Assembly: GCA_002205965.3 (NCBI GenBank)
Contig: NADL03000763.1
Coordinates: 620,001-684,000 of the forward strand
Reading direction: 5' to 3'
Length of the DNA: 64,000 bases
From: Kappaphycus alvarezii
Taxonomy: Eukaryota > Rhodophyta > Florideophyceae > Gigartinales > Solieriaceae
How positions within the stretch are numbered: position 1 is the first letter of the stretch; each line of letters opens with the position of its first letter. The notes under the pieces were generated by a model. It ran no database searches, was not told the DNA's origin, and saw nothing but the letters and a program-made list of their open reading frames with translations. Positions 1 through 64,000 of the stretch are shown here, one piece after another. The position numbers and the translations under genes were made by a program.

Positions 1-752
1 GCGTTTCCGTGATTAGATAAACTGGCCATCTCTGGGGGATCTTTATCCTCATTGGACACAATTTGACGTGGTGGAGATTTGAAGAGATGACTCTGTAGAG
101 TTCCTTCATCAGTGTGGATCCCATTGCTCAAGCCCTGATTGGAGTCCTTCTCTGTGGGAGGAGGAGTGGCCGACATTGCCCTACTCGGTTTCGCAACTTT
201 CCGTGCTAACTGAGGGCGCGAAGCCTCGGAAGACAAACTGCGCATCCTGCTTGCCATCGGCTCTTTTCTCTGAGCCAAACTAGACTTGGACGATGGTGTT
301 GAAACCCTGGACTTTGAAGCGGCGACTGATCCTGTTGCCCTCAGGCCACCGCTCCCTAACGGGCGGCCTGGATTCCTCGGAACCGCAGAGGTCGTCGGAA
401 CAAGCTTTGAGTACAAAGCCAATTCTGCTTGTTGCTTTGCACTCTCATGTATTTTGTCTTCATCAGAAATTGAGTCCGGCCTCTTGGCAGCGACAATCTC
501 TGCGGCGGTAGTGGGTTTTCCGGGAGGAGAGACCCAATGTTGTTGAGTAGGATGAGGTGAGAGTGTACGGGAGAGGTGTGGAAAATTGGGGTCTTCGGAC
601 GGGGGTAGAGGAGGTGGTTGCGAAGGGCGTGGTGGCAACGTGGGCATCTGTTGAGCGAAGGAGTAGGTCATGGTTGCAAAACGAGGTTGAGCTCGTAGGG
701 CGGCGGCATCTGAAGATTGTCTTACCGGGCGCGAACGGCCAGGTGTGGCCAT
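1..752 (-). CDS. 5' part of an unidentified Ser/Pro-rich protein (runs off the left edge)
   Basis: Reading the minus strand from an ATG at 752-750 gives about 250 codons without a stop to the window edge, so this is the N-terminal part of a longer protein. It begins MATPGRSRPVRQSSD and is rich in Pro, Ser, Thr and Lys/Arg. A proline-rich stretch lies near residues 40-60, a mixed-charge helix-like segment near residues 85-110 (contains AAEIVAAKRPD), and an AT-hook-like GRPLGSGG near residue 128. This looks like a disordered N-terminal tail. The frame is also open for some distance upstream of the ATG without another ATG, so 752 is the best start but not certain. No family is recognised. The long open frame and biased composition support a real gene. 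Confidence 0.55.
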   Translation of the reverse strand, partial: MATPGRSRPVRQSSDAAALRAQPRFATMTYSFAQQMPTLPPRPSQPPPLPPSEDPNFPHLSRTLSPHPTQQHWVSPPGKPTTAAEIVAAKRPDSISDEDKIHESAKQQAELALYSKLVPTTSAVPRNPGRPLGSGGLRATGSVAASKSRVSTPSSKSSLAQRKEPMASRMRSLSSEASRPQLARKVAKPSRAMSATPPPTEKDSNQGLSNGIHTDEGTLQSHLFKSPPRQIVSNEDKDPPEMASLSNHGN

Positions 753-2768
753 CGTCCCATGCGACGGTGCAGGGGACGCCGCGCAGAAAGGTGCGGGCGT
801 TTGTGGAGAGAGAGGCGGAATTGAGAAAGTGCGCAAGGGTGCCGGGATTGAAAGGCAGTGATGCGGCGAAGGACACGGTGGTCGTTCTCCAACCGGGGTA
901 AAAATGAGTTGACCCTGATGAAAGAGAAGTGTAAAAGTACCAAAGCAAGTCAACAGTAACGGCTCAGTAGAAAAATATCACGAATCAACGTGAATGTAGA
1001 TGATGAAGGGAGAGGGACGAATGAGTGCCAGCGGTAGCTCAGTTAGAAGGAAGGAATGGAAGAATCGAGAGAAAAGGTGGGCAGTTGTTGGAGACCAAGT
1101 GATTCAAGTGATTCGTGAGAAGAGACGATAGAGGCCTTCGTGGGAAAACGGCGCAAGAACGAATGGGATCGATATGAAACGTGCAGCGTGTGGAGAGGGG
1201 CCAATTGGAAGATAACCTAAGAGTTGGAGAAGGAAAACAAGAGTTAGATAAAGAACGGGCACCAGGAACCTCGGCGGTGACTCGGGCTTAGTTGTAGTGC
1301 GATGCAGTGCTTGTGATGGGTGCCGTCGGGAAACAACGAAATTCAATGAAGGGGGAGGTGGCACTGGGCGTAGGGAATATAAGAGGAACTCCTCAGAAAG
1401 GTTGATACGTCCGATGAAAGCGAGCACGAAAATTTAAGGATGCTTGGTAATGACAAATGAAATTGAGTTGATGTGGTGCGACCAGACGAGTAGGTCAGGC
1501 GCGTTGGGACTGAACGCGTGAGTAGGATACGGAAGGAGAAATGTTAGCGCAGGAGGATGGGAGGAGTTGGGCGGAAGACGGAACTGACGTTGTTGCGAAT
1601 ATTGACGTGGACTATATGAGTCGTTTGCGTTTGGTTGCTTTCGTTTGGAACGTCAAAAGCGTTGTGGGTGGTGCGGAACAAAAAAAAGGAAAAAAAAAAG
1701 AGGTGCGCAGCGAAGGGGCACGGCGGAAGAAGGATGGTAGACGCGCTGCTTATGGGGTTTGGGCGGGCGATATGCAGCGAATACTTTGCCTGCCACTCAT
1801 CATATGCCACGCGGAAACGTCGACAGCGCTACAAAACTTGTCAATCCATTAAAGCCTTTGAATTTTGAATAAATTTTGGCCAAGTTGACCAATACAGTGT
1901 TGCACCATATTTTTCCAATTAGCATTTTTTTTCCGAAAACCATTCAATAATCTCCTAATCAAGTGGTTATTGAAGACTTGAATCTTTAATTAAAGGTCCC
2001 AGTTTTTCTTTTCTCTTCAAGCCTTGGGTTCATGTTGACCGTTTGACTCCCTTAATGGTTGTTTTCTTTCCTTCTTATATGATAGTTAAAATTTACTTAC
2101 TTTCACACGTCGCCTGAAATTGTAACTTTTGAAGGCCTCAAGAAATAATATCCTCAATGTATTTTTCTCTATTTGGGCTGCTGAAGTAACCACGAGATTT
2201 GAAGAATCTCATTTGTCAATGTGTTTTCATGTCAAAAAGGAAAAATTTCAAAATTTCATTGAAATCGCACAAGATGACATGTAATTAATTGCTAGTTGAC
2301 GATCAGGCCTCCTGCGCTGCAAGCCGCTCGCATTGCTGGCTAACATGTAATCCAATATGGCAGGTGTAGCAGAGATGGGGCCCAAATCGGCTACACCACC
2401 GTACTGTACAACAATGATTTTCCGAGATGCTGTACAATACAGTATTGAATAGTTCACTGTATTTTGATTATTTTTCCTTTGACACCTGTAAGTTACTGCA
2501 ACCATTTTTGCATTGGGAGGGCAAAGCCGATGAACCCAAATGCCATTACTCGTCATAGTCCCTGTCCTGATCAGCCATTTGATTCCTCTAAGCCTGTTCA
2601 GCTTCTCTGGGCCCAACTCAGAGTCATCTCCATCCGTCCGACCACCACCAACCCACCCGCAATGTTATCCAATTTCCCGCTTTCATCCCCTCACCTAAGC
2701 ATCATCCGTTACCTCAACTCAACGCTCCCATCCTCCCCTTTCCCACACACCCAACTTGATCCACACCA
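753..2768. other. Intergenic region, no gene recognised
   Basis: The short open frames here have no recognisable domains. The first part (to about 1850) is G/A-rich on the plus strand and could include the promoter and 5' leader of the minus-strand gene ending at 1. From 1860 to 2500 the DNA is AT-rich. Around 2401-2413 there is a short GTAC/TGTAC palindromic motif of the kind scattered through the window. The last 150 bases before the glycosyltransferase ATG are C/T-rich, as expected for a transcript leader, but no TATA box is evident. Confidence 0.5.
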
Positions 2769-4904
2769 ATGGTCGAACCCTCCTTGACCTCGCGTGGTGC
2801 CGCTCGTCTAATTCCTCCCACCACCTCAACATCTCCCTCCCGTCGTTCCCGTTCAAAAGATCGCTCCTTTATCAAGCATGTGCAAACGCTTCTAGGCCCT
2901 CGTGTCGCTACACTTCGGAATCTTCTTCTCGCTATCATCACCCTCCAGTCCCTTGTCATTCTCGTTCTAGTCTTTGCTCTCAATAGCAACAACTTTTCAG
3001 TCTTTGTTTCTTCGCCAAGCTCCCGCCGTTCCACTCACACTTCCGACGGTTATGACTATCAATCACCTGTAGACGATCAGTACGGCCGTCCTCCTCCTGA
3101 AAACAATGACCCTGTTCAAGCTGCTCTTGACGAGGCAAATTATGACGACATGTCCCCTGCCATCACAGGTATCGTTGAAGCGCGAAAGTACACTACTCTG
3201 TTTGGCAAGTTCTTGCGGTGCAAACCCAGACCCTGTAACATTGATCACTGGCCTTACTTGGGTGACAAATGTTTTTACAGAGACGATCATGTCAAAGACC
3301 GCGTAGGGCACAACTCCTCCATTTGGAAACTTGTAGAGGATGACTGGTATTACACGGAGGAAAACGACTTCCCGTGTCCCGTCCTGGTCTGTCGCCATCA
3401 GTGGAATGAAGAGCTCAATTTGACCAGACAGATTGTGCTGCGTGTCTTACAGGAGCACTATAATGGCACGAACGGTACAGTCTGGAATGTGGAAGATATG
3501 TACACGGGCAGCAAATATATGCGCGTCAACCATTTTTGGGGACTTGAATACAAACTTCACGGAGGATTCACCCTCACCACTGTGGACGAGAACGGTGAAG
3601 AGATCGCTGAGAACAAAACTGCCACCATAACTGTGCGACGTGGGTTTACACAAAAGTATTGCGATGTTTCAGTCAACACGAAGGTGCAATCTCCGGAGGT
3701 TCCGATTTACGTCGTGGTCCCGTACACAGGCCGCGTCGAACAGCTACGTCTGTTTTATGAAAACATCAAGCAATTGGTAGACGAGGGCGTAAATCTGCGA
3801 GTCATTGTGGCTACTCATGGCGGCCCCGTTCATGTACTAGGTGCGTCGGAATTGTTACGTGACATGCAGCTGGGTATCACGGAGGGTCAACTCGTAGACG
3901 GCCACCTTGTTCAAGTAGTTGAAGCTGGAAGTGACCAGAATGGAAAGTTTTCGCGCTCAAAGGCCTTGATGGATGGCGCCATGTATGTACCAGCAGATGG
4001 CCTCATGTTTTATTGCGATGTTGACATGATTATCAAAAGGCGCTTCTTCGACAATTGCCGTCATAACACACAAAGAAACTATCAAGTCTACTATCCAGTT
4101 GTATATAGCTTATACCCATACGGATACAAGGTATCAAAAGAGCATGGCTACTGGAGAAAGGGGGCGTTCGGAATGGTCTGCGGCTACAAGAGCGACTTTA
4201 AGCGTACCACAGCATGGGAGAAAGGTCAGGGGAAGCTCAACGGCTGGGGTTTCGAGGATGTCTTATTGCACAAGGAGTTCAGCAAGCACTGGCAAATTTC
4301 AGTAGTGCACGCTATCGAACCCAATCTTCTCCACAGATGGCATCCGAAATATTGCGAATACAACCTGCACATCGCGGCCTGCCTGGGAACTGTGTTCCAG
4401 AACATGGGCAGCCAAATGTTTCTTGCGTCCGTTGTGGCAAACAATGGTATTGACGTTCGTCAGATCAAGTACGATCCTCCTCCGGTTACCTTCCAGAGTT
4501 ACAAGACTGATAATCACGGAGACAAAGAGAAGTTTCTCGATATGCCTCCCGCAGAATCAGAAACAGATGACAGGAAACTAGAGGTATACCGTCGCGTTTA
4601 CGAGGAGGCAATTCGCTCTGGCAAGGGAGGCCTTCTATCTGTCTTTGCCAAAGAAGCCCAAGAGATTATGGCCGTCGCAAACGCACAACAGTCCAGTCAG
4701 TCAGGGGCACAGAACGCTATGATACATACGACGAACGTTCATGCGGACAATACCAATGTCGGAACCGACAATGTCGGACCACAGGCACCGAGCGAAATGA
4801 GCATGAATGAAACTGAACCACAGGCTCCTCATCCTCCCCTCCATCCTGATTCACCCCCAATTGAACCAGAGGCTCCTAAGCCTGAATCTGCGATGGGAAC
4901 CTAG
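2769..4904 (+). CDS. Chondroitin N-acetylgalactosaminyltransferase-like glycosyltransferase (GT7 type), type II Golgi membrane protein
   Basis: Single exon, 711 residues. A basic N-terminal tail is followed by one membrane segment (about residues 51-71, NLLLAIITLQSLVILVLV), giving type II Golgi topology. The catalytic part starts near residue 310 (IYVVVPYTGR). It has the metal-binding D-x-D motif at residues 417-419 (YCDVDM) and the GT7 acceptor motif GWGFEDVLLHKEF at about 492-504. A histidine-rich stretch LLHRWHPKYC follows. These match the chondroitin N-acetylgalactosaminyltransferase family, which transfers GalNAc or related sugars from UDP-sugars to a growing glycan. In red algae this family has been discussed for sulfated-galactan synthesis, so the true donor and acceptor are open. 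The last 75 residues are Pro/Gln/Glu-rich low complexity. The ATG at 2769 gives a complete signal anchor. Confidence 0.9.
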   Translation: MVEPSLTSRGAARLIPPTTSTSPSRRSRSKDRSFIKHVQTLLGPRVATLRNLLLAIITLQSLVILVLVFALNSNNFSVFVSSPSSRRSTHTSDGYDYQSPVDDQYGRPPPENNDPVQAALDEANYDDMSPAITGIVEARKYTTLFGKFLRCKPRPCNIDHWPYLGDKCFYRDDHVKDRVGHNSSIWKLVEDDWYYTEENDFPCPVLVCRHQWNEELNLTRQIVLRVLQEHYNGTNGTVWNVEDMYTGSKYMRVNHFWGLEYKLHGGFTLTTVDENGEEIAENKTATITVRRGFTQKYCDVSVNTKVQSPEVPIYVVVPYTGRVEQLRLFYENIKQLVDEGVNLRVIVATHGGPVHVLGASELLRDMQLGITEGQLVDGHLVQVVEAGSDQNGKFSRSKALMDGAMYVPADGLMFYCDVDMIIKRRFFDNCRHNTQRNYQVYYPVVYSLYPYGYKVSKEHGYWRKGAFGMVCGYKSDFKRTTAWEKGQGKLNGWGFEDVLLHKEFSKHWQISVVHAIEPNLLHRWHPKYCEYNLHIAACLGTVFQNMGSQMFLASVVANNGIDVRQIKYDPPPVTFQSYKTDNHGDKEKFLDMPPAESETDDRKLEVYRRVYEEAIRSGKGGLLSVFAKEAQEIMAVANAQQSSQSGAQNAMIHTTNVHADNTNVGTDNVGPQAPSEMSMNETEPQAPHPPLHPDSPPIEPEAPKPESAMGT

Positions 4905-5160
4905 GCAGTTGTGAGCCACTGAAGTTCCAAGAAGTGGGCACATGCCTGGAGCAAATTTGCCTGGCTGGCCATCATCTGTATCCCTAGCAGTCTACCCAAA
5001 TTTCAATAACGAGACCACCCGCCTTGCAGTTTGTTTACGTCTCGGGAATGTTGCGCTGTCACCAAGTATTAACAGGTGAATGCACTGGTTGGCGCGCGGC
5101 GGTATTGTCGTAGTCGGAAAGATTTCATTCTCGTGAGGCGTCTATGTGCGTGAAGTACGG

Positions 5161-6432
5161 CTACGCGAGCCGCGAAACGGCTTCGTAATCTAGATCAGTA
5201 ATTTTTTCCGCAGACTCTGAGAGGCTAACGTCCACAGTAAAAGAGTCAATGTTAATTGAAAGCACTTGGGCCGTTTGGCCACGGTAGGGGGCGCGCAGTA
5301 AAACTACTTCGCCTCCTGGTTTTGGGATTACGGTTTCCAGGTCATCTTGGTCCAGTTCCAGAACCGCGGCAAGGTCAAATATCTTGACACGTGCCCCGTA
5401 GCCGTCTATTGTGTCAGTTATTGAACCCTTCTTCCCAAAGAAGGCTCCATTGCCAACATCCTTGTTAGTAATCTTCACCACAATTCCCTTTAAAATCCAT
5501 GGACTGTCCTCCTCCACTGCATGATGCTCAGGGTCCATGTTTTCGTTGACCGTTTCCTCATCTGGTTCCTGTTTGCTGCTCACCGCAGGTTTAACGGCAC
5601 GCTCCGCAAGCATGATTTCCTCAAGCGCAGAAAGTTTTGGCGCGTCCCCCCATCGTCGGCGCCTCCTTTTCCCGGGATTTTCACTTCCCTCTGACTGATC
5701 ATCATCCTCAACCGCTATCGGAGAGTGAATGTCTAGCGGGTTGTGATCACGATCCCAGTCATGCTGTTCCGGCTTACGAACTCCCTGCGTTTGTTGCAAC
5801 TTCATAGTTTCAAGTCGCCCAATCTTCATATTGGGAAGAGACTCGTCTTCTTTCTGTTGGACAACTTGATTCTTGTGACTGTCTTTGGAGTTCATTGCCG
5901 CCCTTAATCTCTCCCGAAGCAAATTTTCTGCCCGCCGTTCCTGGGCAAGCCTCCTTCGATCCATTTCCCTGGCCCTTTGCTCCTTCTCTGCAGCCGCTCT
6001 ATCAATAAATGATAACCACCACCCATCATCCCGATCTTGGACTTTGCAAAAGCCCTCTTTACCCAAGTCTTTCACAAATTCGGATAACGTGGTCCACTTG
6101 GTGGCATTCATATGCAAATGATCCCTATCCTTAATGTACTCCTGGTACACCATATTTGCTGAGACGACGTTTGTTCCGTACCTTCGACGCAACACGAGAA
6201 GGAATTCAGTGCGAAAAGATTCTGAAAAACGGTTGATATACTCGTTGGGGTTTTCAGAAAACAGAGCAAGTTGACGCTGATGACCGGCGCTTTGGGTGTG
6301 GTTTTTGAACCCGTTTTCGTCCCTGCATTGCTTCTCGCACATCTGACAGTACCATCGTAATCGACCAAGGCCTTTCGCCTTCATGCGCTTCGAGATAGCC
6401 GCAGCAGTGAGTGAACCACCATGTTTCCCCAT
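5161..6432 (-). CDS. KIN17: KIN17 DNA/RNA-binding protein
   Basis: Single exon, 423 residues, the usual length for KIN17. It opens with the conserved MGKHGGSLTAAAISKRMKAKG and a C2H2 zinc finger (C29, C32, H45, H51 in WYCQMCEKQC...GFKNHTQSAGH). A winged-helix domain follows at about residues 52-160 (FSENPNEYINRFSESF, VNYIK-type residues replaced by VYQEYIKDRDHLHMNATKW). The middle is a charged coiled-coil or disordered part with an arginine-rich patch (PGKRRRRRWG). The C-terminal SH3/KOW-like tandem runs from about residue 310 (WILKGIVVKITNK, KGSITDTIDGYGARVKIF, VVLLRAPYRGQTAQVLSI). KIN17 is a conserved nuclear protein linked to DNA replication, repair and spliceosomal RNA processing. It is convergent with the glycosyltransferase, with 256 bases between the stops. 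Confidence 0.96.
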   Translation of the reverse strand: MGKHGGSLTAAAISKRMKAKGLGRLRWYCQMCEKQCRDENGFKNHTQSAGHQRQLALFSENPNEYINRFSESFRTEFLLVLRRRYGTNVVSANMVYQEYIKDRDHLHMNATKWTTLSEFVKDLGKEGFCKVQDRDDGWWLSFIDRAAAEKEQRAREMDRRRLAQERRAENLLRERLRAAMNSKDSHKNQVVQQKEDESLPNMKIGRLETMKLQQTQGVRKPEQHDWDRDHNPLDIHSPIAVEDDDQSEGSENPGKRRRRRWGDAPKLSALEEIMLAERAVKPAVSSKQEPDEETVNENMDPEHHAVEEDSPWILKGIVVKITNKDVGNGAFFGKKGSITDTIDGYGARVKIFDLAAVLELDQDDLETVIPKPGGEVVLLRAPYRGQTAQVLSINIDSFTVDVSLSESAEKITDLDYEAVSRLA

Positions 6433-6580
6433 GGTGTCCTTGCGAAAGGGATAAGGAGTGGAATTTTTCGGTGCACCTCACAGGGGCATGTGGCAGCGAA
6501 GACTATGTCCTGTTCGTAAACCTGGTGCAGTGCGAGTCACAGCCCTGTCAGAGGTAACAAATGGGGCATTTGGAATTGGC

Positions 6581-6720
6581 TGTACAGTAAAGTACTGTAC
6601 AGTAGAGCGGGTTGCGACAGGATGTCGTAGATTGCAGTGTGGAAGTACGAAAGAAACTTTACTTCATTGAGTATCTATTGTACCAGCGTAAAGTTTATGC
6701 AGTTAAGTACAGTACTGTAC
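6581..6720. promoter_or_regulatory. TACAGTACTGTA-type palindromes upstream of KIN17
   Basis: Two GTAC-centred palindromic stretches lie 150-290 bases upstream of the KIN17 ATG: one at 6581-6604 (TGTACAGTA, then AGTACTGTACAGTA) and a perfect GTACAGTACTGTAC at 6707-6720. The same motif recurs throughout the window, mostly in non-coding DNA. A regulatory role is only a guess based on position. They may equally be a dispersed repeat. Confidence 0.3.
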
Positions 6721-7562
6721 TGGTCAGTTTAGTATGCACAGTTCCGTAATTTCTAAACGATTACTGTAAGCTAGAGGGGTAGAGCTTACAGTTAGGTTGT
6801 TGATTCGCTTGTATGTGTAGAAGTGTGTTGTCTATCACTGAAGTTTTGAGTACTGCTAGGAAAACATGATTACAGCATAGATTTACTGTAATGCTCCGTA
6901 AGTTCAAAAAAATGGACCTATTAAAAAATCTGTGATTTGACCGTTCGGACCTTACGAACAGTAAAGTGCTCGTCACACCCCTTTGAAACGGGAAGTTCGA
7001 GTCCAGCCATGCTCCGAACGGCTTTATTTGATTCAATTCTGATACGCCGAAAGGCTTCCCAACTGGCTTCCCAACAAATGAGGCTTGCAACTTTTGAAAC
7101 CGGATCACATCCGGCCGAGTTATCGAGTCGGAAGACCAGGGCATCCAGGCATGTCCTCTACACCCAGGTACCGCAGATAGCGTCACTTACACCATATCAG
7201 TGATGGATTTCGTTTTCAACCAACCTATAATAATGTCACTTACACTATACGAGTAGTTGCACTATATTGTAACACACTTCAATTGATGTCTCTTACGTTA
7301 GCAAGCGTAAAACAAGTTTTAATCACTCCTTATTGTCTTAAAATTCACTCCTATGCTTCCTTATGATGTTTTGCAGAGCCGACGTAAGCTTTCCCTTCTC
7401 CCAAACACCATTTGTATTCAACGCCATACCGGTCATAATCATTGCTTCTAGCGCATATGTTAGCCCATTTGAATCTTCCTTATCGATAACGTCTGGCACC
7501 GCATCAACGGCTAACTTGAGAAAAAAAGAATTTCCCGAATTATGAACCTTTCCGGCATTTTC
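6721..7562. other. Non-coding interval, no gene recognised
   Basis: Only short open frames without recognisable domains. The interval leads into the pogo-type remnant and may contain its decayed 3' flank. Confidence 0.4.
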
Positions 7563-8356
7563 CTACCACTTTCCCTCTCTAATTTGTTTCATCTTGTATG
7601 CCCCCCAACGTTGTTTCCAAGCGCTCTTAATCTTTTGAATAACAAAAGAATCACATGGCTGAATGAGATGAGTGCAGTTTGGAGGAAAATACCTGATTGT
7701 CGTTCGAAACCGCTCTAAAGCTTGACATAATTCATGTGTGTCATTGTGCCCGCTACAGTTGTCAAACAAACAAAGAATTTCGTCCATCTGGCAAAGGCCT
7801 CTATAACTTCCTTTCATCAAAGTATTGTGGAAGTGTCATTGTGTCAATCAAACCCTTAGGGCCTGAACGATAAGAAAAACTATGCATACTGTCTGGTACA
7901 CCCTTTATCGGATAATTACGGTTCTTGTTCGTAAATATAATGAAAGGAGCTCCAATACGCGCATTTTTCCAACGCTTGAACGGACAAGCATAGTTATTCC
8001 TTCGTCACCAGATACAACGTCAGTGTACTTTACCTCCTTATCACCAGCAAAAGACAATGTGCGCCCATTGTCCATATCAATGATAAAGTAAGTCCCTTTG
8101 AGATGACAAATGGTTTGGCTTAATTGCAGTCTGAGGTGTGAAATCTGTGTCAGCTGATCCAGCATTGTCCTGATTGTCGATTGGATTCGTTTTCGCTACG
8201 CCAGACATGGCGATAGAACTTGCTGTTTGTCTTGCAAATGCTGCAATATGTGGTGAGCCAGACACCATCGATACGGCGGGAGTGTAACAACTGGGAACAA
8301 CAGTTAAAAGTGTAGCAAACTGAGATAAAGGCTGGTTGTCTTTTAAGTACCATCAC
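7563..8356 (-). pseudogene. Pogo/Tigger-type (DDE_1) transposase remnant
   Basis: On the minus strand, pieces in more than one frame together resemble the C-terminal half of a DDE_1 (pogo/Tigger, CENP-B-like) transposase. The 5' piece (7905-8165) has KYTDVVSGDEGITMLVR and a downstream YPIKGVPD. The next has YRSGPKG, then CLFDNCSGHNDTHELCQAL with the second catalytic Asp context (DNCSGH), then FPPNCTHLIQPCDSFVIQK and the closing KSAWKQRWGAYKMKQI. Stops and frameshifts separate these blocks and the DNA-binding N-terminus is missing, so it is dead. Such enzymes cut and paste Tc1/mariner-superfamily DNA transposons. Confidence 0.8.
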
Positions 8357-9780
8357 AAACCATATTCTGGCATTTTAAAGGTCTGTTTTGGGCGTTAATG
8401 ATCAAAAATGGTTGATGAAACGTTACATTACGCTGCGCTGGAGCAATGTGGGTTTTAATACGGAAGTGAATGATGCGGAAGTGACACTACTTATCTCTTG
8501 GAGCAGCGAACGGATACAAAAAATAGAATAACTCACGCTAATTTAGGAATTACACTAAATGGACTGTTATACTATCTGCGGTGCCTGGGTGTACCGCTCG
8601 TAACTTCACTTTTACAAGCTGCTGCCGCTACCCCTAGTACATTTTCTGATCTTTATTGCGATCAAAGGCTAAAAACAGGAAACTTCTCTTACGTCGAAAC
8701 TGATCATGATAACGATCAGAAAACCTCTTTCAGAGGATATTTTCAAGCCCCAATTTCTGTGTTCGTAGCTACTCAATCAGTTAAATGTATCCATTATCGC
8801 TATCAGTGAGCTCTCTTAATTCACCATCATTTTCAATTCTGGAAGTCCGGCCACTGGCTGCGGAGATAAAGGTTTCGGCTTTTCACCGCCGACATTGCAA
8901 TTCTTATGACCGTGTACCCATCTCGTGCAATCGCCCTGCTCTTTTATAACATTTAACATTCCCCTAAGTGACCTCGATCACACCTGTCACTCACCCAAGC
9001 GTCCTCTGTCATATCCAATCTCCCGCAGGGCCAACTATCACACCCTCTACCCCCAAAAGCTGCCCAAACACATCCTCCTTCTGTTCCCCTTCCAGGGGAA
9101 GTTCATCAACGTCGTGATGGGCGACAAAGAAATCGATAATAAGATCCAACCCGGGCGTCTGAGCACCCCACCGCCATCAAATGATGCCGTCACAACACCG
9201 CTTCGATGACTTACATCAATGCTAAGTCCAATCGCTGACCTCAATTCCCAAACGATGAAAATTTCTGGCTACTCGAGGGCTGCAAATGTTCCTAGGCCAT
9301 TAGAAACTACAGTAGCGAATGGAATGGACAAGTATAGATACTGCGCTCATTATAGGGGCGTCAATGCTCCTGCGCAAGCATAAACGCACATTTCTGGATT
9401 TTCTGCGTTGTTGGCATGGGTTGGGGCGGGGGTGTGGGCGAGGGCAAACCCGTGGCCGTGACAGAGGTCTTTGAGGGATGGAGGTGGTCGAGATGATTCA
9501 AAAAATGTCTCAATATGGTCCAAATTAGATACATCGTCGAAGTGGAAGCTAAACTACGAAGCATGGAAGAAATAATCGCTGTAAAATGACTTCTCTGAGA
9601 CGAATATCGCCGAGCACGCCCGCAGTTTTTGCTCCGATGCGGTTATCAACCTCATCACGGTGTGTGTGGTAAAAGAAATCGCGCTAATTCGCTGTGGGAT
9701 CGCATTCTTGTTTTTTGACCCACTGCTGACGCAGATACAAGAGTGGACGAATGAGGCAATTGTACTGCATGAGGACAGAT
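8357..9780. other. Unassigned interval upstream of a transposase-like remnant
   Basis: No gene is recognised. Plus-strand fragments from about 8925 could be a decayed N-terminal part of the transposase-like sequence that follows, but there is no motif to prove it. Confidence 0.3.
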
Positions 9781-11105
9781 AGGTTCCTCTTACAACCGCT
9801 GGCAGGTTGCATTTCTTGGCAGTGATGCTCGTCACTCACAACCCGGGCTTCATTCTTGAAATGACTGCTATTTCCATGGGTGCATTAGGAACTAAGATTA
9901 ATTCTATTCGTCGTCTGCTGTTTATCTTCTCCACCTTGATTGTGTACTGTACTACAGGGAAAGGCAAGGAAGGAGGGGTCACTTGTATCTCGCAACGTGA
10001 TCAAACCGACGGCATACTAGAGTTCGAACACCTCGCGTTCAGGGAGACCAGGAAGTCTTTTTTTTTGTCCATTTCACTTAATTCTGATTCTGAACGATGA
10101 ACTATTCGGCACAGGAGCAGCGAAAATGCAGGTGCAGATGTTGAATGATAGGAAGGCAGAAAAGGGGGGGCATTCTGCCGACGCCGTTGCCGACGCGTTG
10201 TTCGGCGTAGAATTAGGGATAAGGCTAAAGCGCCGAGGGGAATCGCAAACAGAGTCCGTCGCCAAGCTGCTCGCCAATATCCTTCATGAGAAGGAGGAGG
10301 AGGCCTTAAAAAGCTGTATTATCACCGCAGATCGTGGGTATGGAAAGAATTACTTCCTGATTATACTCCATCAAGAAGGCTCAGTTCTGCTTTGGTCATA
10401 CCGGAGCAACCCCTTGGCCGTCTTCCCTTCGTTTCCCAGTCATACTTTAACACCCATAGGAGCAATCGGGAGGAGGAGCGTAATAATATAAATATTACCT
10501 CTAAGATCATTCAGCATCGGATGATTGAGGCAAGAGAGCGAGCTAATGTTGTTCGCAGAGGTGCCATTCTTATAAAAATATGATAGTAAAGAGGCGGGAG
10601 AAGTGATAAATGGTACTGAAAGTGGAGAGGGACAGACCAAAAACGACAATTCTTCTTCCTTTGATCGCTCCGCAAGTTTCGTGATTCCGGACGATCCCGG
10701 ACCGGAGGTTTTCTTGGCGATGAGACCGCTTCCCGCGAAGGATAACGCGTCGGAGTTAAGAAGATTACAGTCGCGGCTGTTCTGGAGCACGGAACTGAGA
10801 AAAACAGCAAAGTGCTTCGATTATTATTTACCATTCCAGAAAGCATGCAGGCTGCTTTGAACACTTGGGTGGCTGTACCAAGACAAAAATGAGGAGGGAT
10901 GGTGGAGCAAATTTTATTCGCGAGAGAGACCAAACGTACTGCACCGATACATGATATGAAGTCTAACTTGGAGTCCCGTTCGTCGGAGAGAATCACCTGT
11001 CTAACAATAGGGCAGAGGTGCGTGGATTGGTTCACGATGAGGCAGTTTCGCACCACAGGGACGAATGCAGGGATTTTTTTGCTTCGCAGCAGTGATGTTC
11101 TCTGA
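9781..11105 (+). pseudogene. Decayed DDE-type transposase-like gene, family not assigned
   Basis: Plus-strand fragments in changing frames look like one decayed transposase. They are a hydrophobic segment PLTTAGRLHFLAVMLVTHNP (about 9786-9845), then ADAVADALFGVELGIRLKRRG and CIITADRGYGKNYFL in 10126-10491. Next come VIPEQPLGRLPFVSQSYFN in a shifted frame (10392-10583), PGPEVFLAMRPLPAKDNASELRR (10603-10860), and LTIGQRCVDWFTMRQFRTTGTN (10899-11105). The ADRGYGK segment resembles a DDE catalytic-Asp region, and the order of blocks resembles long IS4/piggyBac-like transposases, but this is inference from general pattern. At least two frameshifts break it. Confidence 0.45.
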
Positions 11106-12947
11106 AACTCCTACATGACGTGAAAACATGTGTATTCTACGCACATACCGGTATTTTTTCATAATTCATCATAATTGAGAACTATTGTGATTCCAAAGTT
11201 TATGGTCGTCTATCAGAAAATTATGCCGTTAGGGATATTAGATTTTCAGTCTTCAGTATAACACTAATTCCGAAATCCCATGATTGATATACTATACTGT
11301 ACTGTGTATTTAAGTGATCCAGCTGTTTATAATTTGGTGCACCCCATAAGATTAGTGATCTAATGCGATAGAGTCAATGATCCGAAATATCACTGACCCT
11401 AAAGCAAGTTTGACGCCATAATCTACAAAAACATGCAGACAACACAACGGTCAGTTTGGGGTTCCAAGGGGAGTTTTGGAAGTCAAAAAAGGGTTTATGA
11501 TCACTATAAATACCAAACGGACCAACTCTTAACATTTACGAACTGAACTGATACTAAACCGTTTGTTCCTCTCCTTCTCAACCCTAGTCTGACATTTTGC
11601 TCCGCAGATGTAGGAACACTCCGTTCTCTTCCTCAGCTCGCATTTTCAGGGGTTTTGGTCCAGTTGCCTCTTACAAGAGGGCAACAGAACTCGACGTAGC
11701 AAGACGTAATATGCTCTTCATTGTCTCTTAAGCTTACTTAGCCCCCTAATTATCTCCCTTATTTCCAACACGTTCACTGTAAGCAGTGGCATTCAGCTCA
11801 AATCACATCTGCTAAGCATCTAGGGCAGATTTAGCCTGTAAAACACCCAAAGTTCTTCACATCAGTGATGAGCGGCTGATTTCATTTCTATACTGCGATT
11901 GTGAGACCATTCCAAGAAATTTTCTCGAGGAGAGCTCTCCTTAACTGTGTTACATATTCCAACACGTATTTCGCAGGATTTTTGTGCAGAGAAGAAGGAG
12001 ATAGATTAATTCTGAAAGGACCTGAGGACGATTAATGTGATTTTATCAGTTCTATTTTGGCGATTTTTGACAATTCAACTTCCACAATGTTCAGAATGAC
12101 CCCATTATTACACTTAATCAATCCAGATTATGTCGAAAGAAGCTCTAAAGGTTTAAGGATTTACTTCGAATGCATTAAAAAAGACTCTATTGAGCGATGA
12201 ATATATCAATAAATGTTTACAATCAAAAATTGGAAAAATTGATCAGGACTGACTTATCGGACAATGGCAGCAGTAGCGATATGAACAACAATTAATAGAA
12301 ATAAATAATAGCTAGTCTTGGCCTGAAACATTGGTTACAGTAGGCAACGAAAACACCACATCAAGTGCATTTGCAAGGGATGGGCTTGAGTTGTCATTAA
12401 ACGTCTGTAGACGCCCTAATCGAAACCAAAAAGGATCAATTATTGCCGCCTGGGACAGGCAAATATCCACGCGAATATTTTCAATATCCATCGGTCACTG
12501 ACAAAAAAATTCTCGAACTACAAGTTTAGCGGCGAAGAGCGAGGCCTTTGAGGTCCTTTCGATCCACCTCAGTTTGCCTCAGCGCGTCCACTTGGACATG
12601 AGTGGAGGGTTTGTTTCACTGATAACCCGTAAAGGGGAATAGCGACATAGGTACATGTGCTAATTCTGCAAGTCGAACGACGCGAATCAGAAATGTAGGC
12701 GGCTATAGTCAATGAATCAATTTTTTTCAATTTTACTCAGTCACCCTACAAAGAAAATAAGCGTAAACGAGTAAACATCACTACAGAGTAGTATAAAGCA
12801 TCATCTAATTATGACAAAAGTGGTAATTGCGTATGTGATTTTGAAGCAGTTACGTCCTGTATCTGAATGGTACATCCAAACCTCTTTGTTCAGTTTCAAG
12901 CACTCAGCGTAGATAAATTTGGACTGTTTGTCGGATTTGTAAAATTT
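11106..12947. other. AT-rich non-coding interval
   Basis: No open frame of note and no recognisable motif on either strand over 1.8 kb. Probably old transposon-derived or spacer DNA. Confidence 0.5.
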
Positions 12948-14496
12948 TCAACCGCTTTGAAACGCCGCTTTCGTTGGGGGGGCATCGACTCCATTGCGAG
13001 TTTTCATTGTAGGCATCAAGGTCATTCCAGTACACCAGGCCAACGACGGAATAAAATGCTCTGGAACGACAATGTCAGATCTGCGGAAGCCAATAGATTC
13101 TAATGAATTGTCATTGAGTTGCTCTGCAAGTTTTGTACGAAATTCTTTTTGAGAATGCAATTTTTTGCACTCATCAAACCTTTGTATAACAGCCATAAGT
13201 CAACCATTAAAATGGAAAGCAAAGATGTATAAAACCTTAAAGACCAATAATTGCCTTCCAATTTCTTCCCCAATTCAAGATCGTTCTGTCTGCATCTGTT
13301 ATGCCTGTCAACATGCGAGCACGTTTCATAGTATGTGATACAATCGCTGGAACTGTAATTTCCATTTCCACAAGCACAGATTCATTACCAGCAGACTTTC
13401 AACGGGATTTTCTGTTATGATCTAACGGAATTGTTGTACCAGAAGTACTTACAAAATATCTTCTGTCTTTATTTATCCACAGAACTGCCATAGTAGAAGG
13501 ATGGCGTTCCGTCCCCGGACTTACGCTACAGATATAATCTCCGCGCCTTGAAAGTTTTTGCCCTGACATAAATGACATGGGAAACTGCCTTTTCACATTC
13601 TTGATGACACCTGTAAACCTCAGTCCATATTCGAAAAGTTCTTTTGCTGTAGCCACAGACGCAAATACATAGTCTACATAAAAAAGCAGACTTGAATGAA
13701 ACCAAGGCTCTGAACGGCGAGAAAAAAAGCAGTACCATGGGATATATTTGATTCATAGCGCCGATTACTCCTGTAAGATGCTGACAAAATAATGTCAAGA
13801 TTCAATATAATGCCGCTGACACGGCAGCATTGAGTCTTGATTTCACATCCGTTTCAGGCTTCCGGACGGTGGAAACATACATAGTGCGGGAGTCCTTCTG
13901 ACATCCAATTTCCCCCATTACGTACGACATGCTTTCATCAACAAAAAATCTCTCCAAAAACGATAATATTGACCATTTATGCAGTTTTATGGTCACCACG
14001 AATCCACTGACCAAAGGCCATCTTCTGGTAGTGCTTTCATTTTCCTTGTAGCGGCTGAATATAATACATGAGATCAGTGCTTCGAAACGGTTCCTTGAAA
14101 TTATTTTTCCAAACATCGCTAATGTAATGTAACTGGATGTAGACTGTGTACTTCAAAGTTACCTTCTGCCTGTGACCTCTAATTTGCACAGCAATATGAG
14201 AGAATTCCTAAAAACTTAAGAATTTCACTAGCTATGCTCATGCATGTGGCCACCATTAGCGAGTTTCTGGTTTGTACGTTCGTTAATTGTGGTAAGCTTT
14301 TCGAGGGGAAACATGCAAAGGAAAAAATCATACGGGTCTTCCCATACTCGGTATAAGCTTGAATGTACGTGTCCCCTGTTGGAACAATTACCCCCCATGG
14401 ACGATGTGCCGTTGACATATTCGAAGTTAAAAATACCTCCTGATTGATCCAAAATTTTTCATGCACTTCTTTGCATACCGTTCCTACTCCGGCCAT
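12948..14496 (-). pseudogene. piggyBac-type (DDE_Tnp_1_7) transposase remnant
   Basis: Minus-strand fragments in several frames follow the order of a piggyBac-derived transposase. An upstream piece is at 14179-14496. The catalytic-domain start is at 13802-14116 (MFGKIISRNRFEALISCIIF, then LVSGFV, LHKWSILSFLERFFVDESMS with the first Asp/Glu context). A middle piece is at 13526-13798. A late piece at 13399-13656 has FTGVIKNVKRQFPMSFMSG and STMAVLWINKDRRYFVSTSG, which corresponds to the conserved late-domain W-x-D-x-R-x-(F/V)-x-S-T block. A last piece is at 12948-13196. Several stops and shifts make it non-functional. Further minus-strand coding traces up to about 14730 may be its N-terminus. 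Confidence 0.75.
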
Positions 14497-15294
14497 CCCA
14501 TTGGCTTCTTCTCGTGTTTCTTCTTCTGAAGGTTGGCGATTTGGTAGCTAAATCACGGCAGCAGATATCTCCATTTCATTGAACGTTGCTGGGCCAACTT
14601 CTGATGATTCTCCTGGCTTGATGTTGAAAACTTTCAAGCTGAAGCGCTTTGTCCTATCCTGCGCAGACCAGTGTGCGGTGAACGAAGTTTGACGTCTTTT
14701 GGTAGATATTAAGACTTCTGTGCTGGCCACGGTTCCACTGAAGCACTTAATTCTCCAAAGAGAAAGGAATAGTCGCTTTCAGCCAGCCGCTGACGTGACA
14801 AGGTTTTTACTCGTTTTGACAAGGTTTCCGGTCTGTTGACGGGGGTCATTTGGATTCGTTATTTTTGGTTAAAATTTTCGTTGTTGACAAACTTGTTGTG
14901 TGTTAAAGTGAACACTTGAGGTATAAACTCCGAAGTTTCGTACGGGTAGCTACCTAGGGGTGCTATTAAATATGGCGAAAAGCTAATGCTGTCATTCTGT
15001 AAGTTTTTTTATATAAAATGTAGCCGCTAGAAATATGGACTTATTTGAGTACAATTTTCCTCAGGACATTAGCATTTACTTATCTATAAATGAAAAAAGA
15101 TCTGTTTTTCCCAGTCATATCGAAAGCATTCAAACTAGAACTGCACATACGTTTGATTGATAAAACTGAAACCCTATTGTGTATTCAGTTTTTTCTGTAC
15201 TTCTTTGCAATATCTAATTGTTGAAATATTTTAGGCTGCGTCACCACAAGAAATGATTTCCGATGCGGAGCTTTCAAAATTTTTTAATTTCTTA

Positions 15295-16382
15295 AATTGT
15301 CTCAAAGCTCGGGACAAGTTTTCTGAACGAAACGTTTCATGTGGATCTGAAATACATTACAGTACTTCTGCAACTGGTCAAGGAACCCTGACAGTTCCTG
15401 AAAAACTAGACCCATCGGAGGAGGTGTCCAGAAAATTCTTATGTTGGGAGTATGATGTGTCGCAGTACAGTATACTAACCACCAGCACCAACAATCACCG
15501 TCTCCATTATGCCACCGTCGACGTATGCGGCGACCAATCTGTTGATCTCGCCCGCCCGTGTCCTCTCCGTCCCCGTAGCTTCCGTTCCTGATCTCGTAGG
15601 CTTTGCCAGAGGGAGCCCTGACCTTGGCAGCTGCCGAAGCCATCTTCGCTGACTTAACCCGTCGTTCTGACCCACGCAGCAACTGGGAAGAGGGCATCTC
15701 CGCCCGCGTTGGGCGCTTCAAACCCTCTGCCCCCGCACCAGATTCCTCCAAACTACTCTCAAAGCAATAATTGCCATTGGACTCGCCCCCTACGCCGAGC
15801 CTTACAGCGCAATAAAGCCGCAGAGCCACGCTTAGAACTCCCTCCTGGCGGCTTCCGACACTGCCGGCCGCATCATCCCCTCCCACGGTTTCCTCCCCTG
15901 TTTCGACCGACGAATCTACGTGGTCATCCTCAAACCCGCTCTCGCCCAGTTCTCGCACAAAGTTGCTCACCTCCACCACTCTTTCAGCTAAACTCTCTGT
16001 CCGCCGCCGTGCAGCCCACGACCAGGACTTCAAGAATCCCTCTCCCTCTAAGGAAGCACTGCTCACCTCCGCGACTCAAGGCGCGACTGCGACCGCAATC
16101 TCTCCCACCCTCCTACCCCCCCATCAAAAGATCGCCCCGCCCTCCCTCACAATCCTCGAAAATCCCGACCGCTTCCTGTTCCGTCTCCTCTAGCGTTCAG
16201 GGCGAGAAACATCCCGGATCTATTCTTTAGCTCTCGACTCGTTGGGACCGCCATCGGTGCCCTGAGGACTTAGGAGGTGTCGGGAAATCTCTACGAATAG
16301 GTTAACAGCCAAATTTTTAATTTTTTTTTAAAATGGCTCTGGTTCAATGGAAAATCTGACTCACCTCCACCCCGCTGAATGG
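15295..16382 (+). repeat. Left arm of a ~1 kb inverted repeat (partner 26172-27175)
   Basis: The reverse complement of 26172-27175 aligns along this whole stretch. Matches run from the outer AATTGTCTCAAAG, through CTTCTGCAACTGGTCAAGG, to the inner CCATCGGTGCCC and TCTACGAATAG. The two arms share a broken reading frame pointing inward (plus strand here, minus strand in the right arm). Shared peptide blocks are LLPAASD.AG.IIPS, FLPCFDRR, KPALAQFSH, PPTPPSKDRPA and a common end GTAIGALRT..VSGNLYE. The shared frame has stops in both arms. The arms could be long terminal inverted repeats of one element or two opposite copies of one repeat family. Confidence 0.8.
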
Positions 16383-16477
16383 CCTCTACATTAGTACGAC
16401 TCAGTGGCTGGGTCTCGGAGGGCTTTGAAATTTATTTTTCTTGACGATGGCCAAAAGCGTATTTCTTATCTCGTCTT

Positions 16478-17484
16478 TCACCTTGACACCTCCTCCAACT
16501 TCACTTTGGGCCCAGTCACCTTTTCAAGCGCCTTCTTATTCTCGAGATACCAACGAGAACAATCTTTGTATATAATTTCCATTTCTCTGGCGGTGCGCGG
16601 GTGAGTACTGATTCCCTTAGTGTTTATGATAAAGTTGTGGAGCTTCATTGCCACGCTGATCACCATCGAACTTTTCAAAACAGAGTAACCCAAGGGATTT
16701 TGCATTGTTTCCCATTTCTTAACTAGCATACCAAAAGCTTGCTAGACATGAATTCGCAAAGACGACAAAAAAATTTAAGGCATCCTGCCATTCATCTGCT
16801 TCTGATGCAGGGATGGGGGTAATTAGATATGGAATGGTCTAATTAGCCTCATCTCCAACTATCCAAAACGGAGTTGGAAGTTTTCCTGATTCCAGAAATT
16901 GAGCAGTACTTGAGATCGCAAATGCAAGAGAAACATGCGTAGAAGCCAAACAACGTACCGAAAAAGATAAAAAAGATAGTCGGAATCAACAACAGCGTGA
17001 ACAGGAAGGGCAAAAAAACCTTTTCGGTTGTAGTACGAGCTTGGTTGCGGATCTGCGTGCGGCTTCATAATGCGCACAGCGATTTCATCAAAAGACCCCA
17101 CACATCTATCTAGAGGGCTTATTGACTTCCGTTGCGTTTTAAATCGCATAGCACAGTCCATGAGGCCTCTTTGTGTCTTGGGGTATCCGGAAAGAAGCAA
17201 TTTTCAGTCTTGTCTTGTAACAATACCTTTTTCTTAAAAATTCGGCGCACAATTTTTTCTTTCATTCTGTAGCACACTGCAATGTCCCATTTGGACCTCC
17301 CTGCCAGTTTGCGGAGCTTAATAGCCAGCTTGACCTCTGTGGGGATCACCTTAGAAGTAAACCCTAGTTGAGCGCTAGTATTTCCATTGAGCTGGCCATT
17401 TAAAATTGATAGCAGTTTCGCCATCATTTCTCCCTCCATCCGGAACATGGTCGAAAACTTTTGTTCAGTAAGGTCACTAGCCAC
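16478..17484 (-). pseudogene. PIF/Harbinger transposase remnant (HARBI1-like, DDE_Tnp_4)
   Basis: Three minus-strand blocks in order. Block 17119-17484 is the helical N-terminus (FRMEGEMMAKLLSIL, EVKLAIKLRKLAGRSKWDIA). Block 16859-17200 has CVGSFDEIAVRIMKPHADP and the hallmark SYYNRKGFFALPVHAVVDSD, containing catalytic-domain motifs of HARBI1. Block 16478-16729 is the end (MLVKKWETMQNPLGYSVLKS, AMKLHNFIIN). The blocks overlap in different frames, so at least two frameshifts separate them, and it is not functional as it stands. PIF/Harbinger elements usually need a second Myb/SANT-like protein. None is clearly attached here. Confidence 0.85.
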
Positions 17485-17933
17485 CGCTTGAATCGACAGG
17501 TATGTTTGGAGTGGCTTTCTGAGCTATTTATTTAGCTCTCAGCTGTTCCTATCTCATGGAAAGTATTTCGTAGCTTAGAATCGCCACTTTTGTTGCCGGT
17601 GAATACATAGAGGGAGAAATACGGATGAAATATGTCAGTGCGCAGGGGGACTGATCACAGCAGTAAAATCGTATCCACGGGATGGTGATGAATAGAGAAC
17701 CTGCATAACATAAAAAACTTCTGAACGCGTTAGTGATTTGCAGGTACTTTTGGGGAGGTGGGCAGTCCGTAACATGGATAGTTACCTGCTTTAAACGTGC
17801 CGAACTATAATCCGGAGTCATCAAACCTCCTGAAAGGGGTTTAAAAGTCCGTACTGGTTAAGGTGAACATATCTTTTAGATTCCAACACACCAACACACC
17901 GTCAGCGTTTCACGGACAAGGCACTGTTCGCTC

Positions 17934-20420
17934 ACGCTCGCTCCGAGTGGCTTGATCAGCATCTGCCCGCATCCATCTCAGCGCGCCGGTCCCGACGGGC
18001 TGAAGTGCTTGCGCGGACGCCTGCTACGGGAAGGCAATGGGGTCACTTTGTAACAATCCGCTTGCGGATGTGAATGACCCTCACGCCATCTGGCAGCTCA
18101 CTACCCTTCTCCTACATCCTGCATGCCTTGTATCCCAACTCCCTGCAGCAGAACTGCTGCCTTCTCTCTCCGACATAATAAATTCCTGTCCATGGACTTA
18201 GCTCAAGGTCCTAAACGCAAGCCGGTCCGATTCACATCTTAGTATATAAATTCATCAGTCCCGAGGCAGTTGTCGCCGGCAAAGGCGTCCTGTCACAGCT
18301 GGTCTCGCGGATATCGCTCAAGAACCTCTCGGAATCTGTCCTTCCCCTACCGGCAGCCGCTACCCTGCTCTCACTGCAACCTCGTGTCAACAAGATACTG
18401 CCAATAGCGGTCGGAAAAGCCCTCGGTCGCATCATCACAAAGACGCTGCTGGCAGCCGCTATCGATGAATCCCGTGAATTCCTCGCTCCATAGAAATGGC
18501 GAATGATATTACATCAGGGATAAACACGATCACTTACGACACCGTCACGATTCCGGCCCGGTTTTCGCGAAGTTCAAACATCGCCACCGTCCTCATTGAC
18601 GTGAACAATGCCTTCTACCAAGTTTAAGGACATCAATGTCAGCTTGGCTCAAATCTCTCGCCTCGCGCCTCTCATTTATAGTGAATATGGTCTACGGACG
18701 CACACCGCCACAGTTTATCTTACCTGAACGCTACCATACGATGCTCGCGAGTGCACAGGACACGCAGCAAGGTGACTCAGGCTGTTTTTCTCTCTCACAA
18801 TCCAGTCGCTCGAACGGCGGATTTCCGAGGAAACGAAGATCTCCCTCATCCAGTGGTACGCAGATCATGGTACCCTTGTGGGGCCCCTCGACGGCCTCCG
18901 CGGGGAGTTACACCTCCTCCGTGGCGAAGGTCCCGCATACGGCTTATACCTGAACCAGGAAAAATCCATAATCTGCTAGCCAACGGTGCCCAAGCCGGAC
19001 AAGTATGTCTTTCGCGAATATTTCAACGTCACCGAATGCCGCAAGTTGCAGGAGGACTTTCCGCTGGCTTTCGACCTCCCAGGTGTCCCGCTGGGTAACC
19101 AGGCCTTCATTAACGGGTTGCTCTGGGAAAAAGTGGGGAGCTGTCGCCGGACCTTGGAACTCCTTCAAGACTTCTTTGACCTCTGCGCCCGATTCTACAC
19201 GCACTTGTTCTGCGTCTAGGCATGCCTATTGACCCATGCGTTCAAACTTGCTGAAACGCGTTTCGCCCTCGCCGCAGAGGGAGATTTCTATGCGCTTAAA
19301 CGATCGTCTTACACAGCGCTCCATGGAGTGGCCCTCATAGACGATGCCTGAATCCAGGTGAAATTTCCCATCCGCCACGGCGGCTAGGACTTTACACTCC
19401 TCCCCTCCCGTTCTTCCATGGCGCAACGGTGGCTAGCGTTACTGACTCGGCCCATATTAGCCCCGAGAACATCGCCTTAAGTGGTCCCTGCTCTTCGGCG
19501 ATCGCTGGGACTCGCAATCGCCGCGACCGTACATCCTTCCTACGTAACGCGGCCTCCAGCATAAGAAAGTTCGTCCTCCGCATCTCCGGGAGCCCCTACT
19601 CCGTGGATCTCGTCTCCTACGACCCTATCTCCATCACATCACACACCTGCATTTAAACCTTCCTAAAGGGGCTGCAGAAGGGGGGCATCGCCATGAAATT
19701 CACATAAGACGACTTGTGGGTGAGTCATATACCCCAACCCCGACTACCCCAGCCCCGAAGAAGTCCTGTGTAGGATTCTCGGACAGGTTTTTCGCCAGAG
19801 TTTCGGCTCCGGTTTCCTCTTCGCCCACCCCATCACCGCCACTCATGTGTCCGCTGAGCACTGACGAAGCATGCTCCACCGCCACCCGGGGCCCTCGGTC
19901 TATGATGACTGGCTCGCACTCGACCGAGAGCACTGCGAGCGCCCGATGGACGTATATAGCGACCATTTCGCTTAACTCTGCCCTGCAGGGTTCGGTCGCA
20001 CGCACCGCCGCAACTCGCTTTGCAAACTTTTTTCCTACCGCCTCTCCCGCGCAGCTGGACTGGACTGCTAAGACGAGGTGCCGCTCCTCGTCTTTGGCAC
20101 AGAATTACGGACAGCTGAAATGCTGGGGCACCCACCCACTGCTCCCGATAGCACCACACTGCGCGCGATTGGGTGTAACATCAAATTCGCTTCCACCATT
20201 AAAGACGTCACCCGCGCCAAGGCCACACAGGTCGCAGTCGTAGCCACAAACGCTTCTTACCGAGACAAGATAACGACCTTCAGCGAAAGCTTTCACGGCG
20301 CCTCCCTCCCCTTCCGAAAAACCGAACCTCGCATTGAATTTCGACATTTAGCCTGTGGCATTCGTCTACCTCGGTGTCCTCGCTCCGAGTACTGTGTTGT
20401 TCTTCGAAAATATACACCTC
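17934..20420 (+). pseudogene. Non-LTR retrotransposon reverse transcriptase remnant
   Basis: Many plus-strand peptide blocks in all three frames follow the order of a non-LTR reverse transcriptase. They include ILPIAVGKALGRIITKTLL (about 18400-18455), TVLIDVNNAFYQV with the first catalytic Asp (about 18590-18628), NMVYGRTPPQFILPERYH (18681-18740), AQDTQQGDSG (18757-18784, the QGD motif), IQWYADHGTLVGPLDGLRG (about 18855-18910, where the usual YADD box reads YADH), and GVPLGNQAFINGLLWEKVGS. An extended thumb/linker region follows to about 20400. Frame changes and stops are frequent. The 5' end before 17934 is not defined. With the endonuclease piece at 21.7-22.3 kb this fits the class of non-LTR elements that carry a restriction-like endonuclease. 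Confidence 0.75.
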
Positions 20421-21689
20421 ACCGACGTTGGATTGCCTATTACTTTTTAGCCTCTTATTGTCGGATCTTGTAAGGGACACTTTTGATAGGTGAATTAAAC
20501 TTGTTTTCCATGCATCACTACTTTTCCCTATTTGAACGAGGCTATAGCGGCAACCATGGAGTTTACAGCCCTCTTCGCCTAGCTATCCTAATTCCCATCG
20601 AGGTCCTTTTCATTCGTTCCAGAAACCCTTCTACCAGAATTTACTGAGGAATGGCCCACCTTTCCTTTCAGGAAACTTCGAGCTCCTTCCTGAACACTTC
20701 TGCTTCGCATGATTCGAGCACGGGACCGGCAATCTCGATTCCAACGATTTGAAAAATCCCATCGATTGCAACTTCTGTCTCCATAATTTCTTCATTCGGG
20801 AGCTGCAGACCGCTTCTGCCCAAACCTATTGGAAAGATGACATCTGGGACGCTTATCACAACCCCTCAGACTACAATGGAGAGGCTGTACGCCGATGAGC
20901 TTTGCGCAACTCCCTTCTCTCCCATGAAGCCTGACCCTTCTTAATCGCACACCACATCTCCGCGTATTTCGCACAATACCCTGTATGGTCCATCATATTA
21001 CGCTGATATCTGGACTTCCTGTTTACGAGGACTCGACTAACCGTCTTCGCTGCCACCATTGTTGGTCTCGGTGGGGTAAGTTAAGGTCCCCCAATTAGTC
21101 TTGTAAACTAAAAGGGGAGAGAATTTAGTGGAGAAGCGCGGGTTATGAAACGGAGACGGGGTGCTCCAGGCTAACTTCGACCCATGTAAGGGAGTAGCCT
21201 TTCAGTAAACGAAGATTTTTTATGTGAAGAAGAAAGTAAGTAGGCGTGCGTAGGGCGCAAGTAAAATTTTTTATGGTTACTGGGAGTCCCGGAAGGACTG
21301 CAATGGACCCTCCCACTCAAGGGATGTAATGACAAGCCATGAGGGGGGAGTTCGAGATCGGAGCTGCTAAGGAATAATTTGGAGAGCGCAGAACCGGATT
21401 CACATCGTATCAATGTGTGGAAGGCAGCATAGTGGGAGGCCGAGTCGAGTAGGATGTGAAGGTCCTAGAGTTATACCATGAGGACGCAGAAAATCCAAGA
21501 GAATGGTCGTGAGCCTTAGCTTGAGGTTGCCATAGGAACGACAAGAAGTGTTTTTATGGAGCTTGGGCATGTCAACGCCCTGGGTAGGCAGGCGAGGTTT
21601 GGCTGACAGGAGGGGATGGTGAGAATTTTTAGTGGGGATAGGACAGTAAAGACGAGATAGTATCAATATTTTGCAAATTACAGTAAGAA
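20421..21689. other. Unassigned insert-like interval within the non-LTR element region
   Basis: No recognised domain. Small minus-strand frames at 20668-20859 and 20871-21059 lie close together and could be pieces of one broken gene. The interval separates the reverse-transcriptase part from the endonuclease part, so it may be a later insertion. Clear insertion boundaries or target duplications are not visible by eye. Confidence 0.3.
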
Positions 21690-22320
21690 ATTTGACGTCT
21701 TTGTGCCACTCACATGCCTTTTCTTGCCCGTCCGCAGCCGCCCCATTCGCCGCTCTCCCAGATACCTTCAGAGCGGACCATACCGCCCCACCGATATGCC
21801 GTACAATGATCGACGTTCGTTTGGAAAAATCCATATTCTTCGGGTGCGAGCGCTGCCCATTCTGCGCACGTGGAGCTTACAGACAACCACCAACGCTTGG
21901 GAAACAGGGAAACCACGCCTAGGTCTGCACCAGCGGCGTCGGTTCTCTCAAGCGCCATAACGTGCTTCGAGACCTCCTCTACAACACCCTGCGTGACCCT
22001 GCAATCAGGGTAAACACCTACCTGTAGAAGATATTTGCCGACGGTATACACAAGGAACACAACGAGCAGCGAGCTCTCGATATCGTCATCGATGATGCCG
22101 CCTTCGCAACCCGACCCCAAGGGATCGACGTTACCATCGTCAGCCCACAATCTCCCCTATACCGCAACCGGGCCCAATCCAGCACAGCCACACTCGACGC
22201 AGCCGAGAAGCGAAAGAACAGCATTTACGTCGAACTCTACGAGGCTGAGGGCATCAAAGTGAGTGCCGCGGCCATTGTCATCTACGGCCAACTGGGTCGA
22301 GAAGTTCAGAGCGTTATATA
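21690..22320 (+). pseudogene. C-terminal zinc-knuckle and restriction-like endonuclease part of a non-LTR retrotransposon
   Basis: A Cys/His cluster (FFGCERCPFCARGAY, then NHA, stop, VCTSGVGSLKRHNVLRDLLY) at about 21838-21985 is followed in the next frames by ATRPQGIDVTIVSPQSPLYR (about 22105-22165), AAEKRKNSIYVELYEAEGI and AAAIVIYGQLGREVQSVI to 22320. The order of Cys-His knuckle, D-V-(S/T)-like core strand, a Lys-rich helix and a final (E/I)-x-Y-G-x-L-G turn matches the PD-(D/E)XK-like endonuclease end of R2/NeSL-type elements, which nick the target to prime reverse transcription. One stop interrupts the knuckle and a frameshift follows. Confidence 0.65.
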
Positions 22321-23280
22321 GGACAAATCCAGCTACACTTTACGGAGAGGCACCGCCCATGCACATGAACAGGATAGTCTGAGAACAAAAGTCTCCGCGT
22401 ACGTTCAAACGTAAACGGCCCGAATGATAAACAACAGGGGCCTCTCCCATGAGCCGCTGCCGTAGTCCAATAGGCCCGAATTGTCCCCAAATAAACATTT
22501 TAAATAAGGTCTCCGTTTCCCCCTTTTCCTGCCATACAAATTGTTCTGAAGAAAAAAAGGCGATCAGATGAAATGAGGTACTCATAACGTCATACAGTGC
22601 AAAAATCACTATTTTACCCAGCAGAGCAAAAAAATCATCAGAGATCCCTTTTCGATCTGCAAGTACCATCCCCATAGCAACAGTTTCCATCAAAATACCA
22701 CGGCTGCTAACGGGTCTTTCACACCTGCAAATCACCACAGCTGTAACACGCAGTTCATGGAATACTAAACTACAGCTCACCCGATCTATATCGTGCTAGC
22801 CTGTTCCTGTTTTTGCAACTCCTTTTTTACCACCGCCCTCTATGATGAGTTCACCAAGTCGAAATAATGATATGATCGTGTCAGGAAATGGGATAGTATC
22901 AGAAAAACTCCTGAATATTTATTACTACTTCAAAACAAAGAATGTGTCTGTTCACAAGAGAATCTTAAAGGAATGAAACATGCGGCTGAAGCTTCCTAAG
23001 TATGTATTGGTGTCAAAATGCACATCACATGTACAGTAGTCCAAAAGATGAAAAACGGGCGGGCCTTATCTGATGTTATGAAATCAAGCCGTCACACCAG
23101 TTCCTATCAGAAATGTAAAGACCATGCTCCGGAAGTGGCTCTCGAGGCATGCCCTACAATTGCCGAGCTACCGCAAGCTGCACGTGGGGAGTAAACGAGG
23201 AGTACTGGAAGTACCCCTGTGAAAGAAGTTGAAGTAAAACTTGGCACAAGATCACGTGGAGTTGTATCGGTCCCGTTTCA
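22321..23280. other. Unassigned interval
   Basis: A 146-codon minus-strand frame (22340-22780) has no recognisable motif and no supporting context, so it is not called as a gene. The rest is non-coding as far as can be seen. Confidence 0.35.
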
Positions 23281-24115
23281 GCTAGAAGACGCAGGTGCGA
23301 AGGGGAATTTTTTCCCTACCTGAGCATGGGCGCTTTTTTGTTGCTGTGAGACGTAGCGAAAGTAGTCGCAAGTGTCTTTGGTTGTCCAAACAGGGATTGA
23401 ACCGACAACAACTAGATGTCCGAATATCTCCAGACCAGTTCTGGGTCGATGTTGCAGAGTGAGTTTTTAATGTCCTCGCGTACAAACCGCAAAAGGACTT
23501 CAGTGCTGTGCTCGAGGACTTCGATATATCCATAATTACAATAGTTCACAGACCAGGATATTTTTTGAAAGAAAAGTGGAGGAATACTGTGCCCCAGTTT
23601 ACAAAAGTTTTTTAAAAGTGGACTGCATCTGGTCAGGGGGATCCAGACACGTTTACTGATTTTCTGATCGTAAAAGGGCCCAACAATGAACTAACCGCAC
23701 TTTCTCAGGGTTTGATTTTGCTTTTCCTTGAGATTGATGGCGGAACTGTCAATATGGATATAGACCTACTTTTGTGTTCACGAAAAATGTATGCGATGAT
23801 CCGAAGGTTTTGCATGAATTACATGAAGGACACGATGATCTTGATGCAGCCATGGATGATATACCTACTATATCCTCCGGTCGCGGTAGGTCGCTGGGAA
23901 AGCGCAAATATATGTGTACTGATGACGCTTGGATGAAATTCTCAGCTCAACAGAGCGAGTACCTCAGCGTTCAGGAGGTTGACCCTCGCATTAGAAGTCA
24001 CGCTGAAGACACAGCTTTACCAGAGTATATTAGGTCTCAAAGCCAGTTACTGGATATCTCGCAAAATAGTCGTCTGTATGTGAAAGATGAGAACATCCCG
24101 AAAAACACCTATTGA
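23281..24115 (+). pseudogene. Possible companion gene of the neighbouring DDE transposase (broken)
   Basis: Plus-strand blocks in changing frames read like one decayed protein: a segment around 23470-23560 with FSAVLEDFDISIITIVHR and KEKWRN, then KWTASGQGDPDTFTDFL near 23610-23660, then HELHEGHDDLDAAMDDIPT and RGRSLGKRKYMCTDDAW (23774-24115). The W-x-x-S-G-Q-G-D-x-x-x-F pattern followed by an acidic stretch and a short basic tail recalls Myb/SANT-like accessory proteins of Harbinger-type elements. It is convergent with the DDE transposase at 24320-25459, as expected of a two-gene element. The family call is tentative. Confidence 0.35.
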
Positions 24116-24319
24116 AAATGTCATCATACTGCCGAGTACTACAGAAGCAGAGTCTGCAGAGACCTGTTTTGATTGAATATAAGTAACATCGCTAGGTCAC
24201 TGATTCATATTGCAGTTATCAAATGAAAATGTAGTACTCATTTAATTAAGTAAATGCTACAGAACTGTACCATGCTTTAGATTTCTGTATACAAAAATTC
24301 ATGCCATGCAAGCAGAACG

Positions 24320-25459
24320 TCACATATCTCCACTTGACTGGTGCCCAATGCGCAAACTTGATGAGCTACGGAACTGGACGTCCATTCTTGCTCTCCGCTT
24401 GCGGTGATAATTTTCCTGTGCCTTCCTTCGTTTCTCGGCTGACGACACCCCAATATCGAAAACTCTGTTGCACATGCGGCAATAAACATCAATATCGTCA
24501 ATCCTCAAAGTATACATGCGAACGTGCAGGTTTGCCAAACGACGCAAACCTTAAAATATCTGTCGTAACTAGATTCCCCCCACCTCCATTTCGATGATAT
24601 TACCGTCCACAGTCCGCAAAATCGTCCGAAATAATTCTCGACCAAGACCCTATCCGAGGAGATGCGGTCGTTGCTATATTGCCCAGTTCTTTTTCGACAT
24701 CCATTCTGTTTCTTTTTTTGGCAGCTCTCCTCGCACAAATTCTGCAATCCCCTGATTCCCCTTGTCGGCTAAAACCACGCATGAGCAAGAAAAATCTTCC
24801 GACAACTCCACACTGTCTTCCCTACCTTGCTCTCCTCTCGTCGTTTCCAGAATGTTGGCGTAAAACTGGCGGTTGTCTTGAAAAATAGCTATATAGGGTG
24901 TAGAACCTGGATAGTGCTGCGAACAACCAATTGAAAGCACATTCGGCAAGACTAACACCTCTGTCTTGTATCCATAAAGTTCGTGCTTTCCGCTAAAATA
25001 GACTTTTCCCTCCTGCATAGAACCGCTCAGCCTACATGCCTGTTGAAACGTCACATCGGTTGCATATCTCGCGCAGCTGTAATTTTTGAAAAGAGTTTTT
25101 TTGTTCCGCAATTTTTCCATAGAGTACTGCACACCAACAGCAAAAACTGCTGCCTCAAACATGAAGTCGCTTACCATGCGAACGAACTTATTGACCATTG
25201 CCTCGAATGATGGCCCTTTCCGTCCAAAAACACGAGCCAGAAAATCCCATTGGCCTCCATTCTTTGCAACAGCCACCATCATGAAGAAGAAATCCTTGCC
25301 ACTCACATCACTTTTCCCTCCTCTCCCAGTATTGTAGTGCGTTGAACCATAATCTGAAAAAAGTCCCCATACGTATTCAAATTCAGTGGGGTTAAAATTA
25401 GTCATCTTTAGCACTGCCTCGCTTTCCCCCACTTCATAGAAGCGGTCAAAAATGGGCAT
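24320..25459 (-). pseudogene. DDE_Tnp_4-type (Harbinger/ISL2EU-like) transposase, nearly whole but frameshifted
   Basis: A 261-residue open frame (24674-25459, minus) carries an N-terminal region MPIFDRFYEVGESEAVLKMT. The catalytic core reads GKVYFSGKHELYGYKTEVLV (first Asp/His region), LPNVLSIGCSQHYPGSTPYI and CSCVVLADKGNQGIAEFVRG (second Asp). The third part continues in other frames at 24505-24747: SSDRVLVENYFGRFCGLWTV with the late Glu (VENYFGR), then the C-terminal tail at 24320-24547 with DDIDVYCRMCNRVFD. Frame changes occur near 24700 and 24540. The ADKGNQG segment replaces the more usual ADKGYQG. Part of a DNA transposon located between the inverted repeat arms. Confidence 0.8.
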
Positions 25460-26171
25460 TCCGTGTCTACTTCTTCGCCATAGTCCTGCTTTCCGTCACA
25501 CCTGTAGGAGTTGAAGTCCGCCTCCCGCTCTACAGCTGCTTCGGCAAGGAGCCGGAGCCCGTTGGTGGCTTCGTTAATTGACAATGGGGAAGGGGAAGGC
25601 TGCGGCGATGCAGTTTGGTTTGTCTTGTCGGATGGGTCCTACATTTTGCAGTTGTTGGATGAAAGGTCTGGAAAGCTGGGGTTTGTGTTCTGAGGTGATA
25701 CATCTGGATGAATGGTACCTTTATTGCGTGGGAGACCAGGTAAAACACTGAACAGACTGTCTTTTCAAAAAAGAGGCGGTCTTTTTTTATCCCACCTTTT
25801 TTGCTTCCAAATATTCAAATCGCACCAAAAATTTGCGCCTTGTATTGTCTCAGGTACAAACTTAATAAAACTTATGAATTGGTTTATTCGCAGGTCTATG
25901 CTGAATGATGGAACATATTACCAAAGCAGTCACTTCGCTGCAATAGTAGCAGTTCTTCGGGGGATTCCAATGTAATTGCGAGCTTTACCTATTAAAAAGT
26001 CGCATGCGCTACTATTTGAATCACAAAGGAAGGAGATGAAGATATGATTGCATTGGCAGAAGATAACTACAGTCGCCTGAAAAGAACCTCTTGGGTAAGA
26101 TCTAGAGCTGACAACGCTTCAGATTCTTAGAAGCTGATTGTGAAGGAGGCCATTGCACAAAATCGACGTCA
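25460..26171. other. Unassigned interval next to the right inverted-repeat arm
   Basis: Plus-strand fragments around 26040-26160 contain basic helical segments but nothing diagnostic. They may be part of a Harbinger-type DNA-binding protein. No gene is called. Confidence 0.3.
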
Positions 26172-27175
26172 TTTAGCGGGGTGGGGGTGGGATCATACTT
26201 TCCATTGCACCAGAGCCATATTAGAAAATCATTAAAAATTCGGCTGTTAAGCTATTCGTAGAGGTTTCCCGACACTCCGCAAGTCCTAAGGGCACCGATG
26301 GCAGTCCCAATGAGTCGAAAGCTAAGGAAACGATGTGGTACGTTTCCCGCTCTGAGCGCTAGAAGAGACCGAATAGGAGGCGGTCGAGAGTTTCAAGGAT
26401 TGTGTGGGACCGCAGGGCGGTCCTTAGATGGGGGGGTGGGAGGGCATGAGAGATTGCGGACGCAGATGCGCCTCGAGGCGCGGAGGTGAGCAGTGCTCCA
26501 GCAGAAGGAGAGTTTTTCTTGGGGGCTTAGTCGTGGGCGGCGCGGCAGCGGACAGAGAGTTCAGCTGGAAGTGTGGTGGAGGTGAGCGGCGATGTGCGAG
26601 AACTGGGCGAGAGCGGGTTTGTGGTTGAACACCTATGTTCGTCGGTCGAAACAGGGGAGGAAAACGTAGGAGGGGATGATGCAGCCGGCAGCGTCGGAAG
26701 CCGCCAGGAGGGAGTTCTAGGCGTGGCCGTACGACTGGAACGCGCTGTAAGCAAACGGGAAGGGCGATGCGCTCTTCTCGTTTGTGGTGTGGGTCAGAAC
26801 GACGGGCTAAGTCAGCCAAGATGGCTTCGGCAGCCGCCAAGGTCAGGGCTCCTTCTGGAGCAGGGGCGATGGTGCGAGATCGGGAACGGAAGCGACGGGG
26901 CGGAGACCAAGCGGACGTTCGAGATCACCAGATCGGTCGCCGCATATATCGTCGGTGGCATAGTGGAGACAGTGAGTGTTGGGGCTGGTGGTGAGTATAC
27001 TGTACTGTGGCATATCATACTCCCAACATAAAATTTTTTGGACCCCCCCTCCGATGATGTCTAGTTTTCCAGGAACTTTCAGGGTTCCTTGACCAGTTGC
27101 AGAAGTACTGTAAAGTATTTCAGTCCCATATAAGCTGTTTCTCTCAGGAAACTTGTCATGAACTTTGAGACAATT
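26172..27175 (-). repeat. Right arm of the ~1 kb inverted repeat (partner 15295-16382)
   Basis: Reverse-complement match to the left arm along its length, including the shared inward-pointing broken reading frame (minus strand here). The arm begins inside with TCCATTGCACCAGAGCC, passes a purine-rich stretch, and ends outside at GTCTCAAAG/AATT. By eye the two arms are well above 70% identical with scattered small indels, so they are older than a recent insertion but clearly homologous. Confidence 0.8.
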
Positions 27176-27543
27176 AATTTTTACAAAATATAAACTTCCT
27201 TGGGGGAACTAACCTTTTGCGAAGAAGTAGCCTCTGAAATAGCCAAATTTAATGTGCCATTAAAATTAAATATCAAGCGACGAATCAAGTACTGCTACAA
27301 ACCAACGACCATCAAAATAATAGTCCAGTGAAGCACCCTCATATGGGCAGCTTAGTACTTTTTTCGAGGAAAATTTTTTAAATCTATAAAACATTGCTTT
27401 TTGAGGGCTCATCCGGCCGTGACACCCCCCAGAGTGGTCTTTTTCGGAGGTAGCCAGGCGTTACTCTCAGAACTATTTCAGGGTGTAAGGAGTTCTCAGT
27501 GACTGGCCTGAAGTAGTGAAACTTTCATTGCTTGTAACGGTTC

Positions 27544-27713
27544 TATGTCGCCAATGCGACATACTCCGCTACTAAAAATTTTGTTAATTTCAGCGTTGGC
27601 AATAATGGCCATACTCTTCGTCCCAACTATCCGGATCTTCAACGCAGGGCATCACACCCCAACCCCAATGTTGTCGGCTGCTCGACACGACTTGTGTTGA
27701 AACATCAACACTA
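27544..27713. repeat. Left palindrome set of copy A
   Basis: Three 20-bp units of the form TGTGTC-N8-GACACA: 27544-27563 (TATGTC-GCCAATGC-GACATA), 27670-27689 (GTTGTC-GGCTGCTC-GACACG) and 27694-27713 (TGTGTT-GAAACATC-AACACT). The 6+8+6 geometry is exact in each. Confidence 0.7.
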
Positions 27714-28053
27714 TTGTGTGCTCGCTACCGAATCAGCTCCACAACCTGCAGAATTCGTCAAGGTGAGGTACCAACGCTACACAGACGAAATATGGGTCTC
27801 CTGAGCGTTACCAGTTCACCAAATCTCCCGTATCACACGGAATTGATGAAAAGTTTTGAAACTCCTGTTATCTTTTGCGGATCCCGTAATATTTTCTCCA
27901 TGGAAGGGCTATGAGCGCTTGTTTTGGCTCACCAACGTTCCTTTCTCTCAACTTCTATTTTTGGTTCTGGATTTTCATGGGGAACGCTTCCCCAAGACCA
28001 TCGAAAGTCAGTTTGACGACGCATGACTGCGTCGTTTTCGTGATGTACGGTGA

Positions 28054-29521
28054 TCATCTGCAGAGCAAAAGCTGGTCAAGAATAAGAAAGATGTCGTGTA
28101 TAACTATGACTATTTACGTATTGCCGGGTATCATGTGATGGTGTCCTCTTTGCTAAAAATTGGTGAGGAGGGGACGATGATGAGTTCCTCTTTAAAAGAA
28201 GTGCAGAAGATTATTGAAGAACTCAAGACGCAGTTCAGGAATCGTCAGCGGAGAGCTGTACCGAGGAGGGAACAGCAAAAGAGGTGTGGTCGCGTACTGT
28301 GAATTCAACGTGCCGCGCTTTCGTCTCGTCTGTATTATGTGGCTCACACGTTGCTGTCGGGCGGGACGCTTTACCTGGGGTTTGACTTACCAGTGCTCCA
28401 TGTGATATGTACTTTTGGATGCTCCATATTTACAAGGAGCATTGCCTCATGGGCCGCATCTGTCAGAATTGATTTGACGGGGGGATTTGGCAAGGAGCTT
28501 CTTACTTACTGCATCCGAGAACTGTCTATTGACTTGTCCGATTTTTATCCAATATTTCTGGTAGATGACACTGTTAGGATTGGGACAACTCCTGCATGTT
28601 TTGGGGATTTGGAGGAGGACTCTGGTGTTATTGCAGATGAAATCGTAGGCTTTTGCATGGCAGTTATGGAGTTGGTACTTCTCAATGAGTTCTCTACTTC
28701 CAACCTTGAGTTAGAACATCTCTCCGACCAAATCTTTGAGAAAGGAGGCTTGCCTCAGGGCTCTAAAGAATGGAAGAAATTCAGGTATCAGGCTAAGTTT
28801 GTTGACATATCCGCGAGTAGCGGTTTGTTGTCAGCTTTTAGGGTTTTGTCGACACGTTTGGGCTGTTTAGTGTCTCCTGAAGCAGCCCTGAGCCAACTTC
28901 GTATTGAATCCAGCGAGCTCCTTGCCCAGATGCAAGAGGGTGTGGATATTGACGTGCTCCATTCGAAGATGAAGGGAAAGAGCAAGTCAGTGTTTTGGAA
29001 TACTACGTACGCCGTATATACGGAACGTGGGAAAGATTACTGTCATTTACAAAGCCACTCAGCAGTTGCAAGAAAACTTTGGTCGCAGATGGAGAGACTA
29101 GCATCTTATTTTGGAGAGATGTACGGAGGTGTCCCGGAGACCCTTGCGGCAATAACTGGAACAGATGCGGCCAGATGACGGCATGTCATCCCCAGGGGAG
29201 GCTCTGATAGAGTTGCCAGAGTCAGTGGAAGCGGTCTACCCAGTCCTGAAGAGCGTGGCGAATTTTTCCCACCGCCTTCTCGAAGATATGTTTGCACATA
29301 TGACTATGTACCCCCTTCATCACCTCGTGCATCACCACAAAAAAAAGGCCGAGCAATCCGCATTTCCGACTGCAATGTCGTCGGCAATGCGCTTTTTATC
29401 AAGAAGCTATGCAGAGCATAGCAGGAAGCGCAAAAAGGATGTGTCGGAAGACGTTACTGGAGGTAACACTACACCCTTACGGCTCGAGAATTGCTCTCGG
29501 AGCCGCAGAAACCGCGGGTGA
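28054..29521 (+). pseudogene. Gene 1 of the element, copy A: unknown family, broken
   Basis: A long plus-strand frame with an in-frame TGA at 28300 and a frameshift near 29165, ending about 29521. It aligns with copy B gene 1 (35586-37122) throughout, for example YHVMVSSLLKIGEEGTMMSS against YHVMLSSLLKVGEDGSMLSI, FDLPVLHVICTFGCSIFT against FDLPVLHVMTTLGCFVFT, and NTTYAVYTERGKDYCHLQSH against NNTYTAYTESGPVYCGLLGH. The protein is mainly helical, with a basic patch RNRQRRAVPRREQQKR about a fifth of the way in and a basic tail (HSRKRKKDV). I recognise no family. The preserved shared residues despite strong DNA divergence indicate past selection on the protein. Confidence 0.65.
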
Positions 29522-29804
29522 AACGGCGGAGGCACGGGAAGCTGTGATGAGAATGACGGGGAAGGCGGAAGTGGTGATGGTGTACGGAGTCGGGGTCGAA
29601 ATGGACAACATAATCATAAGGGTTATGGTGGATCCTCTGGAAGTGAGGAGGAAGGTACTCATAGCAGTTGTGACAATAGCGGTGGGGAAATGAGGGAGGA
29701 GGAAGGGCGTGATGAGGATGGTAGTGGGGTAACGTTTAGGGAGGGGTTGCACGATAAAAGTAAGGTGGATGGAGCCTGTATCCACTCCTGAAGCGATGAA
29801 TGAT

Positions 29805-30045
29805 ATGGTGGAGTGTAGAGGGGGGAGAGTGGAGTGTATGGGGATAGGGTGGAGTGTAAGAGAGCTTGTGGGGGAGGGGTGGAGTGCGGGAGGGAGGATG
29901 GAATGCACGGGGACCTGGTGTGCAGGGGGGCGTGCAGAGTGTTGTGTGTGCATGGAAGCGGGTGTGCAGGGGAACATGGACGGGGAGTAGAATTCAGTGG
30001 GAGCGGGTGAAGTGCAGGGGACGGAGGAGTGTAGTGGTGGGTGGG
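29805..30045 (+). repeat. G-rich strand-biased tract with GTGGAGTG repeats
   Basis: Plus strand is strongly G over C, with imperfect repeats of GGTGGAGTGTAG at about 29807, 29827, 29847 and 29877 and many GGGG runs. It sits between gene 1 and the middle palindrome array of copy A. There is no equivalent in copy B. Confidence 0.6.
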
Positions 30046-30258
30046 AACTTCTTGGAAATTGCGTTCATGTCTATTTGGATGCGGCGCTGTGTTGCAGCAA
30101 ATTCCGGCCGGAACACCAATCCATGCCCTACCCAGGGAAGGGTGGCATGGAATTGGTGGTGTTGACAATGATACAGAACCGGATACAGTCTAATGATGCC
30201 TCGGAAGTCTGAGACTTGATATAAAATAAAGTATTGTGCTGTGAATTTTTGCAGTATT

Positions 30259-30692
30259 TGTGTTGGTGCCAAGACACATAATGAGGACGATTTTGTGTGG
30301 GATCCATGACACAGTTTTTTTGTGTTATCACCTCGACAAAAGAGTTTTTATCGATACCTTGACACAAAGTGTGTATCGGGACCTCTACGCAAAAATACGT
30401 GTCGGGACCTCGACACAAAAGATTGTGTCGACAGCTTGACATAAATTTTGTCTCATAACTTTGGGAAATTGACTGTTCCCAATCAGATATCATACAGTAC
30501 AGTAGTGAGGGCATCAACTTTGAGCATGTACCACGCCATCTGATCGGGGAACTCACAGGCAAATATGCATGCTCGTGCTGTTTCACTACGACAAAATTTG
30601 AGTTGGATAAACGAACCATTTAATTGTGTCGCAGTGCCAATACAGTGTGTTTTCTAGTGCAGAAACATGTTTTTTGTCTTCATATCGACAAA
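30259..30692. repeat. Middle palindrome array of copy A
   Basis: Seven 20-bp units start at 30259, 30294, 30321, 30347, 30372, 30398 and 30424, a period near 26 bp. Further weaker units start at about 30448, 30576, 30625 and 30673. Examples: TGTGTT-GGTGCCAA-GACACA, CGTGTC-GGGACCTC-GACACA, TGTGTC-GACAGCTT-GACATA. Spacer length is 8 in the clear units. Confidence 0.8.
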
Positions 30693-31072
30693 TTTTCTAT
30701 CTCGTTGTCCAAAATCTTTAATTAAGAGCGCTGTCGAATTTTGCTTGGGGAATACTGTCCTGTACAGACTTTTCTTGTGTTGATACCAACCTGCTCATCC
30801 AAGAGCGCTCCATTCCTTTCCTAAACCCTCTGTGGATCAGCACTACATCATACAGTACCCCGCCCGCCCCTCCCCCCCGCAGATCCGGACCCACCCTGCT
30901 CCAGATACTACCCACCTCTCCTACAATTCTTTGTGTCCCACCTTCTTCCTCTCCTCACCTTCAATAAACGTTTCTGCTCCCCAACTCCTCTCTGCTTCGG
31001 CTCCTACTATTGCTCCTCCCCGCTCCCGTACCTGCTCCTGGCCCCACTGCTCCCCGCTCTGCCCGTATTGCA

Positions 31073-31600
31073 ATGTTGTCCGATACACCACAACCTGCGC
31101 TTAACGAGGCATTCGAGAAGCACGTCATCACTCAGCTCGCTCTCCGCCTTAATTTTTCGAACGCAGAGGCCGTCACTAGAAAATCTCTCTTCAAAAGTTA
31201 CGTTAGACACAGGATTATGCTCAAAAGCAAACACGAACGGAAGAACCACTCCCTTTGAGATCGGAATAGAATGTCAAAGGGATTCATAACTAAAGAAGAT
31301 CGAATGCAGGCAGTTCATAACTCCAACATGGCAGTACAAAGATTGAAGGAAAAGACCGGAAACACCTCCTTTTCCGGAGGCATTACTGCGCAAAGACGCC
31401 CGGGGTTTGTCAGTGCTCCTCGCGATGATTTCGGAAAATATATCTGCGGAAATTCTAGACTCCCCTGCCTTGAAATAATAGCCCTGTGTACCTTGACTTG
31501 TGCCTATTACTCCCGTCCTCCGCACCCGACATGTGTGCATAAATACCTGGACTCTACCTGCTGGGAGTATGACGATATTGGACGAGCCACCAATGTGTAA
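31073..31600 (+). pseudogene. Gene 2 of the element, copy A: small unknown protein, one premature stop
   Basis: From ATG 31073 (MLSDTPQPALNEAFEKH) the frame runs to 31600 with a single in-frame TGA at 31256-31258, giving about 175 codons. It matches copy B at both ends: start MLS..P.P.L..AF, then PGFVSAPRDDFGKYICGN against PGFVTVYRDDFGDAFCGN, then YYSRPP about 52 bases later in both. The conserved Cys and RDDFG residues suggest a compact fold. Family unknown. Lies directly after the middle palindrome array and converges on the recombinase. Confidence 0.55.
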
Positions 31601-31689
31601 TGCTTCAATTGCACCCCGGATCTGAGCGATGATGACCACTAGACTAGCTGCATTGCGATAGAGGGGCTTTCTCTTCACTATGAGCCAGC

Positions 31690-32930
31690 CTTAGAGCCCT
31701 TATCAGCTGTTCCAGCTCCGCCATGGGCACCACATCCAGTTTGTACAACTCAATAAATGACTACTCCCCTATCCTACCGTATTCCTCTGCAATATCTTTT
31801 CTGTGGTAATTTTTTGATTTCACTGTCGTAGTCCGTACTTTCTCGGGCCAATCTCGGAGTGGGATGACCAGGTTCCGGGATGGGCTTCTTTCCTCCCAGT
31901 GCAATATTACCTCTCGCAAAGTGAAAACTCGCGGTATTGAGGTACATTTGCGGACGATTTCCATATCTGCTCAATCCCCCCTACACTATCCACTTTGTAT
32001 AATCCCTCTTTCGACAACGCTCCCAGTATTGCTTATAAATCGCGGCAATGTCTGCGACTCCAGCTACCTCACAATTACAGAAACCTTGTTCGATTCACTT
32101 GATACGTACAATTTGATACCCTGCTCAAGTTCTTTAAAACCGTCCTGACCTCCTCCCTAAATCCAGACAGCTCCATTCCCAGCTCCTCGTTCGTTTCCAA
32201 AGGCGCTTTCATGTCCAATTCATTACCATTCGTAAATAAATAGTGACTGTAGCTCTCCTTATATTTCCAGGTCTCCTCCAACAAATACCGCATAATGGTA
32301 TTCACTTCATCACCGGAACCCCACTCCCCCACCTCTTAACCACATGCAAGGGCCAACGATTTCGCCCGTTAAGAAACCTGTGCTGTGCCCCACCACGGCA
32401 GAAACAGTGCATCGTAAACTTCTCGAGCTCCTCTCCCTCCATGCTGGGGGGAATTATATCGCATCTGTCCACCCAAATATTGATCGTCCTCAGAAAATTC
32501 TGAGGGCTCATCATTTCTCCCACCGATAACTCTTTTACGAGGCCGTCCGCATGGAGGAAAAGCGGATCCTCTTTCAAGAGCTCCCGGCTCAAAACAGCTC
32601 GGTAAGCTCTCACCCAACGATGCAGCTGTATATATGCACACGTACAAGGCTCATCGCGCATCTGATAAAAGCCGTACAGTTGTCCCTCTCTTGACCTCTC
32701 GAATTTCGGTTGCCTCAACGTTACTGCCGCATGCTATACTCTCTGTTCATTCATCACTTGCAACTTGACACCACCCCATCACAACTACACCAGCTCGTCT
32801 ATGCGCAACCACAACGAAAACAAACAGCTGTTGCGCCCATCACATATGCCGATTGCAGCGAATCCTCACCTACACTCCGCGCGTATTGCAGCATTTCATC
32901 CATGTATTTGTACTACCGACAAAAATTGTG
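31690..32930 (-). pseudogene. Tyrosine recombinase of copy A, broken and with a mutated catalytic motif
   Basis: Minus-strand blocks of a tyrosine recombinase. The N-terminal piece KYMDEMLQYARSVGEDSLQS is near 32905-32845. Box I WLRIDELV (about 32815-32792) supplies the first catalytic Arg. DPLFLHADGLVKELSVGEMM follows. Box II is FTMHCFCRGGAQHRF (about 32415-32371), where the expected H-x-x-R reads H-x-x-C. Then RWPLHVVKRWG, a frameshift, and DEVNTIMRYLLEE (about 32310-32270) with the catalytic Tyr. The C-terminal domain has FTLREVILHWEE and LVIPLRDWPEKVRTTTV (31761-31974). The order and the HCFRRGGAQ-type Box II match Crypton-like recombinases. Stops follow Box I, and the N-terminal domain seen in copy B is missing. 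Confidence 0.75.
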
Positions 32931-33008
32931 TCTGCATCTCGAGACATCCGCCGAAGTGGTCAGATGCAAACCGACTGTAGATTACAATGGAACTGTAATG
33001 CTTTTCAT

Positions 33009-33337
33009 TGTGTCGCTATGGCAACACAGGTATCGCAATAGACTAGTGAGTTTCAGAGAATATTCGTGTATTTTGTCGCACTATTGTTACAGATGTTACC
33101 CCTCCGACACATTGCCGGTGGCTTTCTACAAACGCCACATTTGTCGCATCCTCGACACATTTATGTAGGATTTCTGCATATTGGTTCGTCTTTGTCGCTT
33201 GTGTGACACACTACTGGCGGCCTACTGGAAAAGAAGAGTTATGTGTCGTATCCCCGACACATTTATGGCTGATTTTTGCATATAGGTATGTATATTCTGT
33301 GTCGCTTGTGCAACACACATGTTACGCCCCCGACACA
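33009..33337. repeat. Right palindrome array of copy A
   Basis: Eight 20-bp units start at 33009, 33072, 33092, 33140, 33191, 33242, 33298 and 33318. Examples: TGTGTC-GCTATGGC-AACACA, TTTGTC-GCATCCTC-GACACA, TGTGTC-GTATCCCC-GACACA. Spacing is about 51 bp with two close pairs 20 bp apart. The array occupies the place where the recombinase N-terminus lies in copy B. Confidence 0.8.
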
Positions 33338-35181
33338 TTACGCTTTCTTTATTGGATTATTGAATTACTATGCTGGTCGAACATTAAAAGAGATTTATAT
33401 ATGCAACTTTCCGTTCTTTTTAAATCATATGAAACATATCCGTTGTTTCGTGTTGTTTTTGGATGAGAAATATAAACAGTACACGCCCTTTTTGTGACAG
33501 CACGGCTTTCAATTAGGGGGGATGGAAACAGAAGATTCTCTTGCTACTGTCGCTTCGGGGGAGGAGGAAGGAGAGACGATAGATGGGTTTTTTGTTGTTG
33601 GTATGCATCTTTTAATTGTTCTCTCACGAAACAAAATACCTGTTGGTTTTGCTTGAGTTCTGAATTCAAACACGATCACAATGCCATACTTAGTGCAAGC
33701 ACCAATATTACACTTTTATTCATTTACTCATATATTTTATCCATAGTTAGTGCTATATGTGTGCCCAGGCACCCATTGAAAAGAACCAGTAACATGAATT
33801 CTTAATGAATTTTGCAGTAGATCCATATGCAGTCATAAGGGATGTTTCAACAACTCTTCACGTTCGGAACGTAGCGGTGAGAGCGCTGGAAAACTTCTGA
33901 AGAGTGCGAGCAGTTCTTGTGCAAAGGCACACTATCCAGCAGCTGTCATTTCCAATGCAACGTGCCATATAATCGGCTTTACGCCGGTATTTTGAGGACT
34001 GTGCTATGTGAATCTGGGTATAAGTCTTTGCCCTAGGATATTTCTGGAAGAAACCGACTAAATTTTTCAATAGTAAAGCATTCAAACTTCCTCCCCGTTT
34101 TACTTAGTATTCTATTTCTATTGTACGAGCAATTTTCTGTGTTGGATTGTTCAGGAGAGCATTAAGGGGTCAAACACTATGTTTACTCAAGTATATCTTT
34201 TAATTTATACTCAAAAGAGATAAAACATAAGTAGACCTACTCTATGTTATGTTACTTCCAACGCATCGGCATAGCACAATTGCTACTAACATTATTTATA
34301 TTATTAGCTCCGGCTTACCCATTCTGTAGCTCCAACCTATCAGATCCTAGCACTATAATCTCTAAATCCTTGCAAAATTCACAATACTCATGAACAGGCC
34401 TTCCCGGGCACTTGCAAGGGGCATCAGTTACGGCGAAGCCGCACCCCTGTGCTCTGAAGCCGCAATTGATGCCCATTGTACCCTCCTTACGTCAGGCCTT
34501 CATGTGTTGTTTCAATTTTCATTTTAATTATTGCATTCCTGGGTGGGTTTGAGCTGTGTAAAATCATCAATAACACAGTAGTTTCTACACTGAAAAAAAA
34601 TCGCGAGTGTATGTCGTGGAAATGCAGAAAATGCATGTTCTACATTCGGCCCCTTTGAACGTCCTAAAAGGTGACCTGAAACGACCATGTAAGATGGAAA
34701 TTCTTAAAAAAATACCTACTCGCGTGACACCTTCAGGCCTTTTCTCGCCTGACCTCGCGAAATCCCTTTAGATTTTAATTGCGACTGTACAAACGACCAT
34801 AGGAAGTTATGTCACACTATGGGACACAAAATATAGCCAAATAATTGCAAGCTTGCCGCTCGCAAGCTCACCGTCGGCTTATTCTGTGCCAAATAGTGCG
34901 AAATGGCCTACTATGGCCGTTTATACACGAGACGTACCAGTTTCGCCGCCTTAAAAAACCGTGACGGCCCCCAGCCGGTTGTTTTAGGGGGTATTTCAGG
35001 GTTACGGTTTGAAACATTTCAAGCCGGTCCAAAACTTTTTTAAATTTTTAAAACTTTTGGAAATTTTGGAAAGCCGTTTTGAGAGAGGGGGCCAGCAAGG
35101 ACCGATTGAGAAACGGGGCATATGGCGCCAACTATGCACAATCTAAGGAACACTACCAACCCCTGCTAGTTTAACAGAAAC
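33338..35181. other. Interval between the two element copies
   Basis: No gene recognised. It contains a short acidic open frame after an ATG near 33521 (METEDSLATVASGEEE) with no further support, and an imperfect inverted repeat GGGCATCAGTT/AATTGATGCCC at 34419-34474 enclosing two copies of GAAGCCGCA. The last 400 bases have several runs of A/T and G and a hairpin-like GCAAGC/GCTTGC stretch near 34847. Confidence 0.4.
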
Positions 35182-35265
35182 TGTGTTACGGGACCGACAC
35201 ACTGCAACTGAGTTGTGTCGCATGATTGACACAACGCATGCAAAGTGTGTCGTCCAGGCGACACA
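35182..35265. repeat. Left palindrome array of copy B
   Basis: Three 20-bp units start at 35182, 35214 and 35246, exactly 32 bp apart: TGTGTT-ACGGGACC-GACACA, TGTGTC-GCATGATT-GACACA, TGTGTC-GTCCAGGC-GACACA. Confidence 0.85.
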
Positions 35266-35585
35266 TTCCGTTATAAATTTCAAATTTTCATTTTAACTAC
35301 TGCAACGGGTCCTTGTACCATATGCCTATTTCGCCCTGTGCCCTTCCCAAGCGACCGCAACCCCCCACAGTGTGAACCATTCAGACTATCCGACAACTCA
35401 AGCCCGATCACCCCCCAAGCCTCTCACCAAGTTCGTGGTCGGCCGTGCGACACAACCCACAACCCTTCAAGAGTCTCTGCGAATTGAAAGCTCTAGTGGC
35501 CAGGACAGCAGTGCTGGTACTGCTGAAACTACTACTGCGCCCAGAAGCGACACTGGGGGGCCTACTGCGACCCCCGACAACGGAG

Positions 35586-37122
35586 ATGGCGTGCGAAGAT
35601 GCTTCGCAAATCAGGGTGCTGTCGCACCACCCAATGCAAACAAGCAGCTTTTCTGTTTGTCAGTTTTGCCCTTCTCCGAGCTCTTTTCTGTATTCGACTG
35701 CGCAGGGGATCCGATTCGCAGGTGTCGTGAAGGATAAATTCGAGAAGGCGCTGCTGGAGAACTTCAGCGACATGGAAGGAGCGACGGATGAAGACCGGCT
35801 GAGGAAGATCAAGAAAGAAACTCGTTTTAACTACCATGACATGCGTTACGTCGAGTATCATGTCATGTTGTCGTCACTTTTGAAGGTTGGCGAGGATGGG
35901 TCAATGTTGAGCATTCTTCTTGCTGGCGTCGGAGCCGATTTTGAAGAGTTGCAAACCAATTTCAGGCAGCGCCAGAGACGAAGTGCACAGAAACCAGAGC
36001 AACAGAAGAGGATTCGGTGTTCCATGGATGAACACCTCAAGAAGGTTGCTGCTCGACTGCAGAGTGTTGCACACATTCTCTTGTCTATTGTATGTCTCTC
36101 CCCAGCGTTTGACCTTCCAGTTCTTCATGTCATGACAACCCTGGGCTGCTTCGTATTTACGGAGTGCATAGAAGACTGGGCAAAATCCGTGGATGTTGAT
36201 TTCTCGGGAAGGTATGGCAGGAAACTTTTGCAAGACTGTGTCCGGGAATTTGATATGGATTTAGTGAAAAGCAACCCCATTTTTTTGCGTAGTGACAGCT
36301 TAGGTAGTAATGGCGTTTCAATAAGAACTCGCTGGAATATGGACACTGCGGCCACCATTGTCAATGAGGTCGTCGGTTTCTTGACATCTGTAACAGACCT
36401 GGTTGTGCCTTCTGATTTATTTTATTCCATGAATAATGTCATGTATTTCGCTACTGTAGTTTACAGGGAGAATTTCCTGGGTTTAATGAAGCAAGCAGTG
36501 AAAGGATTTCAGTAAGAGGGCACAGTTCGTCGATGTGTCTGGGACCACAGGATTGTCTAGTTCAATCATGAATGTCTTGGAGCGTGTGTTACCCCTTTCC
36601 AGTGCGATTTTGGCCACGACCCAAGCGCAGCACGTTTTCGCGGAGATGAATTCGCAGCAACAGGAGGTGGAGGAAATTTCGAAGCTCCATTCCAAGTTGC
36701 GAGGGAACGCCAACAAGACATTGTTTAGGAACAATACATACACTGCCTACACGGAGAGTGGACCTGTGTATTGTGGGCTGTTAGGGCATGCGGGACATGC
36801 CAGAAAGCTATGGCGTCAAATGGCGGTGCTTGCAGATTGCCTCCGCGAGAAATATGACCAGGACTTCCAAAATCTCCTCCCGGTAGAGAAGGAAGAGGGA
36901 AGTTCTGGACCTGAAAAAACCGCGTTGATGACGATGATGGAAGCAATGGACAAGGTGGCTCCAGTGCTTCGTACTTTGCACAAGTTCTGCAGAGGGTTCA
37001 TTGAGGACCTCTTCACACATATTGCTTTCTATGCCATGTATGATTGTATCCACTATCTGACTTGTGTCACTACCCAAACACAATTCCCCGATTTGTTTCA
37101 CCCCTCCAACAAGATTTCTTGA
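35586..37122 (+). pseudogene. Gene 1 of the element, copy B: unknown family, one frameshift
   Basis: From ATG 35586 (MACEDASQIRVL) a frame runs to about 36511, where one extra base shifts it. The correct continuation (KRAQFVDVSGTTGLSS) passes into the frame that ends at 37122. Total about 510 codons. Features: helical N-terminus with DEDRLRKIKKETR, conserved YHDMRYVEYHVMLSSLLKVG, a basic region RQRQRRSAQKPEQQKRIR, a hydrophobic core FDLPVLHVMTTLGC, and a C-terminal helical region with KVAPVLRTLHKFCRGFIEDL. No known domain is recognised. The true start is uncertain because the frame is open upstream to about 35445. The last codons overlap the first palindrome of the middle array. Confidence 0.65.
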
Positions 37123-37343
37123 CTTGTTTCATCCCCGCAACACAATTCCTTAAGTTGTGCCACCCTCCAACATAATCCCCCGGTTTTTGTCACCCCCCGA
37201 CACAACTCCTGTCACAGACTCAACACAGCTCCACGTTTTGTGTCACCTCCTTAACATATCATGATGCCACCTAAACACAACACAGCATCCTTGTGTCACC
37301 GCCCCGACACATCAAGGCATGTTTGTGTCACCGCCCCGACACA
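37063..37343. repeat. Middle palindrome array of copy B
   Basis: Ten 20-bp units start at 37063, 37094, 37125, 37155, 37185, 37208, 37239, 37260, 37292 and 37324, mostly 30-32 bp apart. Two identical units TGTGTC-ACCGCCCC-GACACA lie at 37292 and 37324. Others are decayed forms such as TGTTTC-ATCCCCGC-AACACA. The spacers are C-rich on the plus strand, so the units share a direction. Confidence 0.85.
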
Positions 37344-37549
37344 AGCTCTGTCGATCCCGTGATTGTTCTCGCCGCACAAATACATCCCTCATTGGTTACA
37401 ATCATTATTACTGTGACTTTCAAAACACTCCTTGCTTTCACATAGGGAGGCTACACACCCAAGCTTTCTCACAGTTCTCTCCCTGCACACATCTATTTTC
37501 ACATCTCTTATCATCCCACTCTCTCCCAATACCTGTTGTTTCTAAAAGT

Positions 37550-38061
37550 ATGCTCAGCAACAGACCTGATCCCTATCTAGATGTAGCTTTCGATCATTTT
37601 GCGCTTGACGAACTAGCGAAGTAGTTGAAAATCTCCAAGAAAAAAGCAACTATAAGAAGGTTGATTTCAGGTGCTATGTTCGAGATTAATTCTTGCTTCG
37701 AAGCGAACACGCAACGAAGAAGTTACGGTGACTGGAAACAATTAGCACAAGGCTTCGTTGGAAGAATAGACAGGTGGAAAACGATGTAACAATCCGTGAG
37801 TGGAAACAGAAACACAAGGGCGGATGTGATCACAATTTAATCTGACCTCAACGACGTCCGGGTTTTGTCACTGTGTACAGGGACGATTTCGGTGACGCCT
37901 TCTGCGGAAACTATTCAATTGGATGTACGTAACTTGCTGGTACAGCATCCGAAGCGTGTTCCTACTATTCCCGTCCCCCTTCACGCCACTTTTTGTTGGC
38001 AGGTATATTGAGTCCTCCACTTGGCGCGACGATGGCGACGGAAACTGTGTGAACATTTTCT
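37550..38061 (+). pseudogene. Gene 2 of the element, copy B: small unknown protein, several stops
   Basis: Starts at ATG 37550 with MLSNRPDPYLDVAFDH, matching the copy A start MLSDTPQPALNEAFEK. A stop follows at 37622, then frameshifted remains. The conserved block PGFVTVYRDDFGDAFCGN lies at 37858-37911 and YYSRPP at about 37962-37979, the same spacing as in copy A. It is more decayed than copy A. The two copies together define a small protein family of unknown role. Confidence 0.5.
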
Positions 38062-38116
38062 GATTCAACTGCGTCCCACATGATGATGAAAATGACCAGG
38101 AAAACACCTCTACAAA

Positions 38117-39792
38117 TTAAGAGCTTGTTTCTGCATTTTCTGTAATCCACTTCTTTGCTCTCATACTCCTTTTCAACTCAGCAATTGGAATATCGTCTGG
38201 ACTGGAGGCATCAATAAACCCACTCTCCCCAAGTCTCTCAAACTTTTCGGCAACGAGTTTTCTATCGTGGTACTTATGCTTTATCGCCGTCGTCCTCACC
38301 TTTTCAGGCCAATCCCTCAGTGGCACAAACAAACTCATTCGGGAGCATCCACGCCTCCAATGCTCTATAATCTCACGCCAGTTCCTTACTCTATGCATGA
38401 ACGTGCATTTGGACGCAATTTGATATACAGTCCCGCTCATCCCAGCCAATTTTCCATCGAAAACGACGATCCCCTGTCCGGTTCCCTTGGACTGACCCCC
38501 TATAGATGACCTTCTAACAATAATTGTTCTGGAAGTTGATTCTTTCCACAGTTCTGACAGGTGGTCCGTCTGTGCTGATATGTGTAAGGTGACCATTCCT
38601 CTTCGAGATCTTCAACAGATTCTATGCTTGACCTTACTTCGAGTTCGTTACCACAGTTAAATAGATAACGCGTGTGGCTCTCCTCGTATTTCCATGTCTC
38701 CTCGAGCAGGTACCTAATTATTGTGTTGACGTCATCCGCACTCTCCCATCCCCCCCCCACTTCACTACATGCAAGTTCTATCTTTTGACGCCCGTAAAGT
38801 TTCTATGCTGGGCGCCCCCACACCGGAAGCAATGCATGGTAAATCTGCCAAATTCTTCCTATGCTCAGGTTTTCGGTATGATGTTGCATCTACTAACCCA
38901 GTAGTTAACAGTTTCCATGAATTTTTGCTGATTCACCTTGGATCAAAAACAAATTTGAGTGACTAATTCATCAGCATGCGGGAACAGCGGATCCCCGCTC
39001 TCGAGTGGTCGGGACAGTAAAGATTGATACTTCTTATCCAATGCCCGAACATGAGTGTATGCATGTATACGCGACTCTATCTATTTCTCGTGCACTGCAT
39101 ATTTCTGCCCGTCTGAGTTCTGTTCAATTTTCCTCCCCGTCAATGTCACCTCGACATATGGAATCCGCTGTTCATTGATTTCCTCAAGTTTTAAATTGTC
39201 CAATTTCAACTGAACAAGTTCATCTATGCGAAGCCAAAACGTAAAGAACAAGAACGCCGCCGCATTTATATACGTGTACTGCAGCGATTGAGCCCCGACG
39301 CGAATCTAATGTCGTTGCATACGTTCCATATACCTACACGTAAAAGGGAGAGCTCTCTTGTAGCCAACCTGTTTTTTCAATCGCTTGTAATGGTTCATTC
39401 ACCACCACCTCCAGTAATTTGACAGGTTTTCCTTCGGTCTTCCCTCTGGGAAATGTTCGAAACTTCCCATCCCTTCTAAATTTCCTTTTGTACACACTCG
39501 CAAGTGCTGATCTAATATTCACAACCTCGCCTGGGTCACATCCGGATTCGATTACACTTGTAATAGAATTATTCCATTATCTTTCCCACAATCGCCTTAC
39601 TGTTTTCTCCGGACCCTTCAGGATCGATACATTCCCCCCATCTTGGAGCTCTTTATCCATACAAAAATCCCTAAAATACTTCCACTTCCGTTCATACAAC
39701 AACTTACTGCTTTCCCGAACAAATGAGAGGATTTTCTTTTCCGCTTGGGCCTTTCGGCACTCTGCGCTCACAACATTCCGCTTCTTTGACAT
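38117..39792 (-). pseudogene. Tyrosine recombinase of copy B, broken
   Basis: The N-terminal domain starts at ATG 39792 (MSKKRNVVSAECRKAQAEKK, SKLLYERKWKYFRDFCMD), then IRSALASVYKRKFRRDGKFR and ESSPFYV, a stop, a degraded segment, Box I FTFWLRIDELVQLKLDNL (about 39250-39195) and VEVTLTGRKIEQ. Box II FTMHCFRCGGAQHR (about 38848-38805) keeps the H-x-x-R. Next HVVKWGGGWESADDVNTI and the catalytic Tyr in IIRYLLEETWKYEES. The C-terminal domain (38117-38596) has VRNWREIIEHWRRG and LFVPLRDWPEKVRTTAIKHK. Order and motifs match Crypton-like recombinases. Stops and frameshifts occur between blocks. It converges on gene 2, with the 3' ends about 55 bases apart. Confidence 0.8.
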
Positions 39793-40311
39793 AACAGAAA
39801 TAGCGTAGACGCGGATGCAAGAAAAAAACCCAATTCAGCACGATGGTCACAGGTCCGAAGATGGATTGGGCTGCCTGAATTTCTGACGCAGAAAGCTCGT
39901 TTCGATGGATCAGCCGGTGGAGGCGAGCAGTGTTATGGAAAAGCGAAAACAGAGAGAAGCGATTGGAAGAAATAATGTTGCAGCGGCGGCTTGAGGGGAA
40001 ATGGTCGAGAGAGAGATGGTTGGGAATGCCAGGGACCTGTATTGTGATAACAACAGAAAACAACGTGCTGCAGGCGCGATAGCCGAGAGAAGGTTTGGGG
40101 TAAGTGGATGCCGGGGAGCGGGCGCGGTAGTCGGTAGAGTAGTGGGGGAGGAAGGGATGCTGGAAGGAGGGAACGTGATGAAGCGGGTGACAGGCGCGGT
40201 GAGGGATGGGAGCGGGGAGAAGCTTGAGGCTAGCCGTGATATTGAGATCAACGAGAAACCGGTCAATTTCGTATTATTGCTGTAATCGCTGTAATTTTGT
40301 AAGGCTATGCC

Positions 40312-40536
40312 TGTGTCACCTTGGCGACACAATATGTCGATGGGGTGACACAATATTTCCCAACAACGACGGATGAAATCATCACTGATCCTGTAATCAG
40401 GGCACTTGTAATTTAATGTTGTAACTCAATACCTATGTCTATGTGTTGATACACATTGTGTCACCATGGTACACTGTATCACCCTACTGACACACTGTGT
40501 CACCCCATCGACACATTGTGTCAGAGCGAGGACACA
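40312..40536. repeat. Right palindrome array of copy B
   Basis: 20-bp units start at 40312, 40333, 40436, 40457, 40475, 40496 and 40517. The period is about 21 bp, so neighbouring units abut or slightly overlap. Examples: TGTGTC-ACCTTGGC-GACACA, TATGTC-GATGGGGT-GACACA, TGTGTC-ACCCCATC-GACACA, TGTGTC-AGAGCGAG-GACACA. Confidence 0.85.
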
Positions 40537-41264
40537 CCCTACTGAAACATGACAGTCACCCTATGGCAAACAAGCCGCTCTTTCGGTTTTACTAGTACCC
40601 TGCAGCTTTCATTTTGTAATGTACTTCGCTGTGTTGTTCTCAGTAATATGAACCATATTGCAAACTACGCTCACAATGTTGAAACGTGTTACATGTCTCC
40701 CGAATGATTTATATTCTTGACCCCACGTCTTCGTTGTAAAGGGTCTTCACAACAGTTATCAATGCTTTACCTCTGTTTTGTTTGACTAGCTCTTTTATTA
40801 AAAAAATATTATTTGCTTCAGAGTATTTCATACTGGGCTACATCGATACAACCTCTTTAATGATGCTGAAACTGTTTTTATGAAACTTCCTGCGAACTTC
40901 ATTTGATCCTTTTAATTAGGTAGCAATTATTAGAAAATTCTGACGAAGGGGAAGAGAGCTGCTTCAAAGCAGCTCACCAGGTAACGCAAATTTCCATTAC
41001 TATCACACCATACTGAATATAGTCTCCATTGTGTTAGTTATGTGGAACCTACAAGTGGATGTACTGTGTAGCTCTATTTAAATGGTCAGGTACATAGATC
41101 TAGCATGTCTGCTTTCATAAAGCCCCCGATGCGCCGGACAACTTTGTATCATTTAGCACTAAGTACTACTTATACGAACAAACAGTAGGAATTCATCAAT
41201 TCGATAGCATCTGAATACAAATAGTCCGCACTAGTAGTGCCTATAACTTATGGTAGGTTTGCTC
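40537..41264. other. AT-rich interval, no gene recognised
   Basis: No open frame or motif of note beyond a decayed palindrome just after the copy B array. Likely spacer DNA. Confidence 0.4.
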
Positions 41265-41322
41265 GGTGTCTACTTCTTAAATCGCATTAGCTACTGCTGA
41301 TGCGATTGAGGAAGTAGACACC
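41265..41322 (+). repeat. 23-bp stem hairpin with a 12-base loop
   Basis: Left arm 41265-41287 and right arm 41300-41322 pair at 21 of 23 positions by Watson-Crick pairing plus one G-T. The loop is 41288-41299. Stem ends: GGTGTCTACTTCTT and its partner ...AAGTAGACACC. Function unknown. It could be a foldback element or part of a hairpin RNA. Confidence 0.7.
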
Positions 41323-41383
41323 AGCAGTGCAGGTTAAATACTGTTGCGTCTGCTTTATGTATACGCATCCTTTGAACGGTGCG

Positions 41384-41433
41384 TCTCCGCGGCAATAGCT
41401 ATCTGCATAGCAATGGCTATGGGGATAGCGGAG
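41384..41433 (+). repeat. Second hairpin (GCTATC/GATAGC stem)
   Basis: An inner 14-bp stem (41398-41411 against 41416-41429, 12 of 14 paired) with a 4-base loop, extended outward by TCTCCGC/GCGGAGA. Lies 60 bases after the first hairpin. Confidence 0.6.
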
Positions 41434-41519
41434 ATAGAAGCACGGAGCTATTAATATTTAAGTTCATTTTATTCGGTTCTCGTAGTTTTCCGCAATAATT
41501 CCAAAAGCCAAGCGAAGAT

Positions 41520-41860
41520 GGTTGTTTTAAAAAGGGGGAAAAATGGTTTTGTTTTACTGCGAGTAATGGAACGGTTGGGAGTCCTCTGTATTTGCTCTCC
41601 AGAATAAAGGGGGAAAATGGTTCTCTGGAATACACTGTATACACAATTTCAAGTTGTAGCCTAAGTGTCGCTCAAGACTCCTTCCAACAAACAACTGGCG
41701 TTATTCTGGACGAGTCTCGCCGCGTGACGAGCGAACAATGTTCGCTGCGCATCAGCAATCGGAACGGCTGCCCGTGCGGCAATGCCATTCGCAACCCGGT
41801 TGGCGAAGTCTGGTTTGGCTTACTGCGAGTAATGGAAAGGTTGTTTTAAAAAGTAATGTG
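41520..41860 (+). repeat. Region with short direct repeats
   Basis: GTTGTTTTAAAAAG occurs near 41522 and 41841, and TTACTGCGAGTAATGGAA near 41556 and 41821. A perfect 15-base palindrome GCGAACAATGTTCGC lies at 41731-41745. This suggests a small non-autonomous element or duplicated segment. No gene. Confidence 0.5.
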
Positions 41861-42063
41861 CTGGAGAATGTGCGATCAATGGCCCTGAAAATGCAGCTTT
41901 CATTTTCGCGGCCTCTAAACAACAGCAGATGAGCAAGTAAACAACCGTGACGGCTTCCTTTTATTGAAATCCTTCAAAAATCGCTGCTGTCGGCGCGAGC
42001 AAAGCGCGCGAGGGTGACACGGAGCTTACCAATCAGCGTTTTTTATACAAACAGCCAAAAAAG

Positions 42064-42129
42064 GCCATGTCACGGTAAAAGACAAAAGGCAAGCTTGCGA
42101 GCCTTCGTAACACCTTACCGTAACATGGC
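42064..42129 (+). repeat. Hairpin with 15-bp arms
   Basis: Arms 42064-42078 and 42115-42129 pair at 14 of 15 positions (GCCATGTCACGGTAA with TTACCGTAACATGGC), with an inner AAGGC/GCCTT stem. Just downstream, at 42155-42175, is a TGTACAGTACTGTACGGTACA palindromic cluster. Confidence 0.55.
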
Positions 42130-42175
42130 GCATTATGGTTGTTTGTGCATCTAATGTACAGTACTGTACGGTACA

Positions 42176-45100
42176 TTGCAATTTGTACGAATACATATCA
42201 GCTATCTGACGGAATATACTAGGACACAGCCGCCCACACCTTTCAAATATTAAAGAACCACCCTTTTTCCCCCCCTTTGAAATTTGAAAAGTATGTTTTC
42301 CTGCCGCGAATCGATTAGCAGCGTGTGCAGTACAAACAGGTTCTGCACTGTTAGGAGTTGGCGAGAAGGCTTTGTCGTCTTGAGCGAGTTTAGCGGCAGC
42401 CAACGGGGCTACTGACGCGCGACGGAGGACTGACGACACGTAGGGAGAGCACACAGTGACATCATTGGCAGTCGGTACGGAAGTATGCCCCAAGATGGAG
42501 CCGGAGTTTGGACAAGGATGTAAACAAGGTGTAGGGAAGCAAATTGGGTAAGGGGTACCGTAAGCTGCGTGGGGAGATCGAAGGGCTGAAAGAGGTGGCG
42601 GCCAAAGCATTCCGAATGGCGGTGGGCAATGCCGTAGCCAGAGTACCCGACGATGCCATGGTCGCCTTGCAGGTCCCCAGCAGCGTGGTATTGCGAGCAC
42701 CAGAAAGGGCAGGTGTCATCGACGAAGTGGATATCTAGGGACCTGGCAGAAGGAAGGAAGCGCAGCAAGTAATGCTAATTCCCCAGGAAAGACATGAGAG
42801 TTATAGCAAACGCGATGGAGGGTAGAAGCAATGATGTGATCAGATGGAGGCAGGGTTTCCAAAGAGAAGCGTTCCCAGAAACGATCCACGGCGGCTGACT
42901 GCAGTGCCTGAAACGTATCTGACTTAAAGTCAGAGCAGATGGTGAGTAATTTGCCAGGAGGCGGATACCTGTAGGGGAGCAGAAGGGAGATGAAGGCGAA
43001 GGAAGAAAACCTGGAGAAAAAGCTGTAGGTGCTGACGTTATGGTTGAGAGATCCTTGCGGGGCGATAGGGAACGGCGATGAACAGGCTTGAAGCAAGTGG
43101 CAGGCGGATTTGTGCGTCGGCATCGGGTGTGAACGTGATTGAGACAAGAATAAGCAGCCACTTGGACTTGATCAAAGCAAAGTGCAACGGGTTACGCGGC
43201 AAAGCGGGGTACTAGGCGAAGTAGGTATCGTCACTTGCATTTGGATATCGTAACTTGATGCAGGTGGGAGCGGTTGTGCGCGTTCGGAATGGAGCAGAGA
43301 ATGAGGTTGAGGTCACTGATTCCGAGAGTCTTGCAGAGAGGAGGGATCAAATGTAGTAGTCGGTGCGGAAGGGACGCCGAGGACGTCAAATCCGCCGTTA
43401 TAACAAAGAAGAGTAGAACAATATCAAGGGAGGTGCGGGGTTTGCCATGGACGTGGAGGCCCAAATTGTGTGAGTTTTGACGAGATTGATCGAGAAACTG
43501 AATTTGAGACCTTCTCCCAGTATCCGCAGCGCCGGGAAGACAGGAGGAACGGTGCCAATGAGTGCGCTGTCACCACCCTACCAACCGCAGAAAAAGAGGC
43601 CACATTGAGAGAGCCTCAGGATACGAGTTTAGGTTTTTGGGATTGCCCTATTGGGAAACCCCTCCCCCTCCCATGCATGGGAGCGTGTGGAGATGGTATG
43701 GGCCGAAGAAGGGAAGTCCGACCATATCTCAAAATAATGCCGCACGCCAATAAAGGCGCGAGGGTCGCGAACTAATACAACACTTGATGCCGGAGGAACA
43801 CAGTGAAGACATCGCTGGAGTCCACGGAGACTATGCGATATCCATCCTCAAGGTCATGTTGCTGGGTCAGCATGCGGTTGTCTTGGAAGGTGCCCATGCC
43901 GGCGAGATCCCCGTTGGCAGTTTGCCTCGGGGCTAGGTGATCCCGAGACTCCCCCAGCACAATGAGGAGGAAAGCGTTGGTAGCGAAGAGAAGCAGAGCC
44001 TGGTCGATCGCGATGCGCTAGATTTAATCCAGGTAATGTTGGATTAGCGGTAGCGTTGCCGCGGAGACAAGGGGGGGAGTGGAGTCAGAGAGGTCACAGC
44101 GGGGAAGCCACTGGACGAAGTTGGTGAGGGCGGAGAGACCTGTGAGAGTGGTTTCCGACGTATTGGCAGTCCAAGCGACATTGTAGAGGTGACGGGGAGA
44201 GAAGAAATCAGCTCCGGCAGCTGAAGCAGCACCGAGGGGACGCGTGGCAGGAATGACCTGAGCCTTGAAAACTTCAGGTGGGCAACTCAGAGGAGTGAAA
44301 AGGAGTGGTGGGAGGTGGGGGCACAGTGTAAGGCCGACGTATACGATCACGGGTAATAAAGTCGGAGAGATCGCCCAGGTGTTGAGCACCCGTGCTGTGA
44401 AGAAGCCTCTGTCATTGCACTGGTGAGTTTGGGAGAATGCATGTCACAGTGGTGCAATTGGACAATCTGAGAAAAGTCATTGCTCTCATTTCCAGCAAGT
44501 GAGCGGAAAGCGTCCCCATGCCAGCAGATGTACCATTCCGCGACGCCCGCACAGCGGATGCGGGAGCGGAGGGGTTGTTCTTGGCCTCATCGAGTTCACA
44601 AATGGGGCTCGGAACGAGAATCCAATTGGAGTGCGCGAGAAGGTTGGACATTCACCAACGGGTTTGCAATAGCAGGGTGTTTCGGTAACCACATACTGTA
44701 AATTAATATTTACATTCTGATGTTCCGATGGCTTCGATTCCCGAACTCAGCCCATAGCCGACCCCGGAAATGCGAGGCGTGCATCTGCCGTAATTCGAAC
44801 TCGTGAAGATATCCGCGATTGGAGGCTTGGACCAGTAGGGTTTGGCTCGATGTGGTCTGGATTCGAGCTCTGCGCAGTCGGGCTGCTGCTCCGATATCAC
44901 GCACCCGCCCTTGTTGGTTACACCGTAACGAAGGAAGCCATCTTCGAGGAGATAGTGCCAGCCAAGTGAAACGAATACGATGGAAAACCAAACTCGAACC
45001 AACATACATTCATCGCAAGATCATTTACTGTTGAGCACCCTCTCGCCAGAGAAATCCCTACTAGAGCTCTCACTGGAAACATTGGGAGCAGATCAAATTC

Positions 45101-45233
45101 CATCCATGTTTTTGTCAAAGAAACACTGGACCGCACTCACTCGTCGTTGACAGACGGCTCACACGGTAAGAGCCTTCAGCTGTCACATCTTCACTTCGCA
45201 ATCTACCGCACCTACATGTATACGTTTCAACTG
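42176..45233. other. GC-rich stretch with overlapping open frames, not assigned
   Basis: Several minus-strand open frames of 80-220 codons tile this stretch (for example 42026-42700, 42716-43161, 44024-44389, 44412-44651) but switch frame repeatedly and carry no motif I can name. A decayed gene or retroelement is likely. A single intact gene is not supported. Confidence 0.35.
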
Positions 45234-45277
45234 CCATGAGAGGCAGGTTCACCTTCCATGAGAGGCAGGTTCACCTT
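45234..45277 (+). repeat. 22-bp tandem duplication
   Basis: Two identical copies of a 22-base unit (CCATGAGAGGCAGG plus TTCACCTT) with the start of a third, located just past the stop codon of the SNF2 gene, in its likely 3' untranslated region. Confidence 0.9.
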
Positions 45278-45302
45278 CCATGAGGACACACTGACAGTGG
45301 TC

Positions 45303-48300
45303 TCATTCCAATTTGAACCGCACTCTTCGAGCGCCAATCAACTCCGGCTCAGGACTTTCACTCCGTTCCTTTCGTTTTGGTTGTGTTGATGGAGCCAAAG
45401 CCTTCTTGCGCTCTTCTGGGGTCGTCACCTTCTTCAAGTTCCGCAAAATTGAACGGTGCCGCGAATAATCCTTCTGTGCCTTCTCCGCCGACATACTCTC
45501 TTGAGTCGACAAATCCTGGCTGTCATGGAGCTTAAGCATGTCATGTTCAACAGAATCGCGCATTACCAGTCTCTCCACATATATGTCCTTCCTTGACCCG
45601 ATCCGATGCGCACGGCTGATGATTTGCAGCTCCACAGAAGCATCCCAAACAGGCTCCATCAAGAAAATATATTCCACAAAGCTCAGATCTAGGCCAACTG
45701 AACCATGTCTCGTGTTCATTAGCAAGATGCTCTTCGTCGGATCGTTGGCAAATTGTGTAATGCTGTTGATTGCGTATTGGGATGCTTTCTTGATCCGCTT
45801 CTGTTCTACACTTATGTCTCTCGCATTCTTCCACATTTCAATGTAGCAATCCTTTAGCTCCGAGCCTTTCAGCTCAAGTGAAGCAAGGTTCAGGTGATCG
45901 GTGAACGCACTGTGGACAATTACTTTCGGGCGTGTTAACACCGGTCTTGTTTCTCCCGGTAACCACTCTTCGTTCATGGGCAAATTTTTGATTCTATCAA
46001 TCAGGTACGTCATCTTCGCGCTTTTCGTGTTGTCCCAATCTGCCGTCCATCCATCCGGAGAGTACGCACTGGGTTGGAGCTCAATCAGGTCCTCCGGAAT
46101 CCCCATGCTGTCCAGTCGGTATTCCATTCCGCAATTCCGTGCTGTGCATTTCGTCCTGTCCAAGTGCACACAATTTTCACATAAGAAATGCCCACAAGGT
46201 GTTATCATGGGAATCGCTGTCAAATTATGGCAGCGCGCGCAGTGTGCTTTTCTACTCAGAAATCCCTCGGCGATGTCGTGCAGGACACCCGAGTAAATGC
46301 GGGAAACAAAGGCCTTGCCCGCCACGGGATTCGGCAACGGTTTGACTAATCGTGTGTACCCATCTCCATTATCGATGAGGTCCTCCAGCATCTCTGACCT
46401 CTCCTTGAGGTCTCTCTGTTTCTCTAGGATATCCTCGTCTTCAATGTCTCGGAAACTGAGTAAGGGCCAATCCATAGCCGGGTCGTCAAACCTATCCTCC
46501 TCATCAATCCCTGCCTGGTCTCTGAACTTTTCGTACAAAATGTCGAGAGTCTCAACTATTTCACTATGAGTGAATATGGCATCCTGAGTGCCGCCGAAGC
46601 AACTTGCGTAGCGTAAGTTCTGGACAGTCATCTGAGCTAATTTCAGGTTCTTCCTATTAAGGAGGGATTGTTTGTGTTTTTCACTGAACCAGTCAGCCGT
46701 GATCAGATTTCTTCTGGTTAGGCTCACGAGCCAGTTATAACTCTCCGCGGATTCCTTTGTGAAATCCAAGAGAATGCTTTTGATGTGTAGTTTGGATGGG
46801 AGTATGGACTTGTCAGCCCTGATCATCACTTTTCTCAAAAGTGGACGAAGCATCTCGACACCATGTATCCGGTATTGACTATATGGGTCACGGATCCCCA
46901 TCAGCCACGCCTTCTTATCGAATCCGTATGATTCCTCACGAATGAATGTGAGGAGTGAGTGCAAGTGGTCGATATCGGATTTCAAAGTTGAGGGCGTCGG
47001 AGTTCCAGTCATTACCCATTTTATCTCTGACCGAAGCCTTGAGCATGCTTGCGCGAACTGTGACACGTTGCTCGAGGATAGCCTATGACCTTCATCAACG
47101 ATTATACGAAGGAAATGCACCCTCATCAACAAAGGAGCTTCGTCGCGCATTTCGTTCGCAAGTTGACCGACAACCTCAAAAGGGACAAGGACAATGTCGT
47201 AGTTGCTGGCCAAATCCTCAACTGAATCCGGTAAGTCTGCTGCCGAGGCGATATGGAGAAGCGCCAGTCTGTTTTTCTCGACATGCCGGCGAATTTGATT
47301 TAGCCAGTGATCTGTAAGGACGTTCGGGACGACGACAAGCGTCGCATGTGACAGGAACACGGTTTCATACGCTTCCTTTGCGCTTATGGTCGGGACTGAG
47401 CCAACACCTTTCCCCTTCTGAAAATGCGTAATTGGTACCACTCTCCTACTTGATGATCTTCTCGCTTCCCTCTCTGAGAAAGGAAATAACTTGGCACGGC
47501 GAGTGCGTATTTTCTGTTCTGCGTCATCACCGAATGACTTGAACCTGCCGCCAATTTCCTCGTGAAAATACTTCAACGTCTTCTCAACCCCCCTATGCCA
47601 GTACTGCTTTGTCCAGATTTCCTTCTCTTTTGGAGGCAATGGCATTCGGCCAAGGGTCTTCATGACTAAAGATAATGACGTAATAGTTTTCCCTAGACCT
47701 GGTTCATCACAGAACAACCCACCAAGAGGCATAGGCAATTCCGGCATCTTCCCCAACCTGAGTACACTGCCATCCACCAGATCCACTGCCAAAACGACGT
47801 CCGGACTCCCCTCCAGCTGGATCCTGTTCAACATCGGCATGGGCACTGTCCTTCTCCTCCTGGATTCCATTCTGATCATCTTCCCCAGAGCTGTTAACTG
47901 ATGGGGATAAAGTCTCAATTTCATTCCGGGCACGACCGGCTTCATAAACTCATACAACAATGGATCTGCCATTGACAACCTGACGCAATCCAAAGGACGC
48001 AACTTTGAGACGATATTGAGCAAAATCTCATCGGGAAGACCCAGGAATTGGCATGGCTTTCTGATTACACTCCTTGCTTGTGAAATGGATTTGGTAGTGT
48101 TCTCGGCTTCGAGGGAACATTCTCGAAAGATGCGATCGAGGCCAAAGGTGGTGCGCTGATTGCCGCGAGTTGCCGGCATACAAGCGGCTGCACAGCCGAC
48201 GAACCCGCAGAGATCTCGCGAATGGTCGATGGTTCCTGAGGAGTTGCCTCTGAGGCGGAAATAATGCCAGAAGACATTGCGTAGAGCATCTGAGGGGCGG

Positions 48301-48650
48301 ACGACCTCCGCAACTGAATCTAGGGAGGCTCTGTCAATAGCAATTTGAAGCGTGGCTGTTAGGGCAGGGTTATTGATAGCGAGAGTCAAACGAAGAGCAG
48401 AGGTACGGGACGTGTGAGTTCGGATGATGGAAAAGATGCGTATCGCGGCCGGTGACGGCGAGGGAGGAGGTTCGTCAGGGGAGATTCGAAGCTGCTCGGC
48501 GTTGTCGAAGGCCCACTTGTTGAACAAGGTGCGGGCGGTGTGAGAAAAAGAAGGATTGTCATTGACGTGTTGGTGGATGGAGGGCGATGAAAAGGGCCAA
48601 AATTCAATGCTGGCTATTGGGATTTGGTGAGAAACGGAGAAAGTTGTCAT
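45303..48650 (-). CDS. SNF2-family ATPase with F-box-like and RING domains
   Basis: Single exon, 1115 residues. An F-box-like segment is at about residues 200-237 (LGLPDEILLNIVSKLRPLDC). The SNF2 N-lobe follows with Walker A GLFCDEPGLGKT (311-322, Lys321) and the Walker B box IIVDEGH (about 516-522, DEGH instead of the usual DEGH/DEAH variants), and MTGTPT near 547. A RING finger sits at 804-840 (CARC, CGHFLCENC, KCTARNC). The C-lobe has IVHSAFTDH, GSVGLDLS (984-991) and QIISRAHRIGSRKD (1009-1022). The F-box/SNF2/RING/helicase-C order matches plant-type SNF2/F-box helicases. Such proteins remodel chromatin or act in DNA repair, with the RING offering possible ubiquitin-ligase activity. No HIRAN domain is seen, so it is not a typical Rad5/HLTF. 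Confidence 0.93.
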   Translation of the reverse strand: MTTFSVSHQIPIASIEFWPFSSPSIHQHVNDNPSFSHTARTLFNKWAFDNAEQLRISPDEPPPSPSPAAIRIFSIIRTHTSRTSALRLTLAINNPALTATLQIAIDRASLDSVAEVVRPSDALRNVFWHYFRLRGNSSGTIDHSRDLCGFVGCAAACMPATRGNQRTTFGLDRIFRECSLEAENTTKSISQARSVIRKPCQFLGLPDEILLNIVSKLRPLDCVRLSMADPLLYEFMKPVVPGMKLRLYPHQLTALGKMIRMESRRRRTVPMPMLNRIQLEGSPDVVLAVDLVDGSVLRLGKMPELPMPLGGLFCDEPGLGKTITSLSLVMKTLGRMPLPPKEKEIWTKQYWHRGVEKTLKYFHEEIGGRFKSFGDDAEQKIRTRRAKLFPFSEREARRSSSRRVVPITHFQKGKGVGSVPTISAKEAYETVFLSHATLVVVPNVLTDHWLNQIRRHVEKNRLALLHIASAADLPDSVEDLASNYDIVLVPFEVVGQLANEMRDEAPLLMRVHFLRIIVDEGHRLSSSNVSQFAQACSRLRSEIKWVMTGTPTPSTLKSDIDHLHSLLTFIREESYGFDKKAWLMGIRDPYSQYRIHGVEMLRPLLRKVMIRADKSILPSKLHIKSILLDFTKESAESYNWLVSLTRRNLITADWFSEKHKQSLLNRKNLKLAQMTVQNLRYASCFGGTQDAIFTHSEIVETLDILYEKFRDQAGIDEEDRFDDPAMDWPLLSFRDIEDEDILEKQRDLKERSEMLEDLIDNGDGYTRLVKPLPNPVAGKAFVSRIYSGVLHDIAEGFLSRKAHCARCHNLTAIPMITPCGHFLCENCVHLDRTKCTARNCGMEYRLDSMGIPEDLIELQPSAYSPDGWTADWDNTKSAKMTYLIDRIKNLPMNEEWLPGETRPVLTRPKVIVHSAFTDHLNLASLELKGSELKDCYIEMWKNARDISVEQKRIKKASQYAINSITQFANDPTKSILLMNTRHGSVGLDLSFVEYIFLMEPVWDASVELQIISRAHRIGSRKDIYVERLVMRDSVEHDMLKLHDSQDLSTQESMSAEKAQKDYSRHRSILRNLKKVTTPEERKKALAPSTQPKRKERSESPEPELIGARRVRFKLE

Positions 48651-51600
48651 GGTTGGTGGAAGGAGATGGAGAAGTTGAGTTGTGGGGATCGGTGGAGTGG
48701 TTGTGAGTGGGGGACTCGGGAGTGGTGGGGATGGAGAGAGGGCGAGGGTGAGTTTAAATAGGTATGCAGGGGGGGTCAGGGGTGGGGAGGAATGTAGCTG
48801 GTAGTGGTTGTGATATGTTTGGGTGTGGAGGGTGTCTGTTAGGGATACCGAAGTATCTCGGCGTGCGTTGCTCGGGAACAGACGCGGGATGTAGACAGCA
48901 CGTGTGCAAGCATATCCAGCCTTTGGATTTCATGACAGGATTCGGGTATAATTTGGTCATACTCGGGATCTCACGAGCATCATTATCAAAAACCAAAAGC
49001 TTGAAGTGTATCAAAGGACGCTGAGTTGTCTTTTGGCAATCTCTTGCCGTGTCTGCAAAACTCGAATTAATGATAATCAAAAGACGCACATGCTGTACTT
49101 TTTAACACAATTCTTGTACAGTGCCGTACTCTCCAAAATTATTTTTATGTACAATTTCAGCACCATCGCAAGCATCGCCCTGTGGTTACTTCTTGGTTAC
49201 TGACACACCCTCGCATGTCCCCGTACAAAATCAGTTACCGCAGGAAACTATTTCAATACAATACTTTGCCATTCCTTGCAATGCCTCCACCTTGAAATTC
49301 AAATGCTTGTTCATCCTTGAGAGACCATCGAATAACAAATAAACAGACGAATCCGTTACGTTCTGTACTCTAGTGTACAACATTTCTCTGTCTCGGACAG
49401 GCCACTGAAACACGCGCCGTGTGTATCTTTTCCCAGGCAATGTCTCCACATTAGGTCGAGCAGTCTCGTACAACTGCAAGCAAGTTTCTGTCCAGAAATA
49501 AGCAAAAATTTCGGTCACTTGTTTTGTCTACAGATTGACTTGCACGTCCGAGTCTTCGGGGACATTGGTATTGAAAAGTTTACTTTCAAATATGGCGTAC
49601 AAGGTCGAGCCCTCCAGGCTTTCAATGACCGAGTATTTTGAATTTTATCACCGAGATTTATCACAACCAACCTACGGGTGGATGAGATCAATCTTGGTAT
49701 TGACATTTACATTAAAACAAACGGCAGCCTCCTAGGGACCAGCTTGGGATTCTGGGTTTGGAAAACGGTCTTTTCTTGCGGACAGTCTCTCGGTTTTTGT
49801 ACCATAGTAGTTTTACTGTGATAGAAAATATGTAGAATGACCAACTTCACAGGGTTTGGCATTTCTGCATATTTTATGTTTATGTCAGCGAGTTGTTGAT
49901 AGCCAATTCTTGGCATTGGGTCCCAAATAAAACTAATAGTCTTTCTTGTAGTTTGATTGTTTTGATGGTTTTCAATTATGGGGTTTTGGAACAGATGCCA
50001 ATCACCCGCCGACTGAACGACCGGATTATCCTTCAAGCCAGCCAGCCGGTATTGGCACTGACTCGTGACCGTCGGGGTCCCGGGTTACACAGTACTACTG
50101 TACAGTGCTGTACGCTATCCGGAGAAATCCATCATTTGCAGAGCACAGAAACATGTTTAATAATTTCCGTACTCATCCACATTATGTACACGTGTATCGT
50201 ATAGTACGTACTGTGTGTATCGTATTCGTACAGAAATTGTTCAAAATGCCGATAAACTTCACTGTTCCGGGCAAAATTGCCTTTTCTAAATTCTAAAATG
50301 TGCAGTGTGCTCTGTTAGATCAAAGTGTTTGTGCTGTTAGATCTCAGTGTTACCGTCGAAGACTGTGACCAACACAAGCCAAGTGTCTGAAATCAACTGC
50401 AACGCTTCCTACTCGCACAAATCGCTGCTACCATCCTTGAATATTCATGTTTAGCAATCAACGACCGCAGACCAATGGCCGAATTTCCAGGGGTAGTTCC
50501 CTCGAAAACCGGTGACTGGGGCCTTGCATTCAGTAATTAATGTATCTGAGAGGCTAGTAAACATATTATTATTGAGTGAATAATCCGGGATGAGTGCAGA
50601 TCTAATAAGAAACTGAGATAGTTCCTTGTAGTTTAGCTTGCAATAAAACAAACTGTTGTCAAGATTTGCTTGCCAAGGGTGACAATCTTCCACGGTATGT
50701 GCTCAGCAGCTTTATTCCATTGCGCTATTTAGAAAATTAATGCATTGTAAATTATTGGCGTATGTCGATTAGTATGAATCCCAATAATTTTAGGTAACAA
50801 TATACCCTTTCCCCTTGTTTGCCGAATTCAGTGATGATAGTCCCGACTGAGACGGGTCTTGTTACGTTTTCGAGTCTACCAGACAGGGATCTAATTACCC
50901 TACCAACGGGAACAGCCGTATGTAAATCCAAAGCTGTTTGACTTGCAAAACGACATTGAATATGAGTTTTAGAAATTTGAGCTCGCACAATTGAAATTCT
51001 CGTTTGAGAACAGGCCAAGAGGTCCCCCAATCTGATTTACCATAGTTCAACCAAACGCGCATGCAACACAAGTTGAAAATCATTCAGCCCCTCAACTCTA
51101 CTCGTTTAGTAGCCCATCCCTCGGCTACCAGATCTTTTTCAATTACAAGTGTGATTTCCCTTTCTCTCTTACGTCTGTAGTCTTCGATAAAGCGGAGAAT
51201 TCCTTGGGGCCCACTCTCATAATTTTATCAGAAACTTTAACTTTCACCACATGCAAAGCACAAAGCGGACATTCGTGGGAATAGAAATATATTCTGTCCC
51301 CAAGCACTGGTGCGATGCAGAAAGAGCCGCGATTCTGCAGTTAGCCTGGTGGAAAAACGTTGCATTTTTCTGTAAGCTGAAAAAAGAATACGTTCCTGTC
51401 CTGGTTGCAGTCGGTGACAGTGATCTGGAGTATCATGCCTACAATGGCAATCTTAATGGCTATACAATTTGTACCAATTGTTAAAATGGTATACTTTTTG
51501 GCTCTTGTATCATTGCCCAATTTTTCCCGTCAGAGTTTCAAAGAGCAACTTCATTTCTCGTAGGTGTCAAACATCGGCGCTCATTCCAGTCAGACCCCTG

Positions 51601-53269
51601 CATGACTTTTTCACGTATTTTCGATTGGTTTTTCGGGCCATGTTCGAGCCAACTAAATCCTCATCGTTGCACCAGAGGAGTAACTGGGGGGAGAGGGTTG
51701 GGAGAATTAATTTACTGACGCCCAGCTTTCTGCTTCTTTCTTACTGTGGGAACCTTTTGTTGATTTTTAATCAATTGCAAAGTGGCGTGACATAGTGCTG
51801 GCCTCCCCATGGCAACCTAAATTGCACCAACCGTGAACTGCTTGAAGTTGAATCATCATAGAACGGATGGAGGTTTCGTTTTAAGGGACAGATATCTCCT
51901 GAACGGTCAAGATATCTTCTCCACATTCGCTTCGAAACAAACGCTGTAGCCAATTCCATCAAAATTACCGGACTAAAAGCAACAGTAAACTTGGGTTTCA
52001 AGATTTGAGGAGCAACTACCACCAGACAAAAAGAATCAGGCCATAGCTAAGTCCTGATGCTCATCTTCACAGCTTGCAGTAGAAAAGTAAAGGAAAGCAG
52101 CATTCAAACTTTTACTTTCAAGGACATGCTCAGAACTAATAATTTCAATATTGTTAATCATTACTATCCAATATGCTGCAAATGACAACTTGCTCAAGTT
52201 GCAACCTTAATCTGGCACCTTACCAAACCACTTACCGTATCACAATTTCAAATGTTACTGACTCTGTACCAGGAAATTTCCTTTACTCTGTAACCGAAAT
52301 GATTTGTCGATTTGCATCCAACAAAGCCATCGAGGACCACAACCGAAATGTGAGAAACTATGAAACCGGTACATTCACACGAAAAAAGGGCGTTGCATAC
52401 AAAGCATGTCTGACCGCTCTTGTTCCAGTGAGATGTGCAATGTCAAAAAAGGATGTTCGATATTCTGCATACGTCGCTCTGCAAAAAAGGCGCGGGCATG
52501 ATTGTAGAGGTCATTTTTGCGGACCGCGGGTGGAATTAGTTTTTCAGGAATGGGCTTCGGAAGCTGGAAACTTTTGCCCTCAGTACTACCAGGACGTCGC
52601 TAGTCGGCATCAGTCGCTGACCATAGCCTCCCGCCGCAAAAAGATGAAATGTAGGCCCAAGGAACCAGCGAGATCAAAGTGCTACTACCAGCGGATTGTT
52701 TAGGAACGCTGATCACGATAGGTAGATCTAATGGGGCTATATTCTGCAGCAATGTTTATTACGAAAGCCATTTCACTTTCTCCAAGGCATGGCAGCCAGG
52801 TAGACGTCCTCTACTTTCTTGATCAACAAGGCTAGCGAGCGCGCTGTTATTGTTCTGTAAAAATGGGAAGAGATCTGCTATAGAAGAACTAGGCAGCAGC
52901 ATAAGGAGAATGGCCGTCGAGAGTAAAAGGATATCAACACGGAATTGAAAAAGTAGCCGTTGCGTTAAATATGGAGACATTGTACCAGGCACAATGCGTA
53001 CTTGATGATAGTTGATCTTCCTACAGTTTGTACAAAATGGGTGAAACAGTAACGAATTCATCCGCGGCATCGCGCGGGGGTACTACACTTACGACGGTGT
53101 GATGGGTCGACGCATGTATCAGCTCCTTAACTGTGTCAGATGGCTAATTCTGTTTTTATCACGGATGTCTAGTTTTGCAACGCTTCAGGCCCTGAAAAAA
53201 AACTAAAGTTGGAATAGGGTGGCTGACCTCTGCGTGTTGCAGGGCACAACATACAGTTTTACAGACGCC
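48651..53269. other. Mostly non-coding interval, no recognised gene
   Basis: Short frames on both strands without motifs. 48651-48800 is purine-rich and probably the SNF2 gene's leader. GTAC-type palindromes occur near 49117 and 50090-50113. One 176-codon open frame (52173-52703) is listed separately. Otherwise I see nothing to annotate. Confidence 0.4.
52173..52703 (+). CDS. Hypothetical 176-residue Cys-rich protein
   Basis: Open frame starting MLQMTTCSSCNLNLAPYQTT and ending KCYYQRIV. It has about ten Cys, with a C-x2-C near the start, and a basic C-terminus (SRRKKMKCRPKEPARSKC). No family is recognised and no neighbouring gene supports it, so it may be chance or an exon of a decayed gene. 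Confidence 0.25.
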   Translation: MLQMTTCSSCNLNLAPYQTTYRITISNVTDSVPGNFLYSVTEMICRFASNKAIEDHNRNVRNYETGTFTRKKGVAYKACLTALVPVRCAMSKKDVRYSAYVALQKRRGHDCRGHFCGPRVELVFQEWASEAGNFCPQYYQDVASRHQSLTIASRRKKMKCRPKEPARSKCYYQRIV

Positions 53270-53465
53270 GCACACGTGGACATAATTGCGTAGCTACGGT
53301 GAACCTCTGACACAGATGAGTCTCACTCCCGTCCAGCATCCGCTGCGAGACGGACCGCTGCCGTGTATCTCTCGGCGACCTTGGATGTGGTCTTCAGAAC
53401 GCAATCATGCGGTCTTGCATTGCTAAGCTGGTTCTGTTCCGCACTCTATAATAATAATAATATTT
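53270..53465 (+). mobile_element. Retroelement-like 3' end with (ATA)n tail
   Basis: A GC-richer stretch with several short inverted repeats ends in CTATAATAATAATAATATT at about 53446-53464. Such 3-base tails are typical of non-LTR elements or SINEs. The 5' end is not visible. Confidence 0.4.
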
Positions 53466-53589
53466 ACTCATCTGTCGTTTCGAGAGTACTGTACACTGCC
53501 TGACCGCCTACTAAGATTAAGATCTAATCGGATGATCCACATCGGTCACGCGCATTGGAGCGCGCGAAATGATGGCCATCGCTACCGTG

Positions 53590-54042
53590 CACGTGGCCGA
53601 TTTGTACTGGACTGTACCGCTCCGACACGTTGCTTGAACCAATGAATATCCCGTTTTTATTTGGCTTTGCTGTAATAGGCAAGTGATTGCTGTACAGAGC
53701 TGTACATGTTCACATTGAGAATATTGTACGTATTGTACCGTACCACTGTACTGTACTCTACCGTACTGCACACCGTACAGTACGGTAGAGCATGGTATTT
53801 TGAAGCCGGGTTGTACACAGTAATCCCGGTAACTGTAGTAATTTACAGTACTGTAAGATACTGTAAAGTACAGTACTGTACCGGTTTGAACAGGCTGTAC
53901 ATTACAGTGCGTACAGTTCTACGGTACAGTACATTACATACATGTTGTACTATTTGATACAGTACACATCGTTCAAGGTCACGGGGTGCGACTCGCATGT
54001 CTGACACTATTCAACGCTGTAATTTACAATACAGTACTGTAC
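53590..54042. repeat. Dense block of TACAGTACTGTA-type palindromes
   Basis: More than ten GTAC-centred TGTACAG/CTGTAC words in about 450 bases, including TACAGTACTGTA at 53844-53855, 53869-53880 and 54030-54041. This is the densest such patch in the window. Confidence 0.8.
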
Positions 54043-54054
54043 GCCACTTGCTGT

Positions 54055-54130
54055 AAGGGGAAATTTTTGGGTTATTTTAAGATATGGAAGACGTGGTCGG
54101 TTGTATCACGCTGCTAGTCGTTGTGCGGGG
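54055..54130 (+). repeat. Direct repeat, copy 1 (partner 55074-55151)
   Basis: Starts AAGGGGAAATTTTTGGGTTA and continues with GTGGTCGGTT and GCTAGT. Matches 55074-55151 at most positions. The 940 bases between could be a small element whose ends these are. Confidence 0.6.
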
Positions 54131-55073
54131 TGTAAGGAGTACACATATACTGTACACTACAGATGATACTGGGAGTTATTTGGATATGGATGTGCCCGCG
54201 CAACCACTCCATCCTCCCCACGTCTGCCACATACACAAGTCCATCACTTCTGCTATGTATGACATCATTCTGCGCTGAGCAGTGAAGCTACCCTAGGCCG
54301 TAGATGTGCTCTTGTCGTGTTTCTCTCTCCTTTCAAGGAGCTAATCTCCCATGCATTCCTCGAAACCACAAAATAAGAATTGCACTTTCGCCGATACTGC
54401 TCATGCTGCTCATGCTGTTATGGGCAGTAAGAAATTCTCTCACTTGAAACGACTACTGCAGTCCCGAAAAAAGCAGCGAGCTCGAAAATGTCGTGTCACC
54501 GAGCGTTTGACCTAGTTAGCATCCAAATATGTTGTCTAGTCCCGTGGTGCGTGTTCCCTATCGTTTTTATGCCAGCGGCAGTTATTTGTCGCTTCCATGA
54601 CAGTTTCGTGAGGGATCAGCTCCTGTGGATAGTGTGCCCCGAGTTAACCACAGAAAGGGATGCTCGGGAGTGAAAGGCAGAAAGCCAGGGAGAGAGCGAG
54701 GTTACCAAATCATAGAAAAAAGAAAGGGTTGAAACAACTGTACAAGGCCTTCGATTTGATTCAAATCTTTATCAAGCCGAAAAATCTTTCTCCCGACAGT
54801 CATCATCAAAATGCGAAACCTTCTCCTTTTGAGAAGGTATCGAAAACCCATTTTTGTCGTCAAAATTTCGGAACAAAGATCCATCATTTAACATTGAATT
54901 TTTTGAACGAGATAGGAGTCTCCTACAATCCAGACTCCAAATTTGAAGCATTGAATTGCTTCGTTCAGGTCTATAGTCACTTTATCTCGAAGTAAGAGTC
55001 GTGGAAGAGCCGTGAAGCTCAAGAAGACCCTCGCAATTGCAGTATCACGTAAAATTTGTTTCATTTTAAATCA

Positions 55074-55151
55074 AAAGGGGGAAACTTTTGGGTTATTTTA
55101 ATGCACGGAAGATGTGGTCGGTTATATCCACGCCGCTAGTGTGTTATGCGG
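55074..55151 (+). repeat. Direct repeat, copy 2 (partner 54055-54130)
   Basis: Same start (AAAGGGGGAAACTTTTGGGT) and the same GTGGTCGGTT/GCTAGT words as copy 1. The enclosed segment has no recognised gene. Confidence 0.6.
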
Positions 55152-57682
55152 GATAAATCGTAACTGATGGGTAAAACTACATGACCTTCCTTACAGGGCC
55201 GGCTCAATGCCAGCGAGCAGGCATGCCGCGTTAGACATGACGGCCGCGGCAGCGTGCCTCCCTACATCAAAAGTGAATTGAGACGTTCTATGTGTATGCA
55301 TTTGATTGCTTATGCTATGCCAAACTTTCCTCCAGAAACAGATCCGAATCACATATTAAACTGATTGCCAAACTCTTATTATATCGTTAGCGCAACAGTT
55401 TCGTAACAATATGATACACATTTTATCTCAAAGAATAGCGTACAAATCACAACGACGTGCAGCAACCCAATGGAAATGGTACAATCCGTTCCGTGGCGAT
55501 TTATTGAGAGGCGGAGCGATGGAGAGTGTTTCGTCTTTTTTGAAGGGCGAGGTATGTGACCCAGCAAAGCAGCTGAACGATAATATTCGTTAACTGCAGA
55601 TTTCAATGTGCAGAAACGTGCCTAACCCCTCGCACAGTCCTACGGCGACAGCGGCAGTTAAATACAACAGCGGGAGTTGATCGGCTGGCGGCAGACGAGC
55701 TACTCAGTACAACATAAAATCAAATGAAAGTTCGCAGAATAGGTAGATATAGCAATTTAGAGATAATCTTTACTCTTTACTTATCTTGAGTGTATTTGCA
55801 TGCAATTGAACATGCATTACAGTATGTGCGCGCACAGTACCATCCTTGAATAATGTAAAGCGATAACACTTTTGGCCACAAAATCGATAAAGAACCCTAT
55901 TTGGTCCGTAAGGCATATTCATTTCACTCGAAACTGTTTGTTTCAGATAAAATCTCAAAACAACTCATCATCAAACTGGGTTTGCCTGAAATGGGGAAAG
56001 GTTGGGTTCTTAAATATTTGAAAGATGCAAGTGGCTTTGTCGCATGATAGTCCGTCAGGTAGCTGATGTTATTGACAACTGCATTTTCTGAAAAATGTTA
56101 GACATATAAGAAGAAGACGCAGCAGAGACGCTTGCAAGTTGCCGTGCGTCTAGGTGCAGCTAAAAATTGGCGTATTTGGTAGAAGATAAGGGAGCAGGGG
56201 GCAAAATTATGGGACTTGAATGGTTTCACTGATTGACTGGGCCGCGAAACGGGGCCTAGAACAACGATTTTGGTAGTATCTTTCGCGATCGGCAATGGAC
56301 AGCCATTATCCTTGTTAATTTACTTTCATTCTCCCTTACCGTGGCTACGATTTCTCGACCCCGACATTTTCCGTCGCCGAAGTCGTTTGCGGGGCAGAAA
56401 TTTGTCGATATTAGTGAAAATTTTTCACGAGCGCCCCTTTTTAACCGCAATGCTTACAAGAGAGGGGTATTACTTGAGAATTAATGTCGGGACATATTAT
56501 TTTCCCAAGATCTCCCATCAGCAGTGGTGAACGGATGGAATTTGGAGAATTAATCGGCGCAAATAGATGGATAGCTGCAAATGAAACAGGCTAAAACCAT
56601 GTCGGATGACAAAAAACACCCAATGAAGCTGATATAAAACAGTTTGTACAAGAAAATTGGGCGGGTTCAGGTAGCGGAGAACCTGAATTTGAAATTAGGC
56701 TTTTTCTACACCCATGAAGACATCAAGTATAAGCATTGCTTGCCCGCGTTTCGTACGAAGTATATATGGATAAAAATAGAAACAGCAGTGAGAGAAGATG
56801 CGTTTATCATGAGCATCCAAATGCGCGTGAAAATTCTGCTTTCTGCGGAAACGAAACACCTTGTTCTGTACCTACATCTATTGGAAGCAGCACACGCGTT
56901 CAAGCTAGGTGTAGATGTTTTGCCTGTTTCATTAATTTAGAGATCTATTTCGTTAAATGTAATAAGAATTTTCGCATTTACCTGATCGTGTTCTCGCTGT
57001 TGGCGGCGGTGGAGACGCGAGAGGGCCTTAGTTTGGAGCTACCTCCGGTTCTTCGCTATGCACCTAGCGCGTTCTTGAGGTTCTTCAATACCGGAATCTG
57101 ACGTTTTTCCTGCACAGAACTAATTGTTGAGACGGCAGCGTCCTAGCTTTTGGACCTCTATTAGACTTTCCGTATGCAGTGAATCTCCTCGGGCATTGTC
57201 AGACACGTGGAACTTCTGGACCTGGAATACGACTGTGGTCAAAGTAGTGCCGCCAATGACGAGGAATCTCAATTACATCTCAATTAATAGTGAGCTTACG
57301 CAAAAACAGAATTCTGAAAGGTCTTCAGAAATAGGTAGTATGATAAATTTCTGAAAAGTATTTCTGAAATTATTTTTCTGAAATTTGAAAACGTGTTTAC
57401 ACATGAACTGGCGCGAAAACTCCTACTGCACGATCTTTATTTCTCACAACCATTTCTCACGGGTCTTCACTAACTGGTCACATTTCAGCAATTTACCTCA
57501 CGACCTCATTCCAGAATTCTGCAATTGAATTAAAGACTGTAATTCTATTGCTGAAATTTGGCAGTTTCATTTCTGAATTCTTTGTGCGTAAGCTCTCTAG
57601 TGTACCAAACTGAACTAGGATAATCCCATGCAAGATTTACCTGAACACATAAGAATTAAAGGGGCATTGTAGGTGGAAGTCA
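55152..57682. other. Non-coding interval, no recognised gene
   Basis: Only short frames without motifs. Mostly AT-rich. Ends at the left direct repeat of the DIRS-like element. Confidence 0.4.
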
Positions 57683-57884
57683 TTTCGTCGCGTGTAGAAC
57701 GCGGTTTATGTGCATGAAACGCATGTCAGTGCACAGCGAGGGCAAGTCACTGGACTTGTGCCACGAAGCGCACGTGGCGCACGTGTCCTACGTGGGCCCT
57801 GCTATATTCCACTGCTTGCTGTGGCCTTATAGTGGTCGCGAGGCAGACCCGGCTGCTGTGAGTCGCGGGTATGCCTCTCTCTTT
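57683..57884 (+). repeat. Left 202-bp direct repeat of the DIRS-like element
   Basis: Starts TTTCGTCGCGTGTAGA and ends TATGCCTCTCTCTTT. Aligns without gaps to 60634-60835 with roughly 25 differences, giving an old insertion. Confidence 0.85.
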
Positions 57885-57986
57885 CGAGAGTCCCCAGACC
57901 TAGTCCGGTGTTAGGTCCATTAATAACGACCAAAAGTTATCCGTTCCTTTGCGTTCTCGAGAACCGCAACAGAAATCACAAAAACC

Positions 57987-58700
57987 ATGGTTAGTTCGTC
58001 GTCGTCTATCAACCCAGTCCTCAACTCGAAGAATCTAGCCGAATACCTCCTGGACAAGTGCAAGCAGGTCGCGAAGGGCAAGAAAATTGTCGAGGCCGGC
58101 ATCACCGTCGACTAGATGCAACCGTATGCAAATATCGCCGAGCGTGAGGACCGTGAGCAGCGGTTCAGTTTGAAGCGCTACCCGTTTCAACCTGGCGATG
58201 CCACTCCCGCCTTCATCGGCGGCTTCTTCGACAACGAGGAGTGGTATATGCGCCGCAAACTCGCCAAGTAGCAGAGCATGTACTCGGTGGTCGAGTATGA
58301 GGCGAAGTACATCAAAGCTTCCGGCTGCTTGTCTGTGCTCTACAATGTGGCGTACGAGCTGCGTCAAGAGGCCTTTGAGTCGGGGAATAAGGAAGAGGCT
58401 GAGAAGTTCGATGCCTGGGCCTACGTCACCATCCGCTACTCGTTGCGCGTCCTCGGTCTCCGCGCAGAGTTCTACCGTATTGCGGCCAAGGACCCAGTGT
58501 ATGCCAAGCTCTTCCTCCTGTCGCTCGAGCGACGCAGCGAGACGGCGATGGCGGACGACCTCGACGACAAGATGGCTATCCTGGAGTCGCACATCTCCTC
58601 TAAGATGTTCGAGGTGGTGGCCACCGTCAAAGCAAGCAACGCGACGGGCGTGCAGGGAGTGCCGGCAAGAAAGGTGGTGCTGTCGATTACAATTAGTCTG
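57987..58700 (+). pseudogene. Gag-like first gene of the DIRS-like element
   Basis: From ATG 57987 (MVSSSSSINPVLNSKNLAEY) one frame runs to about 58700 with in-frame TAG codons at 58113 and 58269. It contains a mixed-charge helical domain (EYEAKYIKASGCLSVLYNVA, YELRQEAFESGNKEEAEKF, YSLRVLGLRAEFYRIA). The frame is lost near 58700, where the reverse-transcriptase protein begins in another frame. Gag identity is from position and composition only. Confidence 0.5.
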
Positions 58701-58708
58701 CGGGGCCA

Positions 58709-60060
58709 TTGGGCGCCAGTTATGGCGTGTGCTACAGAAAAAACGTCGAGGCGTGGCGCCGGATGGGTGCCTCGGCCTATCTGTGCCGGAGTACCCAGTA
58801 TTTATACGAGCGACCGCAACTTGCCTTCGCGCAGGGGAATGGTGTGGAGCTAGGGGATATCCCACAGTCGAAGGAATATTTGGAGTTTGAAAAGGAAGAC
58901 ATCAAGAAGGGAATTTCGTCGGGTATCTACCAGGAGGTCACCCCAGAGCATGCGTGGCGCGCTCTGAAGGATGGTGCTACCATCTCCTCGGCGTTTTTCG
59001 TCTGGAAAGAGAATGATGGAGGAGGGCAGGGATGGTTCGTGGTCAACTTGTCAGTTCAATCGACACACTGGTCCAGGGCTCTGTGCGCATGGAAACTCTG
59101 TCGGAGATTGCGATGAGCGTGCAGCACGAGGACCATATGCTGTCGTTCGACATCGAGAAGGGCTTTCGTCACCTCCGCATCCACCCCACCATACGGGACT
59201 GGTTCATCTTCCGATACGACGGTCGGTACTACCAGTGTGCGGCTCTCCCGTTTGGTTCGGGTCGCTCTCCCCTCTGGTTCACAAGGTTGATGGCCCCGTT
59301 CGTCACGGAGATGCGGTCGTGCGGGTATCGCGTGTTGCCGTACATGGACGACTTTCTCGTCATTCACACTCCGCACGGCGCCAAGTCGGAAGTGGAAGAC
59401 TGTCGGCGTGCAAAAGAGCGCATCGACCACCTGCTCCACCGCCTCGGGCTTCGGCGTCATCCGGAAAAATGGGAGTAGGAAGGATCCCCGGTGGTCTGCC
59501 ACCTGGGCGTTCAGGTGGACACGAGAGAGATGAGGTTTACTGTGCTGCCGCACAAGGTGGACCACGTGCGCAGCTTGGCCAAGGACCTTCTCAAGCAAGT
59601 ACGGAACTGCCTGCACTGGGTAAGCGCGAGCGCAGTGCAAACGCTGTTCGGCACGTGCATCTCGCTGTCTTTGGCGCTGCCCCGGGCCAGGTTCAACACA
59701 CGCTCGAGCTGCTGGGACATAGGATCTGGACGGGCTCGCGACAGCCGCGGGCACTGCACACCCTCGCACCAGTCCATCCAGGACCTCTAGTTTTGGAAGC
59801 GACTCGCCGGGCCGGGGATGGAAGGGCGGCCGCTGGTTCCCGGCTCACCTCAAGCAAAGATGCACACGGACGCTGCCGACGTGGGGTATGGTGGTACTTT
59901 GAACGAAGAGAACCTCCTGCCCGGTGTCGCCGGAATGTGGTGCCACCAGAGTGTGTGGAATTGGCGAGATCGTTCCGAGTCGATCACCGGTACTGACTGT
60001 GCTACGCTACTGTGCCTCGTTCGTGTTTGCGTACTGCATGAACGGGCTGCGCGAGTCGTC
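58709..60060 (+). pseudogene. Reverse transcriptase and RNase H of the DIRS-like element
   Basis: The N-terminal part is in one frame (58709-59075: EFEKEDIKKGISSGIYQEVT, SSAFFVWKEN, GWFVVNL). A frameshift near 59075 leads to the catalytic core (MLSFDIEKGFRHLRIHP with the first Asp, ALPFGSGRSPLWFTRLM, LPYMDDFLVIH with the YMDD box, LGLRRHPEKWE). A TAG at 59476 interrupts, then CHLGVQVDTREMRFTVLPHK and a long connecting region. A TAG at 59788 follows, then RNase H (AKMHTDAADVGYGGTLNEEN with its catalytic Asp, WNWRDRSESITG). The order and motifs are those of DIRS elements. Confidence 0.85.
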
Positions 60061-60142
60061 GACAATTACTATGGAGGCAAACAAGGTGCATGTGCAAAGC
60101 GATGCGATGACGGCCCGGCTGTGATACTGGAAGTGCCGTCGT

Positions 60143-60530
60143 GTGAGCACGGATATTCTGGTGACTTATCATCGCGTTTCGCTGGAAGTTTCGTCGCCGC
60201 TGGACTCGCTCAAGCGTTGGATGCGCAGCCGATGCCGCCATTCGCGATTCTTTGCGCTGGACGGCGAGCCGGAGGTGTACGTGAGAGAGTCTCTGACGCG
60301 TGCTCTTTCCCGATGTCCGGAGGGGCTCGGGTTGCGCGCGCCACCCGACGGAAAGTAAACCTCGCACCCGCTGCGCATCGGCGCGCACACGGAGCAGTTA
60401 CTGCTGACTGTCTCGCTGGCGGTGCGGATGCCAAGGTTTCGATAGGGCAAGAGCAGTGAGGAGTTGGCTACTCTCTACTTTGACCGGACTATACGCACGA
60501 GGTGTGCGTCGGTCTGACTTTTCGGCGCGC
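60143..60530 (+). pseudogene. Tyrosine recombinase of the DIRS-like element (C-terminal part)
   Basis: One frame with a TAA at 60356 and a TAG at 60443. Blocks: ESLTRALSRCPEGLGLRAPP, then TSHPLRIGAHTEQLLL with the H-x-x-R catalytic pair, VRMPRFR, stop, GKSSEELATLYFDRTIR with the catalytic Tyr. The TAG falls at the position of the usual His/Trp catalytic residue. Upstream parts of the recombinase are too decayed to trace. Confidence 0.7.
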
Positions 60531-60633
60531 GGTACTTGCCAACGTCGAGTTTCGAGGCGATGCCGCGCGCCGTTTCCATCGGCGCAGGAGCTAGCGAGCC
60601 GACCTGATGACCTCGGACCTAAAGGTTTGGTTG

Positions 60634-60835
60634 TTTCGTCGTGTGTAGAGCGCGGTTTATGCGCATGAAACGCATGTCAGTGCATAGGGAGGGCAATTCG
60701 CTGGACTTTCGTCACGTAGCATACGTGGCGCCCGTGTCCTACTTGGGCCCTGCTATATTTCACTGCGTGCTGCGGCCTTATAGTGGTCGCGAATCAGACC
60801 CGGCGGCGGTGAGTCGCGGGTATGCCTCTCTCTTT
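60634..60835 (+). repeat. Right 202-bp direct repeat of the DIRS-like element
   Basis: Partner of 57683-57884. The last words (ATGCCTCTCTCTTTT) recur at 60861-60875, so there is also a short direct repeat just outside. Confidence 0.85.
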
Positions 60836-60899
60836 TCCCACCCAACCTCCCTTTGCCACGATGCCTCTCTCTTTTTGCGAGCAGAAACACTACATATAC

Positions 60900-61268
60900 T
60901 GTGCTGTTGAAGCTCAGTGGGTAGGGGCGAGGCCAATTCGGGCCACTGGCATGTGGTGGGCTCCGAAATTGGAGTCTACTATAGTATAAGCATGTTGGAC
61001 CCCTTTCGGGCAAGACGTAGCAAGCGCGGAACGCCACGCGTAACCTCAATTTATATAGGAGGCCCCGTGGGGCGGGCTGGGGCTACGGAGGGACAGGTTA
61101 GGGGGCAAGAGGGGCCGGATGCAGAGTCTGGAGCGAGCGCGGGCAAATCGGCCTGCTTTTTAGTTTTCGTGAGTTCGACTCTCGCCGGGGGTTAGTACCC
61201 GGACGCTTAAAGCCCAGGATACTTCACCATAGGCGGCCCCCGAACGGCGTTACAAATGAATGAATGTG
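60900..61268 (+). mobile_element. Possible SINE-like unit with tRNA-like promoter boxes
   Basis: An A-box-like AAGCTCAGTGGG lies near 60909. A T-arm-like 5-bp stem with loop TTCGACT (GTGAG...CTCGC, B-box-like) lies near 61170. The tail ends in ACAAATGAATGAATG at 61254-61268. The 250-base A-to-B distance is long for pol III, so this is tentative. The stretch is GC-rich and stops abruptly at AT-rich DNA. Confidence 0.3.
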
Positions 61269-64000
61269 TTTCATGTAAGTTTCAAAACAAAATTAATTTT
61301 TTTACCTATTCTAGAAGGGTTATCATGACCAATAAGCCATTAATCCTTTTCATGAATGAATTATTGTTCCAATATCATAAAAACTTAAAGTTTCAAGGCA
61401 CACATTGTAAAGATGCTGAAAACAAACAGTTGAGTGAATTATTTAAGAGTAGGCCTCCTTCAACTCAAACAAATAGAAAAATTGACCCGACTGAAACGCT
61501 GTTTCCCTGAAAAGGAACTGATGGAATTGATCGGAAACGAAGTTTCCTGTCATTTATGTACAATTCTTATATATTAATGGAGACTTTCGCAAGCCTACCG
61601 GAGTCAGTCTTGCAGTTTCTGATTTCACGCGCCTCATCATAGCAAAGTAAATGGCATCGCATAAATCAAAACGTTATTTTATTAAGATTGACTGCCCCTT
61701 CTTATACATGAGTTGCAAGGCATTTACTAATATCAGTGCAAATACGGTAGCCGTTGAATATAACCGTGCGCGAAAAAGCTAGATCAAACCTAGGGTAACC
61801 TCTGATCGTAAAAGCTCTCTCGAGTATATAAGGGCCTTTGGAGCCTCCTTTCTGCTTTAATTCAGCGTAGTATTCCTCAAAGAAGATGTGCAAGTATCGA
61901 TCCGAGGATCTCCAACAGGACTGGCCACCACCTGTCTGACCATAACTTGGACCTGAAAAGTATTTTTAAAATCTTTCCACGCCCTGATGTCCGGGTACAG
62001 AGCCGAAAATCTTTCCCCTTACCCCTTATACACAGAAAAAGCCCTGTCGCAAATCAGCCTCGGAAAGTAACGCAGGACTTTTGCAGATCTTCTAAATCCC
62101 GCGAAGGGCTACCCAAAACTATAAGTAGCTTTGATTTCGCATCTAAACCGATGTGTAAGAGCATTTCAATCATATCAAAAACTGAATTCATGCATAGGAG
62201 AAGATTAATTTCCTTAATACAGTCGCATATAATATAAAATTATTGGGACCTGAGGGACAGACTCTTCTTTTGTAGAAGAAAACACTTCAGCGAATCGATC
62301 GATTCGTTTTCGATCTATACCAAAATTTTTTCAAAAGAAGCCTTAATTCCCTTAGTTCATGTTATTCCTTAACTTTCCCGCCATTACTTCAAAAAAGAGC
62401 TACAGAACGACGGAATTCACCTTCCTTCCACCCGCGACCTTCACCATCTCTACCAACCTTTGAAAAAATCGCGAGAGTCTCAAACGATCAGCTGATTGCA
62501 AGAGAGTGGACCAAGCCATGATGACTGTTCGACCTCTTTGACTCTTCAACTTTGCGGTTCAATCTCAAGAATTCATCCACAAGGTTCCTGTAACTCTCCG
62601 TTAATTTTTTAGATATAAAATATTCAAAGCATATAGACTGCATTGGTCCTGACCCCATCTCCCTGAACATCTCCTTTTGCTGCTGTGGTGACCGAACTTT
62701 TCTTCACTTATGTAGAGTTCAGATTCTTCGTCCTCTGATAGAATAGGAGCTGTGTCCCTCTCGACTCTTCTCCATGACAGTTCAGGATTATTTTTATCTT
62801 CCCCCTCGGGTTGAGTAACCCGTAAAACATTTCGCCTTTGAAAATTCACCTTCCTGATACTGCTTTCATACTGTGATTATTTCTCGTAAGCAATTATACT
62901 CATAGCCGATATTTTGTTACAAAATTCATTGCAAATATAGAAAAAATAGGCATCATTCCATAACAGTGATACAGAGCAGTTCTTTCGAGCCCCTCGAAGC
63001 TCGTCAATCCTTTCACCAGGAAATGGTATTTATATCGATTTTTCGCAAACTGTATTAAGAATATCAGAATGTTTCCGTATACTCACGCAGAGAATGGAAT
63101 GGGAGGGAATAATAGTAAATGTAGTTGTGATCAGAGATTTAACTGTAGAACTTGAAAAGTGTTCCTGTGATGGAATAGGAGAGAATAAGAGCGGATTTAA
63201 ATGAAATAACCGACAACTCCTATAGTTTTATTGTTTACCGTTTACAGTTCGTGTTTGATACGCATTAGAATGGATTCTCTTCAGAATTTTCACCAAACCT
63301 GCTAATAATTAGCTCTTATTGAGTTTTTATTGAAGTCGAATGTAAATTACTAAAGGATAGAGTAGTATAGTTAAATTAAAAAGGATATTGATGTAATTTA
63401 TGGTAGCCATAGTATGCTTGGTATCGGTCATCACATAATAGTTGAGAAGGAATTTAAGTGCAAATTTCCGATTATTGGGACAGAAACGGATTAAATTTGT
63501 TAAGCCTGACAAAAATATTATGCAAAATTACCATTAAAATGTTATTATTAACTGAGTTCAGCCAAAAAGCTGAACATAAAATAAATAAAACAGTAGCATC
63601 ATAAACTTCCGTAGGATAAAATTTTGGGGTTCCAAGCAAGTTGATACCATCAAAATAGAAAGATTACGCTCGAATAATTATTTGAGAAACTTTTGCCTAT
63701 GAATAAGTGTAGATAACAAGAAAAAATCAGTATGAATTTATTTTCCGAAGCCTCGAGGTTCTGATTACGCTTATCATTCCTACAATTTAATTCGAGTTTT
63801 AATAAAACTATATGTTAAAAATATAACGATAACCAATTAAAATTCATCAGGGAAGCGTATGGGTCAGTTGATTGGCTTAATACAAACGAAATGCAGCTTC
63901 CCGCGATTTGGGAATATTGAACTTCGAAATATAGCTAATAAATGATAGATTAACACAGAATCTGTTTTGTGGTGTCTATGGGATCATTTCCTTCACGTGA
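61269..64000. other. AT-rich interval, no recognised gene
   Basis: Clearly more AT-rich than the rest of the window. Short frames at 61702-61893 (minus), 61947-62237 (plus) and 62488-62849 (minus) have no motif I can name. Could be old, unconstrained DNA or the edge of another element. Confidence 0.4.

What the first reader, a model, noticed from the sequence alone, without database searches (positions are those of the whole stretch)
27544..40536. Two diverged copies of an undescribed three-gene tyrosine-recombinase element
Copies A (27544-33337) and B (35182-40536) share the same order: an unknown plus-strand gene (~500 codons), an unknown small plus-strand gene, and a convergent Crypton-like tyrosine recombinase on the minus strand. 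All three proteins align between copies while the DNA is strongly diverged by eye, so selection once kept all three. Ordinary Cryptons are described with a single recombinase gene; two extra conserved genes plus ordered site arrays would make a new element type.
Basis: partly seen in the sequence, partly recalled or inferred. Interest (0 to 1): 0.92.

Follow-up and report, generated by a model that had tools for sequence, protein, structure and literature searches.

The report
Three-gene Crypton-like mobile element family
This stretch holds two old, broken copies, joined head to tail, of a mobile DNA element that carries three genes and sets of repeated mirror-image DNA sites, and many more copies with the same gene order lie elsewhere in the same genome, so it looks like a real element family that extends the known 'Crypton' type of jumping gene.

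Summary
Observation confirmed; interpretation largely right. Both copies carry gene1 (+), a small gene (+) and a convergent tyrosine recombinase, YR (-); all three align between copies (217/574, 71/174, 189/405 residues identical). The host genome (336 Mb, unnamed) holds at least 88 loci with these genes: 32 complete gene1>small><YR sets and two tandem pairs (duplicates of each other); one locus, with an inverted duplication, departs from this order. A palindrome, TGTGTC-N8-GACACA, clusters at three places, upstream of each gene, in 10 of 10 copies examined (left cluster only 1-3 sites). Copy comparison gives the ends: 7.2-8.5 kb, no terminal inverted repeats seen, AATGT exactly at both ends in 6 of 12 copies, as in Cryptons. 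A (27390-34935) and B (34931-42157) form one head-to-tail tandem sharing a terminal pentamer. The small protein ends in a zinc-finger-like pattern; gene1 matched nothing in the searches made. All copies examined are decayed. Best reading: a Crypton-type YR transposon with two extra genes and its own site system. New variant of a known kind. What the arrays do is inferred.

The parts
27390..34935 (.). Element copy A, whole
   Evidence: Ends from comparison with C655 (four aligned pieces, 6.2 kb in all, 74-85% identical) and, for the tips, by eye; right end shared with the left end of B
34931..42157 (.). Element copy B, whole
   Evidence: Left and right ends match those of C37, C467, C552, C676, C771
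34931..34935 (.). Shared terminal pentamer (GACGT) at the A/B head-to-tail junction
   Evidence: Sequence; same junction form in the duplicate locus C508
42153..42157 (.). Right terminal pentamer AATGT of B
27544..27563 (.). Left site of A (one degraded site)
27610..29398 (+). gene1 of A (decayed), unknown family
30259..30692 (.). Middle site array of A
31073..31600 (+). Small gene of A (175 codons, one in-frame TGA)
31606..32912 (-). Tyrosine recombinase of A, N-terminal ~150 residues not found
32927..33337 (.). Right site array of A
35182..35265 (.). Left site array of B (3 sites, 32-bp spacing)
35366..37120 (+). gene1 of B (decayed)
37063..37343 (.). Middle site array of B (about 31-32-bp spacing)
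37550..38096 (+). Small gene of B (decayed)
38117..39790 (-). Tyrosine recombinase of B (decayed; first R, H, second R and Y positions kept)
40312..40536 (.). Right site array of B (21-bp spacing within groups)

Best explanation
A and B are decayed copies of a Crypton-type DNA transposon, 7.2-8.5 kb long, that encodes a tyrosine recombinase (YR) with a GCR1_C-like C-terminus, a large protein of unknown fold (gene1) and a ~188-residue protein ending in a zinc-finger-like motif. Shown: the recurrent three-gene unit, its ends, a short terminal direct repeat, no terminal inverted repeat in the ends inspected, palindrome sites upstream of each gene, and a head-to-tail tandem sharing one pentamer. 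Inferred: the YR recombines the two terminal pentamers, releases a circle and reinserts it at a short matching sequence, sometimes at the end of an existing copy, which made the A-B tandem. Inferred, less sure: an element-encoded dimeric DNA-binding protein (the YR through its GCR1_C-like domain, or the small protein) binds the TGTGTCR-N6-YGACACA sites to control all three genes and/or hold the ends together.
For: Co-occurrence and fixed order. YR fold: Foldseek's best hits are Cre (E 1.8e-8), then XerA (7.6e-4) and the yeast centromere protein Ndc10 (3.9e-3), with a weak model (pLDDT 59, query TM-scores 0.18-0.24); Pfam Phage_integrase in 3 of 8 family members (best E 0.0029) and GCR1_C in 1 of 8 (E 0.043); invariant H-x-x-R and Y. 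Ends; the 26 left-end matches other than the query itself all begin within query positions 4-12 (end at 8), and 8 right-end matches besides the query's own stop exactly at the end position. Sites: 203 (at most 2 mismatches) inside 10 copies, and in held flanks only the 3 of B beside A (for C759, C655 and C651 one or both bounds were set by estimate). Exact site 275 times in the genome against 10 for the reversed control; of the 50 places that call listed, 46 lie within 6 kb of element genes, a zone of 0.40% of the genome. Tandem junction.
Against: GCR1_C similarity is weak. No intact copy was examined and no excision or circle was seen. The left pentamer varies: NATGT in 13 of 20 left ends, AACGT in 4 (two duplicate pairs), other in 3; exact AATGT at both ends in 6 of the 12 copies with both ends in hand. 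Within one subfamily the three codon positions diverge about equally, so those copies show neutral decay, not selection. The only tandem seen besides A-B (C508) is a duplicate of it, so tandem insertion was seen once. No empty site was available. gene1 has no relative in the protein collection searched; the small protein was not searched there (cap reached).
Confidence: 0.85

Rival explanations
1. The arrays are maintenance or replication sites (like EBV oriP or the 2-micron STB, both recalled): the element spends time as an episome that gene1 or the small protein partitions, and the YR only integrates and excises it.
For: Long middle array of mostly 31-bp units, a separate array with 21-bp spacing, and a left cluster; a circle is expected of a YR element; two extra genes need a job.
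Against: No replication or partition protein was recognised; each site cluster sits upstream of a gene, which regulation explains; the resemblance to oriP spacing is recalled, not tested.
Confidence: 0.12
2. It is a broken larger element (virus-like or Starship-like) of which only three genes are seen, with gene1 and the small gene as cargo.
For: Unknown genes; about 1.6 kb without recognised genes at the right of each window copy.
Against: Five copies align from end to end, in one or several pieces, at 7.8-8.5 kb with sharp ends; the same three genes recur in order; no viral contig held a relative of the YR or gene1; no DUF3435, capsid or polymerase match in the element proteins scanned.
Confidence: 0.04
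3. Host genes happen to lie beside a Crypton, and duplication of the whole block explains the recurrence.
For: Some loci are duplicated with their flanks (C460/C619, both C767 ends, and the C508 tandem with A-B).
Against: Of 20 left ends read, the 30-base flanks look unrelated by eye except in two duplicate pairs (L071/L072, L074/L076), while similarity begins at about the same base; 34 of 88 loci are complete sets or tandems of them, many of widely differing sequence.
Confidence: 0.02

Closest known systems
CryptonF (fungi, oomycetes; PMC3212892, passages)
   Same: YR with R-H-R-Y residues, GCR1_C-like C-terminus (weak here), no terminal inverted repeats, short terminal direct repeat
   Different: Two extra genes with no recognised relatives (not C48 peptidase), palindrome sites at three places, 7-8.5 kb length
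CryptonS / CryptonF with C48 peptidase (oomycetes; PMC3212892, passages)
   Same: A second protein beside the YR
   Different: Neither extra gene here matched a peptidase in the Pfam scans; three genes and site arrays
Starships (fungi; recalled apart from the start of the abstract of PMC12134995)
   Same: Crypton-related YR carrying further genes
   Different: Small recurrent three-gene set, YR convergent with the other two; no DUF3435 match
DIRS / Ngaro YR retrotransposons
   Same: Tyrosine recombinase for integration
   Different: No reverse transcriptase match among the element proteins scanned
Yeast 2-micron plasmid (recalled)
   Same: YR plus further genes plus repeated sites
   Different: Integrated, terminal direct repeat, no inverted FRT-like pair shown to act
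Red algal plasmids (PMC4814812, passages)
   Same: Possible host group
   Different: The main text holds no occurrence of recombinase or integrase

Membership tests
Crypton | Tyrosine recombinase with R-H-R-Y tetrad | tested here: met
   P0001-P0003, P0005, P0006 have LWLRIDEL, HCFRR and RYLLEE, P0004 LWLRIEEL, HCFRR and KYLLEE; the four positions are kept in B; Cre/XerA/Ndc10 fold hits
Crypton | Short (4-6 bp) direct repeats at the termini | tested here: met
   Exact AATGT at both ends in 6 of 12 copies with both ends in hand, 3-4 of 5 bases agreeing in 5 more, less in A
Crypton | No terminal inverted repeats | tested here: met
   Left tips of 9 and right tips of 8 copies compared by eye: no TIR at the tips; a short subterminal AAACAACCG inverted motif is present
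CryptonF | GCR1_C DNA-binding domain after the YR | tested here: inconclusive
   Pfam GCR1_C in 1 of 8 members, E 0.043
Crypton | Circular intermediate and YR-mediated insertion | not testable with these tools
   Tandem A-B junction with one shared pentamer is consistent
Crypton (usual form) | YR as the only gene | tested here: not met
   Two further genes recur; extra genes are already known in some Cryptons, so this is not a strict exclusion
Starship | DUF3435 captain YR plus cargo | tested here: not met
   No such Pfam match at E up to 10 in the 8 YR family members
DIRS/Ngaro retrotransposon | Reverse transcriptase within the element | tested here: not met
   No RT match among the element proteins scanned; the whole element was not scanned frame by frame
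PHD/RING-type zinc finger (small protein) | Cross-brace Cys/His pattern confirmed by profile or fold | tested here: inconclusive

The most novel reading that the evidence does not exclude
A eukaryotic integrating episome: a Crypton YR joined to its own maintenance system, in which gene1 and a zinc-finger protein bind long 31-bp and 21-bp palindrome arrays (oriP-like) to replicate or hold the circle in the nucleus before the YR integrates it.
Probability: 0.12. Interest if true: 0.92.

Novelty: new variant of a known kind. Interest (0 to 1): 0.74.

Why it matters
Crypton-derived genes include yeast centromere and transcription proteins (Cbf2/Ndc10, Gcr1; PMC3212892, passages), yet how Cryptons move is, to my knowledge, hardly tested. 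A family with at least 88 loci, sharp ends, a terminal pentamer, a tandem junction and ordered binding-site arrays gives defined DNA substrates on which excision, integration and site binding can be tested, and suggests that a Crypton can carry a conserved gene set and its own site system.

Tried and rejected
Searches for gene1: Pfam, a PDB profile and two searches of 5.8 billion proteins gave nothing above noise. Viral contigs: no relatives of YR or gene1, no match to the tandem site pattern. Prokaryote contigs: no YR relative; the site-pair pattern gave 2 stretches in about 257 Gb, read as chance and not looked into. Palindromes as YR crossover sites: disfavoured because the central bases differ between sites of one copy; against this, the right array of B holds a 34-nt inverted pair with nearly the same centre, so it is not excluded. 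Copies lacking the small gene and middle array as a subfamily: rejected for L015 and L023, whose deletion breakpoints differ; L027 and L022 were less clear. Small gene on the minus strand: rejected. Selection within one subfamily: not seen. Weak matches to Inhibitor_I67, EF-hand_10, Syntaxin, PEARLI-4, DUF5536, ZapD and Radical_SAM were taken as chance. Of the 50 listed exact sites, four are not near element genes: two in C18, one in C21 and C49:310596; C49:310282 holds a left-end match, so that one may belong to an undetected remnant. The protein collection was not searched with the small gene (cap reached).

In print: the paper searches (titles and abstract starts of the listed papers seen) showed no three-gene Crypton with arrays and no red algal Crypton; only open-licence papers are held and the lists were capped. 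Supplements were not read.
Full report
Observation. Identities are 217/574, 71/174 and 189/405 residues. The small gene is on the plus strand (score 267; minus strand 98; best of 30 shuffles 56). Both copies are broken. In A the YR is recognised only from about residue 151 of its relatives.

Relatives. A frame-joined YR of B found eight proteins: P0001-P0007 from contigs of 2.4-6.6 kb with no organism given, and P0008 from the fungus Linnemannia zychae. The alignment keeps LWLRIDEL, HCFRRGGAQHRF, VVKWWGGW and NTIIRYLLEE, with small variants in P0004 and a missing N-terminus in P0007. Pfam finds Phage_integrase in 3 of 8 members and GCR1_C in 1 of 8 at E 0.043. A weak AlphaFold model of P0004 (pLDDT 59) hits Cre, XerA and the centromere protein Ndc10 with low TM-scores. 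A and B are sisters in the YR tree (99/98). gene1 found no protein relative; the small protein was not searched there.

The family in its own genome. The genome held for the window has 336,021,096 bases in 884 contigs. YR queries gave 97 and 104 matches, gene1 99, the small gene 72. These are lower bounds: 75 of 259, 78 of 261, 89 of 173 and 93 of 93 candidates were scored. Clustered (tables copied by hand), there are 72 YR, 60 gene1 and 60 small-gene places. Of 72 YR, 53 have the small gene within 7 kb, all downstream and convergent, and 19 have none. From the YR side, the nearest gene1 is downstream and opposite in 42, placed otherwise in 3 and absent in 27; 36 of 72 have both genes, 62 at least one. 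Of 60 gene1, 44 have a YR downstream and opposite, 16 none; 40 have the small gene downstream on the same strand, 20 none. Of 60 small genes, 53 have a YR, 7 none. Merged into 88 loci: gene1-small-YR 32, small-YR 17, gene1 only 12, YR only 10, gene1-YR 7, gene1-small 4, small only 3, tandem complete sets 2, and 1 with an inverted duplication. No other order occurs. Some loci are duplicates with shared flanks (C460/C619; C508 and A-B), so the 88 are not all independent insertions.

Sites. The 29 sites of the window with at most 2 mismatches give TGTGTC(R)-N6-(Y)GACACA with little information outside. In eight further copies and in A and B the sites lie at three places: one to three upstream of gene1 (a single one in C37, C467, C676, C651 and A), a longer array between gene1 and the small gene, and a group upstream of the YR (two in C651, three in C759, more in the others). 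Inside the ten copies there are 203 sites; held flanks have none except three that belong to B (the outer bounds of C759, C655 and C651 were estimates). Commonest spacings up to 130 bp are 31 (36 of 149), 21 (18) and 32 (11). The exact palindrome occurs 275 times in the genome against 10 for the reversed control pattern. Of the 50 places that the call listed (first in contig order), 46 lie within 6 kb of element genes, a zone of 0.40% of the genome.

Ends and tandem. Aligning copies C37, C467, C552, C676 and C771 shows similarity starting and stopping at the same points, giving 7,884, 8,495, 7,800, 7,886 and 7,985 bp. The left end reads AATGTACCATTTTCGCG..., the right end ...GGTTGTTTCTACATGTAATGT. 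A genome search with one left end gave 27 matches, the 26 others starting at query positions 4-12, where 8 is the end. A search with one right end gave 20 matches; 8 besides the query's own stop exactly at the end position, the rest are shorter, inverted or run a few bases on. Of 20 left ends read, 13 have NATGT, 4 AACGT (two duplicate pairs) and 3 other. The right pentamer is AATGT in 11 of 14 ends (C37, C467, C552, C676, C771, B, C586, C590, the second C508 copy, C695, and C470 by eye), GACGT in A and the first C508 copy, GATGT in C655 (A and C655 tips by eye). Exact AATGT at both ends: 6 of 12 copies (C37, C467, C552, C676, C771, C590); C695 and C655 agree at 4 of 5 bases, B, the second C508 copy and C586 at 3 of 5, A less. 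The two C586 ends lie 10.1 kb apart, so their pairing is less sure. In the window the right end of A and the left end of B share GACGT at 34931-34935, so A and B are a head-to-tail tandem. C508 has the same junction and a closely similar right flank to that of B, so I read it as a duplicate of this locus, not an independent tandem.

Small protein. The alignment of 17 copies shows a C-terminal C-x2-C-x4-H-x2-C with a further C-x2-C, a cross-brace zinc-finger pattern (reading by eye; decayed in several copies; zf-RING_2 only E 0.21; no PDB match). The N-terminal half looks helical by eye; no fold could be made.

Age and selection. Over the ten pairs of five copies of one subfamily the three codon positions differ about equally (small 0.091/0.106/0.104; YR 0.101/0.107/0.113; gene1 0.136/0.101/0.132; other aligned DNA 0.116), so those copies mostly record neutral decay after insertion. 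A protein-level constraint shows only between subfamilies, A against B.

Host. Three phycobilisome-family matches, one of them checked against solved structures (best E 1.8e-13, a phycobilisome core component), fit a red alga but do not prove it.

Interpretation. The anatomy meets the Crypton criteria testable here (YR, short terminal direct repeat, no TIR seen) and adds two genes and an array system. In Cryptons the known extra gene is a C48 peptidase in oomycetes (PMC3212892, passages seen). I therefore call it a new variant of a known kind. Since each site cluster precedes a gene, the simplest reading is shared control by one element-encoded DNA-binding protein, perhaps with a role in bringing the ends together; an episome-maintenance role is possible and less likely.

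Noticed in passing
15295-16359 and 26193-27175: Four pairs of inverted repeat arms (105-559 nt, 83-86% complementary) flank about 10 kb, like long terminal inverted repeats of another transposon; an ORF with a weak DDE_Tnp_4 match (E 0.0055, below the curated cut-off) lies inside at 24674-25459.
   Followed up: partly
57618-61082: Reverse transcriptase ORF (RVT_1, 59017-59478) with diverged repeated stretches on both sides (57.6-58.0 kb against 60.4-61.1 kb).
   Followed up: no
L023 (C695:125.1-129.1 kb): Element copy with an inverted duplication of the YR/right part, a fold-back structure.
   Followed up: partly
L071/L072 (C619/C460), L074/L076 (C767), C614/C824, C809/C812: Pairs of loci with identical or close match scores, the first two pairs seen to share flanks, pointing to segmental or inverted duplication or uncollapsed haplotypes in the assembly.
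   Followed up: no
right ends of C467, C552, C676, C771 and others: A hairpin-like inverted repeat (GTCACGGTAAGAGCCGAAGGCC and its complement) lies within about 100 bp of the right end, and AAACAACCG occurs near both ends in opposite orientation; both could be recombinase or accessory sites (by eye).
   Followed up: no
40326-40359 and 40489-40522: Inside the right array of B, two 34-nt stretches are inverted copies of each other (88% complementary) with nearly the same site centre.
   Followed up: no
L083, L084 (C74:183737, C669:240962): Phycobilisome-family genes; the L084 protein is only distantly similar to solved subunits.
   Followed up: partly
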